The notes beneath the pieces are model-generated. The model did no database searches, had not been told where the DNA came from, and saw only the letters and a program-made list of their open reading frames with translations. DNA of 64,000 nt, taken from assembly GCF_018986915.1 (NCBI RefSeq), contig NZ_CP076723.1:2699501-2763500 (forward strand), given 5' to 3'. Below, piece by piece: positions 1-64,000 of this stretch; the stretch's first letter is position 1; every line of letters begins with the position of its first letter. A program made the position numbers and the translations under genes. This stretch comes from Geomonas oryzisoli (GTDB lineage: Bacteria > Desulfobacterota > Desulfuromonadia > Geobacterales > Geobacteraceae).

Positions 1-122
1 TCCGGCAAGCTGGAGAGCTGTGTCCTGGCTACGCGGGCCGAGGTGGACGGAAAGACCTGCGTCGAGCAGCAGCCCATCGCGCTGTTCGAAACCGGCAAAT
101 TGAAGTCATGCACCAACCCGCG

Positions 123-126
<4 letters not shown>
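1..126 (+). CDS. C-terminal end of an unknown protein (cut by window edge)
   Basis: Frame 1 is open from the first base to TAG at 124-126 and gives 41 residues. The tail has three cysteines and two similar motifs of the form (S/T)GKL-(E/K)SC separated by about 30 residues, which suggests a short internal repeat. I do not recognise a family. The stop overlaps the stop of the convergent gene on the other strand. The start lies outside the window. Confidence 0.6.
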
Positions 127-878
<752 letters not shown>

Positions 879-912
879 CCTAAACCCCTTTACATTTCCG
901 GTTTCATTAACT

Positions 913-1833
913 ATGCTCGAAGGCATGCCGCTTTTACTGCTCGTCACATCCATGCTGGTCTTGGCGCTCCCCGAGCAGGCCCTCGCCTGGGGTGCCGGCG
1001 TGCACCTTCAACTGGGCATGAACGTGCTGAACAACCTGGACGCCCTGAAGCCGGCAGTCGCCGCCATCATCTCGGCCCATCCCTACGACTTCCTTTACGG
1101 CACCATCGCCGCCGACATCACGCTGGGCAAGAAGTTCACCCACTACCTGCAGCACTGCCACCGCTGGCGCATCGGGCACCGGGTCCTGGACAAGGCCGGC
1201 GATCCCGCCCAGCAGGCCTGCGCCTACGGGTATCTCAGCCACCTGGCCGCGGACTGCATCGCCCACAACTACTACGTCCCCTACAAGGTGATGCGCAGTT
1301 TTTCCTCGCTCACCCTCAAGCACGCCTACTGGGAGATGCGCTTCGAAAACTACGTGGAGAAGGAGATCTGGGAGACCGCGAAGAAGGTTTCGCTGGAACA
1401 CTTCAGCAGCAACGACCAGCTGCTGCGCAAGGTTCTCTCGGACACCATCTTCTCCTTCGGCACCAACAAGAAGATCTTCAACTCCATCCTGCTGGTGAGC
1501 CGCCTGGAGAAATGGCAGAGCATCCTGCAGACCCTATCCGACAGTTCGAGCTACGTCCTCGAGGAAAACGACCGGGAGGAGTACATGCAGCTGGCCCAGG
1601 AAGCCGTCTTCGATTTCCTGAACAACGACGACTCCTCACGCTTCTTCCACGCCGACCCGACCGGTGAGCGGGCGCTGGCGGCGGCGGAGGCGGTGCGCAA
1701 GAATCTGCGCCTTTTGTACCGCACCGGCAAAATCACCAAGCCTCAGGCCTACGCGGAGCTCGACGAGTTGAAGCTGAAACTCAAGGAAGCGATCTGCGAG
1801 CCGGAACTGCTGCTGCAGATCCTCTCCAAGTAG
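913..1833 (+). CDS. zinc-dependent phospholipase C-like exported protein
   Basis: 306 residues from ATG 913; an alternative ATG at 925 keeps the signal peptide. No strong ribosome site is visible. Residues 1-25 form a signal peptide (hydrophobic LLLLVTSMLVLALP, then EQALA before W). Cleavage there would leave Trp as the first mature residue, as in Zn-dependent phospholipase C (PF00882), where the N-terminal Trp is a zinc ligand. Further candidate ligands are the His in WGAGVH, the Asp in IAADI, the HYLQHCH cluster and SHLAADCIAHN. The C-terminal half is helical and charged. It probably acts outside the inner membrane on phospholipids or another phosphodiester. It is transcribed away from the UDG-like gene across a 34-base gap. 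Confidence 0.75.
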   Translation: MLEGMPLLLLVTSMLVLALPEQALAWGAGVHLQLGMNVLNNLDALKPAVAAIISAHPYDFLYGTIAADITLGKKFTHYLQHCHRWRIGHRVLDKAGDPAQQACAYGYLSHLAADCIAHNYYVPYKVMRSFSSLTLKHAYWEMRFENYVEKEIWETAKKVSLEHFSSNDQLLRKVLSDTIFSFGTNKKIFNSILLVSRLEKWQSILQTLSDSSSYVLEENDREEYMQLAQEAVFDFLNNDDSSRFFHADPTGERALAAAEAVRKNLRLLYRTGKITKPQAYAELDELKLKLKEAICEPELLLQILSK

Positions 1834-1839
1834 CGCCTA

Positions 1840-3045
1840 CTACTTCTTCTTCCTCGCCGCCCGCAACGTCTCCACGTTTTCCAGGATCACCCCCGCCAGT
1901 TCCTCTTTGCCCATCATCGGAAGTTCCTCGACGCGCCCGTCGCCGAACAACAGCTTGGCGATGTTGGTGTCGACGTTGAAGCCCGCGCCTTCCTGGGAGA
2001 CGTCGTTGGCCACCACCATATCCAGGTTCTTCGCCTTGAGCTTCGTTCCCGCGTTGCGCACGAGGTCCTGGGTTTCGGCGGCGAAACCGACCAGGATGCG
2101 TCCCCCTTTGTTTGCCCCAAGCTCCGCCAGGATGTCCGGGTTCTTCTCCAGCTCTATGCAGAGGCTCTCCTGGCTCTTCTTGACCTTTTCCCCGGCGCGC
2201 GTCTTCGGGCGATAGTCAGCCACGGCGGCCGCCTTGATGACGACGTCGATGCGGGAAAGGCACCCCTGCACCGCGTCCCGCATCTCCTGAGCGCTCTGCA
2301 CCCGGATCACCTCCACCCCGACCGGCGGTGCCAGGCAGCTCGGGCCGGTGACCAGGGTCACTGCCGCCCCCCTCAGACGGGCCTGGCGCGCGATGGCGTA
2401 TCCCATCTTGCCAGAGGAATGGTTGCTGATGTAACGCACCGGGTCGATCTCCTCGAGGGTCGGCCCCGCGGTGACCAGGATTCTCTCTCCGGCCAGGCGC
2501 TTCGGGGTCAGGGCCGCCACGGCCTCCTCGAAGATCACCTCGGGCGCCTGCAGCTTCCCCTCCCCTTCATAGCCGCAGGCCAGCATGCCGCAGGCAGGGG
2601 CGACGAAGAGGTAGCCGTGCTGTTTGAGCCGCGCCTCGTTCTCCTGGTAGATCGGGTTGCGGTACATGTTGACGTTCATCGCGGGCGCGATCAGCACCGG
2701 CGCCCGGGTCGCCATCACGGTCGTGGTCAGCAGATCGTCGGCGATGCCGTGGGCGATCTTGCCGATGACGTTGGCCGTCGCGGGGGCGATGATGTAGAGG
2801 TCGGCGCGGTCGGCGAGCGCTATGTGCCCGATCTTCTCTTCCGAGATCAGGTTGAAGAGCTCCAGGTGCACCGGGTTGCGGGACAGGGTCTGAAAGGTGA
2901 GCGGCGTCACGAATTCGGTGGCCGACCTAGTCATCACCACGTGCACGTTGGCGCCGGCCTTCACCAGCAGGCGCAAGAGCTCCACCGCCTTATAGACGGC
3001 GATGCCGCCGGTGACGCCGAGAACGATCTCCTTGCCTTTGAGCAT
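1840..3045 (-). CDS. coaBC: bifunctional phosphopantothenoylcysteine decarboxylase / phosphopantothenate-cysteine ligase
   Basis: 401 residues, the usual length. It makes 4'-phosphopantetheine from 4'-phosphopantothenate and cysteine on the coenzyme A pathway. The N-terminal flavodoxin-like CoaC domain (about 1-185) has GVTGGIAVYKA and the His in HIALA. The conserved PAMN motif is present (APAMNVNMY), and a cysteine lid segment (ACGMLACGYEGEGKL) follows. The CoaB domain starts near 190 with RILVTAGPTLEEIDPVRYI and NHSSGKMG; AAVADYRP and KKNPDIL-type motifs follow. The start is supported by GGGGGAG a few bases upstream. The gap to the upstream MBL gene is only 8 bases, so the two are probably co-transcribed. 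Confidence 0.97.
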   Translation of the reverse strand: MLKGKEIVLGVTGGIAVYKAVELLRLLVKAGANVHVVMTRSATEFVTPLTFQTLSRNPVHLELFNLISEEKIGHIALADRADLYIIAPATANVIGKIAHGIADDLLTTTVMATRAPVLIAPAMNVNMYRNPIYQENEARLKQHGYLFVAPACGMLACGYEGEGKLQAPEVIFEEAVAALTPKRLAGERILVTAGPTLEEIDPVRYISNHSSGKMGYAIARQARLRGAAVTLVTGPSCLAPPVGVEVIRVQSAQEMRDAVQGCLSRIDVVIKAAAVADYRPKTRAGEKVKKSQESLCIELEKNPDILAELGANKGGRILVGFAAETQDLVRNAGTKLKAKNLDMVVANDVSQEGAGFNVDTNIAKLLFGDGRVEELPMMGKEELAGVILENVETLRAARKKK

Positions 3046-3053
3046 GGCTCCCC

Positions 3054-3683
3054 CTACTCGTTGAGGTACGGGTTGAAACGCCGCTCCTGCCCGATGGTGC
3101 TGGAGGGGCCGTGTCCGGGCCAGACGATGGTGTCGTCCGGCAGCGGCATGAGCTTTTTCTGGATGGAATCGATCAACTGGCCGTGGTCGCCGCCGGGGAG
3201 GTCAGTGCGCCCGACCGAGTCCGCGAACAGGGTGTCACCCGTGATCAGCAGCTTTTCGTTGGCGAGGTAGAGGCAGCACCCGCCCTGGGTGTGCCCGGGG
3301 GTGTGCAGCACCTCGATCTCGCGCCGCCCGAAGGCCAGTTTCATACCGTCGGTGAGAAAGGCGTCGGGCTCCGGAGAGTCCTCGACGTTCAGGCCGTACT
3401 TCTGGGCGGAGCGTCCGGCGTTGACGAGGAAGGGAACGTCCTCCTTGTGAGCCAGAAGCTGCGCCCCCGTCTTCTCCTTGAGAGTCCGGTTGCAGCCGAT
3501 ATGATCGAAGTGGCCGTGGGTGTTGATGATGTACTTGACCTTCAGCCCGAACTCCCTCACCGCGGCGAGGATCATCTCGCAGTCGGCGCCGGGGTCGACC
3601 ACGATCCCCTCGTTACTCTGCTTGTCCCCCAGGATGAAGCAGTTCACCCCCAAGGGGCCCACCACTATGGTCTCGAATAACAT
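3054..3683 (-). CDS. MBL-fold metallohydrolase (glyoxalase II-like)
   Basis: 209 residues. The zinc-binding motif THGHFDHIG is near residue 57, followed by HTPGHTQG, the Asp in TGDTLF and the final WPGHGPSS histidine, all in the order of the metallo-beta-lactamase fold hydroxyacylglutathione hydrolase group (YcbL-type). It probably hydrolyses a thioester such as a glutathione or bacillithiol-type adduct; the substrate cannot be read from the sequence. The start is preceded by GGAGGAATTGCC. It lies just upstream of coaBC on the same strand. Confidence 0.9.
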   Translation of the reverse strand: MLFETIVVGPLGVNCFILGDKQSNEGIVVDPGADCEMILAAVREFGLKVKYIINTHGHFDHIGCNRTLKEKTGAQLLAHKEDVPFLVNAGRSAQKYGLNVEDSPEPDAFLTDGMKLAFGRREIEVLHTPGHTQGGCCLYLANEKLLITGDTLFADSVGRTDLPGGDHGQLIDSIQKKLMPLPDDTIVWPGHGPSSTIGQERRFNPYLNE

Positions 3684-3752
3684 GGCAATTCCTCCGTGCT
3701 GGGAGCCTCCGGTCCGTGAGGTGCGGGGCTCTCCGGTAGATGCGGCATGCCA

Positions 3753-4922
3753 TCACTTCTTCAGGATGGCGAAGGGGTTGTTGCTGAAGGATTTACGCCC
3801 CTGGTCGCCGCCCCGCTGTTCCTGGCGCGGCTTTTCCGGCGCGGGTCGCTCCGGCTCGCTCATCTGCGGAGCTGGAGCGGGTACCGTTTCCGGCATCAGC
3901 TCGGAAGGCTCCAGGCAGTCGGGGAAGGCAGCGTGCCCGGGGGCCTCGGCCGGCTCCCCTCCCCCCTGCTCCGCGAGCGGCTTCTCCTTGAAGAAGTAGC
4001 GGTCGTAGAGGCGGTGGTACGAGGTCCAGCGCGATGGGTTGTCGGGCTCCTTGCGGATGTGGGTCCTGATGCCGTTGATCTTGGAATCGAGGTCGTCCAG
4101 GTAGTTCAGGATGGTCGCCTCCAGCGTCTTCGGGCGCTTGGGCGAGCCGTACTCGTACTGGCCGTGGTGCGACAGGATCATGTGCTTCAGCAGCATAGCG
4201 AGCTCGACCGGGAAGTCGGGGAGCTTCGCGATCCGCTCCTGCAGCATCTCGACGCCGATGGTGATGTGGCCGATCAGTTTCCCCTCGTCGGAGTAGTCGA
4301 AGCAGCGCAGGTAGGTCATCTCCCGCACCTTGCCGATGTCGTGCAGCAGAGCCCCGGTGATGAGGAGATCGCGGTTCAGCCCCTGGTAGAGCGGCACCAT
4401 GGCGTCGACCAGCTTCGCCACGGCGAGCGAGTGCTCCAGGAGTCCCCCCAGGTAGACGTGGTGCATCCCCTTGGCCGCCGGTGCGGTGCGGTACTGGGCC
4501 AGGAGCTCCGGGTCCTCGAAGAAAGAGCGCAAAAGACGCGCCAGGTCGGGATCGGTAAGGGTCGCCACCATGGCGTGCAGTTCGGCGACCATGGCCTTGA
4601 TGTCACGATCCGTCTCGGGGAGAAAATCGGCGAGTTCCACCGACTCTTCGGGGACCCGCTTCAGCTCGGAAACGATGAGCTGCATCTTGCCGAGATAGAC
4701 GCTCGCCTTACCCTTGACCGCCAGGAAATCGTTGCGATCGAAGAGGGAGCCTACCTGGTCGGCGTTGTCCCAGACCTTGGCGTCGACCTCACCCGTCTTG
4801 TCCATCAGCTTCAGGGTGAGGTACGGCTTGCCGTTCTTGGCCATGGCGACGATCTTTTCCTTGACCAGGAAGACCGCCTCGACGACATCGCGGTCCTTTA
4901 TTTCGGCAACGGTTTTTTTCAA
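3753..4922 (-). CDS. OB-fold / HD-domain phosphohydrolase (YhaM-like 3'-5' exoribonuclease family)
   Basis: 389 residues from a TTG start at 4922, chosen because AAGGAG sits 7 bases upstream and the OB fold begins at once (KKTVAEIKDRDVVEAVFLVKEK). Residues ~15-90 are an OB nucleic-acid-binding fold, and ~160-290 are an HD domain with HSLAVAKL, LLHDIGKVRE and MILSHHGQYEYGSPK. This order is that of YhaM/CBF1-type 3'-5' exoribonucleases. The C-terminal ~75 residues are Pro/Glu-rich and low complexity. RNA turnover is the likely role, inferred from family. The region upstream of its start is filled by the six-unit repeat array. Confidence 0.85.
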   Translation of the reverse strand: MKKTVAEIKDRDVVEAVFLVKEKIVAMAKNGKPYLTLKLMDKTGEVDAKVWDNADQVGSLFDRNDFLAVKGKASVYLGKMQLIVSELKRVPEESVELADFLPETDRDIKAMVAELHAMVATLTDPDLARLLRSFFEDPELLAQYRTAPAAKGMHHVYLGGLLEHSLAVAKLVDAMVPLYQGLNRDLLITGALLHDIGKVREMTYLRCFDYSDEGKLIGHITIGVEMLQERIAKLPDFPVELAMLLKHMILSHHGQYEYGSPKRPKTLEATILNYLDDLDSKINGIRTHIRKEPDNPSRWTSYHRLYDRYFFKEKPLAEQGGGEPAEAPGHAAFPDCLEPSELMPETVPAPAPQMSEPERPAPEKPRQEQRGGDQGRKSFSNNPFAILKK

Positions 4923-4959
4923 AGTAAGGCTCCTTGTGTTGAAAGCTCCATGTTAAGTC

Positions 4960-5714
4960 AAAAGCAGTTACGCAAAGCACGCCGAGTAGGCGCGAAGCAC
5001 ACCAGGAAGGCTTTTTTGTTGTTAAACCCAAAATCCTTCTTTCCGTTCTTCGCGGGTACTCCGTGTCCTTTGCGATACCGCTTTTAAAAGCAGTTACGCA
5101 AAGCACGCCGAGTAGGCGCGAAGCACACCAGGAAGGCTTTTTTGTTGTTAAACCCAAAATCCTTCTTTCCGTTCTTCGCGGGTACTCCGTGTCCTTTGCG
5201 ATACCGCTTTTAAAAGCAGTTACGCAAAGCACGCCGAGTAGGCGCGAAGCACACCAGGAAGGCTTTTTTGTTGTTAAACCCAAAATCCTTCTTTCCGTTC
5301 TTCGCGGGTACTCCGTGTCCTTTGCGATACCGCTTTTAAAAGCAGTTACGCAAAGCACGCCAAGAGGCGCAAAGCACACCAGGAAGGCTTTTTTGTTGTT
5401 AAACCCAAAATCCTTCTTTCCGCTCTTCGCGGATACTCCGCGTCCTTTGCGATACCGCTTTTAAAAGCAGTTACGCAAAGCACGCCAAGTAGGCGCGAAG
5501 CACACCAGGAAGGCTTTTTTGTTGTTAAACCCAAAATCCTTCTTTCCGTTCTTCGCGGATACTCCGTGTTCTTTGCGGTACCGCTTTTAAAAGCAGTTAC
5601 GCAAAGCACGCCGAGTAGGCGCAAAGCACACCAGGAAGGCTTTTTGTTGTTAAACCCCAAAGTCTTTCTTTCCGCTCTTCGCGGATACTTACGCGTTCTT
5701 TGCGATACGGCTTT
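4960..5714. repeat. array of six tandem ~126-bp palindromic repeat units (family A)
   Basis: Units begin at 4960, 5086, 5212, 5338, 5463 and 5589; one is 125 bp, the rest 126. Each starts AAAAGCAGTTACGCAAAG and ends CTTTGCGATACCGCTTTT, imperfect inverted repeats of each other (3 mismatches in 18). A smaller nested hairpin lies in the middle (AAGGCTTTT / AAAATCCTT). Copies 1-3 are almost identical, which implies recent amplification or gene conversion. The last base triplet of the array forms part of the TAA stop of the downstream FAD gene. The element is not a CRISPR and has no spacers. Confidence 0.92.
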
Positions 5715-7285
5715 TAGCTTCCGGCGATCCGTGCCGCGATGGCGTCGGCCACGCGTATGCCGTCCAGCGCGGCGCTCATGATGCCGCCGGCGTAACCGGC
5801 ACCCTCCCCGGTCGGATAGAGGCCGCGGTGGCTCAGGGACTGCAGATCCGCCCCACGCAAGATGCGCAACGGCGCGGAGGTCCGGGTTTCGACGGCGGTA
5901 AGCGTCGCCTCGGCGCTGATGAAGCCGCGCATCCTGCGGTCGAAGTGCTCGATCCCTTCCCTCAAGGTCGCCACGACCGGCATCGGGAGCAGCGAGGCGA
6001 GATCATACTCGGTCACGCCGGGACGGTAGCTGGAGAGGATCCGCCCCCCGCCCCGCCCGATGAAGTCGAGCAGGCTCTGGGCCGGCGCCCGGTAGCTCTC
6101 CCCTCCCGCCACGAAGGCGCGTCGCTCCAGCTCGCGCTGGAACTCGACTCCCGCAAGCGGCGAATGCCCGCCGAAGTCCGCCGGCCCCACGGTGGCCACC
6201 AGGGCGCTGTTGGCGTACGGGCCGTTACGCCGGTAGCCGCTCATGCCGTTCACCACCACTCCCCCCGCCTCGGAGGCGGCCGCCACGACCACCCCACCGG
6301 GGCACATGCAGAAGGAATACGCGGCACGCCCGGTCGCCTCGTTGTTGTAGGTCTGCGCGTATTCCGCCGGCGGCAGCGCGGGATGCGCGTTGCGGCCGTA
6401 CTGGATCTCGTTGATGAGTGCCTGCGGGTGCTCCACCCGGAGCCCCACCGCGAACGGCTTCTGCTCCAGGGTCACCCCCAGCTCATTCAAAAGGGCGTAG
6501 GTGTCGCGCGCGCTGTGCCCCGGCGCCAGCACCAGGGAGTCGCACGGCTCTTCGTCGGCGTCGTTCACCACGATGCTTTGCACGGTGCCCTGGGCGATGC
6601 CGATGCCGGTCAGCCGGCTCTCGAAACCGATCCGGAAACCGGTCTCGATGAGGCGTTCCCGGATGCCGCGCACCACCGCACGCAAACGGTCGGTGCCGAT
6701 ATGGGGCTTGGCGGCGTAGAGGATCTCGGGGGGCGCACCGAAGTCGACCAGGCGCTGCAGCACCCACCCGCAGTTGGGATCCTTCACCCTCGTGGTGAGC
6801 TTGCCGTCGGAGAAGGTCCCGGCACCACCCTCGCCGAACTGCACGTTGCTCTGTTCGCAAAGCTCGCCCAGGCGCCAGAAGCGCGACACGTCGGAGGCGC
6901 GCCGGTCCACGTCGCGCCCGCGCTCGATGACCCGCGCGGTAAGCCCGTACTCGGCGAGCCGCAGGGCCGCGAAGAGTCCCGCCGGCCCCATGCCGACGAT
7001 GACGATGCGCTCCGCGGAGGCAAGCCTCGGGAACCGCAGCGGCGCTCCCGCCTCGACCCGGGACAGGTCGCCTGAAGGGCGGACCCGCGACTCATCCTTC
7101 AGGGTCACCTGGACGGTGTACACCAGCTTGATGGCACCCTTTTTCCGCGCGTCGACCCCTTTTCTGACCAGGGTGAGCGCCGTGATCTCCGATTCGCGCA
7201 CCCCCAGCTTGGCAGCAGCCAGCGGGCGTAGCGCACTCTCCTCCACCCCGGGGACCAGGGTGAGGTTACGTAACAGAAATGGCAT
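5714..7285 (-). CDS. FAD-dependent oxidoreductase, COG2509 type
   Basis: 523 residues. An N-terminal ~75-residue alpha/beta domain precedes the dinucleotide-binding motif IVIVGMGPAGLFAALRLAEYG at ~90-110. FGEGGAGTFSDGKLTTRV is the conserved signature of the COG2509 'uncharacterised FAD-dependent dehydrogenase' group, and CMCPGGVVV and GEGAGYAGGI near the C-terminus complete the FAD fold. Substrate and acceptor are unknown; a cytoplasmic location is expected. The stop codon overlaps the last unit of the family-A repeat array. The gene ends 10 bases from the upstream receiver gene, so they may be co-transcribed. Confidence 0.88.
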   Translation of the reverse strand: MPFLLRNLTLVPGVEESALRPLAAAKLGVRESEITALTLVRKGVDARKKGAIKLVYTVQVTLKDESRVRPSGDLSRVEAGAPLRFPRLASAERIVIVGMGPAGLFAALRLAEYGLTARVIERGRDVDRRASDVSRFWRLGELCEQSNVQFGEGGAGTFSDGKLTTRVKDPNCGWVLQRLVDFGAPPEILYAAKPHIGTDRLRAVVRGIRERLIETGFRIGFESRLTGIGIAQGTVQSIVVNDADEEPCDSLVLAPGHSARDTYALLNELGVTLEQKPFAVGLRVEHPQALINEIQYGRNAHPALPPAEYAQTYNNEATGRAAYSFCMCPGGVVVAAASEAGGVVVNGMSGYRRNGPYANSALVATVGPADFGGHSPLAGVEFQRELERRAFVAGGESYRAPAQSLLDFIGRGGGRILSSYRPGVTEYDLASLLPMPVVATLREGIEHFDRRMRGFISAEATLTAVETRTSAPLRILRGADLQSLSHRGLYPTGEGAGYAGGIMSAALDGIRVADAIAARIAGS

Positions 7286-7295
7286 GGGGTGTCCG

Positions 7296-7703
7296 TCAGG
7301 CGGCGCCGGTGTCGCGCCGTTTTCTTTCCAGGAGCTGTTCGACGATGATGACGATGTCCAGCGGAGAGGTGGATTTAGGGATGTGCACCTTGGCGCCCAT
7401 CTCGGGAATGGGGTGCTCGTGCGGGGCGCCCTGGAACATGGAGGTCAACAGGATGATGATCGGGTCCGGCTCCTTGGCCAGACGCCCGATCTCCAGCGAT
7501 GCGCTCACCCCTCCCATCCGGGGCATCACCAGGTCGACTATGACGGCATCGAAGTCCTCGGCGGCGTAGGCCTCGACCCCGAGGAGGCCGTCCTCTGCGG
7601 TCACTACGGCGAAGCCCGCGCCGGTGAAGGCATCGGACATCACCTTCAGGAAGAACTTGTCGTCGTCTACCAGGAGGATTTTGCCCCTGTTCTCTGCTGT
7701 CAT
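7296..7703 (-). CDS. single-domain response regulator
   Basis: 135 residues, receiver domain only. The acidic pair is in LLVDDDKFF, the phospho-acceptor Asp in AVIVDLVMPRMGG, the Thr/Ser in IIILLTSMF, and the Lys in KVHIPKSTSPLD. There is no output domain, so it probably passes phosphate or acts by protein contact. It lies directly downstream of a receiver-kinase hybrid, with 72 bases between, which is its most likely partner. Confidence 0.92.
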   Translation of the reverse strand: MTAENRGKILLVDDDKFFLKVMSDAFTGAGFAVVTAEDGLLGVEAYAAEDFDAVIVDLVMPRMGGVSASLEIGRLAKEPDPIIILLTSMFQGAPHEHPIPEMGAKVHIPKSTSPLDIVIIVEQLLERKRRDTGAA

Positions 7704-7775
7704 TTCGACCTCAAGGCATGATGGAATGGGCCATCATACAGAAATGCGGCCGAAAAGAAAAGTGGAAACCGCCCC

Positions 7776-8966
7776 TTACCTGGGCGCGTTGAGCGGCAGG
7801 CGCACCGCGAAGGTGGTGCCGGTGGGGTCGCTTTTCTCCACCTCGATCTTCCCCCGGTAGGTCTTCACGATGCGCAGCACCACCGAGAGCCCGAGCCCCG
7901 TGCCGCGGCTGTTGGTGGTGAAGAAAGGGTCGAAGATGTTGGGGAGGTTCTCCGGCGGGATGCCGGGGCCGGTATCGGACACCCTGAGGCTGATGTAATC
8001 CTGGTCCTGGTCGAGCTCCACGGTCAGGGTCCCCTCCTCGGGCATGACATGGATGGAGTTCAAAAACAGGTTGGTGAAGATCTGCTCGATCTCCATCGGG
8101 TCCGCCTTGATGGCGGGCGGGATGTTCCTGTAGTCGCGCACCACCTTGATCCGCTTCTGGCGCAGTTGCGGCGTGAACGCCTCGAGTGTGTGCTCCAGGA
8201 CGCGGTCCATGCGCACCTCGCTGATCTCGAACTTGGGGCGCTTCGAGGCGTCCAGGAGTTTGCCGAGGATGTTGTCGATCCGGTCCACCTCCTTCAGGAT
8301 CTTGTCGACGTATTCCTGGCGCTCCGGCTCGTCCAGCCCCCCCTTGATGAGCTGCACGAAGAGCGCGATGGAGTTGAGGGGGTTGCGGATCTCGTGCGCC
8401 ATCCCGGCGGAGAGGTAGCCAAGCGAGGCGAGTTTTTCCGACTGGACCACCTCGGCCTGGGCCCGGGAAAGGGCCTCACTCTTCTCCTGTACCCGCGCCT
8501 CCAGCTCGCGGTTCCAGTCCGCGATCTCGGCCAGAAGCCTCTCGCGCTCGCTCAAGAGGGCCTTGTTCTGCAGCTCGATGCCGCGCAGCTTGAGGACGCT
8601 CTCGATGCGCTCGACGAGGTCCTGGTTGTTGAAGGGCTTGAGGATGTAGTCGGAGGCGCCCGCCTTCATCAGCTCGACGGCGATCTCCTCGCTCCCCTTG
8701 CCGGTGAACATGATCACGTAGGTGTCGGGGTAGAGCCTCTTGATCTCCTTGAGCGCGGTGAGGCCGTCCATGTTCGGCATCATGTAGTCCAAAAGGACCA
8801 GCTCGGGGCGCTCGACCTCGATGGTCGCCAGCCCCTCCTGCGCGCTCAGTGCGGTGAATACTTCGTAGCCGCGGTTTTTGAGGATGATGCCGGTGAGATC
8901 GAGGATGACCTTTTCATCGTCGACGATCAGCACGCGGCCGCGCGGCTCTTTCTCCGTAGTGGTCAT
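7776..8966 (-). CDS. receiver-histidine kinase hybrid
   Basis: 396 residues from ATG 8966, preceded by GGGAAGGAG; an upstream in-frame ATG at 8999 lies in the terminator stem region and is less likely. An N-terminal receiver domain (~10-125; LIVDDEK, LLDYMMPNMDG, MFTGKG, LKPFNN) is followed by a coiled coil (~130-180), then HisKA (AGMAHEIRNPLNSI, phospho-acceptor His) and HATPase (N box, DTGPGIPPENL, GTGLGLSVV). There is no membrane segment or PAS domain, so it is a cytoplasmic kinase controlled through its own receiver. This is a common Geobacter arrangement. Confidence 0.93.
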   Translation of the reverse strand: MTTTEKEPRGRVLIVDDEKVILDLTGIILKNRGYEVFTALSAQEGLATIEVERPELVLLDYMMPNMDGLTALKEIKRLYPDTYVIMFTGKGSEEIAVELMKAGASDYILKPFNNQDLVERIESVLKLRGIELQNKALLSERERLLAEIADWNRELEARVQEKSEALSRAQAEVVQSEKLASLGYLSAGMAHEIRNPLNSIALFVQLIKGGLDEPERQEYVDKILKEVDRIDNILGKLLDASKRPKFEISEVRMDRVLEHTLEAFTPQLRQKRIKVVRDYRNIPPAIKADPMEIEQIFTNLFLNSIHVMPEEGTLTVELDQDQDYISLRVSDTGPGIPPENLPNIFDPFFTTNSRGTGLGLSVVLRIVKTYRGKIEVEKSDPTGTTFAVRLPLNAPR

Positions 8967-9004
8967 ATCGGGGCCTGCTCCTTCCCGTTGTGATAGCATT
9001 CGTC

Positions 9005-9032
9005 AAAAAAAAGGGGCAGCGAACGCTGCCCC
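9005..9032 (-). terminator. rho-independent terminator after the universal stress gene
   Basis: GGGGCAGC / GCTGCCCC stem of 8 bp with a GAAC-type loop, followed on the minus strand by eight T. It lies 23 bases past the stop of the universal stress protein gene and 38 bases before the kinase start. Confidence 0.93.
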
Positions 9033-9054
9033 GCATGGATGTATGCCGCGACCG

Positions 9055-9498
9055 TCAGGGGAGTCTGACGGTGACCACCGGGCAGTGTGCCTTTCTAACC
9101 ACGCGCTCGGCGGTGGAGCCGAACAGCAGGTGGTCGATGCCGCTTCTACCCTGGGTGCCCAGCACGATGCAGGAGGAGCGGTCTGCTTCGGCCCGCCTCA
9201 GGATCTCCTCCCACGGCACGCCGGTGACGATCGCCGTCTCGTAGTTGTTGAAGTCGGCGATGTTGTTGGCGACGAAGGTCGCCATCATCTTCTGCGCCCC
9301 CTCTTCGATCTCCTTCTCCAGGTTCTCGAAGGAGACGTGCGGGACGTAGAAGCCGCGCAGGTCCACCGGCTCGTTGATGACGTGGATGATGGTCAGCCGG
9401 CCATTGAACTGCCGGGCCAACGCGAGGGCGTAGCGGAAGGCGTGGTCGGAGTTCTCGGAGAAATCGGTGGCGAAGAGAATCTTGTCGAAACTTGGCAT
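9055..9498 (-). CDS. universal stress protein (UspA family)
   Basis: 147 residues from ATG 9498, which has GGGGGAG just upstream; the longer frame from 9519 adds only seven unconserved residues. The UspA fold is clear: KILFATDFSENSDHAF, LTIIHVINEP, then the ATP-binding signature GTQGRSGIDHLLFGSTAERVVRKAHCPVV. It is a cytoplasmic nucleotide-binding stress protein, and its sitting among receiver and kinase genes fits a signalling cluster. Its own terminator separates it from the kinase. Confidence 0.95.
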   Translation of the reverse strand: MPSFDKILFATDFSENSDHAFRYALALARQFNGRLTIIHVINEPVDLRGFYVPHVSFENLEKEIEEGAQKMMATFVANNIADFNNYETAIVTGVPWEEILRRAEADRSSCIVLGTQGRSGIDHLLFGSTAERVVRKAHCPVVTVRLP

Positions 9499-9531
9499 CT
9501 GCTCCCCCCGTTCGGCCATTGGGTCAGTGGC

Positions 9532-9912
9532 TCAGTGGCTCGTTTCCTTGAAGATCTTTTTCAGGATCGACTTCAGCTCGTCGATCTTGACCGGTTTGTT
9601 GATGTATTCGAAGGCACCCAGGTTCATCGCCTCGATGTAGGATTCCACGCCGCCGTAAGCGGTGATCATGATCACGTTGCTCGCCGGGTAACTGCGGTTC
9701 AACTCCTTCAAGAAGGTGATGCCGTTCATCTCCGGCATGTTGATGTCGGTGACGATGAGGTTCACCTCCTGCTCGCGCAGGTAGTTGAGGGCCTCGAACC
9801 CGTTTGCCACACTGTCTACCAGGAACCCTTCCTTGGCCAACAACCGGGAGAGGCCGATGCGTGCATTCTCCTCGTCGTCTACTACTAGTATTCGCTTCGG
9901 CTGCTTTGGCAA
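9532..9912 (-). CDS. single-domain response regulator
   Basis: 126 residues, receiver only. RILVVDDEENARIG gives the acidic pair, LIVTDINMPEMNG the phospho-acceptor Asp, VIMITAYGG the Thr, and INKPVKIDEL the Lys. The C-terminus is a short helix (LKSILKKIFKE). No output domain is present. It is preceded by the predicted terminator of the rodZ-like gene, so it likely has its own promoter in 9913-9930 and beyond. Confidence 0.92.
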   Translation of the reverse strand: MPKQPKRILVVDDEENARIGLSRLLAKEGFLVDSVANGFEALNYLREQEVNLIVTDINMPEMNGITFLKELNRSYPASNVIMITAYGGVESYIEAMNLGAFEYINKPVKIDELKSILKKIFKETSH

Positions 9913-9930
9913 GATCGGCTCCAGATTCTT

Positions 9931-9966
9931 ATTAAAAACCGCAGGATTGATTCTAACACTGCGGTT
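9931..9966 (-). terminator. probable terminator downstream of the rodZ-like gene
   Basis: AACCGCAG / CTGCGGTT stem of 8 bp around a 14-base loop, followed on the minus strand by a T-rich run. The distance of about 185 bases from the rodZ-like stop is long for its terminator. The intervening 9967-10151 holds no gene I can support. Confidence 0.6.
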
Positions 9967-10151
9967 AGATGTGTCAAGCGCGGTTGCGCGCTGCGGCCGC
10001 GATAATGTCGAGAAGGTGTAACTACCTGTCGCAACAGGCTTGCGGCGTCAAGGGGGGGACCATGTTGCCGTCGGCAGGAAACACCCCCGTAAGGCGCCCT
10101 TCCCATTAAAGCCTCAGCGCCCTCGTCTAAAACGCTGCCTGCTCCTCGCCG

Positions 10152-11021
10152 TCACGGTGCCGGCTGATCGCCCTTCAGTTCCACATGCGCCGGTTTGCCC
10201 GCTTCGCCCAGCGCCTTCAACGGCTTGCCGTTGAACTCGGCCTCGACGGCGCCGCCGTCACCGAGATCCAGGGCAAAGGAGCGCTGTCCCTTCCACTCGA
10301 TGATGTCACCCGCTTTCAGGTCGTAGCGCTGGGAGATGCTGTCGTCGATAGTGATGCTGAGCCAGCTGTCACGGTTGAAACGAAGCCGCAACACGATGCC
10401 GCTTTGCTTGCCCGCCGGCGATGTCGGAGCGGTCTCGGTCCCGGCCGGCACCGGGGCAGCCGCGTTGCGCGCGCTGCTCACCGGCTTCTGCACGGGCTGG
10501 GCGACCGGCGCCGGCGCCGGGGAAGCGGCCGGTGCGGGGGCACTCGGGGGAGGCTGCACCCTGGGGGGCTCGCCCTCGGTGAAGAACAGCGCCGCGATCA
10601 CCACGGCGCCCAGAAGCAGCGCCGGCACGATCCAGCGGCCGGGGTTGCGGATCCGGGCCCGCTCCAGGGTATCGATCCCGGTCGGCGGGGCCATCCCCTG
10701 CGCGCGCGGGGCATGCGAGGCGCGCGGAGCGCTCGCTTCGGGCTGGGCTCCCGGAGGAGGCGCCAGTCCCTTCTCGTAGCGGGCCACCACCTCGTCCCCG
10801 GACAGGGAGAGAAAGCCCGCGTAGAGTCTCAGAAATCCTTTGATGTAGGCGGCGTTGGGGAGCTTGCCGAAATCCCCCTGCTCGATGGCGGCAAGGTAGT
10901 TCTTGCCGACCTTGGTGACGCGGGAGGCTTCCTCCAGCTCAAGCCCCTTCGCTTCACGGACACTGCGCAGGTACTCCCCAACCGGCATTTCCGCGCCGTT
11001 TTCAACATCTGGCTCTGCCAC
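10152..11021 (-). CDS. RodZ-like membrane protein with cytoplasmic HTH
   Basis: 289 residues from GTG 11021, with AGGTGAGG upstream spanning the end of the preceding gene. The N-terminal ~15-85 is an Xre-type HTH (VGEYLRSVREAKGLELEEASRVTKV, YLAAIEQGDF). A membrane segment at ~132-150 (WIVPALLLGAVVIAALFF) and a Pro/Ala-rich periplasmic linker follow. The C-terminal DUF4115 domain (~215-285) contains LRFNRDSWLSI and AGDIIEWKG. This is the architecture of the cytoskeleton protein RodZ that links MreB to the envelope. It is coupled to the PilF-like gene with almost no gap, an arrangement that also occurs near ispG/pilF in other bacteria. Confidence 0.88.
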   Translation of the reverse strand: MAEPDVENGAEMPVGEYLRSVREAKGLELEEASRVTKVGKNYLAAIEQGDFGKLPNAAYIKGFLRLYAGFLSLSGDEVVARYEKGLAPPPGAQPEASAPRASHAPRAQGMAPPTGIDTLERARIRNPGRWIVPALLLGAVVIAALFFTEGEPPRVQPPPSAPAPAASPAPAPVAQPVQKPVSSARNAAAPVPAGTETAPTSPAGKQSGIVLRLRFNRDSWLSITIDDSISQRYDLKAGDIIEWKGQRSFALDLGDGGAVEAEFNGKPLKALGEAGKPAHVELKGDQPAP

Positions 11022-11022
11022 G

Positions 11023-11775
11023 TTACCTCACCTTGAGCAGGTCCAGGTACTCCCTGGAGAGCTGCCCCATCTCGGAATCGGGGGCGATCCGCACCACTTC
11101 CTGGAAGGCGCTTTTGGCGGCATCGGCGTCCTTCAACTTCATCTGGGCCAGGCCCATGTGGTAGTGAGCGCTCGCGTAGGAAGGGGTCAGGCGCAGCGCC
11201 TTCTGATACTCTTCAACGGCAAGCTCGGTCTTGTTCATGGCGAAGTAGACCCGCCCAAGGTTCACCCTGGTGCGGGGGTCGCTGCCGTTTTTGGCGACCA
11301 GGCCGCGCAGGACGGCCAGGGCCTGCTGGTAGTCCCCCTTGCCCAAGTAGGCGAGCCCGAGATTCCCCGCGGCGTTGTCCTGCCCCTGGAAGAAGAGATC
11401 CTCCTGGACCACCTTGAACTGGGCGATGGCGTCGTCCCAGCGCTTCATCTCCAGGTAGTTGACCCCGAGGTTGTTGCGCGCCTCGGAGTAGTTCTCCCGC
11501 AGGTCCAGCGCCTTGAGATACTTGGCTTCCGCGAGCTCGTAGCGTCCTTTGCGGAAATAGGTAAGCCCCAGAAGGTTAAGCAATTCGGGGTCTTTGGGGG
11601 TGAGCTTCTCCGCCTCGGTCAGTTCCTGGAGCGCGCCGGTGAAGTTGTTCTCGGCAAAGAAGGACTGCCCCATCTGGTAGTGATAGATGGACTTGTTCTT
11701 CTCAGCCTGGCTCAAGGCGCATCCAGAGGCAAGCAGGAGGAGGGCAACCGGCATGAAGGTTCTGGGACGGATCAT
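11023..11775 (-). CDS. TPR lipoprotein, PilF/PilW-like pilotin
   Basis: 250 residues from ATG 11775 (GAGG upstream). The lipobox LLLLASGC near residue 20 marks a lipoprotein. Five or more TPR units follow (IYHYQMGQSFFAENNFTGALQELTEAEKL, then repeats of the ALDL / AIAQFKVVQ / LGLAYLGKGDYQQAL type). This matches PilF/PilW proteins that stabilise type IV pilus secretin multimers in the outer membrane. No other pilus genes are in view, so a general TPR lipoprotein remains possible. It is coupled to the rodZ-like gene. Confidence 0.82.
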   Translation of the reverse strand: MIRPRTFMPVALLLLASGCALSQAEKNKSIYHYQMGQSFFAENNFTGALQELTEAEKLTPKDPELLNLLGLTYFRKGRYELAEAKYLKALDLRENYSEARNNLGVNYLEMKRWDDAIAQFKVVQEDLFFQGQDNAAGNLGLAYLGKGDYQQALAVLRGLVAKNGSDPRTRVNLGRVYFAMNKTELAVEEYQKALRLTPSYASAHYHMGLAQMKLKDADAAKSAFQEVVRIAPDSEMGQLSREYLDLLKVR

Positions 11776-11877
11776 AAACCTCACGGTAAACTCGCGGAAA
11801 TACACCGGGAAAAATTAACAGATATGATCATCATTGTCAATGAAGAGCCATTTACCAGGCGCCCCGCAGCCGCACAA

Positions 11878-12795
11878 TCACAGCTCCCCCACTCCCTGGA
11901 AGTGGGTCATGTTCTTGAAACTGCGGTAGCGCGCCTCGATCTCCGGATAGGTCAGCGTCTTCAGGCGGTCCAGGCTGAACGCCTCGACGTTGAAGGATGC
12001 CATCACCGAGCCGAAGATGATCGCCTGGCGCACCCCCTCGTCGGAGAGGTTGCCGGTGTTGGCCAGATACCCCATGAAACCGCCGGCAAAGGTGTCCCCT
12101 GCCCCGGTCGGGTCGAAGACCTCCTCCAGGGGATAGGCGGGTGCCGCGAAGACGGAATGGCCGTTGAACATGAGCACGCCGTACTCGCCGCGCTTGACGA
12201 TGAGGTTCTTGACCCCCAGGGCGATGATGGCGCGGGCGGCCTTGACCAGGTTCACCTCGCCGGAGAGCTGGCGGGCCTCACCCTCGTTGATGATCAGGAA
12301 ATCGACCCGGCTGATCACCTTCTTGAGCGCCTCGATCTTCGAGGAGATCCAGAAGTTCATGGTGTCGCAGGCGACCACGCGCGGCTGTTTCACCTGGTTC
12401 AGGACCTCCATCTGCAGTTCGGGGTCGATGTTGGCCAGGATCAGGTACTGCGCGTCGGCATACGCCTCGGGAATCACGGGCTTGAAGCTCTCGAAGACGT
12501 TCAGGTGGGTTTCCAGGGTCTGGGCCTCGTTGAGGTCGTAGCCGTAGCGCCCTTTCCAGTGGAAGGTCTGGCCGGGGACGCGGGAAAGCCCGGTGAGGTC
12601 GATGTTGCGCGAGTTGAGAAAGCGGGTGTGTTCCTCGGGGAAGTCCTCCCCCACCACGGCAACCAGGTTGACGTCGGTGAAAAAGCTTGCCGAGGTGGAG
12701 AAGTAGGTGGCTGAGCCGCCGAGAACGCGGTCTCTCTCCCCGAACGGGGTCTGCACGGAATCAAGCGCGACGGATCCAACGACGAGTATGCTCAT
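11878..12795 (-). CDS. PfkB-family sugar/nucleoside kinase
   Basis: 305 residues from ATG 12795 with perfect GGAGG four bases upstream. The ribokinase fold is shown by GSVALDSVQTPFGERDRVLGGSA near the start and by the catalytic DPTGAGDTFAGG (Asp base) at ~240. It follows mtnP on the same strand, so a nucleoside or methylthioribose-type substrate is plausible, but this is inference. The 89-base gap to mtnP holds a strong hairpin. Confidence 0.9.
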   Translation of the reverse strand: MSILVVGSVALDSVQTPFGERDRVLGGSATYFSTSASFFTDVNLVAVVGEDFPEEHTRFLNSRNIDLTGLSRVPGQTFHWKGRYGYDLNEAQTLETHLNVFESFKPVIPEAYADAQYLILANIDPELQMEVLNQVKQPRVVACDTMNFWISSKIEALKKVISRVDFLIINEGEARQLSGEVNLVKAARAIIALGVKNLIVKRGEYGVLMFNGHSVFAAPAYPLEEVFDPTGAGDTFAGGFMGYLANTGNLSDEGVRQAIIFGSVMASFNVEAFSLDRLKTLTYPEIEARYRSFKNMTHFQGVGEL

Positions 12796-12847
12796 AAAGC
12801 CTCCGGTGTGTTGCGGATCTGGTTGGTTCGAGTTGCAGGGCACGACG

Positions 12848-12874
12848 GCACCCGCCGGCTGCTCCGGCGGGTGC
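12848..12874. other. strong intergenic hairpin between mtnP and the PfkB gene
   Basis: An 11-bp perfect stem (GCACCCGCCGG / CCGGCGGGTGC) around a 5-base loop, with no T run on either side. It may protect an mRNA end or attenuate readthrough between the two genes. Confidence 0.75.
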
Positions 12875-12884
12875 GGCGCGGGTA

Positions 12885-13748
12885 TTACAGGTATTTGCCG
12901 AGGATCAGTTCCAGGTTTTCCCGGGTCTCCACCGGAATCACCGAGGTGTCGCTGATCACCGCGTACTTCAGGGCGTCACCGCAGGCGCAGCCGCGCCCCG
13001 CCGCCACGCGGGTCACGGCCCGGCGGATGATCTTCTTGGCGGTGGCGACGTTGTTCTTGATGATCTCGATGATCGCCTCGACGGAGACGTCATCGTGGGA
13101 CTCGTGCCAGCAGTCGTAGTCGGTGGACAGGGCGATGACCCCGTAGCAGATCTCGGCCTCGCGGGCGAGCTTCGCCTCGGTCAGGTTGGTCATGCCGATG
13201 ATGGAGGCTCCGAGGGAGCGGTACAGGTGGCTCTCGGCGCGGGTGGAGAAGGCCGGTCCCTCCATGCAGACGTAACAGCCACCCTTGTGCACCGTGGCCC
13301 CCACCTCGCCGGCGGAGCGGTACAGGATGTCGGAGAGCTCGCCGCAGACGGGATCGGCGAACTGGACGTGGCCGACCACGCCGTTGCCGAAGAAGGTGTC
13401 CTTCCTGAAGCCGCGGGTGCGGTCGATGAACTGGTCCGGCACCACGATGTGTCCCGGGACGATCTCCTCCTTGAGGCTGCCGACCGCGGACACCGAGATG
13501 ATCCGGGTGACGCCGAGCTTCTTCATGCCGTAGACGTTGGCGCGGTAGTTCACCTCGCTGGGGGTGAAGCGGTGCCCCTTGCCGTGGCGCGGCAAAAAGA
13601 CCATCTGCACCCCGTCCAGCGTGCCGGTCACGTATTCGTCGCTGGGGCGGCCGAAGGGGGTGTCCACCGTGACCTGGGTCACCCCGGTCATCCCCTCCAT
13701 CTCGTACAGTCCGCTGCCGCCGATTACCCCGATTACCTCGTTAGCCAT
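12885..13748 (-). CDS. mtnP: S-methyl-5'-thioadenosine phosphorylase
   Basis: 287 residues. It cleaves methylthioadenosine with phosphate to adenine and methylthioribose-1-phosphate in methionine salvage. IGVIGGSGLYEMEGM is the conserved N-terminus, then RHGKGHRFTPSEVNYRANV (phosphate and substrate loop), and EGPAFSTRAESHLYR with GMTNLTEAKLAREAEICYG. The Asp pair in STDYDCW is typical of MtnP and distinguishes it from purine nucleoside phosphorylase. A GGAGG precedes the start. A kinase gene follows downstream. Confidence 0.94.
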   Translation of the reverse strand: MANEVIGVIGGSGLYEMEGMTGVTQVTVDTPFGRPSDEYVTGTLDGVQMVFLPRHGKGHRFTPSEVNYRANVYGMKKLGVTRIISVSAVGSLKEEIVPGHIVVPDQFIDRTRGFRKDTFFGNGVVGHVQFADPVCGELSDILYRSAGEVGATVHKGGCYVCMEGPAFSTRAESHLYRSLGASIIGMTNLTEAKLAREAEICYGVIALSTDYDCWHESHDDVSVEAIIEIIKNNVATAKKIIRRAVTRVAAGRGCACGDALKYAVISDTSVIPVETRENLELILGKYL

Positions 13749-13810
13749 GAGTTCCCTCCAGCGTCATTGAATATAGAGTAGGTACTGTTCGGCTGGTCGT
13801 GTCAGCCGCG

Positions 13811-14842
13811 TTAATCGTTGTGCATCTGGTCCAGCTTTCCCTTCAGCTGCCCGCAGGCGGCGGAGATGTCCCCTCCGCGGCTGGAACGGGTGATCACGGT
13901 GACGTGCTTGTCCAAAAGGTACTTGTGGAACCGGTCGATGGTCTCCTGGGTGGGGCTCTTGAAGGAACAGCCGTCGTGCTCGTTGAACGGTATCAGGTTC
14001 ACCTTGGACGGGATGTTGCTGATCAGGCGCACCAGGCGCTTCGCGTCGTCCAGGGTGTCGTTGAGATCCCGTATCATCACGTACTCGATGGTGATCCAGC
14101 GCCTGGAAGGAAGCGGGAAGGCCTTGCAGGCGGCCAGGAGCTCCTTCAGGGGATAGGCCCGGTTCACCGGCATGATCTGGTCGCGCACCTCGTCCGTGGT
14201 CGCGTTCAGAGATACCGCGAGGTTCACGGTGCAGCCGCGGCCGAGCTCGGCCATCTCCGGAACGAGGCCGGACGTGGAGACGGTCACCTTGCGCGTGGAG
14301 AGCTGGAAGCCGTCCGGGTCGGTGAGGATCTGCACCGCCGGGATCACGGCGGCGAGATTCGCCAAGGGCTCCCCCATCCCCATGAAGACGATGTTGTTCA
14401 CCGGGTGCTCGCGCTTCACGGCGCAGACCTGGTTCACGATCTCGGCGGTGGTCAGGTTGCGGGCCAGGCCGAATGTGCCGGTGAGGCAAAAGGCGCACTT
14501 CATGGCGCAGCCGACCTGGCTCGAGATACAGAGCGTGTTTCTTCCCTCGTCCGGGATGAGCACACTCTCAACGCTGGCGCCATCGGCGAGCCTGAACAGG
14601 TACTTGCGGGTGCCGTCCTCGGAGGCCTCGACAGCCTCGGGGACCAGATTGCTGATCTCGGCCCGCTCCTTCAACACCGCGCGAAACTCCTTGGAGACGT
14701 TGGTCATCTCGTCGAAGTCCATGGCGTCCATCTGGTAGAGCCACTTGAAGATCTGCTTGGCGCGGAAACGCTCCTTGCCCAGCCCCGAGATGTACGCCTC
14801 GAGCCCGGACAGAGTCAAATTCTTTATGTCTGTCTTTTCCAT
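13811..14842 (-). CDS. rlmN: dual-specificity 23S rRNA/tRNA adenine C2-methyltransferase RlmN
   Basis: 343 residues. This radical SAM enzyme methylates A2503 of 23S rRNA and A37 of some tRNAs. The cluster motif CAMKCAFC is at ~114-121. [10 protein letters not shown] is the SAM-binding GE motif, and the mechanistic cysteines are in the GCAMKC region and near the C-terminus ([11 protein letters not shown]). [26 protein letters not shown] is the conserved N-terminal domain. Full length. It is separated from the upstream ndk gene by a terminator. Confidence 0.96.
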
Positions 14843-14856
14843 ACCTTCCGGATACT

Positions 14857-14881
14857 AAAAAAGCCCTTCTCGCGAAGGGCT
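14857..14881 (-). terminator. rho-independent terminator of ndk
   Basis: AGCCCTTC / GAAGGGCT stem of 8 bp with loop TCGC, followed by six T on the minus strand, 27 bases past the ndk stop. Confidence 0.92.
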
Positions 14882-14907
14882 CTTGGTCTGCCTGAACCAG
14901 CTTCGGA

Positions 14908-15321
14908 TTAAACCAGTTCCAGCTGGTTGAAGAAATAGGGGATCTCGTAGGAAGCGGACTCCGGGGAGTCGGAGCCGTGTACGGTGTTCTCCTCGATGCT
15001 CACGCCCAGTTCCTTGCGGATGGTGCCCGCCTCGGCGTTGGCCGGGTTGGTGGCGCCCATCAGGCCGCGCCAGTCGGCGATGGCGTTTTCCTTCTCCAGC
15101 ACCAGCGCGATGACCGGGCCGCGGGACATGAAGGTGCAGAGGTCGCCGAAGAACGGACGCTCTTTGTGCACGTAGTAGAAGCCTTCCGCCTGTGCCCTGG
15201 AAAGCAGGATCTTCTTCATGCCGACGATCTTGAACCCGCCGGCTTCGATCATGGCGAGCACCTTGCCGGTGACGTTTCTTTCCACTGCATCAGGCTTTAT
15301 GATGGCAAATGTTCTTTCCAT
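14908..15321 (-). CDS. ndk: nucleoside diphosphate kinase
   Basis: 137 residues from ATG 15321 (GGAGG upstream, spacing 5). It equilibrates nucleoside di- and triphosphates through a phosphohistidine. [16 protein letters not shown] is the canonical N-terminus, and [12 protein letters not shown] carries the active-site His near residue 117. It has its own promoter upstream and terminator downstream, so it is monocistronic. Confidence 0.98.
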
Positions 15322-15358
15322 TGTTTCCTCCGAACCCATAGTAGTAAACGACCCTTCT

Positions 15359-15387
15359 AATTAGCATTCCGGTCACCGCGTTGTCAA
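15359..15387 (-). promoter_or_regulatory. sigma-70-like promoter of ndk
   Basis: On the minus strand TTGACA (15387-15382) is followed after 16-17 bases by GCTAAT/CTAATT. The expected start of transcription is about 30 bases upstream of the ndk ATG. Confidence 0.7.
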
Positions 15388-15410
15388 GGCAAATGGCCGG
15401 ATAGAGACGC

Positions 15411-15440
15411 AAAAAAAGCCCACAGATGAATCTGTGGGCT
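15411..15440 (-). terminator. rho-independent terminator of the small lipoprotein gene
   Basis: AGCCCACAGA / TCTGTGGGCT stem of 10 bp with a TGAA-type loop, followed by seven T on the minus strand, 28 bases past the lipoprotein stop. Confidence 0.94.
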
Positions 15441-15468
15441 TCGTGAAACAGGGAGACCCTGTTTCAGC

Positions 15469-15669
15469 TTACTTCTTCTCAGCCGGAGCGGCCGGAGCAG
15501 CCGGAGCAGCTTCCGGAGCTTTAGCGGAGGACATCGGAGCCTGAGCCGGAGCGGCCGGAGCAGCCTGCTCAGCAGCCGGAGCAGCCGGAGCCTCTTCTTT
15601 CTTCTTGCAGCCAGCAGCAAAGGACAGGGCCAGAGCCAGGCAAAGTGCCAAGGAGATCAGTTTTTTCAT
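15469..15669 (-). CDS. small alanine/proline-rich lipoprotein
   Basis: 66 residues from ATG 15669, preceded by GAGGTGA at good spacing. The signal MKKLISLALCLALALSFAAGC ends in a lipobox (FAAGC), and KKKEEA and then an Ala/Pro-rich tail ending AEKK follow. There is no globular domain; it is probably a short tethered envelope lipoprotein, perhaps abundant given its strong promoter and clean terminator. The function is unknown. Confidence 0.88.
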   Translation of the reverse strand: MKKLISLALCLALALSFAAGCKKKEEAPAAPAAEQAAPAAPAQAPMSSAKAPEAAPAAPAAPAEKK

Positions 15670-15749
15670 TGACGATATCACCTCTTTTCTTTTTAGATTT
15701 ACCATTACTGCGCAAGGCGCATGGTTTTTTTGTGCGACAACAAAGGGCG

Positions 15750-15777
15750 AATATACTAGCATTCACGGAAATGTCAA
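15750..15777 (-). promoter_or_regulatory. strong sigma-70-like promoter of the lipoprotein gene
   Basis: TTGACA (15777-15772), 16 bases, then TATATT (15755-15750) on the minus strand. The transcript would have a ~75-base leader before ATG 15669. Confidence 0.82.
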
Positions 15778-16151
15778 TACTTTTTAAAGGTGCAAACCGC
15801 AAAAAAAAGTTAGAAGATTTTGCCAAACATTTGGATGGCGCGGCCAAACATGCAGGATACGGAATATTCGGCGCCTCCCGATCCGGAAAACGACAACGAG
15901 CGCCGAGCCGCGGCGCGTAACCTCCCGTTTCTTCGCAACTCTCCTACACGACACGCATCCCGGAGAACTACGTCCTCCCCGGCCGCCCCCTCCTGCCCCG
16001 CCGCGGCGGTACGGCTCACCCACCGGAACCTGAAAAAACTGCGGTGAGTCGAGGGTTCGGCAACGGTTCTTTCTTGTAAACGGCTCCCAAATATATTACT
16101 TTGGCCCAATTAATCTCCGGCGACACGGAGCAACGCCACCAAGGGGGACCC
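15778..16151. other. intergenic region without a supported gene
   Basis: 374 bases between two divergent genes. Short frames exist on both strands, but none has a convincing ribosome site or recognisable protein. It must contain the promoter of the AMMECR1 gene; no clear -35/-10 pair was picked out. Confidence 0.5.
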
Positions 16152-16703
16152 GTGAACGATACGCTCAACACCGCAGACAAGAAACTCCTTTTGCAACTCG
16201 CCCGCGAGGCGATAACCGCCACGGTCCAGACCGGGAAACTGAAGATGCAGCAAGTGGCCGACGACAGGCTCACGGCCGCCCAAGGGTGCTTCGTCACCAT
16301 TAAGAAACAGGGAGCCCTCAGGGGCTGCATCGGCAATTTCAATTCGGACAAGCCGCTCTACCAACTGGTCCAGGAGATGGCCGCCTCCGCCGCCACCCGC
16401 GATCCGCGTTTCTACCCCATGAAGGAGGCGGACCTCGCCGAATTCGAGTTGGAGATTTCCGTGCTTTCCCCTCTCAGCAAGATCACCTCACCCGAGGAGG
16501 TCGAGGTCGGCAAACACGGGCTGTACCTGGAGAAGAACTTCTCGCGCGGGGTACTGCTGCCCCAGGTCGCCGTGGAGCACAAATGGGACCGGGAAACCTT
16601 CCTGAGCCAGACCGCCCTCAAAGCCGGCCTCAAAAAGGACGACTGGAAAGAAGGGGCCGACCTTTACGTCTTCAGCGCCGAGGTATTCGGCGAACAGCAG
16701 TAA
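16152..16703 (+). CDS. AMMECR1-domain protein (AmmeMemoRadiSam system protein A-like)
   Basis: 183 residues from GTG 16152, chosen because AGGGGG lies four bases upstream; the longer frame from TTG 16101 has no ribosome site. The AMMECR1 fold is shown by LTAAQGCFVTIKKQGALRGCIGNF (the conserved LRGCIG), AASAATRDPRFYPM, and FELEISVLSPL. This domain often occurs with a Memo-like protein and a radical SAM enzyme; neither is a neighbour here. Biochemical role unknown. A weak hairpin (GCCGCTCA / TGAGCGGC, 16724-16744) follows the stop. Confidence 0.93.
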   Translation: MNDTLNTADKKLLLQLAREAITATVQTGKLKMQQVADDRLTAAQGCFVTIKKQGALRGCIGNFNSDKPLYQLVQEMAASAATRDPRFYPMKEADLAEFELEISVLSPLSKITSPEEVEVGKHGLYLEKNFSRGVLLPQVAVEHKWDRETFLSQTALKAGLKKDDWKEGADLYVFSAEVFGEQQ

Positions 16704-16810
16704 TTAAGTAAACAACGTCGGGAGCCGCTCATCGCCTGAGCGGCTTGCCTTCCCCCTCCCCTTCCCTGTCCCACTCCCTTCCGCTTTCCGCACTATTGCA
16801 CAACGTCAAA

Positions 16811-16936
16811 AGCTGTAGCGCAAAGAACGCAGAGAATCCGCAGAGAACGCAAAGACGGCTTTAGGACTTCGGGTTTAACATCAAAGGCTCTCTTCGCGAC
16901 CATTGCGCATGCTTGGCGTGCTTTGCGTAACTGCTT
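16811..16936 (-). repeat. single family-A palindromic repeat unit, reverse orientation
   Basis: Begins AAAAGCTGTAGCGCAAAG and ends CTTTGCGTAACTGCTT, so it is a lone, more diverged unit of the family tandemly amplified at 4960 and 21953, in the opposite orientation. It lies between the AMMECR1 gene and the gltA terminator. Confidence 0.8.
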
Positions 16937-16938
16937 GC

Positions 16939-16970
16939 AAAAAAAAGAGGGGACACCTAAGTGCCCCCTC
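16939..16970 (-). terminator. rho-independent terminator of gltA
   Basis: GAGGGG-CAC / GTG-CCCCTC stem (one A-C mismatch) with loop CTAA, followed by eight T on the minus strand, 31 bases past the gltA stop. Confidence 0.9.
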
Positions 16971-17000
16971 TCTCTTATTACAGTTGGCCGGCAAAGCCGA

Positions 17001-18326
17001 TTACATCTTCCTGCCGCCCTCGGCAGCCCACTTCTCGAGCATGTCGGTGGTGACGGACTTCGGACGCTCGATGGCGTAGCCAAGACCGCGGTCCCAAGTG
17101 ATGTTGGCCATGCAGCCCAGAGCGCGGCCCACACCGAAGAGAACGGTGTAGAAGTCCCACTCCTTGAGGCCGTAGTACCACTGGATGACGCCGGACTGTG
17201 CGTCGACGTTCGGCCAGGGGTTCTTGGTCTTGCCGTGCTCGGTGAGGACGCCCGGGGCGGTCTCGAAGATCATGGCGACCAGCTTGAACAGCGGATCGTC
17301 CTTGAGGCCCGGGGTCTTGAGGCAGAACTCGCGCTGCGCGGTGTAGCGCGGGTCGGTCTTCCTGAGAACGGCGTGGCCGTAACCCGGAACAACCTGGCCG
17401 GCGTTGAGGGTATCCCAGAGAGCCTTGGTGACGTTCTCTTTGGTCGGCTCGGCGCCGTTGAGCTTCTTCTGGAACTCCATGATCCAGCCCAGAACTTCCT
17501 GGTTGGCAAGGCCGTGCAGCGGGCCTGCGAGGCCGTTCAGGCCTGCGGCGTACGCGTAGTACGGGTCGGAGAGGGCCGAGTGCACCAGGTGGGTGGTGTG
17601 GGCCGAAACGTTGCCGGACTCATGGTCGGAGTGGAGGATGAAGTACATCCTGGCCACGTCCTTGTACTGCTCGCTCTGACCGATCATGTGGGCGAAGTTG
17701 GCGCCCATGTCGAGTTTCGGATCGATGCCGATCTGCTTGTCACCGCGGTACTTCAGGTTGTAGATGAATGCGGCGAGAACCGGGATACGGGCGACGATGT
17801 CGCTGGCATCCTCGTACACGTACTCCCAGGCGTCCATCTTGTTGAACTTGCCGCCGCTGTAGAAGGCAGCGAACTTGGAGTCCTTCTGCATCGCCATGAT
17901 GCCGACGGAGAGCATGACCATCGGGTGGCTCTCTTTCGGGAGGGCGCGTACGGCGGTGTAGACGTACTCGGGCACAACCTGGCGGGTCTTGAACTCGGCC
18001 TCAACAGCGGCGACCTGGTCCAGGGTCGGAACTTCGCCGGTCAGCAGGAAGTACCAGAAGGACTCGACGGTCGGGTACTCGGAGCCGGCAGCTTTCGGCA
18101 GAGCCTCGAAGGTCTCCGGAATGGTCTTGCCGCGGAAACGGATGCCTTCCTGCGGGTCGAGATAGGAGATGTCGGTGACGAGCGACCTGATGTCGCGGGC
18201 GCCGCCGATGCACTGACCGATGTCCACCTTGTCGATTACGACGGAGCCGAACTCCTTGGTCAGCCTGGTGATACGGGGGCGGTGGGCCTGGATCTTCTCA
18301 AACAACTTCTCTTTTAATTGCGTCAT
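17001..18326 (-). CDS. gltA: citrate synthase, eukaryote-like type
   Basis: 441 residues, about the length of mature mitochondrial citrate synthase. It condenses acetyl-CoA and oxaloacetate to start the TCA cycle, the core of acetate oxidation in Geobacteraceae. GPLHGLANQEVLGWI carries the first catalytic His, GYGHAVLRKTDPRYTAQREF the second, and the Asp lies further on near WPNVDAQSG. These segments and WYYGLKEWDFYTVLFGVGRALG follow the mitochondrial pattern rather than E. coli GltA, as described for Geobacteraceae. AAGGAGA supports the start. An operator-like region lies upstream and a terminator downstream, so it is a single-gene unit. Confidence 0.96.
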   Translation of the reverse strand: MTQLKEKLFEKIQAHRPRITRLTKEFGSVVIDKVDIGQCIGGARDIRSLVTDISYLDPQEGIRFRGKTIPETFEALPKAAGSEYPTVESFWYFLLTGEVPTLDQVAAVEAEFKTRQVVPEYVYTAVRALPKESHPMVMLSVGIMAMQKDSKFAAFYSGGKFNKMDAWEYVYEDASDIVARIPVLAAFIYNLKYRGDKQIGIDPKLDMGANFAHMIGQSEQYKDVARMYFILHSDHESGNVSAHTTHLVHSALSDPYYAYAAGLNGLAGPLHGLANQEVLGWIMEFQKKLNGAEPTKENVTKALWDTLNAGQVVPGYGHAVLRKTDPRYTAQREFCLKTPGLKDDPLFKLVAMIFETAPGVLTEHGKTKNPWPNVDAQSGVIQWYYGLKEWDFYTVLFGVGRALGCMANITWDRGLGYAIERPKSVTTDMLEKWAAEGGRKM

Positions 18327-18439
18327 GTGCCAGATCTCCTTTGCTGTTGGGGTTGAGGTACATACGTTGAATTACAAATCGAATCGCCCGCTGACACCGT
18401 GCCGGTCGATTGACTACACTCGGCCGGTTGCGTGAGGTA

Positions 18440-18475
18440 GGTATACTGTATACAAAGATTTTTCAAATGTATACC
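18440..18475 (-). promoter_or_regulatory. probable gltA promoter with overlapping GTATAC operator repeats
   Basis: GTATACTGTATAC (18441-18453) is palindromic, and a second GTATAC lies at 18469-18474, one helical turn or two away. A possible minus-strand -35 TTGAAA (18466-18461) and -10 TATACC (18445-18440) overlap these repeats with 15-base spacing. A repressor bound here would block gltA. In Geobacter the repressor HgtR is known to control gltA; whether this matches its site was not checked. Confidence 0.55.
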
Positions 18476-18542
18476 ATTGCGCAGATCCAATTTCAACACA
18501 AAAAAATTGTGTTCTAGTATTTTGCATACATTTTAATTCACG

Positions 18543-19733
18543 CTAGAGCAGTACCAGTTCCTGGCTTGAGAAGGTGAGACGCTTAAGTCCCTGTTCGGAG
18601 AGATAAAAAGAATTTTCGATGCCGACTGCGCCCTCGCCGGGAAACACGAGTTTCGGCTCGAAGGCGAAGGCCATGCCTACCTGCAGGGTTTCATCGGCGA
18701 ACCCCTTCGCGATGAAAGGGTACTCGTCTATTTCAATGCCCAGACCGTGGCCGATGAAAGAGATCTGGTTGCCGGCAGTACCCATGAAGTGCTCCGCGTA
18801 CCCCATGCGCCGCGCCAGGTCGACGCAGGCGTCGTAGATCCCGCCCCAACTGGCCCCTTCCACCGCGAGTTCCACCATCAGCTCCTCGACGCGCAGCATG
18901 TCATCATAACCGCGCCGCATGCGATCCGACACCGAACCGATGGCGAACACCCTGGTCTGGTCCGCTAGGTAACCGTCGTAGCAGCTCGCCAGATCCACGA
19001 TGATCGGCTCATCGCGTCTGATCCTGTTGTAGCTGGCGCCGTGCCCGAAGGCGGGGGTGAGCCCCATTCCGCCCAGCGCGGTGTTGGTGCAGGCGGGAGC
19101 TGCGCCGTCCGCGCCGGCAAGGACCTGGACTGCGGAGAGTTCCCCGTTGAAGGCGCGCATCCGGACATACGACTGGTGCCCCTCCTGGCGGCCCACGCGT
19201 TCCAGTTCGGAGGCGAGTTCGACCTCGCTCATACCCTCGCGGATCACCTCCGTGGCGCGCCGGTACATTTTGTCGGCCTGGGTGCCGGCATCCTGCAGGA
19301 TGTGGATTTCGTAGTGGCTCTTGATCATGCGCACCCGCCTGATGGCGGGAGAGGCGTCCAGCGCCTGTGCGTTGGGAAACAGGGAGAGGTACTTCTGGTA
19401 GAGGTTGACCGGCAGGACGTCCAGTTCGAGCCCCAGACGTTGCGGCAGCGGGTGGCCGTGCTCGGTGAGGAGGCCGGCCAACTGGTTTAGGGAAGGAAGC
19501 GGGACCACGTGGGCGAGCCCGCTCTCCATGCGCGCCCGCATGAAATCCCTGCGCACGAGGTAGAGCGGAGCGCCGGACGCGGGGACGTAGAGCACACCGG
19601 TCTGCACGGTTCCGGTGAAATAGAAAAGATCGGCGTTTTGCACCATGAGGACCGCGTCCATGCCCGCGGCCGCCATTTCGACTTGCAGTTTCCTGTAGCG
19701 GTATTCCAGTTCATTCTTCGGCGTAAGCCGCAT
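18543..19733 (-). CDS. M24-family metallopeptidase (Xaa-Pro peptidase-like)
   Basis: 396 residues from ATG 19733 (GGGGAGGGG upstream). The N-terminal creatinase-type domain (~1-140) contains MVQNADLFYFTGTVQTGVL, followed by a pita-bread fold. Metal ligands can be matched: Asp in EPIIVDLASCYDGYLADQTR (two Asp), His in ISFIGHGLGIEIDEYP, Glu in FAFEPKLVFPGEGAVGIEN. It probably removes N-terminal residues next to proline. Gap of ~130 bases to the upstream acyl-CoA synthetase. Confidence 0.9.
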   Translation of the reverse strand: MRLTPKNELEYRYRKLQVEMAAAGMDAVLMVQNADLFYFTGTVQTGVLYVPASGAPLYLVRRDFMRARMESGLAHVVPLPSLNQLAGLLTEHGHPLPQRLGLELDVLPVNLYQKYLSLFPNAQALDASPAIRRVRMIKSHYEIHILQDAGTQADKMYRRATEVIREGMSEVELASELERVGRQEGHQSYVRMRAFNGELSAVQVLAGADGAAPACTNTALGGMGLTPAFGHGASYNRIRRDEPIIVDLASCYDGYLADQTRVFAIGSVSDRMRRGYDDMLRVEELMVELAVEGASWGGIYDACVDLARRMGYAEHFMGTAGNQISFIGHGLGIEIDEYPFIAKGFADETLQVGMAFAFEPKLVFPGEGAVGIENSFYLSEQGLKRLTFSSQELVLL

Positions 19734-19860
19734 ATCCCCTCCCCTCTCCCCATGAGCAGGACTCATGAGGAGGAGAAGGAAAGATAACTCACAATCGGTA
19801 CCGCGTCAACCCCCGCAGGTCAATGAGATCAAGGGGTTATTAGAAAAGCTATCCTGCGGA

Positions 19861-21510
19861 TCAGACATTTTCTTCCAGCTGCAGCTCGCGGATCGCCATC
19901 TCGCGCAGTTTGAACTTCTGGATCTTGCCGCTGGCGGTCATCGGGTAGGAGTCGACGAAGCGGACGTACTTCGGGATCTTGTAGTTGGCGATCCTGCCGC
20001 GGCAGAACTCCTTCACCTCCTCCTCGGTCATCTCGCACCCCTGTTTCAGGACGATGGCAGCCATCACCTGCTCGCCGTACTTGCGGTCCGGCACCCCGTA
20101 GACCTGGATGTCCGAAATCTTGGCATGGGTGTAGAGGAACTCCTCGATCTCGCGCGGGTAGATATTCTCGCCGCCGCGGATGATCATGTTCTTGATCCTG
20201 CCGGTGATCTTGCAGTAGCCGTTCTCGTCCATGACGGCCAAGTCACCGGTATGCAGCCAGCCGTCGGCGTCGATCGCCTTGGCGGTCTCCTCCGGCATCT
20301 TGTAGTACCCCTTCATGACCAGGTAGCCGCGGGTGCAGAGTTCCCCCTGCTTGCCCGGGGGGAGTTCCGCTCCGGTCTCGATGTCGACGATCTTCAGCTC
20401 GACGTTGGGGAGCACGCGCCCCACCGTGGCCACCTTCAGCTCGATGGGGTCGTCGGTGCGGGTCTGGGTGATGACCGGCGAGGATTCGGTCTGGCCGTAG
20501 GCGATGGTGATCTCGCTGGCGTGCATGTCGCGGATCACGCGCCGCATCACCTCGATGGGGCAGTTGGAGCCGGCCATGATCCCGGTCCTAAGCGACGTGA
20601 GGTCAAATTCCGCGAAACGGGGGTGCTCCAGTTCCGCGATGAACATGGTGGGGACGCCGTGCACGGCGGTGCAGCGCTCCTGCTCGATGGCCTGCAGCAC
20701 CTTGAGCGGGTCGAAGATCTCCACCGGGACCATGGTGGTGCCGTGGGTGACGCAGGCCATGACGCCCAGCACGCAGCCGAAGCAGTGGAAGAACGGGACC
20801 GGAATGCAGAGACGGTCCTTCTCGGTGAAGCGCATGCACTCGCCGATGTTGAAGCCGTTGTTGACCACGTTGTGGTGGGTCAGCATGACCCCTTTCGGGA
20901 ACCCGGTGGTGCCGGAGGTGTACTGCATGTTGATCACGTCGTGGATGGAGAGGGTCCGCTCGACCGCCTCCAGTTCGGTGTCGGCAACCTGCGCGCCCAG
21001 CTCGACGATATGCTCGAAGTTGATCATCCCGTCGGGAGCCCCGTCGCCGATGAATACCACGTGTTTCAGAAAGGGAAGCGTGGTGCTCGAGAGCTCGCCG
21101 GGTCTGCTGGCGGCAAGTTCCGGGACCACGCTCGCCAGCGTCTCTATATAATTGGTGTCCTTGAACCCCTGCACCAGGAAGAGCACGCTGGAGTCGGATT
21201 GTTTCAGCAGGTACTCAAGCTCCGCCGATTTGTAGCTGGTGTTGACCGTTACCAGCACCGCACCGATTTTGGCGGTGGCGAACTGCAGCGTCACCCACTC
21301 CGGCACGTTGTAGGCCCAGATGGCGAGGTGATCCCCCTTCTTCACCCCCATGCGCAACAGCCCCTTGGCCACCAGCCGGCACCGCTCGTTGAACTCGCGG
21401 TAGGTGTAGCGCAGACCGCGCTCGACGTAGACCAGCGCCTCGTTATCCGGATATTTTCCGGCTATGTCATCCAAAAGCGCCCCGACCGTCAAATTGATCT
21501 CTTTCGACAT
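19861..21510 (-). CDS. AMP-forming acyl-CoA synthetase
   Basis: 549 residues. It activates a carboxylic (probably fatty) acid to acyl-AMP and then acyl-CoA. Motifs in order: YTSGTTGFPKGVMLTH (P-loop), IAYGQTESSPV, YLVMKGYYKMPEETAK, HTGDLAVMDENGYCKITGRIKNMIIRGGENIYPREIE, and the catalytic Lys in MTASGKIQKFKLRE. This pattern fits medium/long-chain acyl-CoA synthetases (FadD/AlkK-like); substrate is not certain. It has a promoter upstream and may be co-transcribed with the peptidase gene. Confidence 0.93.
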   Translation of the reverse strand: MSKEINLTVGALLDDIAGKYPDNEALVYVERGLRYTYREFNERCRLVAKGLLRMGVKKGDHLAIWAYNVPEWVTLQFATAKIGAVLVTVNTSYKSAELEYLLKQSDSSVLFLVQGFKDTNYIETLASVVPELAASRPGELSSTTLPFLKHVVFIGDGAPDGMINFEHIVELGAQVADTELEAVERTLSIHDVINMQYTSGTTGFPKGVMLTHHNVVNNGFNIGECMRFTEKDRLCIPVPFFHCFGCVLGVMACVTHGTTMVPVEIFDPLKVLQAIEQERCTAVHGVPTMFIAELEHPRFAEFDLTSLRTGIMAGSNCPIEVMRRVIRDMHASEITIAYGQTESSPVITQTRTDDPIELKVATVGRVLPNVELKIVDIETGAELPPGKQGELCTRGYLVMKGYYKMPEETAKAIDADGWLHTGDLAVMDENGYCKITGRIKNMIIRGGENIYPREIEEFLYTHAKISDIQVYGVPDRKYGEQVMAAIVLKQGCEMTEEEVKEFCRGRIANYKIPKYVRFVDSYPMTASGKIQKFKLREMAIRELQLEENV

Positions 21511-21586
21511 GATCCCCCCTACTGTTTCTTCACATCAAACAGTCGTTCGCGTAAAAACAACTCATTGGAAATAAAAGGTTTTACCA

Positions 21587-21614
21587 ATTAACACAGCCTT
21601 CTGTGGCATGTCAA
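21587..21614 (-). promoter_or_regulatory. sigma-70-like promoter of the acyl-CoA synthetase gene
   Basis: TTGACA (21614-21609) followed after 16 bases by GTTAAT (21592-21587) on the minus strand, about 77 bases before the start codon. Confidence 0.6.
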
Positions 21615-21952
21615 GAATTAAGGGATGCCGATCATTTGTTCGGTGGCTGTCAACAACGACATCGCGGAGGGCGGCCCGCAAGAAGGTGCGCCAGCGCCCT
21701 ACGCCCTGCAGAAAATGCTTGACACACTTTTTATCCGCGAGACCGGGTGTTTAGCGTAAGCTACTGAAATCATTGATGGTGCAACAGAAACTTCGTTACG
21801 GTGACGGTGCCTATTCTGTAGGCAATCTGCAGAGGCGGGCAATTTACAAAGGCTTTTCCCTGTCTTCAACGTCTTTTCCACAGCGCTTTCCACAAACGGT
21901 GTGGACCAGAGAGAAAAAACAGAATTTGAAGCGTGACTTTAGATAGTTAGAA
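21615..21952. other. intergenic region without a supported gene
   Basis: About 340 bases of mixed composition between the synthetase promoter and the second repeat array. A plus-strand TTGACA at ~21719 has no matching -10 and nothing to drive. I see no gene or recognisable RNA. Confidence 0.5.
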
Positions 21953-22468
21953 CAAAACAGCTGTTACGCAAAGAACGCAAAGCATGCGCAGAGTTCACGA
22001 AGGGAGTCTTTGGGGTTACCCCAAAGTCCCAGGTTCTTCTTTCCGTACTTTGCGGATCCCCAGGGTTCTTCGCGCTATGGCTTTTAAAGGAGTTACGCAA
22101 AGCACGTGAAGCAGGCGCAAAGGTCACGAAGAGAGCGTTTGGCTTTACCCTAAAGTCTTAGGTCTTCTTTCCGTACTTTGCGGATACCCGGCGTTCTTTG
22201 CGCAACAGCTTTTAAAGCAGTTACGCAAAGTGCGCGAAGCAGGCGCCAAGATCACGAAGAGAGCGTTTGGTTTTACCCTAAAGTCTTAGGTCTTCTTTCC
22301 GTACTTTGCGGATACTCGGTGCTCTTCGCGCAACAGCTTTTAAAGCAGTTACGCAAAGTGCGTGAAGCAGGCGCAAAGGTCACGAAGAGAGCGTTTGGTT
22401 TTACCCTAAAGTCTTAGGTCTTCTTTCCATACTTTGCGGGTACCCGGCGTTCTTTGCGCAACTGCTTT
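21953..22468. repeat. array of four tandem 128-bp palindromic repeat units (family A, second subfamily)
   Basis: Units are phased at about 21953, 22081, 22209 and 22337, ending near 22465, with exact 128-bp steps. Ends are TTTAAAGCAGTTACGCAAAG and its imperfect complement CTTTGCGCAACTGCTTTT. The centre differs from the 4960 array (ACCCTAAAGTCTTAGGTCTTC in place of AACCCAAAATCCTTC), and copies resemble each other more than the other array. Confidence 0.92.
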
Positions 22469-22487
22469 TGGGAATTGGTTCGACCAG

Positions 22488-23456
22488 CTAAAGTCCGTTC
22501 ACCACGTTCTGCAGGGTGCCTGCGAGGAAAGCGGAAATGTTGCCGGCAGTCGTCGCCATGAGGCGGCGCCGGGCGGCAAGGGTGGCCCAGGCGATATGGG
22601 GGGTGATGATGCAGTTTTTCGCGCTCAGCAGCGGGCTGTCGGCGGGAATAGGCTCGATGGCGGCGACGTCGACGGCGGCCCCGGCTATCACCCCGGCGTT
22701 GAGCGCATCGGCCAGGTCGCGCTCATTCACCAACCCGCCGCGCGAGGTGTTGATGAGCAGCGCGTGGGGCTGCATGAGCCGGAGACGGGCCGCATCGACC
22801 ACCCCTTCGTTTTCCGCCGTCAGCGGGCAGTGCAGGCTGACCACATCCGCCCTGGCAAAGAGTTCGTCCAACTCGAGCCACTGCACCGCCATCCCGTCCG
22901 GCGCCACCTTGCGGCGCGGGTTGCAGGCGAGAATCTCCATCCCAAGCGCAGCGGCAACGGCAGCGACCCGGGCACCGATCCGCCCCAACCCGACGATACC
23001 GAGCGACCTCCCCTTCAGTTCGGTGAGCGGCTGCGCCACCAGGGTGAAATCGGCCGAACGGGTCCACTCCCCCCGCTGCACCGCGGCGTCGTACTGGGCC
23101 ACCCGGTTGGTCAGCTCCAATAGCAGGGCGACGGCGTGCTGCGCCACCGAATCGCTGCCGTACTCCGGGACGTTGACCACCGGGATGCCCAGTTCCGCCG
23201 ACCGCGCGAGGTCCACCACGTTGTAGCCGGTCGCCAGCACGCAGACCAGCCGCAGCTCGGGCAACTGCGACAGGGTCGCCGCGGACAGCCGGGTCTTGTT
23301 GGTAAGCACGATCTGCGCGCCGCGGCAGCGCTCCAGCACCAGCTCCTCGGGGGTGCGCTCGTGCACCACCAGCTCCCCGAAGGCGGCGACCTCGTCCCAA
23401 GGGTTGTCGCCGGGGTTCAGGGTATAGCCATCCAGCACCACGATCTTCACGGGCAC
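22488..23456 (-). CDS. D-2-hydroxyacid dehydrogenase
   Basis: 322 residues, NAD(P)-dependent. The nucleotide motif GRSLGIVGLGRIGARVA is at ~145-160. The substrate/catalytic Arg, Glu and His are in the order typical of the family: INTSRGGLVNE (Arg), the Glu around DVAAIEPIP, and ITPHIAWAT (His). The PHIAW and GYNVVDL segments resemble glycerate dehydrogenase/hydroxypyruvate reductase. It could reduce a 2-oxoacid such as hydroxypyruvate. The gap to the DUF502 gene is 4 bases, so the two are co-transcribed. Confidence 0.92.
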   Translation of the reverse strand: MPVKIVVLDGYTLNPGDNPWDEVAAFGELVVHERTPEELVLERCRGAQIVLTNKTRLSAATLSQLPELRLVCVLATGYNVVDLARSAELGIPVVNVPEYGSDSVAQHAVALLLELTNRVAQYDAAVQRGEWTRSADFTLVAQPLTELKGRSLGIVGLGRIGARVAAVAAALGMEILACNPRRKVAPDGMAVQWLELDELFARADVVSLHCPLTAENEGVVDAARLRLMQPHALLINTSRGGLVNERDLADALNAGVIAGAAVDVAAIEPIPADSPLLSAKNCIITPHIAWATLAARRRLMATTAGNISAFLAGTLQNVVNGL

Positions 23457-23460
23457 CTCC

Positions 23461-24063
23461 CTAGTGCACCACCACGCCGCCGGAAACCACGAATTTCACC
23501 GCATCCTCGACGCTCATGCCGCAGTCGTACACCTCCGACTCCCGGAAGAACAGGGCAAAGCCCGAGGTGGGGTTGGGCATGGTCGGGACGTAGACCACCA
23601 CCAGCTTCTCGCCGTCGCGCTCCACCTCGGCCGTCACGAAGCCGACGGCACGGACGCCGGTGCGGGGCCATTCGACGAAGACGGCCCTGCGGTAGGAGGT
23701 CTTCCCCTCCTTGAACACCTGGGTCAGCTGCTTGCTGGAGTTGTAGATCGACTTCACCAGGGGAATGCGGGAGAAAAGCTCGTCCCACCACCTGAGGATC
23801 CTGGTCCCCATCACGTTGGTCGCGAGCAGACCGGAGAGGTAGATGACGATGACGCCGGTCAGCATCCCCAGTCCGGGGATGTACGAGTGGTCGTTGATGA
23901 GCGCGGCCAGCAGCGAGTCGAGGTAGCTCCCCAGGATGCCGTCGGCGAAGTTGAACAGGAACTTCAGGATGAATATGGTGATGCCCAGGGGTACCACCAC
24001 GAACAGCCCGGTGATGAATTTCCCCTTGAAATGCTTGATGATGTTCTCCACTTGTGCCTCCAT
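23461..24063 (-). CDS. DUF502 membrane protein
   Basis: 200 residues from ATG 24063. Two membrane segments (FITGLFVVVPLGITIFILKFLF, LGMLTGVIVIYLSGLLATNVMG) are followed by RIPLVKSIYNSSKQLTQVF, the conserved DUF502 motif, and VVVYVPTMPNPTSGFALFF near the C-terminus. The start was chosen because the DUF502 domain begins immediately; the longer frame runs into repeat DNA. Function unknown. Confidence 0.9.
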   Translation of the reverse strand: MEAQVENIIKHFKGKFITGLFVVVPLGITIFILKFLFNFADGILGSYLDSLLAALINDHSYIPGLGMLTGVIVIYLSGLLATNVMGTRILRWWDELFSRIPLVKSIYNSSKQLTQVFKEGKTSYRRAVFVEWPRTGVRAVGFVTAEVERDGEKLVVVYVPTMPNPTSGFALFFRESEVYDCGMSVEDAVKFVVSGGVVVH

Positions 24064-24195
24064 GATGGACTTCGTCTGCGTTATGCAACAAAGTGGCCGC
24101 AGTGTCAACGCTTTTGGATGCGCCAGAAGGGACTGGCTCCGACAGTGCCATTCCCTCTCACGGAACGCTCCTTTCAACTCAGCCTGCATGCACGC

Positions 24196-24298
24196 TCCCC
24201 CCTTTGCGAAGGGGGGCGGGGGGATTTAGCCCAGGTAGCCATGGCACCCTGGACTGCTACAGCGTCACCCCCCCTAAATCCCCCTTTGCGAAGGGGGG
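24196..24298. repeat. inverted repeat with two CCCCCTTTGCGAAGGGGG hairpins
   Basis: A hairpin core CCCCCTTTGCGAAGGGGG occurs at ~24197-24216 and again at ~24280-24298, flanked inward by GGGGGATTTAG and CTAAATCCCCC, so the whole ~100 bases is also an inverted repeat. It is an intergenic palindrome of a third type, located upstream of ctpA. Confidence 0.85.
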
Positions 24299-24394
24299 AC
24301 TTTTGAGCCAAATGGAGTTGACAACCACAAGGGCAAAAACATACAGTAGCACGTTACGGATTTATCCCCCCATCCCACGTCAAAGGCTCCCTCG

Positions 24395-25753
24395 ATGTTG
24401 AAAAAAGCGTTCGCCATATCCGCTATCGCCGCCGTCCTCGCCGCCATCTTTTTCGTCGCGCCACTACTGGACAAGGAAGAGCGCGCCCGCAGAAGCGAGG
24501 CGGAGTACGTCTCCATGTTCAAAGAAGTAGTCGACATCGTCAAGGAGAGCTACGTCGACAAAGTCGACGACAAGAAGCTCATGACCGGCGCCATCAACGG
24601 GATGCTGGCCGCGCTCGACCCGCACAGCACCTACCTCCCGGTCACGGAGTACTCCGAGATGAAAGTGCACATGGCAGGCGCCTTCGGCGGCCTCGGCATC
24701 GAGCTGGACATGCGTAACGGCAAGCTCATGGTGAACGCCCCCATCGAGGACACCCCGGCCTTCCGGGCCGGCATCCTGGCCGGGGACCATATCTTCCAGA
24801 TCGACGGGAAGCCGACCAAGGACCTTCCCATCAACGAGTGCGTAAGCCGGATGCGCGGCACCCCCGGAACCCAGGTCACCCTCACCATCATCAGGGAAGG
24901 GGCAGCGCAACCGCTCACCTTCCGTCTGACCCGCGCCATCATAAAGACCAAGAGCCTCAAGGCCCGCCTCCTCGAGTCCGGTTACGGCTACGTTCGCATC
25001 GCCGAATTCCAGGAGCGGACCGGCGAGGACTTCGAGAAGGCACTGAAGACGCTGGCAGCCGACAACGGCGCCCCCCTCTCCGGCCTCATCCTGGACCTGC
25101 GCTACAACCCCGGCGGGCTGGTGGACCAGGCGTACCGCGTGGCCGACCGGTTCATAGGCGAAGGGCTCACCAACGGCGACATCGTCACCACCAAGGGGCG
25201 CGACGCCGCCTCGGTGCACACCCTGACCGCCACCATCGGGGAAAAAGAACCCAAGTACCCCATGGTGGTGCTGATCAACGGCGGCTCCGCCTCCGCTTCC
25301 GAGATCGTCGCGGGCGCGCTGCAGGATCACAAGCGCGCGGTGATCATGGGTACCCAGAGCTTCGGCAAGGGGAGTGTGCAATCCATCATGACCCTGAACA
25401 ACGGTGACGGACTGAAACTGACCACCGCCCGTTACTACACCCCGAGCGGCCGCTCCATCCAGGCCAAGGGGATCACCCCCGACATCGTGGTCGAATTCGC
25501 CAAGCCGACGGCAGCAAAGAAAGAGAAAGAGCAGGAGGTCCGCGAGCAGGACCTCGACGGCCACATGCAGGAAGTGCCCGAGACCAAGGCTCCCGCGCCG
25601 GCCAAGCCCGTCCACCCGGTCCTTTTGCCCCGCGTGAACGGCGCCGGCAAGGAGCTGAGCGAAGAAGAACTGCTGCAAAAGGACAACCAGCTCGCCCGCG
25701 CCCTCGAGCTCATCAAGGGAGTGAACGTCCTCAAAAAAGGTCTGCTCCGTTGA
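24395..25753 (+). CDS. ctpA: S41 carboxy-terminal processing protease
   Basis: 452 residues. An N-terminal membrane or signal segment (FAISAIAAVLAAIFFVAPLL) anchors it in the envelope. The PDZ domain (~95-175) contains FGGLGIELDMRNGKLMVNAPIEDTPA and the protease core LDLRYNPGGLVDQAYRVAD. The catalytic Ser lies in INGGSASASEIVAGAL and the Lys in GTQSFGKGSVQ, about 25 residues apart as in CtpA. A Lys/Pro/Glu-rich C-terminal extension (~370-420) precedes a final helix. It overlaps the miaA start by four bases, so translation is coupled. Confidence 0.95.
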   Translation: MLKKAFAISAIAAVLAAIFFVAPLLDKEERARRSEAEYVSMFKEVVDIVKESYVDKVDDKKLMTGAINGMLAALDPHSTYLPVTEYSEMKVHMAGAFGGLGIELDMRNGKLMVNAPIEDTPAFRAGILAGDHIFQIDGKPTKDLPINECVSRMRGTPGTQVTLTIIREGAAQPLTFRLTRAIIKTKSLKARLLESGYGYVRIAEFQERTGEDFEKALKTLAADNGAPLSGLILDLRYNPGGLVDQAYRVADRFIGEGLTNGDIVTTKGRDAASVHTLTATIGEKEPKYPMVVLINGGSASASEIVAGALQDHKRAVIMGTQSFGKGSVQSIMTLNNGDGLKLTTARYYTPSGRSIQAKGITPDIVVEFAKPTAAKKEKEQEVREQDLDGHMQEVPETKAPAPAKPVHPVLLPRVNGAGKELSEEELLQKDNQLARALELIKGVNVLKKGLLR

Positions 25754-26679
25754 CCGGCACGGGCGGCAGCAAGGCGCCCGCCTCCCCGAACCTGCTGGTG
25801 ATACTCGGGGCGACCGCCTCCGGGAAGACCCGACTGGGGGTACAGCTTGCCGGCAGGCTGCAGGGCGAGATCATATCGGCCGATTCCCGCCAGGTGTTCC
25901 GCGGCATGGACATCGGCACCGGTAAGGACCTGCACGAGTACCAGGGCGTTCCCTACCACCTGATCGACGTGGCCCCACCCGGCCACGAGTTCAACCTGTT
26001 CCAGTTCCAACGTCTTTTCCTCGATTCCTTCTCCGACATCTCGAGGCGCGGCAGGCTCCCGGTTCTGGTCGGCGGCAGCGGCATGTACCTCGACTGCGTG
26101 CTGCGCGGCTACCGCCTCATCGAGGTCCCCGAGGATCCCGCGCTGCGGGAGGAACTCGCCCCGCTCTCCATGACGGAGCTTGCAGACCGGCTCATCGGGA
26201 GCAATCCCAGGCTGCACAACAGCACCGACCTCACCGAGCGGAGCCGGTTGCTGCGTGCCATAGAGATCGCCGAGTACCGGGGCGGAGCCGAAGCGCCCTG
26301 GCCGGAGATGACGCCTTTCACCATAGGCATCCGCTGGGAGCGCGCCCAACTCAGGGAGAGGATCACCAAGCGGCTCAGGGAGCGGCTGGAAGCTGGGATG
26401 ATCGAAGAGGTGCAGCGGCTGCACGATGAGGGTACCGGCTGGGACAGGTTCGAGTTCTACGGCCTGGAGTACCGTTACGTGGCGCGTCACCTTAAGGGGG
26501 AAATCTCCAGGAACGACATGTTCCAGAAGCTCAACGCCGCCATCCACGACTTCGCCAAGAAGCAGGAGAACTGGTTCAAGCGGATGCAAAGCCACGGCAC
26601 GGTGATCCACTGGGTCGAGGGAGCGGGCGACCCGCTGGCGGAGGCGCTGGAACTGCTAACAACATTCAAACAGGGATAA
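25750..26679 (+). CDS. miaA: tRNA dimethylallyltransferase, divergent
   Basis: 309 residues from TTG 25750, overlapping the ctpA stop. It transfers a dimethylallyl group to A37 of tRNAs reading U-starting codons. The P-loop is LGATASGKTRLGVQLA, then EIISADSRQVFRGMDIGTGK; the usual DIGTAKP is replaced by DIGTGKDL. VGGSGMYLDCVLRG and RSRLLRAIEI follow, then a C-terminal helical region with KKQENWFKR. Identity is likely but the sequence is divergent. The downstream 26943-27050 duplicates its last codons. Confidence 0.82.
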   Translation: MTGTGGSKAPASPNLLVILGATASGKTRLGVQLAGRLQGEIISADSRQVFRGMDIGTGKDLHEYQGVPYHLIDVAPPGHEFNLFQFQRLFLDSFSDISRRGRLPVLVGGSGMYLDCVLRGYRLIEVPEDPALREELAPLSMTELADRLIGSNPRLHNSTDLTERSRLLRAIEIAEYRGGAEAPWPEMTPFTIGIRWERAQLRERITKRLRERLEAGMIEEVQRLHDEGTGWDRFEFYGLEYRYVARHLKGEISRNDMFQKLNAAIHDFAKKQENWFKRMQSHGTVIHWVEGAGDPLAEALELLTTFKQG

Positions 26680-26905
26680 AAGGGATAAAAGGGATAAAAG
26701 GGATAAAGGCGTAAAGACTTTTCGTAACGCGAAGCCGCAAGGGCGCAAAGTCAGGCAAAACCTACAGAAACTTTGGGTTTAACCCAAAATGCTTTTGTTT
26801 TAGACGTGATCCCCTTCATCCCTTTTATCCCTGTTAAATGGTTCTGAAATCTTTTGGTTTCAGGTGTTATCCCTTTGATCCCTTTTATCCCTGTTAAATG
26901 ATGTT
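26665..26905. repeat. family-B repeat element with TATCCC arms (copy 1)
   Basis: The left arm is AACAGGGATAAAAGGGAT with further GGATAAAA units, the centre is GCGAAGCCGCAAGGGCGCAAAG, and the right arm is ATCCCTTTTATCCCTGTTAAA, occurring twice at ~26807-26842 and 26866-26900. Arms are inverted repeats. Confidence 0.88.
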
Positions 26906-26942
26906 GTCTTTAGATTTACTTTGCGCCTTTAGGCGGTACCGG

Positions 26943-27050
26943 CTGGTTCAAGCGGATGCAAAGCCACGGCACGGTGATCCACTGGGTCGAAGGAGCGGGC
27001 GACCCGCTGGCGGAGGCACTGGAACTGCTGACACCATTCAAACAGGGATA
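26943..27050 (+). pseudogene. duplicated 3' fragment of miaA
   Basis: About 107 bases encode a copy of the last ~35 residues of miaA (WFKRMQSHGTVIHWVEGAG onward) to the same stop, without a start. Compared with the intact gene there are three silent third-position changes and one replacement (Thr to Pro), so the copy diverged mostly as if it had been under coding constraint. Confidence 0.85.
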
Positions 27051-27275
27051 AAAGGGATAAAAGGGATAAGGGCGAAAACCTTTTCTCACGCGAAGCCGCA
27101 AAGGCGCAAAGTCAGGCAAAACCTGCAAGCCGCTTTTTGTTATACCTGAAATCTTTTGGTTTTAGGTGTTATCCCTTTGATCCCTTTTATCCCTGTTAAA
27201 TGATGTTGTCTTTAGGTTTACTTTGCGCCTTTGCGTCTTGAGTGAGCGTAGCGAACGGGCGTGAGGCGGTACCGG
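27045..27275. repeat. family-B repeat element (copy 2)
   Basis: Left arm AACAGGGATAAAAGGGAT begins at ~27041, with GCGAAGCCGCAAAGGCGCAAAG in the centre. The right arm ATCCCTTTTATCCCTGTTAAA is at ~27179-27201, followed by TTTGCGCCTTTGCGTCTTGAG. Confidence 0.85.
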
Positions 27276-27375
27276 CAGTTAATTATTGACGTAATCAGTG
27301 TGGTATGTTACGAAAAAAAAGGCGAAGCAGATGGTGCTTGTTTCGTTAACGTACTGGCAGCCAGGGAGGGTACCG

Positions 27376-28044
27376 ATGTTTGCAAGGTTTAAATCGGACA
27401 TTAAGGCAGTGTTTGACAGGGATCCGGCGGCAAGAAGTATGCTGGAGGTGATCTTCTGTTATCCCGGGCTGCATGCGATCTGGTTCCACCGGTTCGCCCA
27501 CTGGCTTTGGAAGCACGAGCTCTATTTCCTGGGACGCTTCACCTCCCACCTGGGCCGATTCTTCACCGGCATCGAGATCCACCCCGGCGCCACCATCGGC
27601 AAAGGTTTCTTCATCGATCACGGCATGGGCGTGGTCATCGGGGAGACCGCCGAGATCGGCGACAACGTCACCCTCTACCACGGGGTCACCCTGGGCGGGG
27701 TCAGCTGGGAAAAGGTGAAGCGCCACCCTACCCTGATGGACAACGTCGTGATCGGCTCGGGCGCGAAGATCCTCGGCCCCTTCACCGTGGGCAAGGACAG
27801 CAAGGTCGGCTCCAACTCCGTCGTGGTCAAGGAAGTCCCTCCCAACTCGACCGTAGTCGGCATCCCCGGCCGCGTCGTGATGGCAACCGAGAAGCCCCAG
27901 GACCGCCCGGACCTCGAGCACGGCAAGATGCCGGACCCGGAGGCCAAGGCGATCTCCTGCCTGTTCGACCAGATTCGGGAATTGGAGAGAAAGTACGCCG
28001 CCCTCGCCGCCGATCACGAAGCCCTCAAGAAGAAACTCGGATAA
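27376..28044 (+). CDS. cysE: serine O-acetyltransferase
   Basis: 222 residues from ATG 27376 with GGGAGGG upstream. It makes O-acetylserine, the cysteine precursor. The N-terminal helical domain ([32 protein letters not shown]) precedes left-handed beta-helix hexapeptides. [43 protein letters not shown] is diagnostic for CysE (catalytic Asp-His). A C-terminal coiled helix follows. The length suits the short bacterial type. It has repeats on both sides, so it is probably its own transcription unit. Confidence 0.95.
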
Positions 28045-28049
28045 AACCA

Positions 28050-28305
28050 TTTCACAGGGATAAAAGGGATAAAGGGGATCACATCTAAAGATCAGAAGCT
28101 TTAACGCCAAGGCGCGGAGCCGCCAAGACGCAATGGAAAAGACGGTCTTGATTCTAAAAAGGGTTTGTCGTTCCCCAAAGGCCTTTTCCTGGCGTCTCCG
28201 TGCCTTGGTGTCTTTGCGTTAACAGAGATTTTTGCCTTTATCCCTTTTATCCCTGTTATCCCTGTTAAAAGTTTTTGTCTTTATCCCCTTTCATCCCTGT
28301 TAGCT
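28050..28305. repeat. family-B repeat element (copy 3), composite
   Basis: CACAGGGATAAAAGGGATAA at the left, TTTAACGCCAAGGCGCGGAG and GGAGCCGCCAAGACGCAA, a central hairpin, GGCGTCTCCGTGCCTTGGTG and CTTTGCGTTAA, then TTTATCCCTTTTATCCCTG and a second TTTATCCCCTTTCATCCCTG. It fills the gap between cysE and mtaB. Confidence 0.85.
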
Positions 28306-28314
28306 TAGGATTTT

Positions 28315-29613
28315 ATGACTAAAAGAATCGCCATCACCACCCTCGGCTGCAAGATCAACCAGTTCGAATCCGCCGCCATGACCGAAGCTTTGGAGCAGGA
28401 CGGCTACAGCTTCGTCCCCTTCTCCGAAACGGCCGACATCTACGTCATCAACAGCTGCACCGTCACCGCCAAAACCGATGCCGAGTCCCGCCGCCTCATC
28501 AGGCGCGCTACCCGCATGAACCCCGAGGCACGCGTGGTGATCACCGGCTGCTACGCCCAGATGGCTGGCGACGAACTGCTGAAGCTGCCGGGGGTGAACC
28601 TCATCCTCGGCAACAGCGAGAAGAAGGACATCGTCGGCTTCATCAAGGGACTGAAGGATGAACCGCAGGCGGTGGTGAGCGATATCTCGCAGCAGAGGAC
28701 GGGTGAAAGAACACAGTTGGAAAGCTTCGCCGAGCACACCCGCGCCTTCCTCCAGGTGCAAAACGGCTGCGACGCGCGCTGCGCCTACTGCATCGTCCCC
28801 TACGCCCGCGGGGCCAGCAGGAGCGTCGCCCCCCAGGAGGCGCTGGACGGCATGGCGGCCTTCGCCGCCAAGGGATTCCAGGAGATCGTCCTGACCGGCA
28901 TACACCTGGGCGCCTACGGCCTCGACCTCGCCCCTCCTACCGACCTGCTCTCCCTGATGCAGCAGGCCGAGCAGCAGGGGTTGGTGCGACGCCTGCGGAT
29001 AGGCTCGGTGGAACCGACCGAGGTGCCGGCCGAGATGATCGCCTTCATGGCCGGTTCCCGCATCGTCTGCCCGCACCTGCACCTGCCGCTGCAAGCAGGC
29101 TCCGACGGCGTACTCGCCCGCATGAACCGCGGCTATGACACGGCGCTGTTCCGTTCCGTGGTCCAGGACCTGGTCGCCGCCATGCCTGACGTGAGCATCG
29201 GCTCCGACGTGATCGCCGGCTTCCCCGGCGAGACCGACCGGGAATTCCAGGAGACCTACTCCTTCATCGAGTCGCTCCCCCTCGCCTACCTGCACGTGTT
29301 CCCCTTCTCGCAGCGCCCGGGAACGCCGGCTGCAACCATGGCGGCCCAGGTCCAGCCGCGGGTGATCAAGGAACGCGCCGAGGCGCTCCGCATCCTGTCG
29401 GAGAAGAAGAAGGCCGAGTATGCCGCACGGTTTGTCGGGCGGGAACTCCAGGTGCTGGTGCAAAAGGACGAAGGGGGACGCAAGGGGTTATCCAGGAACT
29501 ACCTTCCGGTGCTCATCGAGGAGTGCGAGGGGCTGGTCAACCAGGAGGTCGGCGTGCTGATCACCGGGACCAACGGCGGGGAGTTGATCGGGAAACTGGC
29601 AGCGGCGCGCTAG
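28315..29613 (+). CDS. mtaB: tRNA t6A37 methylthiotransferase
   Basis: 432 residues. This radical SAM enzyme converts t6A37 to ms2t6A in tRNA. UPF0004 N-terminal domain: ITTLGCKINQFESAAMTEAL and INSCTVTAKTDAESRR carry the second-cluster cysteines, with a third in ITGCYAQM. The radical SAM motif CDARCAYCIVPYARG is at ~150-160, and a C-terminal TRAM-type region (GRELQVLVQKD) follows. The CKINQ and AESRR segments favour MtaB over MiaB or RimO. Its stop overlaps the stop of the convergent kinase gene by three bases. Confidence 0.94.
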   Translation: MTKRIAITTLGCKINQFESAAMTEALEQDGYSFVPFSETADIYVINSCTVTAKTDAESRRLIRRATRMNPEARVVITGCYAQMAGDELLKLPGVNLILGNSEKKDIVGFIKGLKDEPQAVVSDISQQRTGERTQLESFAEHTRAFLQVQNGCDARCAYCIVPYARGASRSVAPQEALDGMAAFAAKGFQEIVLTGIHLGAYGLDLAPPTDLLSLMQQAEQQGLVRRLRIGSVEPTEVPAEMIAFMAGSRIVCPHLHLPLQAGSDGVLARMNRGYDTALFRSVVQDLVAAMPDVSIGSDVIAGFPGETDREFQETYSFIESLPLAYLHVFPFSQRPGTPAATMAAQVQPRVIKERAEALRILSEKKKAEYAARFVGRELQVLVQKDEGGRKGLSRNYLPVLIEECEGLVNQEVGVLITGTNGGELIGKLAAAR

Positions 29614-30830
29614 AGGGTTACCGTCACCGTAGCGCCCTGCCCCACTTCAGCTTCTATCTTCACCTTGCCGCCGTGGCGGCTGACGATACGCTTCACGATG
29701 GCGAGTCCGATGCCGCGGCCGGGGAACTCCTCCTGGCTGTGCATCCGCTGGAAGGGAGCGAACAGCTTCTCCGAGTAGGCCATGTCGAACCCCGTCCCGT
29801 TGTCCCGAACGACGAAGGCGGAATGCCCCTCCCACTCGGTCGGGAAAACTTCCACCAGGGCGTGCTCCGTTTTCTGGGTGAACTTCCAGGCGTTTCCCAC
29901 CAGGTGCTCCAGCACCACCTTCAAAAGGCGGGCATCGCCCCGCGCCGCCATCCCCTCCGCCACGCGTACATCGACCTTCCGCTCCGGTTGCGAACGGACC
30001 AGTTGCCCCACGACCTCCCTGGCCAGCGCGCTCAGGTCCACATCTACCTTGTTGAGCTTGCCCCGGACGCTGCGTGACAATTCCAGGATCGCGTCCAGCA
30101 TGTCGGCCATGCGGCGGCTGGACCTCCTGATCCGGTCCAGGTAATCGTTGCCTATGGTGTTGAGTCTCGGTGCGTACTCTTCGGTAAGGGCCTGACTGAA
30201 CCCCTCCAGGTGCCGCAAGGGTGCCCGAAGGTCATGGGAAACCGAGTAGCTGAACATCTCCAGGTCGCGGTTGGCCGATTCCAGCTGCGAGGTGCGCTCC
30301 ACCACCCTGCGCTCCAGCTCGCCGTTCAACCTGAGCAGGCTCTCGTTTTCCTCGGTCAGTTCGCGGACCTTCTCCTCCAGGCGGGTGGCGACGACCTGGC
30401 TGTAGTCCCTGAGAAAGTCCTCCTCCTGCAGCGGGTGCGGCTCCGCCTCGCGCTCTGCGCCCGTTTCCGCCGCCAAAAGGCGCCCCACCTCCTCCCACAA
30501 TGCATCCGGACGCATCGGCTTCTCCAGGAACGCCGTGGCTCCCAGGGAGGCAGCGAGCTCGGCTTCCCTGCTGCCGGTGTAGACCGCTGAATAGAAGATG
30601 AAGGGGATCTTGCCGAGCTCGTGGAATTTCTTGAGTTCGCGAAGGAACCGGAAGCCGTCCATCACCGGCATGAGGCAGTCGGAGATGATGAGGTCGGGGG
30701 CTTCGGCCGCTGCCATCTCGAGCCCCTGTTTGCCGTTGGCGGCCTCGACGACGTGGCAGCCGTGCCACTCCAGGTTGTAGCGGGTGATCTTGCGATCGTT
30801 TCGGGAATCGTCGACGACCAGGACCTTCAT
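29610..30830 (-). CDS. receiver-histidine kinase hybrid
   Basis: 406 residues. The receiver domain (~1-120) has VLVVDDSRNDRKI, LIISDCLMPVMDG (phospho-Asp), FYSAVY and EKPMRPDAL. A long coiled coil (~140-185) leads to HisKA: FSYSVSHDLRAPLRHLEGF (phospho-His), then an ATPase domain with VGNAWKFT (N box), RDNGTGFDMAYSEKLF, and GRGIGLAIVKRIVSRHGG. This is the cyanobacterial-phytochrome-like 'SHDLRAPL' class. It has no membrane segment. Input is presumably phosphorylation of its own receiver. Confidence 0.93.
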   Translation of the reverse strand: MKVLVVDDSRNDRKITRYNLEWHGCHVVEAANGKQGLEMAAAEAPDLIISDCLMPVMDGFRFLRELKKFHELGKIPFIFYSAVYTGSREAELAASLGATAFLEKPMRPDALWEEVGRLLAAETGAEREAEPHPLQEEDFLRDYSQVVATRLEEKVRELTEENESLLRLNGELERRVVERTSQLESANRDLEMFSYSVSHDLRAPLRHLEGFSQALTEEYAPRLNTIGNDYLDRIRRSSRRMADMLDAILELSRSVRGKLNKVDVDLSALAREVVGQLVRSQPERKVDVRVAEGMAARGDARLLKVVLEHLVGNAWKFTQKTEHALVEVFPTEWEGHSAFVVRDNGTGFDMAYSEKLFAPFQRMHSQEEFPGRGIGLAIVKRIVSRHGGKVKIEAEVGQGATVTVTL

Positions 30831-31006
30831 CCTCCCCCCCTAACGGCTGCGGCAAATGCCTAAGAGGATACCAATGAGGGAGAGGATTGCAACGAAAGGG
30901 GATGGAGGGGGGACCCAAGAAAGAACCCTTCGCGTTAATGGTTTAAAAACGAAACAGACTGAAACAAAATCAAAAAAGGCTCAACGCAAAGCAACCGTGT
31001 TCTCTG

Positions 31007-32126
<1,120 letters not shown>

Positions 32127-32275
32127 ACGCAGAGGCGCGGAGACGCTAAGAAAACCCTTTAAAAGCTTTTGAATGGTTTACCCCTTGCGCCTCTGCGGCT
32201 CCGCGCCTTTGCGTTAATGATTTTAAAACTGCCTTTATCCCTTGTATCCCTTTTATCCCTGTTAGACAGGGGTTA
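32127..32275. repeat. family-B repeat element interrupted by IS110 (right part)
   Basis: ACGCAGAGGCGCGGAGACGC, a TTTAAAAGC centre, GCGCCTCTGCGGCTCCGCGC and CTTTGCGTTAATGATT, then TATCCCTTTTATCCCTGTTAG. The missing end of the left arm (TTAATGG...AACGCAAAG) lies at 30935-30991 on the other side of the IS. The interval 30831-30991 otherwise contains no gene. Confidence 0.85.
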
Positions 32276-32278
32276 TTG

Positions 32279-33529
32279 TCACTGCAACTGGGCCAGCAGG
32301 TCGGAAACCCGCCGCACGTCCTCCTGGTCACGGAACTCCCGATAACCGTCGATACCGTCGGCATCGAGCCCGCGGTAGAAACGGGGACGCTTGGACTTCA
32401 GCCCCGCCAGGAGCTTCCCGGTGGCGTAATCGACGGTTTCGGTGTCGCGGGCGGCGAACTTCAACTGCAGCACGATGCTGTAACCGAGCTGGAACAGCCG
32501 CTTCAGCTCCTCCTCGACCAGGATCTGCGCAGCTTTACGCTCATCCCCACCGGCAAGCTTCTCCAGGGCGATGTTGAGATAGCCGCAGACGCGGTGCATC
32601 ACACCGAGCATCGCCTCGGGCTCGTGAAAGGCCTGCCCCTCGGCAACCAGGGCGCTGTTCACCAGGTAGTTCAACTCCTGCAAGACGATTTCGGAACCGG
32701 CCATCCCCAGGGCGCGCGCGAGCAGCGTCCCTTCGTCGGCGAAGACGGGGATCAGCTGCCCCCCCTCCCCTGCCGCAGCGAGTTCCTTGCCTCCCTGCAA
32801 CTGGAAATGGTCCGGGTGGATCCGGGCGTAGATGGAAAGTGCCTCTTCCAGCGGCGGAAAGCCGAGATCCTGCAGCCTCCCGGTGCGGAAACGCTGGCAC
32901 TGCTCCTCGAGCTCCAGGTCCACGTCCCCTTTCACCCCCTCCATGAGCGCGGTGTACAGTTGGTTGTCCAGCTTGACCAGCATGGAGAGGAAGGACCCGA
33001 TCAGCTGGCTGTGCTTCGGGTTCTTGAACTTGATCATGAAGACGTCGTCGAAGGTGTGGTCGTAGTCGGCCCGGCGCTCCTCGTCGTTGCCCTGGTCGCC
33101 GATGCCCCCGCCGACGATGATCTCGCGGCTAAAAAGCAGCTGCAGCAGCTCGAAATCCAGATGTTTCAGCAGTTCATGAACCCGCGCCTCGCCCCCCTCC
33201 ATGAAGTAGGTGAGCCAATGGCAGGCCTGGTCTTCGGAGAAGGTCCAGCCGTCCCACAGTTCCATGTCCATGATGAAGACGGACTGCTCCGCCGTCGCCA
33301 GGCGCAGCAGATCCACCGAGTCGACCTCGCCCACCTCCTTCATGAGCCAGAAGAACTCCTGCGGCTGCAGACCGGCGGTCAGCCTCCTGGCGTCGGAATC
33401 GGCGACGATGAGGTCAAGTTTCTCCTTGCCGGAGACCGTCCCCAGGTAATCCTTTTTCTGTTGCAGGGAAAGCGTCTGGAACTCACGCTCGGAAAGTTTT
33501 ACTACAGCTATCTGCTTCTTCTCTGCCAT
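32279..33529 (-). CDS. DUF6178 family protein
   Basis: 416 residues, mostly helical with acidic stretches, no signal peptide or membrane segment, so cytoplasmic. DLIVADSDARRLTAGLQPQEFFWLMKEVGEVD and MDMELWDGWTF resemble the DUF6178 family that I associate with Geobacter relatives. I cannot name a function. Family-B repeat arms lie just outside both ends (32239-32271 and 33553-33584), oriented outward. Confidence 0.7.
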   Translation of the reverse strand: MAEKKQIAVVKLSEREFQTLSLQQKKDYLGTVSGKEKLDLIVADSDARRLTAGLQPQEFFWLMKEVGEVDSVDLLRLATAEQSVFIMDMELWDGWTFSEDQACHWLTYFMEGGEARVHELLKHLDFELLQLLFSREIIVGGGIGDQGNDEERRADYDHTFDDVFMIKFKNPKHSQLIGSFLSMLVKLDNQLYTALMEGVKGDVDLELEEQCQRFRTGRLQDLGFPPLEEALSIYARIHPDHFQLQGGKELAAAGEGGQLIPVFADEGTLLARALGMAGSEIVLQELNYLVNSALVAEGQAFHEPEAMLGVMHRVCGYLNIALEKLAGGDERKAAQILVEEELKRLFQLGYSIVLQLKFAARDTETVDYATGKLLAGLKSKRPRFYRGLDADGIDGYREFRDQEDVRRVSDLLAQLQ

Positions 33530-33549
33530 TACACTCCCTTTGAAACCGT

Positions 33550-33830
33550 TCTTAACAGGGATAAAAGGGATAAAGGGGATAAACCAAAGACTCTTGTTTA
33601 CCCCCCGCCCTCTCCTGTATTCGTGTTTTCATTGCGCCTTTGCGCCTTTGCGTTAAAAAGATATGCTTTAAAACCGTTTTAACAGGGACAAAAGGGATGA
33701 AGGGGATGAACAACTTGTGTGCCCCCACGCCCTATGCCTGTTTTTATGTTTTCTCTGCGCCTTTGCGCCTTCGCGTTAATAACCTGTTTTTGTTTCTATC
33801 CCTTTTATCCCCTTTATCCCTGTTAAATGG
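33550..33830. repeat. family-B repeat elements, two overlapping copies
   Basis: AACAGGGATAAAAGGGATAA at ~33555, TTTGCGCCTTTGCGTTAAAA at ~33640, a second arm AACAGGGACAAAAGGGATGA at ~33680, TTTGCGCCTTCGCGTTAATA at ~33760, and the closing arm ATCCCTTTTATCCCCTTTATCCCTG at ~33799-33825. No gene is present. Confidence 0.87.
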
Positions 33831-33831
33831 T

Positions 33832-34113
33832 TTAAAGGATGCCTTTGCGCATGGCCTTTTTGTAGCCGCAGCTTCGGTGCAGCCACTTGAGCTCCTTGAC
33901 CAGCTCGGGGGTGAGCTGGACGCACTCGGGGAAAACCTTGAAACGCTTCTTGTAAATCTTGCAGCGCCTCGTAGTGATGTCGAGATAACGACAGGGAGTC
34001 GAGGTGAACAGGATCCTGCCGTCCTCGTCTTCTATCTTCTCGAAACAGCAAAGGCCGCATTGCTCGCAAAGGGCCTCCCACTGCTGCTGATCCATTTCGG
34101 GTCCCGGTGCCAT
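33832..34113 (-). CDS. YcgN/YkgJ-type cysteine cluster protein
   Basis: 93 residues. Cysteines are arranged CEQCGLCC, TPCRYLD, CKIYKKRF and PECVQLTPELVKELKWLHRSCGY, the pattern of the UPF0260/YcgN and CxxCxxCC family that probably binds a metal or zinc/iron site. It is near full length for the short members. Only 6 bases separate it from the end of the GspB gene, so it is likely the last gene of that operon. Function unknown. Confidence 0.86.
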   Translation of the reverse strand: MAPGPEMDQQQWEALCEQCGLCCFEKIEDEDGRILFTSTPCRYLDITTRRCKIYKKRFKVFPECVQLTPELVKELKWLHRSCGYKKAMRKGIL

Positions 34114-34119
34114 CGCGCC

Positions 34120-34923
34120 TTACTCCTCTCCCGCCCCGAGGGGGACGACAAGGCTGTTGCCCTTGCTGTTGGAAAACCTGACGCTGTCCTCATAGATCTG
34201 CTCGATCTTGTAGCCGTTCACGGTATTGCCCTGGCGCATGGGACTGCCGTTCACCATGGCGAAACTCGACTCGCTGCTGTTCTGCCAGGCGATACCGGTG
34301 ACGCGGATCTCCGGTCGCGACTTCTGCTGGGTCACCGGTTGCGGCGCGGCCGGAGCGGGTGCGGCAGCTGTGGGTGCCGGTTGCGCGACAACCGGTTGGA
34401 CAACGGCAAGAGCCTTGGCCGCACCCGACGGCTGAGCAAGTTGCTTCGCGGCAACCTTGGTCGCGATGTGAGGCTGGGCAGCGGCCTTGGCTGCCGCCTG
34501 GGTCACCGGCTTCGCGACCGGCGGTGCCTGTTTTGCCGCCGCTGCAGCAGCAACCGGAGCCGGCTTAGCAGCGACCTTGGCGGGGGCGGCCGTAGGCTGC
34601 GCCGGTTGAACGGACGCAGCAGGTGCGGCAGTCTGCTCGGTGACGATCACCTTTGGTTCCACGCGTACGGCCTGCGCCGCCTTGGCCGGTGCGGCAGTCG
34701 CCACAACATCGTCCTTTGGCGCAACCTGTGCGGACTTGTGGGAGAACCCGCCCATGAGGGCGTAGGTGGCCAGAGTGGCGATGGCAGCTCCCCCCAGGGT
34801 CCAGACCGGGATCAGCCAGGCGGGGCGACGCCCCCGTGCCTTGGGAAGCCCACCGGTGCCGGCGGGCCGGCGGGTCCGCTGCGACTCGTCCACCTTCTCC
34901 AATGCCTTCAGTATCGAACTCAT
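34120..34923 (-). CDS. GspB-like protein of the ExeAB type
   Basis: 267 residues. MSSILKALEKVDESQR is the conserved GspB N-terminus, followed by a membrane segment (~38-57, LIPVWTLGGAAIATLATYALMGG), a long Ala/Pro/Val-rich periplasmic linker (~70-190), and a C-terminal domain (IRVTGIAWQNSSESSFAMVNG) matching GspB. In Aeromonas ExeA/ExeB insert the type II secretin through peptidoglycan. It lies next to the ExeA-like ATPase as expected. No secretin genes are in the window. Confidence 0.88.
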   Translation of the reverse strand: MSSILKALEKVDESQRTRRPAGTGGLPKARGRRPAWLIPVWTLGGAAIATLATYALMGGFSHKSAQVAPKDDVVATAAPAKAAQAVRVEPKVIVTEQTAAPAASVQPAQPTAAPAKVAAKPAPVAAAAAAKQAPPVAKPVTQAAAKAAAQPHIATKVAAKQLAQPSGAAKALAVVQPVVAQPAPTAAAPAPAAPQPVTQQKSRPEIRVTGIAWQNSSESSFAMVNGSPMRQGNTVNGYKIEQIYEDSVRFSNSKGNSLVVPLGAGEE

Positions 34924-34945
34924 AAGCTCCTCGAAAAGTTGAAAA

Positions 34946-35830
34946 TCAGCTGCGGCCGCGCGAAAAGCCGCCGGTCAGGCGCTTCAGCAGCTGCGCCGCC
35001 AAACCGTAGGGGGACCGCCCGCCCACCTCGGCGACGGCCTGTGCCGCCATCGGGCCGGTGATGGTCCTCGCCTCCTCGGTGAACCCGATCAGGAGCGCCC
35101 GGTCGCAAACGACGTTGACTAGCCGCGGCACCCCTCCGGAGAAGCGATAGATCTGCTTCATGGCCGACGTGGAAAACTCGGCGGCGCGGTAGCATCCAGC
35201 CAGCTCCATGCGGTGGTCGATATAAGCGTGGGTGCTGTCGAAGTCCATGGGGAGCAGGTGGTAGCGGACCGTGATGCGCTGGTTCAGCTGGCGCAACTCC
35301 TTGCGTCCCAGGACCGAGAGGAGCTCCGGCTGCCCGGAGAGGACGATCTGGATCAGCTTGTCCGTTTCCGTCTCGAGGTTCGAGATGAGCCGGATCTGCT
35401 CCAGCACCTCCATGGGGAGGTTCTGCGCCTCGTCCATCACCAGCACCACGCTGCGTCCCGCCTGTTTCTGCTCCAACAGGAACGCGTTCAGCACCTGCAG
35501 AAGCTCCACCCTGCTCTCGGACTCCCAGACCAGGCCGAACTCCCGGTTCACGCTTTTGAGCAGTTCCAGGTCGGAGAGGCAGGGATTGAAGATGAGCGCG
35601 GTGCGGTGCCCCTCCTGGTCCAGACGGTTCAGGAAGGTGCGCAACAGCGTCGTCTTGCCGGTGCCGACCTCGCCGGTGAGTTCCACGAACCCGGCCCGGT
35701 TGTCCACCGCGTAGATCAGGTGGGCGTAGGCCTCCCGGTGCTGCTCGCTCATGAACAGGAAACGGGGATTGGGCGTAATGGTGAAGGGGCTTTCCCTGAA
35801 GCCGTAAAACTCGCAGTACATCGCAGGCAT
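34946..35830 (-). CDS. ExeA/GspA-like AAA ATPase
   Basis: 294 residues. YGFRESPFTITPNPRFLFMSEQHREAYAHLIYAV is the ExeA signature, then Walker A TGEVGTGKTTLLRT at ~50-62, Walker B VLVMDEAQNL, and a sensor region LISNLETETDKLIQIVLSGQPELL. It lacks the membrane and peptidoglycan-binding C-terminal part of the long ExeA, being the short cytoplasmic form. It is paired with the GspB-like gene across 22 bases and probably energises secretin assembly. An alternative start at 35821 would remove only three residues. Confidence 0.9.
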   Translation of the reverse strand: MPAMYCEFYGFRESPFTITPNPRFLFMSEQHREAYAHLIYAVDNRAGFVELTGEVGTGKTTLLRTFLNRLDQEGHRTALIFNPCLSDLELLKSVNREFGLVWESESRVELLQVLNAFLLEQKQAGRSVVLVMDEAQNLPMEVLEQIRLISNLETETDKLIQIVLSGQPELLSVLGRKELRQLNQRITVRYHLLPMDFDSTHAYIDHRMELAGCYRAAEFSTSAMKQIYRFSGGVPRLVNVVCDRALLIGFTEEARTITGPMAAQAVAEVGGRSPYGLAAQLLKRLTGGFSRGRS

Positions 35831-35928
35831 GTGGTTCCCTTGTGACGGTTGCCGTTATCGAGGCAGAGAATATAGCGCGAATCTGGCGGAAAATAAAGGG
35901 GAAAGGGGTGAGATGTGGGGGTAAAGGT

Positions 35929-36147
35929 TTACGGCTTTGAGGCCATCATCGCTTCGCCAGCATGTCTTTGTGAATCGTACAAGGCCAAGCGCTGCTCCAA
36001 ATGGAGACCGTCATCCCTTCCATCCCTGTTGCACATCTTGCGATTCAAAGCACAGATCTCACTGCGAAGGAGTTCCTGCGCCCCTATCACAAGGTCCAGC
36101 TTCCTGTTTAACTCGGACAACAGCACCTCAATATTATCTTTTTTCAC
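35929..36147 (-). CDS. small coiled-coil protein, unknown
   Basis: 72 residues from GTG 36147 (GAGGCGGCC upstream). KKDNIEVLLSELNRKLDLVIGAQELLRSEI is a plausible amphipathic coiled coil, followed by a charged tail. The longer frame to 36258 has Cys/Pro-rich unconserved sequence. No homology recognised; moderately likely to be real because of the start context and helix pattern. Confidence 0.45.
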   Translation of the reverse strand: MKKDNIEVLLSELNRKLDLVIGAQELLRSEICALNRKMCNRDGRDDGLHLEQRLALYDSQRHAGEAMMASKP

Positions 36148-36357
36148 GGCCGCCTCGCTGGTAGGACTGTCGGGGGATAAGTGGACACCCGCGATTATCA
36201 CACAGCGATGCGAGCAAGGCAAGGGCCACAGCCGCCGTCCAGGCGGTGACTGCGACAAGGGGCGCGGATTAAGTTTTTTACCCCTTGCATTCCGGAAAAA
36301 CCGTGCGACACTTCCGGCGTTGGATTAGTAAAGACCAATACAAAAGGAGACGAGCAC

Positions 36358-37005
36358 ATGGGCAAAAAACCGAAGGTCAAACGCAGCTTGGGCCGTCTAA
36401 ACGACGCCAGCCTGAGCGCAAAAGGGAAGGTGATTGTAACCTCGATGACCGACAACCCGCACTTCAAGGAACCATACCCCGAAGGCGTCACCCCACTGGC
36501 GCAAGTAAAGGGTACACTGGAAAGTTTTGACAATGCCTGCATCGAGGCGCGTAGCAATGCGAAACAGAGTGTCACCCTGCGTAAGAGCCTGCGAGCCCAG
36601 TTCATCAAAGAGCTCGGACAAATGGGGGGCTACGTTGACCTCGTCGCCCAGGGAAATATCGAGATCCTCGAATCCAGCGGCTTTGACTACACCAAGGAGA
36701 CAACACCCTCCACGGTGAAGCACCAGGCGCCCTGTCCGGACATAGTATTGTCCCAAGGCGTAAAACGGGGCGGGATCGTCGGCAAGGCCAAAAGTGCACC
36801 TCGCGCCAGAAGCTGCGAATTTCATATAACGACGGGCGACCCCTCCGTGGAGGGGAACTGGAAGCATGCGGCGGTGTTCGGCCAGTTCAAGAACATGGAG
36901 CTGGATGGATTGACCCCGGGACAGCAGTACGCCCTCAGGATGAGGTGGATCATGCCTGAAGGGCCCGGTCCCTGGACCCCTCCCCTCTTCTTCATGCCCA
37001 CCTAA
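36358..37005 (+). CDS. fibronectin type III-like domain protein, unknown function
   Basis: 215 residues, AAAAGGAGACGAGCAC upstream of the ATG. The N-terminal half is charged and helical (DNACIEARSNAKQSVTLRKSLRAQFIKELG). The C-terminal ~90 residues look like a fibronectin III domain (FHITTGDPSVEGNW, GLTPGQQYALRMRWIMPEGPGPWTPP). There is no signal peptide. I have seen similar proteins in Geobacter relatives annotated only by this domain. It is followed by a strong hairpin terminator, so it is monocistronic. Confidence 0.75.
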   Translation: MGKKPKVKRSLGRLNDASLSAKGKVIVTSMTDNPHFKEPYPEGVTPLAQVKGTLESFDNACIEARSNAKQSVTLRKSLRAQFIKELGQMGGYVDLVAQGNIEILESSGFDYTKETTPSTVKHQAPCPDIVLSQGVKRGGIVGKAKSAPRARSCEFHITTGDPSVEGNWKHAAVFGQFKNMELDGLTPGQQYALRMRWIMPEGPGPWTPPLFFMPT

Positions 37006-37014
37006 GGAGTACCC

Positions 37015-37040
37015 GAAACGCCCGCAACTGCGGGCGTTTC
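37015..37040 (+). terminator. rho-independent terminator after the fibronectin-like gene
   Basis: GAAACGCCCGC / GCGGGCGTTTC stem of 11 bp with loop AACT, followed by TTTCCATTTTCC. It lies 10 bases past the stop. Confidence 0.88.
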
Positions 37041-37108
37041 CATTTTCCCACCAGCAGCATCCCCGCCGGCGTCATCTGATTACCAGGTCCATCCTCTTTG
37101 CGAAAGCC

Positions 37109-37237
37109 CTCTGCGCTCTGACTTTGGCGCTTTGCGCGCTGACTTTCCACCTTTGCAAGCTGACTTTTTACCTCTGCAAGCGTGCAAAGTACCTTTGCAA
37201 GCGTGCAGAGGTACTTTGCACGCTGACTTTTGCAGTA
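37109..37237 (-). repeat. 21-bp tandem repeat array encoding a heptad-like peptide
   Basis: About six degenerate 21-base units on the minus strand (core AAAGTCAGCGCGCAAAG) would encode heptads such as AKVLCTL, AEVKSQL, AKVESQR, AKRQSQS. A partial inverted copy lies on the plus strand at about 37383-37430, encoding AKVLCKLAELEKQS. The open frame around it (37408 to 36992 minus) overlaps the terminator and is not a convincing gene. The rest of 37041-37442 holds nothing else recognised. Confidence 0.7.
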
Positions 37238-37442
37238 TGCGCGGTTAAAAAATTGAAAAACAGCTATTTGAGGCGCGAATGAAGAAGGAGAAGGGGTATT
37301 GCGGCACGCTTTTTGTTCAAAACAAGTGGATTTCCAACCGACGCACGCTACAAAGGTCCAAAAGCAGCTTGTTTTTCGGCAAAAGCAACACGCAAAGGTC
37401 CTTTGCAAGCTTGCAGAGCTAGAAAAGCAGTCTGCAGCGGCA

Positions 37443-39080
37443 TCAATACCGGTAGGAAAGCTCGGCGCGCAGGAGTCGGTTCATCCGGGTGTCGCCGGCA
37501 CGCAGTTCGTAATTGTGGATCCACTCCTGCCCGTAGAGCAGCAGAGCGTTCCACTCTTTCGAGAACGGGAAGGTCCAGGTTGCCCGCAAGGCGTTCTTGC
37601 GCTCGATGGACTGCATGGTGCCGGCGGCATCGAAGCGACCGGCGGCGTTGACGGTCACCCGGCCGTAGTCGCCGCGCCTGGTATGGAAGGCCTCCAAGGC
37701 CAGGTTGTTGCGGACGGAAAACCAGTGACTGTAGCGCAGGAAGAAGTCCTGGGTCGCGCCCCCCTGCGAGTGCCCGATGGGCATGTTGTGGTAGAGGTAG
37801 CCTTCGGGGAAGGTACTGTTGGTGTAGAGGATGCGGTTGCCGCGGAAATACTCGAAGCGGAGATCGTCGCTGCCGCTTTCGGTGAGCCGCGGGATATAGA
37901 AGCCGGCGACATAGCTCTCCACGATGGGCCAGAAGGCGGCGGCGTCCTCGCCGGAAAACTCGCCGTAGAGTTCGGTGTTGCGCAGCCAGGGAAAGCGAAG
38001 ACGCAGATCGAAGCCCGCCACAGTGTTGGAGTTGTCATCACTGGTGCCGCCGACCACACCGCGGATGATGTCGCCAAAGCTGTTGTTGACGCCGGGACCA
38101 CCCACCTGCCGCCCCAGGTTGATGCCGAACTCGAGATCGTCGAGCGGCTTCATGGCCAGTTTGCCCGCGAACAAGAAAGGCTGACGCTCTTCACCGTTGG
38201 TGACGGTTTTTTCGAACCGGGAGAAGACGAGTGAGTACTTAAGGTCCCAGAGGTATTTAGTTTTAACCAGTTCGGGGCTGGAAAGCTTGATGAGATCGAA
38301 GTTCCTGGCGTTGTTGGTGAGCGTGAGCGCCCCGCGGTAGCCCGGCCCCAGCCAGTTCTCGTCGCGCCCCACCTCCAACTCGAGTACCCTCCCTCCCAAC
38401 TTCGCATACCCCCTGTTCAGCCTGAGGGTTGCCTCGTCTCCCGCTTCGGACCACAGGAGCATCGGCTCAACCGCGGCTGAAGCTATCGAGCCGAAGTACA
38501 GCTCGCCGCTGCCGCGCAGGTCGACGTTGGTTCCCCGGTGGTAGACCACGCCGTCGTTGTTTTCGAAGAGAGGGGTACCTTCCGTTCCACGCTGCTGGAC
38601 CGGTGAAGGGTAAGGATTCGGGGGTCTCAGGCCGCTGCCGATGCCGAAGACCCCGTCGTTGCCGGGGTCGTGGACCGGGCGGAAGTAGCTTCTAGGGGCA
38701 CCGTCGAGGTAGACGTAACGAAGGCGAGCGGTATTGAGGGGGTCGAAGTCGAATGCCGGCGCGGCATCTTCACGGTCGTAGTAGGAGATTTCGCGCGGCA
38801 GCAGTTCTTTCAAGCGTTCGAGGAGCTCCGTCGCCAAGGCGGACGATGCGGTGGAGGCACTGCGTGCTTCGGCCTCCTTGACCAGGCGGACAGCCTCCGC
38901 CTTGGAGAAAGGACGGATTCCCTTAACGTCCGAGGAGATGAGTCCGAAACCGGACAACTTCTCCAAGTAAAGATAAATGGGACTGTCCAGCGGGATGTTG
39001 GGAGAAGACAGCGCAAAGGCAAGACATGGAAACAAGAGGACTATGGATGTCGCGACCACCACAAACTTGGAAAATTTCAT
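37443..39080 (-). CDS. capsule assembly Wzi family outer-membrane protein
   Basis: 545 residues with signal peptide MKFSKFVVVATSIVLLFPCLAFA. A long beta-barrel pattern runs from ~110 on, ending in the aromatic LSYRY typical of outer-membrane insertion. LRLNRGYAKLGGRVLELEVGRDENWLGPGYRGALTLTNNARNFDLIKLSSP matches the Wzi (PF14052) core, and FRGNRILY and GHSQGGATQDFFLRYSHWF support it. Wzi helps surface attachment of capsular polysaccharide. It lies at the downstream end of the polysaccharide locus, separated from it by the GxxExxY gene and repeat arms. Confidence 0.88.
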   Translation of the reverse strand: MKFSKFVVVATSIVLLFPCLAFALSSPNIPLDSPIYLYLEKLSGFGLISSDVKGIRPFSKAEAVRLVKEAEARSASTASSALATELLERLKELLPREISYYDREDAAPAFDFDPLNTARLRYVYLDGAPRSYFRPVHDPGNDGVFGIGSGLRPPNPYPSPVQQRGTEGTPLFENNDGVVYHRGTNVDLRGSGELYFGSIASAAVEPMLLWSEAGDEATLRLNRGYAKLGGRVLELEVGRDENWLGPGYRGALTLTNNARNFDLIKLSSPELVKTKYLWDLKYSLVFSRFEKTVTNGEERQPFLFAGKLAMKPLDDLEFGINLGRQVGGPGVNNSFGDIIRGVVGGTSDDNSNTVAGFDLRLRFPWLRNTELYGEFSGEDAAAFWPIVESYVAGFYIPRLTESGSDDLRFEYFRGNRILYTNSTFPEGYLYHNMPIGHSQGGATQDFFLRYSHWFSVRNNLALEAFHTRRGDYGRVTVNAAGRFDAAGTMQSIERKNALRATWTFPFSKEWNALLLYGQEWIHNYELRAGDTRMNRLLRAELSYRY

Positions 39081-39094
39081 TTAATTCTCAATCA

Positions 39095-39124
39095 TTTAAC
39101 AGGGATAAAAAGGATAAAAGGGAT
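39095..39124. repeat. family-B arm, left of the GxxExxY gene
   Basis: TTTAACAGGGATAAAAAGGA then TAAAAGGGAT. It is the inverted counterpart of the arm at 39563-39592 on the other side of the GxxExxY gene. Confidence 0.85.
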
Positions 39125-39126
39125 GA

Positions 39127-39501
39127 CTACGTGCACAATCTGTTACCTAATCTTCGATACTCCAACTTCGGAGATCCAAAATTGATAAGTAAACCGATGC
39201 CAATGCCTGTGGCTTTAAGGTAATTCAAGATCTGGGCTACATGCTCAGGAGCTAAAGTTTTTACAGCTTTTAACTCTAGCAAGACGATTCCCTCAACAAC
39301 GACGTCCGCATAAAAGTCGCCAACGTTTTTGTTGCGGTAAAAGACCTGTAGCGGAACTTGTGCCTGTGCCCGAAGACCTGCTTCTTCAAGAGCTATCAAA
39401 AGGGATTTTTCGTAAACCGACTCGAGGAACCCGTTACCGAGTTCGTTACTCACGTCGAAGCAAGCCGCTAGAATCTTCCCGGTCAAATCTTCATAAATCA
39501 T
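39127..39501 (-). CDS. GxxExxY protein (PD-(D/E)XK nuclease superfamily)
   Basis: 124 residues from ATG 39501 (AGGAGTCCACCCG upstream). The signature GFLESVYEKSL is GxxExxY. Asp and Glu-x-Lys candidates are FYADVVV and LLELKAVKTLAPEHVAQILNYLKATG, matching PF13366. The C-terminal NFGSPKLEYRR is also typical. The activity of the family is not established. The gene is flanked on both sides by inverted family-B repeat arms, stop codon almost touching one, and it is more AT-rich than its neighbours, suggesting it travels with the repeats. Confidence 0.93.
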   Translation of the reverse strand: MIYEDLTGKILAACFDVSNELGNGFLESVYEKSLLIALEEAGLRAQAQVPLQVFYRNKNVGDFYADVVVEGIVLLELKAVKTLAPEHVAQILNYLKATGIGIGLLINFGSPKLEYRRLGNRLCT

Positions 39502-39562
39502 CGGGTGGACTCCTGAGATTCAGAAGTTGAGATAGATGATTCTAAGAAGTGTGCTTCGTTTT

Positions 39563-39592
39563 ATCCCCTGTATCCCTTTTATCCCTGTTCAA
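39563..39592. repeat. family-B arm, right of the GxxExxY gene
   Basis: ATCCCCTGTATCCCTTTTAT then CCCTGTTCAAT, the reverse complement (with about six mismatches) of the arm at 39095-39124. Confidence 0.85.
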
Positions 39593-39614
39593 TAGGGTTT
39601 GTCTCTGACTCTGT

Positions 39615-41561
39615 TTACGCCGCCGTTCCCTCGCTGGTGCCGGCGACGCGGAGGTTTCTGATGAAGGTGAGCCTTTGGGGCGGGAACAGGTCGGGCCTGA
39701 CCCGCTGGAAGGCAAAGGGAGGAGCGACGTCGAAGTGATAGCGCGGCACGAACTCCGGCACGATGCTCCGCAGCGCATCCAGCACCGCTCCCACGTCATG
39801 AGACCTGGCGTGATTGAAAAGCTGCTCGAGGTCCGCCGTGATCTTCTTCAGGTCGGTCTCCACCGGGGCCATTACCCTGATCTTCTTGTGGCTGGTGGGC
39901 TTGATCCCCTCCCCGTCGATCAAAAGCTCCTCGAAGAGCTTCTCGCCGGGCTTCAAACCGGTGAACTCGATCTCGATCTCCTTGTGCGGTATGAACCCGG
40001 AGAGCCTGATCAGTTCCTCGGCGAGGGAGAGTATCCGCACCGGCTCTCCCATGTCAAGCACGAAGATCTCCCCGCCGTGCCCGATGCAGCCGGCCTGCAT
40101 CACCAGTTGCGATGCCTCGGGGATGGTCATGAAGTACCGCACCACATCCTTGTCGGTCACCGTCACCGGGCCGCCGTTGCGGATCTGCTCCTTGAACAGC
40201 GGAATGACACTCCCGTTACTCCCCAAGACGTTGCCGAAACGCACCGTGGTGAACTTGGTCTGACTCCTGGCCGCCAGCGCCTGCACGTACATCTCGGCGC
40301 TTCTCTTGGTGGCTCCCATGACGTTGGTCGGGTTGACCGCCTTGTCCGTGGACACCATGACGAAGTTGCGCACCTTGAACTTGTGCGCCGCGTCCGCCAC
40401 TATCTTCGACCCCATCACGTTGTTGAGCACCGCCTCGGCCGGGTTGTACTCCATCATGGCGACGTGCTTGTAAGCCGCCGCATGGAAGACCACCTCCGGG
40501 TTGAATTCGTCGAAGACCGTCTCGACCCGGTCCTGGTTCTTCACGTCGCCAACCATGGGGATGATGCGCAGGTCCGGGAAGGCCGCCGCAAGTTCCTTTT
40601 CGATGTAGAAGAGCGGAGTCTCGGCGTGGTCGAAGAGCACCAGTTTTGCCGGTTTGAAAAGCGCCACCTGGCGACAGATCTCGCTGCCGATGCTGCCGGC
40701 CGCGCCGGTCACCAGGATCCTCTTGTCGGTCAGGTAGTTGCGGATCGCCGTCTGGTCCAGGACCACCGGTTCACGTCCGAGCAGATCCTCGATCTCCACG
40801 TCCTTTATCTGGCTCATGGAGAACTTGCCGTCGATGATATCGGTGATGCCGGGAAGCGTCTTAAACCGCGCTTTGGCCCGCTCGCAGTTGGTGATCACGC
40901 GACGCATGAGTTCCGGCCCGCCCGACGGGATGGCGAAGATGACCTCGTCTATGCTGTACTTGCGCACGATGGCGCAGAGCCGGTCGGTCCCGCCAAGGAC
41001 CCTGATCCCTGAAAGGCGCATCCCGTCCTTTTCAGGGTCGTCGTCGACGAAACCGACTACGTTATAGGTGGCCTCGCTCTGCTTGCGGATTTCCTTGAGC
41101 AGGAGGTTGCCCGCTTCCCCCGCGCCGATGATCAATGTCCGCCTCCCCTTGCGCAGGCCCGGCACCAATTGGGTTTCGCGATAGATGCGCCAGAGCAGCC
41201 GACTGGTTGCCACCATGGAGAAGAGCAGGAACCAGTCCAGGATGTAAATCGAGCGGGGCAGGCCGAAGGGACCTTTCATGAAAACAAGCACAAGAGCCGA
41301 GACGATCGTGGAGAGAGTCACCACCTTGAAAATCTCGTAACCGTCCTGCAACGATGCATAGCGCCAGATGCTGCGATACATACCGGAAGCGATGAACAGC
41401 ATCGGCTTTGCAACCAGGATAACTGCCAATCCTGCCAGCATGTTTTTGAACTGTTCGGGGGGAATCTGAAAGTCGAAACGAAGCAAAAAGGAAAGACCAA
41501 AAGCACCGGCGATCAGCATTACGTCCAGGAAAAACACCAGGATTCTTCTTGCGCGGAACAT
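39615..41561 (-). CDS. PglF/WbpM-type nucleoside-diphosphate-sugar 4,6-dehydratase
   Basis: 648 residues from ATG 41561 (GGGGGGAAC upstream). The N-terminal four membrane segments (ILVFFLDVMLIAGAFGLSFLL, LAGLAVILVAKPMLFIAS, IFKVVTLSTIVSALVLVF, IYILDWFLLFSMVATS) precede a Rossmann domain with RRTLIIGAGEAGNLLL (~140), and a second Rossmann SDR domain with KRILVTGAAGSIGSEICRQ (~290). The SDR has STDKAVNPTNVMGATKR with the M-x3-K variant seen in WbpM/FlaA1 instead of YxxxK. It makes UDP-4-keto-6-deoxy sugars, the precursors of amino sugars such as QuiNAc or bacillosamine. It begins the final transcript of the locus. Confidence 0.93.
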   Translation of the reverse strand: MFRARRILVFFLDVMLIAGAFGLSFLLRFDFQIPPEQFKNMLAGLAVILVAKPMLFIASGMYRSIWRYASLQDGYEIFKVVTLSTIVSALVLVFMKGPFGLPRSIYILDWFLLFSMVATSRLLWRIYRETQLVPGLRKGRRTLIIGAGEAGNLLLKEIRKQSEATYNVVGFVDDDPEKDGMRLSGIRVLGGTDRLCAIVRKYSIDEVIFAIPSGGPELMRRVITNCERAKARFKTLPGITDIIDGKFSMSQIKDVEIEDLLGREPVVLDQTAIRNYLTDKRILVTGAAGSIGSEICRQVALFKPAKLVLFDHAETPLFYIEKELAAAFPDLRIIPMVGDVKNQDRVETVFDEFNPEVVFHAAAYKHVAMMEYNPAEAVLNNVMGSKIVADAAHKFKVRNFVMVSTDKAVNPTNVMGATKRSAEMYVQALAARSQTKFTTVRFGNVLGSNGSVIPLFKEQIRNGGPVTVTDKDVVRYFMTIPEASQLVMQAGCIGHGGEIFVLDMGEPVRILSLAEELIRLSGFIPHKEIEIEFTGLKPGEKLFEELLIDGEGIKPTSHKKIRVMAPVETDLKKITADLEQLFNHARSHDVGAVLDALRSIVPEFVPRYHFDVAPPFAFQRVRPDLFPPQRLTFIRNLRVAGTSEGTAA

Positions 41562-41628
41562 GTTCCCCCCACAGCACAACAAGTCAGTGAGAAAGCTAAA
41601 GGGTCTACATTAAGGCAAACAGAGAATG

Positions 41629-41656
41629 ACTATATCACCAAGCAAAGAAAAAGCAA
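41629..41656 (-). promoter_or_regulatory. sigma-70-like promoter of the PglF/WbpM-like gene
   Basis: TTGCTT (41656-41651), 16 bases, then TATAGT (41634-41629) on the minus strand, about 70 bases before the start codon. It lies after the predicted terminator of the E1-beta gene. Confidence 0.5.
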
Positions 41657-41814
41657 ACTCTAATCTCAACGTCTCCATTTCATTGTTTTAGTTCCTCTCA
41701 CCCCATCAGTCATAGCGACTGTAATAAAAGAATGAATGGCGGCAAGAGAAGGTTTTCAGCCACTGCAAGTTGATTCTTCCACGCGTGTTGTCATAGGCGC
41801 GTCCGTAAAGAAAC

Positions 41815-41843
41815 GGGCCAGCTCCTGTGACTGGAACTGGCCC
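41815..41843 (-). terminator. probable terminator of the polysaccharide operon
   Basis: GGGCCAG-TCC / GGA-CTGGCCC stem (one T-G wobble) around a 7-base loop, followed on the minus strand by GTTTCTTTA. It is 30 bases beyond the E1-beta stop. The remaining 41657-41814 holds no gene. Confidence 0.7.
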
Positions 41844-41872
41844 ATAGGTGTATGGAACAGGTATGAGGACGG

Positions 41873-42910
41873 CTACTGAGCTGCGTAGCTTACCCGGTGC
41901 AGTAGCATGCCTTCTTCGTGGCAGGGCTTAACCAGCCTGTTAACCGCAGTCACTATGTCAGCGCTGACGGGGTAATAGGCAGCTTCAAGGGTTCGACTAG
42001 CGGGAGCGGGAAGGTCGGGAAGGGTGACCCGCAGTACCGGTGCCCTCAAACAGCTAAAGGCTTTCTCTGCTGCCAAAGCGGCGATTTCGGCTGCAACCCC
42101 GCAGGTTTTCCAGCCGCCATCAGCCACCACCAGCCGACCTGTTTTTTGCAGCGACTTATGTATCAGGTCGAAATCCAACGGCTTCACCGTGCGCGGATCG
42201 ATGATCTCTGCCTCAATCCCGTGCTGTGCCAGTTCCTCGGCGGCCTTGAGCGCCTCGCGCACCATGTAGCTCACAGCGACGATGGTGACGTCGCTTCCCT
42301 GCCGCCGTATGACCCCCTTGCCCAGCGGGATGCTGTAAAACTCCTCCGGGACCACCTCTTCCAAGCCGTAGAGCCAGCGGTCATCAATGAAAACCACCGG
42401 GTTGTTATCCTGAACCGCTGCTACCATGAGCCCTTTGGCGTCCGCCGGTGTTGCCGGCATGACCACTTTGAGCCCGGGGATATGGGCGAAAAGCGCGTGC
42501 AGGGCCTGGGAATGCTGTGCCCCCTGCTCTCCGCCCCGGTTGATCACCCCCCAGATGACCGCCGGGACCGGCAGTTTCCCGCCGTTCATGTAGAACCAGT
42601 TGGCAGCCTCGTTGACGATGGGATCGATGGCGTAAAGCATGAAATCCATGCGCGGATGCTCAACAATGGGGCGCATGCCGGCCAACGCGGCTCCGACGGC
42701 GGCGCCGGTCATGGCGTTCTCCGACACCGGCGTGTCGATAACCCGCCTCGCACCGAACCTCGCCAGCAACCCCTGGGCCGTGTTGCCCACATACCAGGGG
42801 CTCTTCACCCCTTGGCCGATGAGCATCACGGTTTCGTCGCGTTCCATGAGTTGGTGAAAGGCCTCATTTATGGCCAGGCTGTAGCTGAGTGTTCTATTGG
42901 GCGAAGACAT
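41873..42910 (-). CDS. 2-oxoacid dehydrogenase E1 beta-like subunit (transketolase family)
   Basis: 345 residues from ATG 42910 (GGAGG 12 bases upstream), overlapping the alpha subunit by 17 bases. The N-terminal SYSLAINEAFHQLMERDETVMLIGQGV and VIDTPVSENAMTGAAVGAALAGMRPIVE are typical of E1 beta (Glu near TPP), followed by the C-terminal domain RQGSDVTIVAVSYMVREAL and IDPRTVKPLDFDLI. E1 normally works with E2 and E3; neither is present nearby. In this context it may process a 2-oxoacid or acyl group for the surface glycan. Confidence 0.9.
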   Translation of the reverse strand: MSSPNRTLSYSLAINEAFHQLMERDETVMLIGQGVKSPWYVGNTAQGLLARFGARRVIDTPVSENAMTGAAVGAALAGMRPIVEHPRMDFMLYAIDPIVNEAANWFYMNGGKLPVPAVIWGVINRGGEQGAQHSQALHALFAHIPGLKVVMPATPADAKGLMVAAVQDNNPVVFIDDRWLYGLEEVVPEEFYSIPLGKGVIRRQGSDVTIVAVSYMVREALKAAEELAQHGIEAEIIDPRTVKPLDFDLIHKSLQKTGRLVVADGGWKTCGVAAEIAALAAEKAFSCLRAPVLRVTLPDLPAPASRTLEAAYYPVSADIVTAVNRLVKPCHEEGMLLHRVSYAAQ

Positions 42911-43874
42911 AGTTCGAAAGTTCCTCCTTGGCCGGGAATGGGCTCTGCCGCGCGAAATCGAACGCCTCACTCACCTCTGTGTCGATGACTGCGCGTATCT
43001 GTTGCAGATCTTGGGAGCTGAAACCGCCCTGCTGCAGCAGGTATTTCTCCAGGCGCTTGATCGGGTCTTTCTTGAGCCATCTTTTTATTTCCGCGGCGGG
43101 GCGGATGTCGGTATGGGTGCCCTGGACGTTGTCGTCCGGACCAACGTGCCCGCGCTGCCGGTAAGTCAGGCATTCCAGGAAAACAGGTCCTTCGCCGTTG
43201 CGGCAAAGTTCCACCGCCTGCTTTGCATGCTCGTACACCTTCAGCACGTCGTTACCGTCGATGCGATGTCCCTTCTCGCCAAACGGCAACGCCATCTTAT
43301 AGATGTTGCGACTGACGCGGATCTCATCGATGCAAAGATGGGTCGAGTAGAGGTTGTTCTCACAGACGAAAACGATAGGAAGCTTTTTGAGGGCAGCGAA
43401 GTTCAGTGATTCGGCGAGCGTCCCTTCTCCCGTCGCACCGTCGCCGAAGAAGCTGACGGCGACCTGCCTGGTGCCGCGCACCCAGGCGGACATAGCGGCA
43501 CCCAGGGCCATCGAGATGGTGCCACCGACGATAGGGGCCGAGCCGAGCATGCCACAGGAGGGGTCAATGAGGTGCATGGAGCCGCCTCGCCCACGCGAGC
43601 AGCCAGTCTCTCGGCAGAACACCTCGGCCACCATCTCCTTCAATCCCCCTCCTTTAGCCAGGTAATGGCCGTGCGAGCGATGGTTGCCGAAGATGTAGTC
43701 GTCCTTTTCCAAGACCGAGCAGACTCCGGCAGCTATTGCCTCCTCGCCCGAACACAGGTGCACCGGGCAGCGTATCTCGCGATTGAGGATGGGCTCGACA
43801 AATCCCTCCTCGCTGATGCGGATGCGCAGCATCGTTGCGTACAGATCCTCTAGTAGTTTTCGCGAATAAGTCAC
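42894..43874 (-). CDS. 2-oxoacid dehydrogenase E1 alpha-like subunit, TPP-dependent
   Basis: 326 residues. TPP motif GDGATGEGTLAESLNFAAL then VCENN (GDG...N spacing as in E1). GNHRSHGHYLAKGG, CSRGRGGSMHLIDP and the phosphorylation-loop-like RVSRNIYKMA support E1 alpha. It forms a heterotetramer with the beta subunit, whose gene overlaps. It follows the aldo/keto reductase by one base. As with beta, no E2/E3 is visible. Confidence 0.91.
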   Translation of the reverse strand: MTYSRKLLEDLYATMLRIRISEEGFVEPILNREIRCPVHLCSGEEAIAAGVCSVLEKDDYIFGNHRSHGHYLAKGGGLKEMVAEVFCRETGCSRGRGGSMHLIDPSCGMLGSAPIVGGTISMALGAAMSAWVRGTRQVAVSFFGDGATGEGTLAESLNFAALKKLPIVFVCENNLYSTHLCIDEIRVSRNIYKMALPFGEKGHRIDGNDVLKVYEHAKQAVELCRNGEGPVFLECLTYRQRGHVGPDDNVQGTHTDIRPAAEIKRWLKKDPIKRLEKYLLQQGGFSSQDLQQIRAVIDTEVSEAFDFARQSPFPAKEELSNYVFAQ

Positions 43875-43875
43875 G

Positions 43876-44826
43876 TCACCTCCTGGGTATACCGGTTATT
43901 GCATCGATCATGTCAAGTTCGTCGCCGGTCAGATTCCAACCGTCGCAACCGAGATTATCGCTTACCTGCTGTTCGGTCTTCGCGCCAAAGAGTGAACAGG
44001 TGAAGGGTGCCCGATCCAGCACCCAGCGCAGCGCCAACTGTCCTACCCGGCACCCCCGCGCCTGGGCCATATCCTTGAGCCGCGCCACGGCCTGTAGCCT
44101 GCGCTCGAATTCAGCGCCGCGGAACTCGGGCATGCGGCTTCTATGGTCGTCGGTTGCAAACTGAGCTGCCGCGGTGAATTTCCCGGTGAGCAGGCCGTCC
44201 GCAAGGGCTCCCCAGGCGACCAGCGTCACGTTGCGCCTGGAGCATGTTTCCTGCAGTTCGGTAAACGCTTTTCTGTCAAAGACATTCATCTTTACTTGCA
44301 CAGCGCTTATCGGCGCAACTTTGAGTGCAGCTTCCAAATCCTCGCAGGAAAAATTGGAGATCCCGATTGCACCGATTTTACCTTCTTCACGCAAACGTTC
44401 AAGCTCACCGACTGAATCTTCAATAGGAGTTATGCCGTCAGGCTTGTGAATGTAATAGAGAGGAACGTGATCCAGCTTCAGCCGGGCGAGGCTCGTTTCC
44501 AGTGCGGACCTGAGATAGGTAGGAGAAATATCCACCCATATACCCCTTTCTTTGGTCCAGCGCACCCCTCCCTTGGTGGCGATCACCACCTTTTTTCTGC
44601 ACCCTTCCAGCGCCCGGGCCAGCAGTTCCTCTGACTTGCCCAGCCCGTACGCGTCCGCGGTGTCGAAGAAGGTGACCCCGCCCTCGTAGGCAGCACGTAT
44701 CGCCCGCAGTGATTCCGTTTCGTCCACCGCGCCCCAACCGTGCCCTCCGACGGCCCAGCAGCCCATCCCCAGGCGGCTGACCGGGCGGTCGCAGTTCCCC
44801 AGGGGCATGTGTTCCAATAGGCTCAT
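43876..44826 (-). CDS. aldo/keto reductase
   Basis: 316 residues. Catalytic tetrad by motif: Asp and Tyr in FFDTADAYGLGKSEELL, Lys in VVIATKGG, His in LYYIHKPD. A TIM-barrel NADPH reductase follows, with GAIGISNFSCEDLEAAL and SLFGAKTEQQV at the C-terminus. It probably reduces a keto or aldehyde group on a sugar or small precursor; the polysaccharide context makes a keto-sugar plausible. It overlaps the upstream phosphoglycosyl transferase by four bases. Confidence 0.92.
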   Translation of the reverse strand: MSLLEHMPLGNCDRPVSRLGMGCWAVGGHGWGAVDETESLRAIRAAYEGGVTFFDTADAYGLGKSEELLARALEGCRKKVVIATKGGVRWTKERGIWVDISPTYLRSALETSLARLKLDHVPLYYIHKPDGITPIEDSVGELERLREEGKIGAIGISNFSCEDLEAALKVAPISAVQVKMNVFDRKAFTELQETCSRRNVTLVAWGALADGLLTGKFTAAAQFATDDHRSRMPEFRGAEFERRLQAVARLKDMAQARGCRVGQLALRWVLDRAPFTCSLFGAKTEQQVSDNLGCDGWNLTGDELDMIDAITGIPRR

Positions 44827-45491
44827 CGGTGCGCGGCCCTTTTAAGAACGCGCCAAGCTGTCTGCCATAGGATAACGAGGTCGCTACCCAGGCTCCATTC
44901 CTTAACGTACTTCACGCGCAGCGCGTTTTTACGCGGCAGGATGTGCTCCCGAAAGAACCGGTCAGGATCCTCGCTCCCCACCTGGTCATCCAGGTCGGCA
45001 AACTCTATGGAGGCGTAGTCGGTGATGCCGGGGCGCATGCACAGGATGCAGCGCTCCTCACCGCTGTACTGCGAGGTGTACTCGAGCACCTCCGGCCGCG
45101 GGCCGACAAGGCTCATGTCCCCCTTGAGGACGTTCAGGAACTGGGGCAACTCATCCAGCTTCGTCTTGCGCAAAAAGGCACCGACACGGGTCACCCTGGG
45201 GTCGTTAGTCCCGGTGGTGGGGCCGCCCAGGGCCTCGGCATCGAGCACCATACTGCGGAACTTGAGGATCCTGAAGGTGGTCCCGTTCAACCCGGAGCGC
45301 ACCCCTCGGTAGAACACGGGGCCGGGGCTGGAGAGCTTCACCGCGACCGCGGCAGCCAAAAGCAAAGGCCAGAGCACGAGGAGCACCAGCAGAGACAAAA
45401 CGAAGTCTGCGCCCCTCTTCAACATAAGTGCCCAAGTCGGATGGTCTACGGAATCCGAGCAATGTTGTTGTTTTATGAAAGTCATGCTCAC
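44823..45491 (-). CDS. PglC-type phosphoglycosyl transferase (bacterial sugar transferase)
   Basis: 222 residues. One N-terminal re-entrant membrane segment (FVLSLLVLLVLWPLLLAAAVAVKLSSPGPVFY) is followed by FRILKFRSMVLDAE, DPRVTRVGAFLRKTKLDELPQFLNVLKGDMSLVGPRPE, the core of the monotopic family, with the catalytic Asp-Glu in KLDELPQ. It loads the first sugar phosphate onto undecaprenyl phosphate and so starts repeat-unit assembly. It overlaps the aldo/keto reductase by four bases. Confidence 0.95.
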   Translation of the reverse strand: MSMTFIKQQHCSDSVDHPTWALMLKRGADFVLSLLVLLVLWPLLLAAAVAVKLSSPGPVFYRGVRSGLNGTTFRILKFRSMVLDAEALGGPTTGTNDPRVTRVGAFLRKTKLDELPQFLNVLKGDMSLVGPRPEVLEYTSQYSGEERCILCMRPGITDYASIEFADLDDQVGSEDPDRFFREHILPRKNALRVKYVKEWSLGSDLVILWQTAWRVLKRAAHR

Positions 45492-45596
45492 TCCGGATTC
45501 TGAAATAGCAATGCGTCATCCCCCTCACCATCGACATATACCAGCAGGTGAAGGTGGGCTGTACGTGTGCCACACGGTGCTTTCAATATCACGCCT

Positions 45597-46832
45597 TCAG
45601 CCCCTAGCACTTGCCAGGTTTTCGATATAGTCAGCGTATTGCCCATAAATCATGTCAGAACGAAATTGAGATTCATAAAGCTTGCGCGCGTTGGCTCCCA
45701 ACTCACTACGAAGTGCCGAATCAGCTGAGAGCAGCGTGACTATTCGATAAAAAGAAGCGACATCGCCGGGAGGGTAAGAGTATCCGACGCTATATGCATC
45801 GATGAGTGCTTCCATTTCTCCTTGTAAAGAGGAAACAATAGGGATGGCTGCTGAAAAATATTCAAAGGGCTTGTTTGGCATAGCGTTATAATTGCTTTTG
45901 CCGGCCCCAGCCGGCATCATTCCAACATGCGAAATCGACATGAGGTGCAGGATATCTTCCTTATTAATCCACCCCAGCATAGTGACGTTCGGCAACTCAT
46001 TGACCTGCCGACACACTTCGTCGTACTGCTCCCCTGTTCCCGCGAAGACAAAATGAATTCTGGTATTGCGCTCCTGACAAAGACGCTTAGCTGTGCTGAT
46101 GACCGTGTCGAAGTCGTAGGTCTTACCGAAGGTCCCAACGAAGGAAAAGACAACCTTATCATGTGCAAGCTCCGCGTATTTAGAACGCGTAGCGTCAATA
46201 ACAGGGTTGGGCTGGTACCCGATATAGAAAACCCGGTCAGTGCTGCGTTGAGGCCGTCCAGCTATTCTGACTCCCCACTGGAGGCAGCCGCGGGAAACAG
46301 CAACGATGCCATCAGCGTCTGTCAACAGCTCTTTAGTCATTCGGAAGTAACCGTCGAGGACCAAGCGGGCGAAAGTCTTAAACGGTCGTGGAAATTCGTC
46401 CACAATGGTGTCAGGCCACATATCGCGGACATCTATGACAATGGGGATACTTTTCTCTTTTGAAAATCTGACCGCTGCGTGCGCTAAATCAATGATGGGC
46501 ATTGCGCTGACTATGATATCCGGCGCAGGCAATTTTTTAGCGCAGGCGGAAAAACGCTTGGCTAGACGCCGGTGGTGCAGAAAGCGTCTAAATGAAAAGT
46601 TCTTTTTATAGGTTCCTGCATGTAAAAGCCGTTGGTTGAACTGAGCTTTAACCTCAGAGACTGCATCATGGTCAAAAAGAAGTTCCTTCCCCTGATGGTA
46701 GAAAGTGCTGCACCACCATGTTACGTTGTGCCCCCTTTCTTGCAGCACTTCTCCCAAAATCCAGGTTCGCATTTTCCTAGAGTTCGGAACAAGAGGCTGG
46801 TTTTCGCCGTCCTTTATCAGCCAGATGTTCAT
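45597..46832 (-). CDS. glycosyltransferase family 4
   Basis: 411 residues. N-terminal DGENQPLVPNSRKMRTWILGEVLQERGHNVTWW and C-terminal donor domain with FSFVGTFGKTYDFDTVI, FVFAGTGEQYDEV and PNKPFEYFSAAIPIVSSLQGEMEAL. GT-B fold, retaining. It adds one sugar to the lipid-linked repeat unit. It overlaps the methyltransferase gene by four bases and has a 105-base gap to the downstream phosphoglycosyl transferase. Base composition is visibly less GC-rich than in flanking housekeeping genes. Confidence 0.9.
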   Translation of the reverse strand: MNIWLIKDGENQPLVPNSRKMRTWILGEVLQERGHNVTWWCSTFYHQGKELLFDHDAVSEVKAQFNQRLLHAGTYKKNFSFRRFLHHRRLAKRFSACAKKLPAPDIIVSAMPIIDLAHAAVRFSKEKSIPIVIDVRDMWPDTIVDEFPRPFKTFARLVLDGYFRMTKELLTDADGIVAVSRGCLQWGVRIAGRPQRSTDRVFYIGYQPNPVIDATRSKYAELAHDKVVFSFVGTFGKTYDFDTVISTAKRLCQERNTRIHFVFAGTGEQYDEVCRQVNELPNVTMLGWINKEDILHLMSISHVGMMPAGAGKSNYNAMPNKPFEYFSAAIPIVSSLQGEMEALIDAYSVGYSYPPGDVASFYRIVTLLSADSALRSELGANARKLYESQFRSDMIYGQYADYIENLASARG

Positions 46833-47611
46833 TTCGCCACTTTCGGATCAGAGAGAGTAAAGATCATCTGCCATGCCATCAGCTGGACATAGGGGATTTT
46901 CAGCAAGACATCATCGACGGCTTCGAGTGTAGAGAGGATAGGCTTAAAGATAGGAGTATTGCGAAAAGGGACCGCAGCAATGGAAGCGAGATGAAAATAA
47001 TCTACCTTTACCGTCCCGAAATACTTCTTTGCCTTGCGCAGATCCCGCAGGGTCAGGATATGCTCGGCCTCCCATGCCGTGCGAAGATGGGGCGTCATCT
47101 TGCGATAAAGAGAAATGATAGGGTTGTACCCCAAAGCCTCACCACAGATGATGAGCCCACCCGGTTTCAGAACCCTTGCCAGTTCGGGGTAGGCATTATC
47201 CAGATCCAGGTGGTGCAAAACTCCACTGCAAAGGATGACGTCGAAGGTATTATCCGGAAATTGCAGTTCTTCGGCATCCATAACCGAAAAGTTAGTCCGG
47301 TCAGCAACCCCGGCCTTTTTGGCCTCTGCTTCTGCCGTCTTCACAGACTCGTCGCTTATGTCTATACCATAGACAATGCCGCCCTTTTGTGCCATCTGTA
47401 ACGACATTGCACCTAACCCACAACAGTAATCCAGAACGGTCTTACCTTTCACACTGCGCTCGATAAGCCCGTCTATGTACTCAGTGCTCTTTCTCTGAAT
47501 CGCATAGTATTTCTTGTTGGAATATTTCTTGAGGAAAGATTCCTCGTCCATACAGGACCTGTCTTCCTCTCGCATGTTGTGGAATTGCATTTCCTGCTCT
47601 TTCCTGTTCAT
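46829..47611 (-). CDS. SAM-dependent methyltransferase, class I
   Basis: 260 residues, GAGGAGCTAAC upstream of the ATG. SAM motif I is VLDYCCGLGAMSLQMA, then GIDISDESV, FSVMDAEELQFPDNTFDVILCSGVLHHLDL and VLKPGGLIICGEALG. It is a UbiE/Methyltransf_11-like enzyme that probably methylates a sugar hydroxyl, an amino group, or an intermediate in the pathway. It lies between the KamA-like and GT4 genes. Confidence 0.91.
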   Translation of the reverse strand: MNRKEQEMQFHNMREEDRSCMDEESFLKKYSNKKYYAIQRKSTEYIDGLIERSVKGKTVLDYCCGLGAMSLQMAQKGGIVYGIDISDESVKTAEAEAKKAGVADRTNFSVMDAEELQFPDNTFDVILCSGVLHHLDLDNAYPELARVLKPGGLIICGEALGYNPIISLYRKMTPHLRTAWEAEHILTLRDLRKAKKYFGTVKVDYFHLASIAAVPFRNTPIFKPILSTLEAVDDVLLKIPYVQLMAWQMIFTLSDPKVAK

Positions 47612-47659
47612 GTTAGCTCCTCAAGATTTGGGAATTTGTCTTATGTCGCCAATTGGCGG

Positions 47660-48736
47660 TTAGCACGCATCGTCGTACCAGACCCTCAAATATCCCCGCT
47701 CATCCACTTCAGCTGTTGCGGGTAACTGCCAAGACCCGTTCCACATCCGTCGCTCATCGTAGCGATAATTGCTTTGAAGCAAAATCTTGTTGTCCTTCTT
47801 TTCAACGACCACTCCCTCGTAGAACGTGATCTTGCCGATGTCTGACATAGCAGCGAACATTGGCTTTGCTCTTCCTGAAATTTTACCGCTGCAGACCAAC
47901 TCCTTGACAAGTTGAAGTCCCCGCGTAACGCTGGTCCGCAAGTGATGAATGCCAACCATGGGAATACAGTGGAAGAGATAATGAGACTCTATGTTGTTCT
48001 GTCTCATCTTGTTGTAAAGTTCCACCAGCGTCTCAATGTTGTCGTTTACTCCCTTTAGGAGGACATTCTGGGAATAAACTTTAACGCCACAGTCAGAGAT
48101 CCTTTTGAAGGCAGCCTCCACCTCGGGGAAAAACTCCACAGGGTGGTTGATCTGTGTGGCCAGCTCAAATCTCAGCGAAGGCTTGTTGCTGAAAAGATTC
48201 TGAACGCTTTGGTCGATTCTTGCCGGATCCTGCCCCGGTATTCTAGAGGCGATGCGGGCAATCTTAATATTTGGAGCATACTCGATGAGCGCGTTGAGCA
48301 GAACTTCTAACCGTTGCGGGAAGATGAGGGGGTCCCCCCCGGTAATCAGCACCTCGTTGAGGATATCCCTGTTGCTGGGATGCCCGCAGTATTTCGCCAC
48401 TTCAATCAATTGCTTTTCGGACAGGGTGTGCTTCGCATAATTACTTCTGAGACAATAGCGGCAATGGGCAAGACAGACCAAGGTCGGTTCGATGACGAGC
48501 GTCTTCCGATACAACCGCTCCAACCCGGGGAGGATGCACTCCTCATTGTGAACTTCTACCCCAGCCTCATAGTGCTTCAGGCTGTGCTCATTTGCTACGG
48601 CCCCCTCCTCCTCTGACTTGCAGTACTGTAGTGCGAGGCCGAGGTACGCACGTGATTCCGGCCCTTCAGACGATTTTAGGTCTGAGAGTCTTTCACGAAG
48701 AAAAGGTGTTATTTTTTCGGGCAACAACTGGCTCAT
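47660..48736 (-). CDS. KamA-family radical SAM protein (amino-acid 2,3-aminomutase-like)
   Basis: 358 residues. The radical SAM motif CLAHCRYC is at ~112-119 (PTLVCLAHCRYCLRSNYAKHTLSE), then EVLITGGDPLIF. The PLP-lysine region reads PMFAAMSDIGKITFYEG; the lysine of the GGGGK motif of lysine 2,3-aminomutase is present as DIGK. Two residues that bind the lysine side chain in clostridial lysine 2,3-aminomutase (Asp293 in CDLS, Asp330 in VVDAP) are replaced here (CIPM; the second by Ala in my alignment). It is therefore unlikely to act on lysine. The most economical reading is an aminomutase for another amino acid supplying a beta-amino acid to the glycan. Confidence 0.85.
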   Translation of the reverse strand: MSQLLPEKITPFLRERLSDLKSSEGPESRAYLGLALQYCKSEEEGAVANEHSLKHYEAGVEVHNEECILPGLERLYRKTLVIEPTLVCLAHCRYCLRSNYAKHTLSEKQLIEVAKYCGHPSNRDILNEVLITGGDPLIFPQRLEVLLNALIEYAPNIKIARIASRIPGQDPARIDQSVQNLFSNKPSLRFELATQINHPVEFFPEVEAAFKRISDCGVKVYSQNVLLKGVNDNIETLVELYNKMRQNNIESHYLFHCIPMVGIHHLRTSVTRGLQLVKELVCSGKISGRAKPMFAAMSDIGKITFYEGVVVEKKDNKILLQSNYRYDERRMWNGSWQLPATAEVDERGYLRVWYDDAC

Positions 48737-48765
48737 GAATTCCCCCTTTAGATAGCATGGCCTCT

Positions 48766-49629
48766 CTAACGCAGAAACCTTGCAGGGTTTCCGACGTAGA
48801 CACCTGGATCCGATAAGTCCTCCACTACGACCGCCCCCTGTCCGATGGTGACGTCGTCATGTACCGTGACATTTTCTCGGATGCATGCGTTCGGCGCGAT
48901 TGTTACATTGTCACCGAGCACAACATTGAAAGCAATGACGGAACCTGCTGTGACCATGCATTTGCTGCCTATGTAACTTCCGCCTCCAATATGTACAAGA
49001 TCGTCGAGCTTGGTATTGGCACAAACGGTCGTATCCTCGACGATAGCACGCTCTATCGTAGTGTTCGACCCGATCCATACCTGGTCGCCCACGATCACCC
49101 GCCCCAGTTGAGGAGGATGAAAAGGAACACCATCCTCGTCATCGATGAAGCCCCACCCCTCGCTACCTACCACAGCTCCGTCCTTTATCACGCATTGCTT
49201 CCCTATTGTTGCCGGACCATTGATTACGACGTTGCTGAGAATCTTGGTATTGTCTCCTATTTCCACATCGGGACCGATAACGGACAAGGCGCCGACCATG
49301 ACGTTGCGACCTATCCTGGCTTTGTCGGAAACTACAGCGGAAGGATGTACGGTATTCATGGTAAGAGTGGAAAAAAACTCTCTTAGGACGTTGCCCATGT
49401 CCAGTTCGGGGCGGTCAGTGACGATGTATGCATGGCATGGCGATCTTTCCTCTGGGGTAGAGGTCAAAAGCAGGATGTTTGCGGGGTTGGCGACATTGCG
49501 CGCCGGCCCCGATTGGTAAATCCTTAGGGAACGGGGCCCCTCCAAGATAAAATCCGTCCCAACCAGGTCCCTGTTTAGGAACCCCGCTATCTCAGAGGCC
49601 CAAACTTCAAACTTTTTCAGTTCGTACAT
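48766..49629 (-). CDS. LpxD-like acyltransferase paralog lacking the catalytic His
   Basis: 287 residues. The N-terminal domain ~1-90 is of the LpxD type (LTSTPEERSPCHAYIVTDRPELDMGNVLREFF). Left-handed beta-helix hexapeptides occupy ~95-287 (HPSAVVSDKARIGRNVMVGALSVIGPDVEIGDN onward). LpxD has QIAHNVQIG with a catalytic His; the equivalent here is HIGGGSYIG, so the His is absent. It may bind substrate or act through another residue. The downstream gene order places it immediately before kamA-like and after its better-conserved paralog. Confidence 0.88.
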   Translation of the reverse strand: MYELKKFEVWASEIAGFLNRDLVGTDFILEGPRSLRIYQSGPARNVANPANILLLTSTPEERSPCHAYIVTDRPELDMGNVLREFFSTLTMNTVHPSAVVSDKARIGRNVMVGALSVIGPDVEIGDNTKILSNVVINGPATIGKQCVIKDGAVVGSEGWGFIDDEDGVPFHPPQLGRVIVGDQVWIGSNTTIERAIVEDTTVCANTKLDDLVHIGGGSYIGSKCMVTAGSVIAFNVVLGDNVTIAPNACIRENVTVHDDVTIGQGAVVVEDLSDPGVYVGNPARFLR

Positions 49630-49657
49630 TGGTCATCTCCTTTTGATAAGTGCCAGA

Positions 49658-50542
49658 TTAAGGATGAATCTGACGGGAAGGCACACCTGCTACTGTCGCG
49701 CCGTCCTGGACATCCTTAAGAACCACGCTCCCCAACCCAACGACTGCTCGGTCACCCACTATTACCTTTTGCTTAACCACGCTATTAGGTGCAATCCAGC
49801 ACCGTTCCCCAATCACAGCACAGCCGCATATCACCACATTGGCCATCACCAACGTATTCCTACCAATGGTGACGTTGTGTCCTACCTGTACTAGATCGTC
49901 AATCTTGCTCCCTTGCCGTATCAGGGTAGCCCCGAGCGAGGCGATTTCGACACTGGAGCACGCTCCAATCCAGACGTCGTCCTCGATTACAATCCTGCCA
50001 AGATGCGGAAAGTGTAAAGGACTTCCGTCGTCATCATATTCAAAGCCGAAGCCCTGTGCCCCGATCACGCTATTGGACTTAATTCTGCAGCGCTTGCCGA
50101 GGCTGACATTACCTTCTATAACCACTCCGGAACCGATTTCACAGCCTTCACCGATCTCGACTCCTCCCTCTATCCTGGTGTAGGCACCGACAATGACATC
50201 GCTGCCAATGCGAGCATCGGGAGAGACGAGTGCGGTCGGATGAATCCCTACGGTCTTGCGAGGCAAAAAGAACTTGGTTAGAACCTTGATGAAATCCAAA
50301 CGCGGATTGTCCGAAACAATATGCGAACCAGACAGATGTGGCGCAGTTTCTTGGTCGCAAATGATCAAAGCAGGGTTCCCCTTGACGACCGCGGCTATTC
50401 TCTCAGGCGTCAGACTGCGCACCCACACCAGGTCTCCCCCCCCACACTCTTTCAAATCAGCAGGTTTCACTACCGGAACATCTGCTCCGTGCAAAGGCTT
50501 GCCGAGAAACCCGGCGATGTCAGCTGCAAATAGATCCCGCAT
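49658..50542 (-). CDS. LpxD-like N-acyltransferase
   Basis: 294 residues from ATG 50542 (AGAGGGG upstream). The N-terminal LpxD-type domain contains LVWVRSLTPERIAAVVKGNPALIICD, followed by a hexapeptide beta-helix (HPTALVSPDARIGSDVIVGAYTRI; IDDLVQVGHNVTIGRN). The HN of VGHNVTIG matches the catalytic His of LpxD. LpxD moves an acyl group from acyl-ACP to UDP-3-acyl-glucosamine; here the genomic context suggests transfer of another acyl or aminoacyl group to a sugar amine. 17 bases separate it from the ligase gene. Confidence 0.9.
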   Translation of the reverse strand: MRDLFAADIAGFLGKPLHGADVPVVKPADLKECGGGDLVWVRSLTPERIAAVVKGNPALIICDQETAPHLSGSHIVSDNPRLDFIKVLTKFFLPRKTVGIHPTALVSPDARIGSDVIVGAYTRIEGGVEIGEGCEIGSGVVIEGNVSLGKRCRIKSNSVIGAQGFGFEYDDDGSPLHFPHLGRIVIEDDVWIGACSSVEIASLGATLIRQGSKIDDLVQVGHNVTIGRNTLVMANVVICGCAVIGERCWIAPNSVVKQKVIVGDRAVVGLGSVVLKDVQDGATVAGVPSRQIHP

Positions 50543-50559
50543 TCGCGTCCCCTCTTTTG

Positions 50560-51888
50560 TCAATAAGCCTTTCTCACCCTCTTGGTTTTCCCTTCCGATC
50601 GTGGGAACATCCCATATTCCAACAGTTCCACTGCAGGCGTAAAATTGAGCTCTGATGCACACAACTCTGTTAGCATCTCCATAAGTCCGGGGAATTCATC
50701 CTTGGTCACCGTCTGCCCTGCTTCAACACGAAGCACCGGCCTTTCATAGGGAGGCGGTGTCGTAAGGACCAGCTCATACTCCCCGCTGAAACAGGCGTGG
50801 CGATCAGACAGGATTTTGCCGACTGAACTGGGGTAAACGTTGATCCCACGCACGGTAATCATGTCATCAACACGGTCTACCACCTTGAATCTAAGAGAGT
50901 TCCGCCCGCAATCACACCTGGAAGTTGACAACACTTCGATCAGGTCACCGGTTTTGTAACGGAGTAGAGGCTGTGCCTCACGAGTGAGGTTAGTCAGAAC
51001 CATCTCGCCAATCTGGCCTGCAACAACAGGCAGCTTGATTCCACTATCGGGATTTATCAGTTCCAAATGGATTATCCCCTGGCCATGGAAATGAAGCCCT
51101 GCTTGATGTTCACATTCGGATCCGAAAATGCTCAGCACATCCGACATTCCGTAGTTGGCATCCATGGGTTCAAGCCCCCAAGTGCTTCGTATTTTTTCTC
51201 TGATTTCCGGATTCTGCAGTCCCCCTTCCCCCCCCAGGAAGGCCTTTTTGAGTCCGAGATCCTTTGGTGTGATTCCGAAATCCTCCTTCAGTAAAAGCTC
51301 AAGCCGTGACAGGTATGACGGAGTGCAGGAGATGCCCGTGGGCTTTATTCTTCTAATGGTTTCTATCAGTTTATGTGAGTGGCCTACACCAAAGGGAACA
51401 ACCATGGCGCCGACTCCCTCAAGGCTCAAATGGTCAGTGACCCCTCCCGCCCACATACAATAACTTAGGCAGTGAACAACGGTATCGTTGGGAGTCAACC
51501 CGGCGCATCTAAAGGCACGGATTCCTGCTGTCAAAGTAGATTGGACGTCCTTTTCCGTCATTGCAATGAAGACGGATCGCCCGGAAGAACCGGAAGTGAC
51601 ATGGACCCGCCGCAGATTTTCCTGCATTTGTGGAGCATTGGCCAACCGGCCAAAGGGTGGAAAGTCTGCCTGCTCCTTTAAGACATCTTCCTTTGAGGTG
51701 AACGGAAGCTCGCCAAAGTTTTTCATCTCCAACACATCGGAAGTGGCGAGGCCAACTGCTTTCCATTTTTCGTTGTAAAAATCACTACAGTCGGCGATGT
51801 ACTTCAGTTGTTTGCCCAAGAGGGGAAAGTCAACCTTTTCAGAGCATTCCTCATACGTAAGTGTTTCAATGGCTTCAAGCACGTTCAA
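50560..51888 (-). CDS. PaaK/CapK-like AMP-dependent ligase
   Basis: 442 residues. ATP loop HVTSGSSGRSVFIAMTEKD at ~95-113, then MDANYGMSDVLSIFGSECEHQ (adenylation A5-type) and YKTGDLIEVL followed by CDCGR, the phenylacetate-CoA-ligase-family zinc or cysteine motif. It forms an acyl adenylate, usually passing it to CoA. PaaK relatives in polysaccharide loci (CapK) are thought to activate acyl substituents. It lies between the PIG-L deacetylase and the two LpxD-like genes. Confidence 0.91.
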   Translation of the reverse strand: MNVLEAIETLTYEECSEKVDFPLLGKQLKYIADCSDFYNEKWKAVGLATSDVLEMKNFGELPFTSKEDVLKEQADFPPFGRLANAPQMQENLRRVHVTSGSSGRSVFIAMTEKDVQSTLTAGIRAFRCAGLTPNDTVVHCLSYCMWAGGVTDHLSLEGVGAMVVPFGVGHSHKLIETIRRIKPTGISCTPSYLSRLELLLKEDFGITPKDLGLKKAFLGGEGGLQNPEIREKIRSTWGLEPMDANYGMSDVLSIFGSECEHQAGLHFHGQGIIHLELINPDSGIKLPVVAGQIGEMVLTNLTREAQPLLRYKTGDLIEVLSTSRCDCGRNSLRFKVVDRVDDMITVRGINVYPSSVGKILSDRHACFSGEYELVLTTPPPYERPVLRVEAGQTVTKDEFPGLMEMLTELCASELNFTPAVELLEYGMFPRSEGKTKRVRKAY

Positions 51889-51926
51889 AAATCACCTCCA
51901 ATGATATCCACTACAGAGGGGCATCG

Positions 51927-52565
51927 TCACATGATCCAGCGAAGGACCTCGAATGTCTCTGCATACTTGACACCTACCTGGGTTCCCCTCGTGATGGCCA
52001 GTGATCTGAGGAACTCTTCACTAGAATAGAACCTTTGATTCTGTGACCTGTAGCATGCCAGGGCAGCTATTTTTGTTTTGAGATGATCCTCAGTCAGCGT
52101 GACGAAACAAGTCGTATTGAAAGACAGGTTGTTCCACGGGACCTCATATCCCAGAATCGTCGACGAGAGTTTGAACGCCCTCAGCCCTTCGCTCGCGATA
52201 GTGCCATGATCCTGGTGCAAGTCCTGTGACGACGGGAGGAAGACCAGATCGGGCCGAATATCTTTTCCCAGCTTTACCATGCTGTCTAAAATTTCTTGCC
52301 GGTCCCGGGGGAAGCAACGGACCTCGAAGCCTAGATTGAATACATTTGCTGCGGGAATCTTTAAGAGGCTGGTGGCTTCTCCCAATTCACGTGCCAAGGT
52401 TCCAGAAGGGCATCCCGGTGGAAGAGATTTCTCGCAATCGGAGAAGGCTGCGTAAAAAACCTCCTTCTGTTCATCTATGAACCGGGTAAGAGTTCCACCA
52501 CAGCCAAACTCACCGTCATCGGTGTGCGGAGCAAGGACAAGAATACGTTTAAAGGACCTGATCAT
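51927..52565 (-). CDS. PIG-L/LmbE family N-deacetylase
   Basis: 212 residues. Metal-binding motif VLAPHTDDGEFGCGGTL (PHxDDxE) at ~12-20 and HQDHGTIASEG (HxxH) mid-protein, both in the PIG-L pattern. These zinc enzymes remove an acetyl group from N-acetyl sugars. Deacetylating an amino sugar would expose the amine for the adjacent acyltransferases. The start follows directly on from a 68-base gap after the GT4 gene. Confidence 0.92.
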   Translation of the reverse strand: MIRSFKRILVLAPHTDDGEFGCGGTLTRFIDEQKEVFYAAFSDCEKSLPPGCPSGTLARELGEATSLLKIPAANVFNLGFEVRCFPRDRQEILDSMVKLGKDIRPDLVFLPSSQDLHQDHGTIASEGLRAFKLSSTILGYEVPWNNLSFNTTCFVTLTEDHLKTKIAALACYRSQNQRFYSSEEFLRSLAITRGTQVGVKYAETFEVLRWIM

Positions 52566-52633
52566 GAAAATGCACCCTTTCTGAAGGTTCTCCAGCTTCG
52601 TGACAGGTACATGGCACCGTCACTCAGCCAGCT

Positions 52634-53830
52634 CTAGTAACGGCTGAAATTATCCAGAAGTTCTGCGACTACGCTTTCTACTGCAAAATGTTTCATCACA
52701 CGGGATCTTCCTGCTTCTATAAGTCGCAGACGCTCAGTGTTGTCTTCCAAGATATGTTGAATAGCATCGGCCAAAGCCAAAGCATTCTCCGGTGGGACCA
52801 GTACCCCCGCGCCATCAGACAGAAGCTCTGGAATCCCTCCGGTACGTGTCGAGACAACGGGAATCCCATATCCCATGGCCTCGATGAGTGATACAGGTAT
52901 GCCTTCATGCAAACCGTTGCCTAGATCGATACTGGGCAGGATAACCAAATCGACCTTGTTTTCGCGGTACAGCGACATCACGTCTGAATGCGGCAAGTGG
53001 CCCATAAACTGCACAATAGGTTCAAGGCGTAGTGAGGCAACCTGTTTCTGAAGTTCATCGTAAAGAAAGCCCTCGCCTGCAAGTTGTAGCCGACATTGGA
53101 CACCGCGGTCTCTCAGGATGGCGATGGCACCAAGGAGGTACTTGTGTCCTTTTACCGGGAAAAAAGTAGCCGGGCACAGAAGCGTCGGTGTGCTGCTGAG
53201 TGTTGCTGTTACCTTGAACACTTCGGGCAGAATTGCCCCCATATGCACAATGACAGCAGTTGTTTTGCCTAGGTCGGCGCCCACGGACTTGGCAAGATTG
53301 CGGCCGCTATGGGATATGAACCTCACAAACCTGGCATTTTCGAATTTAACCTGCAACAGGTTGTTGGCAACTATATCTCCCCTGTGGGCGGTGACGCTCC
53401 AAGGAATCCCTGAGACAGTACTGGCAAACAGTGCAAGCGATGCAGTAGTAGAGCACCAGTGAGCATGGATATGGTCTACTTTCTGGCAGGCGGCAAGCCT
53501 CGAGAACCAGAGCGCTTTCGGAAATACCGCGACATTATGAAAGAACACCTTCGGGCTACGGCAACGCAAAAGGAAACGGGCGGCCTTAATTGTCGCGAGT
53601 GGCTTTGAGAGCGCCTCCAACATCGCCCCCCACAACACTGGAAAGGACAATAAGGGTGCCGGGAATGCCAACCTTGCCAGTTCAGGGGCCATGACTTGCG
53701 AAGAATTCTCGGGTGACCTCGGTACAATGATGACATCAATGCCCTTTTTGAGGAGTTCGGTCACCTCGGCGATGAGAAAGGATTCGCCATTGCCAAAAGG
53801 CATCGTCGCTGTTACATACGCGATCTTCAT
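52634..53830 (-). CDS. glycosyltransferase family 4
   Basis: 398 residues. N-terminal MPFGNGESFLIAEVTELLKKGIDVIIVPRSP; donor domain with PTLLCPATFFPVKGHKYLLGAIAIL, LQLAGEGFLYDEL and EGIPVSLIEAMGYGIPVVSTRTGG (the E-x7-E motif). GT-B retaining enzyme adding a repeat-unit sugar. It overlaps the Wzy gene by four bases. HIHAHWCST resembles the acceptor-side motif seen in colanic acid-type GT4 enzymes. Confidence 0.92.
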   Translation of the reverse strand: MKIAYVTATMPFGNGESFLIAEVTELLKKGIDVIIVPRSPENSSQVMAPELARLAFPAPLLSFPVLWGAMLEALSKPLATIKAARFLLRCRSPKVFFHNVAVFPKALWFSRLAACQKVDHIHAHWCSTTASLALFASTVSGIPWSVTAHRGDIVANNLLQVKFENARFVRFISHSGRNLAKSVGADLGKTTAVIVHMGAILPEVFKVTATLSSTPTLLCPATFFPVKGHKYLLGAIAILRDRGVQCRLQLAGEGFLYDELQKQVASLRLEPIVQFMGHLPHSDVMSLYRENKVDLVILPSIDLGNGLHEGIPVSLIEAMGYGIPVVSTRTGGIPELLSDGAGVLVPPENALALADAIQHILEDNTERLRLIEAGRSRVMKHFAVESVVAELLDNFSRY

Positions 53831-55305
53831 GCCCTCTCCGCCTCCTTCTTTTCAGCAGGGCACAAGAAACTGCGGTTCAACGATGGCAGCAAGAACACGA
53901 CTAGGAACGGGATGAGCCCCATAAGCAGATTCTTGAAGTTGCCGAAGAGACCGGAACGCACGGCGGCCAGGACCAGTGCGTTGTACATGACTGCGTAGAT
54001 CAATGGGACCGCGTCGTAATGGATGTTTTTTTTGACCCACTGGAATATGGTCTCTACGCACCACCCGTAGACAAAAGTCAGCACCAGAACTCCCAGCACG
54101 CCGCCGGCCCAATATCCTTCCTGCAGGAAAAAGAAACCGAAACCGCCCCCCTGCTCGAGTTCTCCCGGATAAAATGTCGCTGCGAACTGCTCGCTCAGAG
54201 GCAAGGGACGGGAAGGAAAGAGTACCTTCGGAATGAAAACAAGGAACTCGGAGATCAAGGAAAGCCCGTAAGTGAAACCTGATTCGTTGGCATTGATGCC
54301 TGAAATCAGGCGCAGCAGGTTAGTGCCGACCAGCAGTTCCGTGGAAGAGGTGAAGCTTAGAAACTTGGCGTCGCCGGACTGCAGGGCGGCCTGCACAAGA
54401 TTGTACATCTCGCCAAGGTTGCTTGTGCTTCTGACAAAGCTCATAACATTAACAAAAAGGTACACGAGAGCCCCTGAAAGCACAGCGGCAACAGTCTTTA
54501 TTCTTCTGACGCGATAGTGATAAAAAATTGCAGGGATAATCACCGCTGCCATCACCTGTCCCCGCCATCCCGCCATAGTGTTTCTCGCCAAATAGGACAA
54601 GATGATGACACTGCCGGCTATCATGTAGGCCCGTTTCCGGCTTGTAAAAACATACAAAGTGGCAAGGCAAAGTATCAGCGTTAAAGGAAGGTTGGTGAAC
54701 AGGGTCTCTGTTATCCCCGAAGCGCTATCTTGCATTCGTTCCAGGCGCAGTGCCAAGGCCCGCTCTGCATACGAAGGGACATTCAGGAAATTAAACCACG
54801 GTAGCAATCTGTAGCAGAAGATCCCTCCCAACAACAACGCAGCCCAAAACAGCTTCTGGTGAAACTTGTTGTTCTCAACAAGGAAAACGGAGGGGAAACG
54901 AATCCCTGTCGCCGGCATCTTGATGCGCTGGGCGAAAAGCATTCCACCGACAAGCCCGATCAGCCCCGCCAGGCATGAGAAGTAGTAGGTGGTTAGTACA
55001 TCGTCACCGACAGGATCATTGTGTGCAGTTAGCCCCGTAGTTTCAGCAAACAGCGCGGAAGATACCGCGTACAAAAACAGCAAAACCGTGAGGCCAACAC
55101 CAGGAGAAAAGAAATCAATGTCCCTTCCCTCGCAGTAAGCTGACAGGAACAGCCCAACTATCACTACGTAGACAAATACAAAGGCTTGAAAGGGGGAGCT
55201 TAGGTCATAGACACCGGCAAGCTGCCCCAGGACGGCACCGCCAGCCAGGGACGACATCAATATCCCTTTTCTCAGTGCCTGAAGATTATCTCTGTTGGGA
55301 TTCAA
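53827..55305 (-). CDS. Wzy-like O-antigen/EPS repeat-unit polymerase
   Basis: 492 residues, about twelve membrane segments (for example VFVYVVIVGLFLSAYC, LTVLLFLYAVSSALF, FSCLAGLIGLVGGMLF, FWAALLLGGIFCYRLL, NLPLTLILCLATLYVF). A long loop between ~290 and 380 contains SGINANESGFTYGLSLISEFLVFIP. Wzy proteins have little sequence conservation, so the assignment rests on topology and position next to Wzx and glycosyltransferases. It overlaps the upstream acyltransferase by 20 bases. Confidence 0.82.
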   Translation of the reverse strand: MNPNRDNLQALRKGILMSSLAGGAVLGQLAGVYDLSSPFQAFVFVYVVIVGLFLSAYCEGRDIDFFSPGVGLTVLLFLYAVSSALFAETTGLTAHNDPVGDDVLTTYYFSCLAGLIGLVGGMLFAQRIKMPATGIRFPSVFLVENNKFHQKLFWAALLLGGIFCYRLLPWFNFLNVPSYAERALALRLERMQDSASGITETLFTNLPLTLILCLATLYVFTSRKRAYMIAGSVIILSYLARNTMAGWRGQVMAAVIIPAIFYHYRVRRIKTVAAVLSGALVYLFVNVMSFVRSTSNLGEMYNLVQAALQSGDAKFLSFTSSTELLVGTNLLRLISGINANESGFTYGLSLISEFLVFIPKVLFPSRPLPLSEQFAATFYPGELEQGGGFGFFFLQEGYWAGGVLGVLVLTFVYGWCVETIFQWVKKNIHYDAVPLIYAVMYNALVLAAVRSGLFGNFKNLLMGLIPFLVVFLLPSLNRSFLCPAEKKEAERA

Positions 55306-55918
55306 AGCCGCTCATTCCTTTATAGGGCGAGGGATGGCAGTGGTTTCTTAACACACTCCTCGCTTTTTCTGTCTCCTCCTCAGTAGGGAAGCGAGACCTT
55401 ACTGGTTTGGCCGGGATCCCGGTACAAATGGTGTAGGGGGCCACGTCCCTGGTAACAATGGATCCGGCACCGATGACGGCACCGTCGCCGATGGTAACGC
55501 CTCTTAGCACGATGACGTTGGCGCCGATCCAGACGTCGTTGCCGATTACCGGCGGTGGCTGCTCCTTGTCGGTAGTGGCATCTTCGCCTTCCAGCACTTT
55601 GATGAGGTTGGGAGAAGTTGTTACTCTCCTGTAATCATGTTCGGTAGGGCCTATCAGAACGTTGTAACCCAGCGATGACCAAGAGCCTATTACACCGCTC
55701 ATGATTTCGCCGGAGTTGACGTAGGTCCCCTTCCCTACGGAGACATTACTCCCGATGGTGACGTCGCCAAAGTAAGCGGCTCCACGGATCTTCGCCCGCG
55801 GGCTAATTCGCGCCCCGGCTCCAAGCTTTACCCCCAGCAAGGACGCACGGGTAAAGCCCGCAGCATAAAAGAGCGTGTAGGCCACCAACGCCACAATATT
55901 CTGTAAAAGTTGCAACAT
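55286..55918 (-). CDS. hexapeptide-repeat acetyltransferase (CatB/WbbJ-like)
   Basis: 210 residues. N-terminal membrane-like helix (ALVAYTLFYAAGFTRASLLG), then hexapeptides RISPRAKIRGAAYFGDVTIGSNVSVGKG and NDVWIGANVIVLRGVTIGDGAVIGAGSIVTRDV with the catalytic His in GPTEHDYRR. It likely O- or N-acetylates a sugar of the repeat unit using acetyl-CoA. It overlaps the Wzy gene, and both follow the flippase. Confidence 0.9.
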   Translation of the reverse strand: MLQLLQNIVALVAYTLFYAAGFTRASLLGVKLGAGARISPRAKIRGAAYFGDVTIGSNVSVGKGTYVNSGEIMSGVIGSWSSLGYNVLIGPTEHDYRRVTTSPNLIKVLEGEDATTDKEQPPPVIGNDVWIGANVIVLRGVTIGDGAVIGAGSIVTRDVAPYTICTGIPAKPVRSRFPTEEETEKARSVLRNHCHPSPYKGMSGFESQQR

Positions 55919-55957
55919 GTGTCTTCTCCGTCCGGGACGCGAGGGGTGGTCGGGTGC

Positions 55958-57466
55958 CTAGCGCACACTGATTGCGGGCAGGACATACCTCCTGAAGATG
56001 CTGTTGGTCGCTGGAGTTACCAAGACGGTAGCCACAAAGCTGAGCAGGTAGCAAAGCGCAATAGTAGCGACACCTGCAAGTCCAGACATTCTCCAGAAGA
56101 CGGCAAATTTGATGAGAACCACTACAGCTACCGCGGCGGCCAGTGGCCGGCAGAGATCTTCCCAGAACCATTTTGCCTGCTCCCCTGGGATGAAGCGCTT
56201 GTGTGTCACGAAGACCGCAATGGCGTTTTGCAGCAGACTGATTAACGAAAAAGTGACTGCTGCCCCTAACACACCCCATACCTTCACGGCCAACACGAGC
56301 AACGGCGCATAAACCAAAAGAAATGGCATGAACACGTACAATATGTACCTGGTCTCCCCGAAAGCCTGCTGCAGCGAGTACGGCATGTACAAGAGCCCGT
56401 TCAGCGTCCCTCCAACGAGTAGCACTGATAGAATCAGATAGCTGTACTGCACCGTTTCTTGATCGGCAATCCACAAGGACAGGATTTCCCGTGAGTAGAC
56501 GGCAAGCACTGCGGAAATGGGGAAGACTGCCACCGCCATGAGTTGGCATCCCTTGTGGTAGGTAAGCTTCAGCTCAGCATGATCTCCCTTCGCGCGCAGT
56601 TGGGTGATCACTGGGAAGAAAGCTGCGTAGATAGGGTAATAGAGCATAAACAAGCTCCCTACAACTTGCCACGCAAGGCTGTAATAGCCAAATTCGATGA
56701 GCGAGAGTTGCTTGCTGAGCACAATCTTGTCCAGTTGGTTGAAGAGTAGGATCACCACCGACACAGCGCTCATGCCGATCGCCAAGCGCCAGACCGATTG
56801 GACCAGCTCGCCCTGGAACCTCGAGCGCTGGCCGCCCACCGGAAGCGAACGCCAAAGTGCAATGGCGACTGCAGCGACATTGGTGATACTCATAAGAAGT
56901 TGCCACCAAAAGAAGGCAAGTACCGGCGATGAGGCCAGCATGACTACCACCAGCGCCCCTACGCCGCGTAAGGTCCACAGCACAGTGTTGATTGAGTTGA
57001 ACAGGACCTGTCGTTGCAGCCCCATTAGTCCACCGGTGTAGAATCCTACCGGCCACTGGAACACGATAGAAAGCCCCATGAGAAGAACAGATTGCTTCAC
57101 CACCTCCAAAGGAAGCGCTTGAGGTTTTACCCAGTTGGCTGCAACCATTGGCGAAACCAGGAGCACTACACAGCACAGCACCGCTGCAAGCCCCCAATAA
57201 ACGACTTCCAAGGTGCGTACGAGGTTACGCATCACCTGTTCTTGCCCCGACGCGGCGGAATAGCGGGCAAGTTCACGGTTGATTGAGGGGCTGAGTCCCA
57301 AATCCAATATGGTCATCAGCGGTTGGATCGTCGCGAAAATGCCAACCAGCCCATAGGCCTCGATCCCCATGTGCTTTATGTACAGCGGAACGAAAGCGAT
57401 GTTGATAAGGGCAGCCCAGGCCTTACCGGCGTAGTTAGCTATTACATTCTTCTTGAGTGTGCTCAA
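55958..57466 (-). CDS. Wzx-like lipid-linked oligosaccharide flippase
   Basis: 502 residues with the MATE/MOP (polysaccharide transporter) pattern: VIANYAGKAWAALINIAFVPLYIKHMGIEAYGLVGIFATIQPL at the N-terminus, then a dozen membrane helices, with KGCQLMAVAVFPISAVLAVYSREILSLWI in the middle. It moves undecaprenyl-linked repeat units across the inner membrane for Wzy polymerisation. It overlaps the upstream phosphatase-superfamily gene by four bases. Confidence 0.92.
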   Translation of the reverse strand: MSTLKKNVIANYAGKAWAALINIAFVPLYIKHMGIEAYGLVGIFATIQPLMTILDLGLSPSINRELARYSAASGQEQVMRNLVRTLEVVYWGLAAVLCCVVLLVSPMVAANWVKPQALPLEVVKQSVLLMGLSIVFQWPVGFYTGGLMGLQRQVLFNSINTVLWTLRGVGALVVVMLASSPVLAFFWWQLLMSITNVAAVAIALWRSLPVGGQRSRFQGELVQSVWRLAIGMSAVSVVILLFNQLDKIVLSKQLSLIEFGYYSLAWQVVGSLFMLYYPIYAAFFPVITQLRAKGDHAELKLTYHKGCQLMAVAVFPISAVLAVYSREILSLWIADQETVQYSYLILSVLLVGGTLNGLLYMPYSLQQAFGETRYILYVFMPFLLVYAPLLVLAVKVWGVLGAAVTFSLISLLQNAIAVFVTHKRFIPGEQAKWFWEDLCRPLAAAVAVVVLIKFAVFWRMSGLAGVATIALCYLLSFVATVLVTPATNSIFRRYVLPAISVR

Positions 57467-59463
57467 TGCCCAGCCCCGTTGCCCCTGTCGAATAATAGCT
57501 CGGTGGAAATCAGACGGTTCATTCGCGCGGCCAGCACGGCGTCTTGAACTGCAAGGCTGCTATTTTCGTTTGGATCTTTCTCCAGGTTGTACAGTTCCTC
57601 TTTTCCTGTCTGAAGATTACGGACATACTTGTAGTTGCCATCAACAACTCCGATGGTCCCTGACTTGACCACAGCCTTCTGGTAGTTCTGTTCGAGGTTC
57701 ATCGAGAAAATCCTTTGTTCCTGCCTTTGCCCGCCTCTCAGTAGACCCATGAAGGATTTACCCTGCATTTCGGCAGGCGTCGGTATCCCAACGGTAGCGA
57801 GGATGGTCGGTGCCAAGTCAACCTGTTGAATATTCTGCCTGATGCGGGAGCTACCTTTTTGCCCTGGGAGGCGTACGACGAGGGGGATATGAATAAGCGG
57901 CTGGTTCAGCCTGTCCCCGCCGTGTGACTGCTGGCCCTTCTCGAAGATTTCGCCATGATCGGCAGAGACGAAAACGGCAGTATTCTCCAGATAGCCATCC
58001 TTCTCGAGTTTTTTGACAAAGAGCCCGAACTCGCTGTCGGTATAGAGAATCAATTCATCATAACGTGCCCTTAGAACGTCTATCCTAGGCTGGTCTTTAA
58101 GATCATAATTCATGCCATAGATGGTGTTTTGTGACACAGCTGTATCGTAAAGTTTCTGTTTCAGGAAGGAATACTTATACTTCTCCGGCGGCAGGTAAGG
58201 TGCGTGCGGGGTGAATACATGTATCCATAGGAAAAAAGGTCCCTCCTTCCTAGCATTCAAGAATTTCGAGGCTTCCTCGAAAGTTCTTTCCGGAGGGTTC
58301 ATGACCCGGGTGTTCCACCCCTTGTTGCCGACCAAGAACAAGTCATGCCACTCGGCCTGCATTGGAGGGGCAAGAACTAAATATTTGAAGAAGTACTTGT
58401 AGGCGGTATAAACAACGACACCCTTCATGCTGTAGAACCAGTTATTGATATTACTGTCCAGTTTCAGCAGCTTTGGAGTGAATGTATTGTAGCACCAGCC
58501 GGAAACGTAGTCAGAAACATAGGGGACCGGAGCCACATAGCTGAAATCAGGGTAAGACCTGTTATGCCAAGGATGCGCCGCCGGGTTAGCCACCACCGCC
58601 GCCGTTGTATAGCCATTTTTCTTCAGTGTGGCGCAGAGATTATCGCGACGCGCTTCTTCTGTGAGGACCATGAAGTTGTTGTAAACCTTGTGCTGTGTTG
58701 GGTATTTGCTGGTCAGTATGCTGCAAACGCTGGGGGAGGTGTGGTTGGAGTTAGAGTACATGCGATCAAAGATGAAGGCGCTCCTCGCAAATTCATTCAT
58801 GTTCGGGGTGGTATCCCTTGGGTAGCCGTAGAGTGACATATCCGATGCGCTCAACGCGTCGAAAGTGACCAGAATGACATTGAGTTTGCTTGTTGAAGCA
58901 GATTTTACCGGTGGTGTCGGTCCTGCATACAAAGAGACGGCAGCCAATTTCAGCACGAGGAGGAGGGCCGAAACGGCCGCAAAGACCGGGATCACCTTAA
59001 ATGCCCGATTTACTATCACCGGCATCTGTTTCAGTTTTGTGGCCATGAAAATATTAAAAAGCAGAAATATGCCAATTACTGTGATGCGCCGCAGCGTGTT
59101 CTGTCCCTCGGGAACCACCGTTGCCGACCAAAGGTTCAAATAGATGAAGAAGACGAGATCAGCAAAAAGCCATACCACCACATTGTTGATCGCCAGCGTC
59201 AGTTGTCCCAGCGTCTTGCTAAAAAGACCCAGCAGGGTGCTTATCAGACCGACAGCAAGTGCAATAACTGCCGCAGCGAATCCGAGGACCAAGCCGAGCA
59301 ATGACGCGTCTACAGCAATGGTAGTTAAGGTGAACGAGCGAAGGAAGGAGTCGATCCGGTAAAGAAAGTCGGCCGGCAGCAAGACGAGCAGCAGCGTGCA
59401 GCTCCAGTACTTGAATATGCTTAGCGTGTTCTGCTTAATTTCATGCGCCGAAAACTGGTTCAT
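57463..59463 (-). CDS. membrane sulfatase-like hydrolase/transferase (alkaline phosphatase superfamily)
   Basis: 666 residues from ATG 59463 (ATGA overlap with the upstream stop). Five N-terminal membrane helices (~18-200) precede a periplasmic catalytic domain with VILVTFDALSASDMSLYGYPRDTTPNMNEFA (metal Asp). The nucleophile region is SNSNHTSPSVCSILTSKYP, where sulfatases have C/S-x-P-S-R. Here the nucleophile candidate is Thr and the Arg is missing, so it more resembles phosphoglycerol/phosphoethanolamine transferases. VFVSADHGEIF and QSHGGDRLNQPLIHIPL give the other metal ligands. It may add or remove a phosphate-linked group on the glycan. Confidence 0.87.
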   Translation of the reverse strand: MNQFSAHEIKQNTLSIFKYWSCTLLLVLLPADFLYRIDSFLRSFTLTTIAVDASLLGLVLGFAAAVIALAVGLISTLLGLFSKTLGQLTLAINNVVVWLFADLVFFIYLNLWSATVVPEGQNTLRRITVIGIFLLFNIFMATKLKQMPVIVNRAFKVIPVFAAVSALLLVLKLAAVSLYAGPTPPVKSASTSKLNVILVTFDALSASDMSLYGYPRDTTPNMNEFARSAFIFDRMYSNSNHTSPSVCSILTSKYPTQHKVYNNFMVLTEEARRDNLCATLKKNGYTTAAVVANPAAHPWHNRSYPDFSYVAPVPYVSDYVSGWCYNTFTPKLLKLDSNINNWFYSMKGVVVYTAYKYFFKYLVLAPPMQAEWHDLFLVGNKGWNTRVMNPPERTFEEASKFLNARKEGPFFLWIHVFTPHAPYLPPEKYKYSFLKQKLYDTAVSQNTIYGMNYDLKDQPRIDVLRARYDELILYTDSEFGLFVKKLEKDGYLENTAVFVSADHGEIFEKGQQSHGGDRLNQPLIHIPLVVRLPGQKGSSRIRQNIQQVDLAPTILATVGIPTPAEMQGKSFMGLLRGGQRQEQRIFSMNLEQNYQKAVVKSGTIGVVDGNYKYVRNLQTGKEELYNLEKDPNENSSLAVQDAVLAARMNRLISTELLFDRGNGAGH

Positions 59464-61226
59464 GGCCTGCACACACTCCCGATGACCCCGGCGACGTCGA
59501 GCACGGTGCCGATAGCTGCCATATCTTCCCTCATGTTGCCGAATATAACCCCCGGTACCAGGGAGGCGTCGCAACAGTGATCACCACTCCACTTTTTAAG
59601 GTTGTCCTCCACTACAGGGCCAGCACCGAAGGCACCTATGGCATTTTGCCAAGAGGAGCGATAGCCATCGGAAAACCCGACCACCAAGTCCGGCCCCTGT
59701 CCGGTCCCGCCGTAGAGTCCACAGGTGTCGTAGCATCCCTTGACGGCGCTGGCTCCAGCATCCGTAAGCGCCAGCAATTCCTTGGCCAGCTGTTCCTTCA
59801 TGCAGGGCAATTTGTCTGGCTCCACTACACCGTGGCGCTCCCTCCCCTTCAGGTTGAAGTAGATGCTGGTGAAGCCGACTGCGTAGGCGCTGCTTTGGGA
59901 CCAGTCCACCCCCTCGAAGAGTCCAGGGCAGGAGTCCGCACCCTGCTTCAGCTTCAAGTACCCCTTTTCCATGAGCCAGGCGTTGAGATGTACCGAGCGC
60001 CGGAAAGTAGTGAAACCATGGTCGGAGCAGACCAGCAACTGCGCCCCGGGTGCCCGCTCCATGACCTCGCCCAATATCCGATCCATCCAGCGGTAATACC
60101 TGCCGATCACGTCGCCTAAGTTTTCTACGGCCTGCGGGTCATGCATCGGGTGCGAGGTATCCTGCAGGCGCCAGAACATGTGCTGGATGCGGTCGGTGGT
60201 ATCGAAGACGCAGCCGAGCAGTCCCTGCCGGAAGCGTGCGAGCTCATGCATCAACATCGCCTCGCGCTCCGCCATCACTTGGTCGCACAATTCGATGAAT
60301 TCGCGGTCGGAGAGGACGCCGTCGTTGAGCGCGTTGGTGTCCTCGGAGATGCCGAGGGTGGCGTAAGGACCAATTGCCCTGCACAGTTCTTCGGCGTACC
60401 CTGCGGGGGTGGCGATGGGGAACTCTGCACTGGCATAGCCTACCTGAATCGGAGTCAGGTAGAGCCTGAATTCGGGGTCGGTCTGCTGCAGCAGGAAACG
60501 GCAGACGCCGGTCACGCTGCGGAAGAAGCCGATATCGAAGGAAAGGTCGATCCACGGGCTCCAGGAGCCGACCGGAAGCGTCACCACCTTCCTGCCGATC
60601 TTGAGCGTGGCCTGACGCTCGTCGAATTCGATCAACAGCGGCAGCGTGGCCGCCTTTCTCCCGGCGAGCGATGCGGTGAAAGGACCGGCTATGTCGGTCT
60701 GGATCCTGCCGCCGCGGGGAGAGACCTCGACGATGCGCCCTTTGCTGTCGGGTGCGAGATCCCCCTTCTCGGTGGTGTACCAGGCGTAGCTTCCCAGCAT
60801 GCCGCGCACGTCGGGAACGCCGAGTCCGGCCAGGAGCTTGCCGTCCTGGAATGGGCGCGGGGGAAAACCCATGGGCCACTTAAGGAGCGTACCCTGCACG
60901 CCGCGCCGGGCCGCCTGCTCCCAGAAGGTCTCCCCCTGCACCGGGTTCACGTACTTGCCTCCCTGCTGGCGGTGCAGGGACAGAAACGGCTGGTAGGTAG
61001 CCGGATCGCGGTGGATGAAGTCGAAGATGCCGTGGTCGCTGGGCGCCTTGCCGGTAGCGATGCTGGACCAGACCACCGGGCTCTGCGGCGGCGCGATGGT
61101 GGCGAGCCTGCCGTAGGAGCCCTTTTTTGCCAGCCGCTCGAAGTTGGGGAGGCTCCCCTCCCCCATCATGCGTTCGGCGATGACAGGGTCCATCCCATCC
61201 ACCCCGAGGAAAATGCGCCCGGTCAT
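59460..61226 (-). CDS. alkaline phosphatase superfamily phosphodiesterase-like protein
   Basis: 588 residues from ATG 61226. FLGVDGMDPVIAERMMGEGSLPNFERLAKKG gives the metal Asp, then APPQSPVVWSSIATGKAPSDHGIFDF, where the nucleophile and conserved TG..PxxHG of type I phosphodiesterase/nucleotide pyrophosphatases are seen. LVCSDHGFTTFRRSVHLNAWLMEKGYLKLK and DTTDRIQHMFWRLQD carry further metal His/Asp. No clear signal peptide, so it may act in the cytoplasm. The substrate is unknown; it is coupled by 4-base overlaps to both neighbours, cysN and the sulfatase-like gene. Confidence 0.88.
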   Translation of the reverse strand: MTGRIFLGVDGMDPVIAERMMGEGSLPNFERLAKKGSYGRLATIAPPQSPVVWSSIATGKAPSDHGIFDFIHRDPATYQPFLSLHRQQGGKYVNPVQGETFWEQAARRGVQGTLLKWPMGFPPRPFQDGKLLAGLGVPDVRGMLGSYAWYTTEKGDLAPDSKGRIVEVSPRGGRIQTDIAGPFTASLAGRKAATLPLLIEFDERQATLKIGRKVVTLPVGSWSPWIDLSFDIGFFRSVTGVCRFLLQQTDPEFRLYLTPIQVGYASAEFPIATPAGYAEELCRAIGPYATLGISEDTNALNDGVLSDREFIELCDQVMAEREAMLMHELARFRQGLLGCVFDTTDRIQHMFWRLQDTSHPMHDPQAVENLGDVIGRYYRWMDRILGEVMERAPGAQLLVCSDHGFTTFRRSVHLNAWLMEKGYLKLKQGADSCPGLFEGVDWSQSSAYAVGFTSIYFNLKGRERHGVVEPDKLPCMKEQLAKELLALTDAGASAVKGCYDTCGLYGGTGQGPDLVVGFSDGYRSSWQNAIGAFGAGPVVEDNLKKWSGDHCCDASLVPGVIFGNMREDMAAIGTVLDVAGVIGSVCRP

Positions 61227-62440
61227 GCCACGATCCCTGCGCCGGCCGGGACGCCGTCGCACTCGATCACGAAGCGACCCAGTTCGGGGACCCGCGCGAA
61301 CGGGTCAATCACAAGCGAAGCCTCGGTACGGATGCGGCAGCGCGCCATCTCCCCTATATTCAGGCTCTCCGGATCAAGCTCCTCGTCAGGCGCGGCCGGG
61401 TCGTACACCTTGAGGAGCTCGATTACACCGGCAACCGCCTGGGTGGCACAGCGGATCATCACGCGGCGGCCGGAGACATAGGAATCGGCGAACCAGAAAA
61501 TGGTGGCGCCAAAGAGCGAGACGGCGTTGGGCGCCGGTTCACCGGCAACAACCTCCCCGCGCTGTGGTACCCGATCCGCATCAAGGAACAGCCCGACGGC
61601 GTCGCCGTAGCTGGCTGCACCCACGTCCGGCTCCGGATATTTCGCGATGGCGCGGACCCGGGCGCTGTCCCCCCCAGGCCAGACGACGACCTCGTCCCCG
61701 GTGGCCAGCCGACCGGAATCTACCTTGCCGACCACGACCGCCCCCTTCTCGTGCTGATAGACGTCCTGAACGGCGAAACGGAAAGGACGCTCTTCGATGG
61801 GCGGGGTGTCTATGGCGTCGAGCACCTCCAAAAAGCAGGGGCCGTAGTACCAGGAGAGTCCTCCCTCCCGGGCGCGGGTGGCGACGTTCTCCCCGGTCAG
61901 GGCGGAGATGGGGATGATGGCGAAGGGGGTGCCGGAGAACTCGGCGAACAGGTCGCGCACCTGTGCCGCCACCTCGAGGTAACGCCCCCGGTCGTAGCCG
62001 GCCTGGTCCAGCTTGTTGATCAACACGCAGATGTCCTTGATACCGACCAGGGAGAGGAGCTTCGCGTGACGCCTGGTCTGCGGGCAGATACCCTCGACGG
62101 CGTCCACCATCAGCACGGCGGCGTCGGCGTAACTTGCGCCCGTCAGCATATTGCGGATGAACTCGCGGTGTCCCGGCGCATCGATGATGACGTAGGGGCG
62201 CCGCGCACTGGTGAAGTAGATCTGCGAGGTGTCGATGGTGATGCCGCGGGCACGCTCCTCCTCGAAGGCGTCCAGGACGAAGGCGAATTCGCTCGCCTTG
62301 CCGGCGTCCTGTGAACTCTGCCGCATCTCGGCCAGACGGTCGGCCTGCAGCGCGCCGGTGTCGTAGAGCAACCGTCCAATCAGGGTGCTCTTGCCATGGT
62401 CGACGTGACCGGTGATGACGATCGGAAAGGGACGCATCAC
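61223..62440 (-). CDS. cysN: sulfate adenylyltransferase subunit 1 (GTPase)
   Basis: 405 residues. EF-Tu-like GTPase: P-loop ITGHVDHGKSTLIGRLLYDTG, switch I RGITIDTSQIYF, DAPGHREFI, NKLDQAGYD. The residues RLAEMRQSSQ and EEERARGITID fit CysN. It lacks the APS-kinase extension of CysNC. CysN drives ATP sulfurylase CysD by GTP hydrolysis, giving adenosine 5'-phosphosulfate. The gene overlaps cysD by four bases. No cysC is in the window. Confidence 0.95.
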   Translation of the reverse strand: MMRPFPIVITGHVDHGKSTLIGRLLYDTGALQADRLAEMRQSSQDAGKASEFAFVLDAFEEERARGITIDTSQIYFTSARRPYVIIDAPGHREFIRNMLTGASYADAAVLMVDAVEGICPQTRRHAKLLSLVGIKDICVLINKLDQAGYDRGRYLEVAAQVRDLFAEFSGTPFAIIPISALTGENVATRAREGGLSWYYGPCFLEVLDAIDTPPIEERPFRFAVQDVYQHEKGAVVVGKVDSGRLATGDEVVVWPGGDSARVRAIAKYPEPDVGAASYGDAVGLFLDADRVPQRGEVVAGEPAPNAVSLFGATIFWFADSYVSGRRVMIRCATQAVAGVIELLKVYDPAAPDEELDPESLNIGEMARCRIRTEASLVIDPFARVPELGRFVIECDGVPAGAGIVA

Positions 62441-63243
62441 ATGTACCCCAACGAGCGGAGTTTCTGCATGGTGTAGAGGTTCTCCTTGTCCTGGGCGCGC
62501 CCGGCCCGCTCGGACTCAGTGGTGAGCTGCAATTCCTCGATGATCTCCTCGATGCTGGCCGCGGGCGACGCGACCGGCGAGCAGCAGGGAACGCAGCCGA
62601 TACTGCGGTAGCGATGCCCCTGCCGGCTCAGGTACAGATCCACCAGTGGGAGCTTTTCGCGCTGGATATAGCGCCAGATGTCCAGCTCGGTGAAGTGCAG
62701 GATAGGGTGCACCCGGTAATGCTCGCTGTCGTTCAAAAAGGAGTTGTACTGGTCCCAAAGCTCGGCCGGCTGATGCTCGTAGTCCCACTGGAACTGCGAG
62801 TCGCGCGGCGAGAAGTAGCGCTCCTTGGCCCTGATGCCGTGCTCATCCCGCCTGATGCCCAAGAGGATGGCCTGGAACCCCTCCCGGTCGATCAACTGCT
62901 TCAGTGCGTTGGTCTTAAGTTCGGTGCAACAGTCGAGCTTGGCCCCCTGGTCCGGCCCCATGCCGCAGGCAAGCTGCTCCTCGTTTCTGGCCACGATGAC
63001 CTCGAAGCCCCACTCCTTGGCCAAGCGGTCCCGGAACTCGTACATCTCCGGGAACTTGTAGCCGGTGTCGATGTGAATCACCGGGAACGGGATCTTCCCG
63101 AAGAAGGCCTTGCGCACCAGACAAAGCAGCGTGGTCGAGTCCTTGCCCACCGACCAGAGCATGCCGGTGCGCCCCTTGAACTTCTGGTAGGCTTCGCGGA
63201 TCACGCAGATGCTTTTACTTTCCAAGGCGTCGAGGTAGTCCAT
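62437..63243 (-). CDS. cysD: sulfate adenylyltransferase subunit 2
   Basis: 268 residues. PP-loop-like MLWSVGKDSTTLLCLVRKAFFG, then HIDTGYKFPEMYEFRD, IRRDEHGIRAKERYFSPRD and ILHFTELDIWRYIQREKLPLVDLY, which match CysD. The C-terminal RSIGCVPCCSPV and the Glu/Ser rich tail are conserved. It adenylates sulfate to APS. Together with cysN it is placed at the head of the polysaccharide locus, suggesting supply for sulfation rather than cysteine synthesis. Confidence 0.96.
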   Translation of the reverse strand: MDYLDALESKSICVIREAYQKFKGRTGMLWSVGKDSTTLLCLVRKAFFGKIPFPVIHIDTGYKFPEMYEFRDRLAKEWGFEVIVARNEEQLACGMGPDQGAKLDCCTELKTNALKQLIDREGFQAILLGIRRDEHGIRAKERYFSPRDSQFQWDYEHQPAELWDQYNSFLNDSEHYRVHPILHFTELDIWRYIQREKLPLVDLYLSRQGHRYRSIGCVPCCSPVASPAASIEEIIEELQLTTESERAGRAQDKENLYTMQKLRSLGYM

Positions 63244-63272
63244 AAAACGTCCTTTAGGCCAAAGGCCCTGCG

Positions 63273-63488
63273 CTAGTTGTCGTCAGGCCTGCGGAAGATC
63301 TTCCGCACCAGTTTCACTATGCCGTCCCTGCAGAAGACGAACCCCGCCGCTATGGCCGAGATGATCGGGAAGAGCACCTGGAAGACGTAGCCGCCGGTGT
63401 TGGGGTCGATATAGGCATGGGCATCGGTGCGATTCAGCGCCACCAGCACCAGGGCCAGCGCCGGTACCATAACAGCCGCTCTCAACAT
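63273..63488 (-). CDS. small membrane protein with AYIDPNTGG motif
   Basis: 71 residues from ATG 63488 (GGAGG four bases upstream), overlapping the aminotransferase stop by seven bases. Signal or membrane helix (AAVMVPALALVLVALN), then DAHAYIDPNTGGYVFQVLFPIISAIAAGFVF, a second helix, and a basic tail KLVRKIFRRPDDN. The AYIDPxTGxxxxQ motif recurs in small proteins of O-antigen/EPS loci. Function unknown; it could scaffold the assembly enzymes. Confidence 0.85.
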   Translation of the reverse strand: MLRAAVMVPALALVLVALNRTDAHAYIDPNTGGYVFQVLFPIISAIAAGFVFCRDGIVKLVRKIFRRPDDN

Positions 63489-64000
63489 GCGCCCTCCTTG
63501 GCCGCCACCCTGACCGAGTCGGCGATGCGCCGCTGGTCCTCGACGCTCAGGTAAGGGTGCATGGGGAGACTCATTACTCGATCGGCGGCCGCCTCGGCCA
63601 CGGGGAAGCTCCCCTTGCCGAGCCCCAGGCCGGAGAAGACCGGCTGCAAGTGCAGCGGTACCGGGTAGTGCACGGCCGTGGGAATACCCGCGTCGGCGAG
63701 TATCTTCTGTACGTGGCCCCGGTTCGCCACCTGCACCGTGTACTGGGCATAGACCGAGCTGCATCCCGACGCGAGGTATGGTGTCACCACCGCGTCCCCC
63801 AACAGCTCACCGTACCGTGCTCCGACGCGAGCGCGCTCCGCCACCTCGTCCGGGAACACCTCCAGCTTCGCCAACAGCACCGCGGCCTGCAGTGTATCGA
63901 TGCGGCCGTTCACACCAAGGGCGGGATGGTGGTAGCGGCGGTCCTGGCCGTGCACGCGCACCTGACGCATCCTGGCGGCCAGTTGGTCGTCATCGGTGAA
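63482..64000 (-). CDS. DegT/DnrJ/EryC1/StrS aminotransferase (N-terminal part beyond window)
   Basis: The frame is open to the window edge; the visible 172 C-terminal residues include TDDDQLAARMRQVRVHGQDRRYHH and LGVNGRIDTLQAAVLLAKLEVFPDEV, then YAQYTVQVANRGHVQKILADAGIPTAVHYPVPLHLQPVF and SLPMHPYLSVEDQRRIADSV. This is the standard sugar aminotransferase C-terminal half (PLP enzymes that aminate keto sugars). The catalytic Lys lies outside the window. It probably converts the 4-keto-6-deoxy sugar from the PglF-type dehydratase to an amino sugar. Confidence 0.95.
   Translation of the reverse strand, partial: FTDDDQLAARMRQVRVHGQDRRYHHPALGVNGRIDTLQAAVLLAKLEVFPDEVAERARVGARYGELLGDAVVTPYLASGCSSVYAQYTVQVANRGHVQKILADAGIPTAVHYPVPLHLQPVFSGLGLGKGSFPVAEAAADRVMSLPMHPYLSVEDQRRIADSVRVAAKEGAC

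Follow-up and report, generated by a model that had tools for sequence, protein, structure and literature searches.

What does a radical enzyme of the lysine 2,3-aminomutase (KamA) type do among the sugar-tailoring genes of Geomonas oryzisoli, and which of its neighbours belong with it? In the window, the whole stretch of 64,000 nucleotides that was analysed, the KamA-like gene lies in a block of six contiguous, co-directional genes. All six, described in a preliminary description of this DNA, were found on the minus strand with small gaps, and the families named there (PIG-L, PaaK-like, two LpxD-like, KamA-like and methyltransferase) were borne out by Pfam and NCBIfam profile searches. The features are listed below.

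46829-52565, minus strand: six-gene block, all six genes confirmed present
51927..52565, minus strand: PIG-L family de-N-acetylase, 212 aa, accessory (PF02585; HxDD and HxDH motifs)
50560..51888, minus strand: PaaK-like AMP-forming acyl-CoA ligase, 442 aa, TTG start, core (AMP-binding_C_2)
49658..50542, minus strand: LpxD1, LpxD-like N-acyltransferase, 294 aa (NF002060; alignment to Escherichia coli LpxD, 3eh0)
48766..49629, minus strand: LpxD2, second LpxD-like protein, 287 aa (NF002060)
47660..48736, minus strand: KamA-like radical SAM protein, putative aminomutase, 358 aa, module core (PF04055; distinct clade)
47831..47833, minus strand: codon of Lys302, aligned to K337 of lysine 2,3-aminomutase (invariant, 17/17)
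46829..47611, minus strand: class I SAM methyltransferase, 260 aa, outside the conserved unit (Methyltransf_11)
52634..57466, minus strand: upstream context, namely glycosyltransferase, Wzy-like polymerase, hexapeptide transferase and Wzx-like flippase (Pfam)
39615..46832, minus strand: downstream context, namely glycosyltransferase, phosphoglycosyl transferase (Bac_transf), aldo-keto reductase, E1 alpha/beta pair and UDP-GlcNAc 4,6-dehydratase-like protein (Pfam, NCBIfam)

The setting of the block is a Wzx/Wzy-type polysaccharide locus. Gaps within it measure 17-48 bases: in reading order, 38 between PIG-L and PaaK, 17 between PaaK and LpxD1, 28 between LpxD1 and LpxD2, 29 between LpxD2 and KamA, and 48 between KamA and the methyltransferase. 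The upstream glycosyltransferase ends 68 bases before PIG-L, and the methyltransferase shares 4 bases with the glycosyltransferase that follows it. LpxD1 probably starts at the ATG at 50542 rather than at the mechanically called GTG at 50662. The GC content of the module (0.51) is lower than that of the adjoining glycan genes (0.57) and of the window (0.59), and among the 140 further genomes of the order that were searched, the best match reached only 35% identity and 113 bits; together, these observations fit acquisition by transfer.

A search for further loci, seeded by the KamA-like protein alone, revealed 16 orthologues outside the window genome, distributed over eight named phylum-level groups, three further genomes and one phage contig. 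The labels L058 and L046 refer to a single contig, and so do L051 and L047; each contig was counted once, and some loci are contig fragments of 6-20 kb. The results showed that a PaaK-like ligase lies at most 2.5 kb from KamA in all 17 orthologous loci, the window included, and in none of the 12 distant-KamA loci from the same scan (Fisher p = 2e-8, a guide only, given the partial relatedness of the loci and the length of four controls, which are shorter than 10 kb). The last four loci, L090-L093, turned up when the pattern was already apparent from the first 13. The position of the ligase in one of them is given here.

11373-12584 (L092 coordinates): PaaK-like ligase ORF of L092

Gene order differs among the loci, with PaaK after KamA in L050 and LpxD before PaaK in L093, indicating that the KamA-PaaK linkage outlasts rearrangement. 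On the phage contig (L093), the PIG-L, LpxD-like, PaaK-like and KamA-like genes are consecutive. In 15/17 loci the adjoining genes include one for an LpxD-like or PglD-like acyltransferase; an LpxD-like protein stands beside KamA or PaaK in 11, a PglD/NeuD-like protein immediately follows KamA in four (L055, L056, L057 and L090), and no adjoining acyltransferase was found in L049 and L052. This is the conserved co-occurrence by which the preliminary description could be judged, and the genomic context supports the view that a KamA-like protein, a PaaK-like ligase and an N-acyltransferase form a unit that recurs across several phyla, for the most part within glycan loci. The proposal that the whole six-gene combination is one module was thus upheld for this core and not for the methyltransferase (beside KamA in 1/17 loci) or the LpxD-like pair (2/17), while PIG-L is present in 4/17.

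Some more distant KamA proteins were set aside. L043-L045 (KamA 32-33%) carry no other module gene in the 20, 20 and 5.6 kb around them, and a Thioflavicoccus plasmid KamA (31%) has neighbours annotated as 2,3-diaminopropionate, diaminobutyrate and ATP-grasp genes. GenBank phages also encode more distant KamA proteins (27-29% identity among the 15 listed of 19 records), as do the IMG/VR contigs L096-L098 (28-29%).

The window ligase scored 44.3 bits against AMP-binding_C_2 (cut-off 25). PaaK models are among its best curated matches, though it falls under their cut-offs (200.2 of 646.3 bits for the phenylacetate-CoA ligase equivalog TIGR02155), and its closest PDB relative is the phenylacetate-CoA ligase 4r1l (E 6.5e-54). 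By these scores the protein is PaaK-like, not PaaK. The C-terminal lysine, which we take to be expected of such AMP-forming ligases, is present in all 16 readable PaaK-like tails. Aryl-CoA ligases being the nearest curated families, and ligase-acyltransferase pairs being familiar in glycan loci, the ligase and acyltransferase might put an ordinary hydroxy or aryl acid on a sugar while KamA acts separately, for example in making a beta-amino acid osmolyte or in another tailoring step. However, KamA accompanies PaaK in every one of the 17 loci despite the varying order, and the phage contig holds the four genes in uninterrupted succession; we consider this explanation unlikely.

The KamA-like protein of the window has the CxxxCxxC motif and scored 36.2 bits against the radical SAM family PF04055 (cut-off 29.5), which places it by sequence in the radical SAM superfamily. 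KamA-type NCBIfam models are its best curated matches, yet it lies below the cut-off of all six listed, with 141.6 of 396 bits in one case; against the lysine 2,3-aminomutase model TIGR03820 it scored 122.5 of 525.4 bits, and against the subfamily model TIGR00238 130.7 of 199.2 bits. Its sole PDB sequence match is lysine 2,3-aminomutase 2a5h (E 4.5e-32), which was again the best match of the predicted fold (pLDDT 87.5; E 2.8e-21). In a tree, the 17 KamA-like rows were separated from five outgroup rows at 100/100.

Alignment showed that CxxxCxxC and the residues at positions R134, Q258 and K337 of 2a5h are retained in 17/17 KamA-like proteins; the arginine aligned to R134 is R97 in the window protein. 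In lysine 2,3-aminomutase, K337 is presumably the PLP lysine and R134 the residue that binds the substrate carboxylate, so that the window protein has the residues of a KamA-type PLP aminomutase as judged from the alignment. The D293/D330 pair, which we take to hold the lysine side chain, behaves differently: neither aspartate is kept in any of the 17 module proteins, whereas both are kept in 14 of 17 control proteins (other KamA-family members chosen by hand from the loci at hand). Lysine is therefore disfavoured as the substrate. The loop preceding the PLP lysine is also two residues shorter in the module proteins, and the loss of the pair together with the shorter loop implies a changed substrate pocket. 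Compared with the lysine 2,3-aminomutase family (KamA/AblA), then, the module proteins share the fold, the cluster motif and the three conserved positions, but lack both aspartates and sit with a ligase and an acyltransferase, mostly in glycan loci; the window protein falls under the cut-offs of the six listed models. The earlier suggestion that KamA makes an unusual amino acid fits this context, with catalytic residues kept and the lysine-binding aspartates gone. A changed pocket would also suit an enzyme acting late, on an aminoacyl-CoA or a sugar-bound aminoacyl group after the ligase has activated an ordinary alpha-amino acid; against this, the arginine corresponding to the carboxylate-binding R134 is invariant in 17/17, and we regard a late-acting KamA as quite unlikely.

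Both LpxD-like proteins, which share 40% identity, scored above the cut-off of 207 bits for the LpxD subfamily model NF002060 (272.1 bits for LpxD1, 219.1 for LpxD2) and below that of 242.5 for the LpxD equivalog TIGR01853 (207.5 and 175.6 bits). The LpxD N-domain PF04613 reached 20 of 30.8 bits in LpxD1 and was not listed for LpxD2. His239, which we take to be the catalytic histidine of E. coli LpxD, corresponds to H222 in LpxD1 and to glycine in LpxD2 in the alignment to 3eh0; its equivalent is also absent from L046_2, L050, L051, L053, L060 and L065. Since the LpxD-like partner lacks this histidine in L050, L051, L053, L060 and L065, acyl transfer in these loci would have to rely on a different base or do without one. 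Ten aligned LpxD-like module proteins are 25-30% identical to E. coli LpxD. Like LpxD, the UDP-3-O-acylglucosamine N-acyltransferase of lipid A, they are hexapeptide-repeat proteins presumed to N-acylate a sugar amine, but LpxD1 and LpxD2 remain below the equivalog cut-off, and LpxD2 is without the catalytic histidine. A pair of LpxD-like enzymes is not supported as a general feature of the module, since a second gene is rare, and one of the two in the window has lost this histidine.

The methyltransferase (92 bits against Methyltransf_11, cut-off 21.2), previously assigned a tailoring role in the module, is rejected as a member on account of its single occurrence beside KamA. Glycan loci commonly contain PIG-L enzymes, hexapeptide transferases, PaaK-like ligases or methyltransferases, and a chance cluster of such genes with a misplaced KamA homologue would fit the methyltransferase, but it is very improbable given a pairing of 17/17 against 0/12 and a single well-supported KamA clade.

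PIG-L scored 56.5 bits against PF02585 (cut-off 28.2) and only 57.8 of 182.5 bits against the BshB bacillithiol deacetylase model TIGR04001. Its relatives in module clusters are those of L046 (the contig of L058; 67%), L091 (54%) and L093 (25%), and the motifs are intact in all four PIG-L loci. Thus PIG-L, earlier given the role of exposing the sugar amine, does join the KamA/PaaK/acyltransferase unit, but as an accessory only; placing it on the KamA tree requires at least three changes. NeuB, for nonulosonic acid synthesis, occurs in nine of the 13 loci without PIG-L. No locus has both (four with PIG-L, nine with NeuB, four with neither; Fisher p = 0.03, from tblastn counts that a divergent PIG-L could escape), and the stretches read of L051, L052, L053 and L065 hold neither. 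In L090, LegB, LegC, NeuB-type and NeuC-type enzymes, all above curated cut-offs, flank PaaK-KamA-PglD. The PglD of the four PglD-type loci may be just the acetyltransferase that normally belongs to the legionaminic pathway. To our knowledge, neither an aminomutase nor a CoA ligase is part of that pathway. DegT aminotransferases matched in six of the nine NeuB loci (L049, L055, L056, L060, L090 and L092), and no match was found in L050, L054 and L057. Two PIG-L loci have DegT genes as well: L046, and the operon of the window, at the upstream edge. PIG-L and aminotransferases thus occur together, and the idea that they are alternative amine sources is weak. As nine of the 17 modules share the NeuB setting of legionaminic-type loci (LegB, LegC, PglD/NeuD, NeuB, NeuC, CMP-transferase), a diamino sugar with varying acyl groups is a likely context for those modules. 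The window locus differs in having no NeuB: the two NeuB-family matches of the genome, one strong and one weak, are at 3.65 and 3.93 Mb, about 0.9 and 1.2 Mb from the window (2.70-2.76 Mb), and its interpretation as a nonulosonic-acid locus was rejected.

Taken together, the results favour, with a probability of roughly 0.6, a horizontally spread tailoring cassette that produces a beta-amino acid (not beta-lysine), activates it and joins it by an amide bond to an amine of a glycan. The KamA-like radical-SAM/PLP enzyme would shift the amino group of a non-lysine alpha-amino acid from carbon 2 to carbon 3, the PaaK-like ligase would convert the resulting beta-amino acid to its CoA thioester, and the LpxD-like left-handed beta-helix enzyme (perhaps a PglD-like one in some loci) would pass the beta-aminoacyl group to a sugar amine of the glycan. 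In the window and three other loci, PIG-L could free that amine by removing N-acetyl; in nonulosonic-acid loci, a sugar aminotransferase may supply it instead. The scheme is based on gene presence, order and conservation, the kept catalytic residues and the lost lysine-recognition pair; from sequence we infer the substrate, product, step order, acceptor, amine source and amide.

Streptothricin and blasticidin S are antibiotics with an aminomutase-made beta-amino acid. They resemble the proposed cassette in that an amide joins an aminomutase product to an amino sugar or sugar-like acceptor, but they come from natural-product pathways with other ligation enzymes and are not surface glycans. No description of the cassette was found among the listed matches in open-licence PMC full texts, as judged from titles and the starts of abstracts; the aminomutase in PMC3694923 is glutamate-1-semialdehyde aminomutase.

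A broader reading, to which we would give not quite even odds, is that a mobile cassette, carried by widely separated phyla and by one large phage or more, uses a dedicated aminomutase to make beta-amino acids and places them on amino sugars, so that glycans gain a previously undescribed beta-aminoacyl group that brings in an amine. If so, the modified glycans would include legionaminic-type relatives of sialic acid, and the phage would remodel a host sugar or its own glycosylated parts. With such a cassette, the tailoring of bacterial glycans would gain a radical enzyme step linked to nonulosonic acids and a phage, and a class of sugars not yet sought in structural glycobiology would be predicted. 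The cassette would also define a KamA branch whose substrate is not lysine, which could be put to use in beta-amino acid synthesis.

The preliminary description had placed six co-directional neighbouring genes in the window, and all six were recovered. The host genome is a single contig of 4.85 Mb, with the window at 2699501-2763500.

46829-52565, minus strand: module (PIG-L, PaaK-like ligase, LpxD1, LpxD2 and KamA-like aminomutase genes) plus methyltransferase gene, six genes

The block is part of a polysaccharide locus that also encodes Wzx-like and Wzy-like proteins, glycosyltransferases, a phosphoglycosyl transferase and a UDP-GlcNAc 4,6-dehydratase-like protein. The module has a GC content of 0.51, lower than the 0.57 of the neighbouring glycan genes and the 0.59 of the whole window. 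The genes at and past the upstream end of the window encode a DegT aminotransferase, a hexapeptide transferase, a Gfo/Idh oxidoreductase, a Wzz-like protein and a pair of nucleotide-sugar dehydrogenases whose closest model is TviB, with both scoring under the cut-off (510 and 530 bits against 592). This gene set resembles the 2,3-diamino-uronic acid pathway, and amino sugars are therefore probably available to the locus. Upstream of the Wzx-like gene and in its orientation (57463-63243) are CysD-like and CysN-like genes for sulfate activation and two genes of the sulfatase/phosphodiesterase superfamily, which suggest either a sulfated polysaccharide or some handling of sulfate at the locus. 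An E1 alpha/beta dehydrogenase pair was found next to an aldo-keto reductase and the phosphoglycosyl transferase (41873-44826); the orthologous locus L057 carries another such pair on the strand opposite KamA, some 2.7 kb away from it.

The window proteins were compared by tblastn with loci encoding KamA-like proteins. The results showed that PaaK was present in 13/13 loci (the window and the first 12 orthologous loci) and, in the same scan, in 0/12 distant-KamA control loci, four of them shorter than 10 kb. PaaK was also present in 4/4 later loci, examined after the pattern was known, giving 17/17 versus 0/12 (Fisher p = 2e-8; the loci are non-independent, L055, L056, L057 and L090 being close kin). 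In 11/17 loci (the window, L046, L050, L051, L053, L054, L060, L065, L091, L092 and L093), KamA or PaaK has an LpxD-like gene as its neighbour, with one extra ORF separating that gene from the ligase gene in L054. The gene immediately after KamA is PglD/NeuD-like in L055, L056, L057 and L090, and likewise in L060; it overlaps KamA by one base in L056, L057 and L090. Two loci were not counted for an acyltransferase: L049, where a PglD-like gene is about 5 kb off, and L052, where the LpxD-like gene lies some 0.9 kb further downstream, keeps the histidine and has just 22-26% identity to the module proteins. PIG-L occurs in 4/17 loci (the window, L046, L091 and L093), paired LpxD-like genes in two (the window and L046) and an adjoining methyltransferase in one, with methyltransferase matches several kb off in L049 and L050. 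Gene order differs between loci. The module is almost certainly a real, recurrent unit. Around it in L049 (7363-13541) and L050 (6600-13633), protein families C15, C16 and C17 are common to the Desulfovibrionales and Omnitrophica loci; the four members scanned gave no Pfam match at E 1e-6.

One orthologous locus, L093, is part of a 112 kb phage record in IMG/VR.

5311-9047 of L093: consecutive PIG-L, LpxD-like, PaaK-like and KamA-like genes, flanked by a YfbR-like nucleotidase gene and a crAss001_48-related gene

The 17 kb holding these genes also encodes topoisomerase II subunits, an endolysin and a holin, and the following 17 kb encodes helicases, a primase, a DNA polymerase, a DNA ligase and a UvsX-like protein. 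The occurrence of the four genes together on a phage suggests that they function as a unit. NeuB was not found anywhere in the 112 kb record, of which about 34 kb was read and which may hold further sugar genes elsewhere; a second viral scan revealed no other member of this KamA clade. Within 4639-10427 of L093, two genes beyond the cassette, a glycosyltransferase-looking protein gave no Pfam match at E 1e-4. More distant KamA-like proteins, of about 27-29% identity, are encoded by Pseudomonas and Vibrio phages of about 195-208 kb and by other viral contigs (L096-L098; GenBank H21-H35).

Alignment to lysine 2,3-aminomutase (2a5h) showed that the three cysteines, R134, Q258 and K337 are kept in 17/17 orthologues. 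None of the 17 has aspartate at 293, which is I, V, L or C instead, or at 330, which falls in a loop shortened by two residues. Both aspartates, which bind the lysine side chain in lysine 2,3-aminomutase (R134 binding the carboxylate and K337 the cofactor), are present in 14 of 17 KamA-family control proteins of our choosing, the other three (L043-L045) having Glu and a gap. With L078, these three form another KamA subgroup with Glu replacing D293 and a gap at D330, and no further module gene occurs within the stretches read. Among PDB entries, the predicted KamA-like structure (pLDDT 87.5, pTM 0.88) had its best match in lysine 2,3-aminomutase, at E 2.8e-21 and a TM-score of 0.65 by query length; RlmN came second (E 2.8e-7).

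The catalytic histidine position of LpxD is kept in LpxD1 and is Gly in LpxD2. Among single-LpxD loci other than L093, it is kept in L054 (by alignment) and in L091 and L092 (by motif), and is replaced in L050 (Ala), L051 (Asn), L053 (Cys), L060 (Ser) and L065 (Tyr). Since some sugar N-acyltransferases are thought to act without a protein base, proteins lacking the histidine may still be active.

NeuB was found within the stretch read in 9/17 loci (L049, L050, L054, L055, L056, L057, L060, L090 and L092). In L090, PaaK-KamA-PglD is flanked by matches above cut-off to LegB (528.5 bits; cut-off 475), LegC (538.3; 420), NeuB-type (442.2; 399.65) and NeuC-type (469.3; 235.9) models, the PglD-like protein (155.9 of 160.8 bits) and CMP-transferase (143.5 of 205.7 bits) falling below; LegC is also above cut-off in L056 and L092, and the L092 NeuB-type protein is under its own (346.3 of 399.65 bits). 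PIG-L and NeuB share no locus (0/17; PIG-L in four, NeuB in nine, neither in four; p = 0.03, over loci of which some are fragments), and well-supported branches of the KamA tree force three changes of the PIG-L label. From this separation and these changes, the two settings are read as two ways to present a free sugar amine. Against this reading, a DegT aminotransferase match occurs in just 6/9 NeuB loci, and DegT genes are also present in two PIG-L loci, L046 and the window operon. Of 16 records searched, 14, including the L091 genome, contain a NeuB-family match somewhere, in some cases a weak one, so the exclusivity applies to the locus only.

The best explanation, to which we give a probability of about 0.6, is that the module N-acylates a glycan amine with the aminomutase product. 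No description of the gene combination was found among the matches listed from open-licence full texts. The closest published setting found is Campylobacter flagellin, whose nonulosonic acids bear varied N-acyl groups (PMC3958885).

Across 141 genomes of the order, the KamA-like query scored high against its own copy only; a KamA-family match of some kind was present in 136, and the best of those in other genomes reached 35% identity (113 bits). Among 395 genomes sampled from the phylum, two orthologues (66% and 56%) and three proteins at 32-33% were found. A scan of 84,980 species, one genome each and restricted to two short peptide patterns from a three-row alignment, yielded 24 loci, comprising 12 orthologues (43-66%) and 12 more distant KamA proteins (26-34%). 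By record name the orthologues belong to Desulfovibrionales, Deltaproteobacteria (two, the same as in the phylum search), Omnitrophica, Planctomycetota, Bacteroidota, Hydrogenedentota, Bacillota/Firmicutes (three, one Syntrophomonas), Epsilonproteobacteria and Aminicenantes, eight phylum-level groups with Desulfovibrionales and Deltaproteobacteria counted as one. Searches around four orthologue genomes, in samples of larger groups, gave one new orthologue each in 398, 347 and 247 genomes and none in 237, and a scan of 2.9 million viral contigs, again limited to patterns, gave one more. The orthologues are rare and patchily distributed, in the way expected of a trait that spreads by horizontal transfer.
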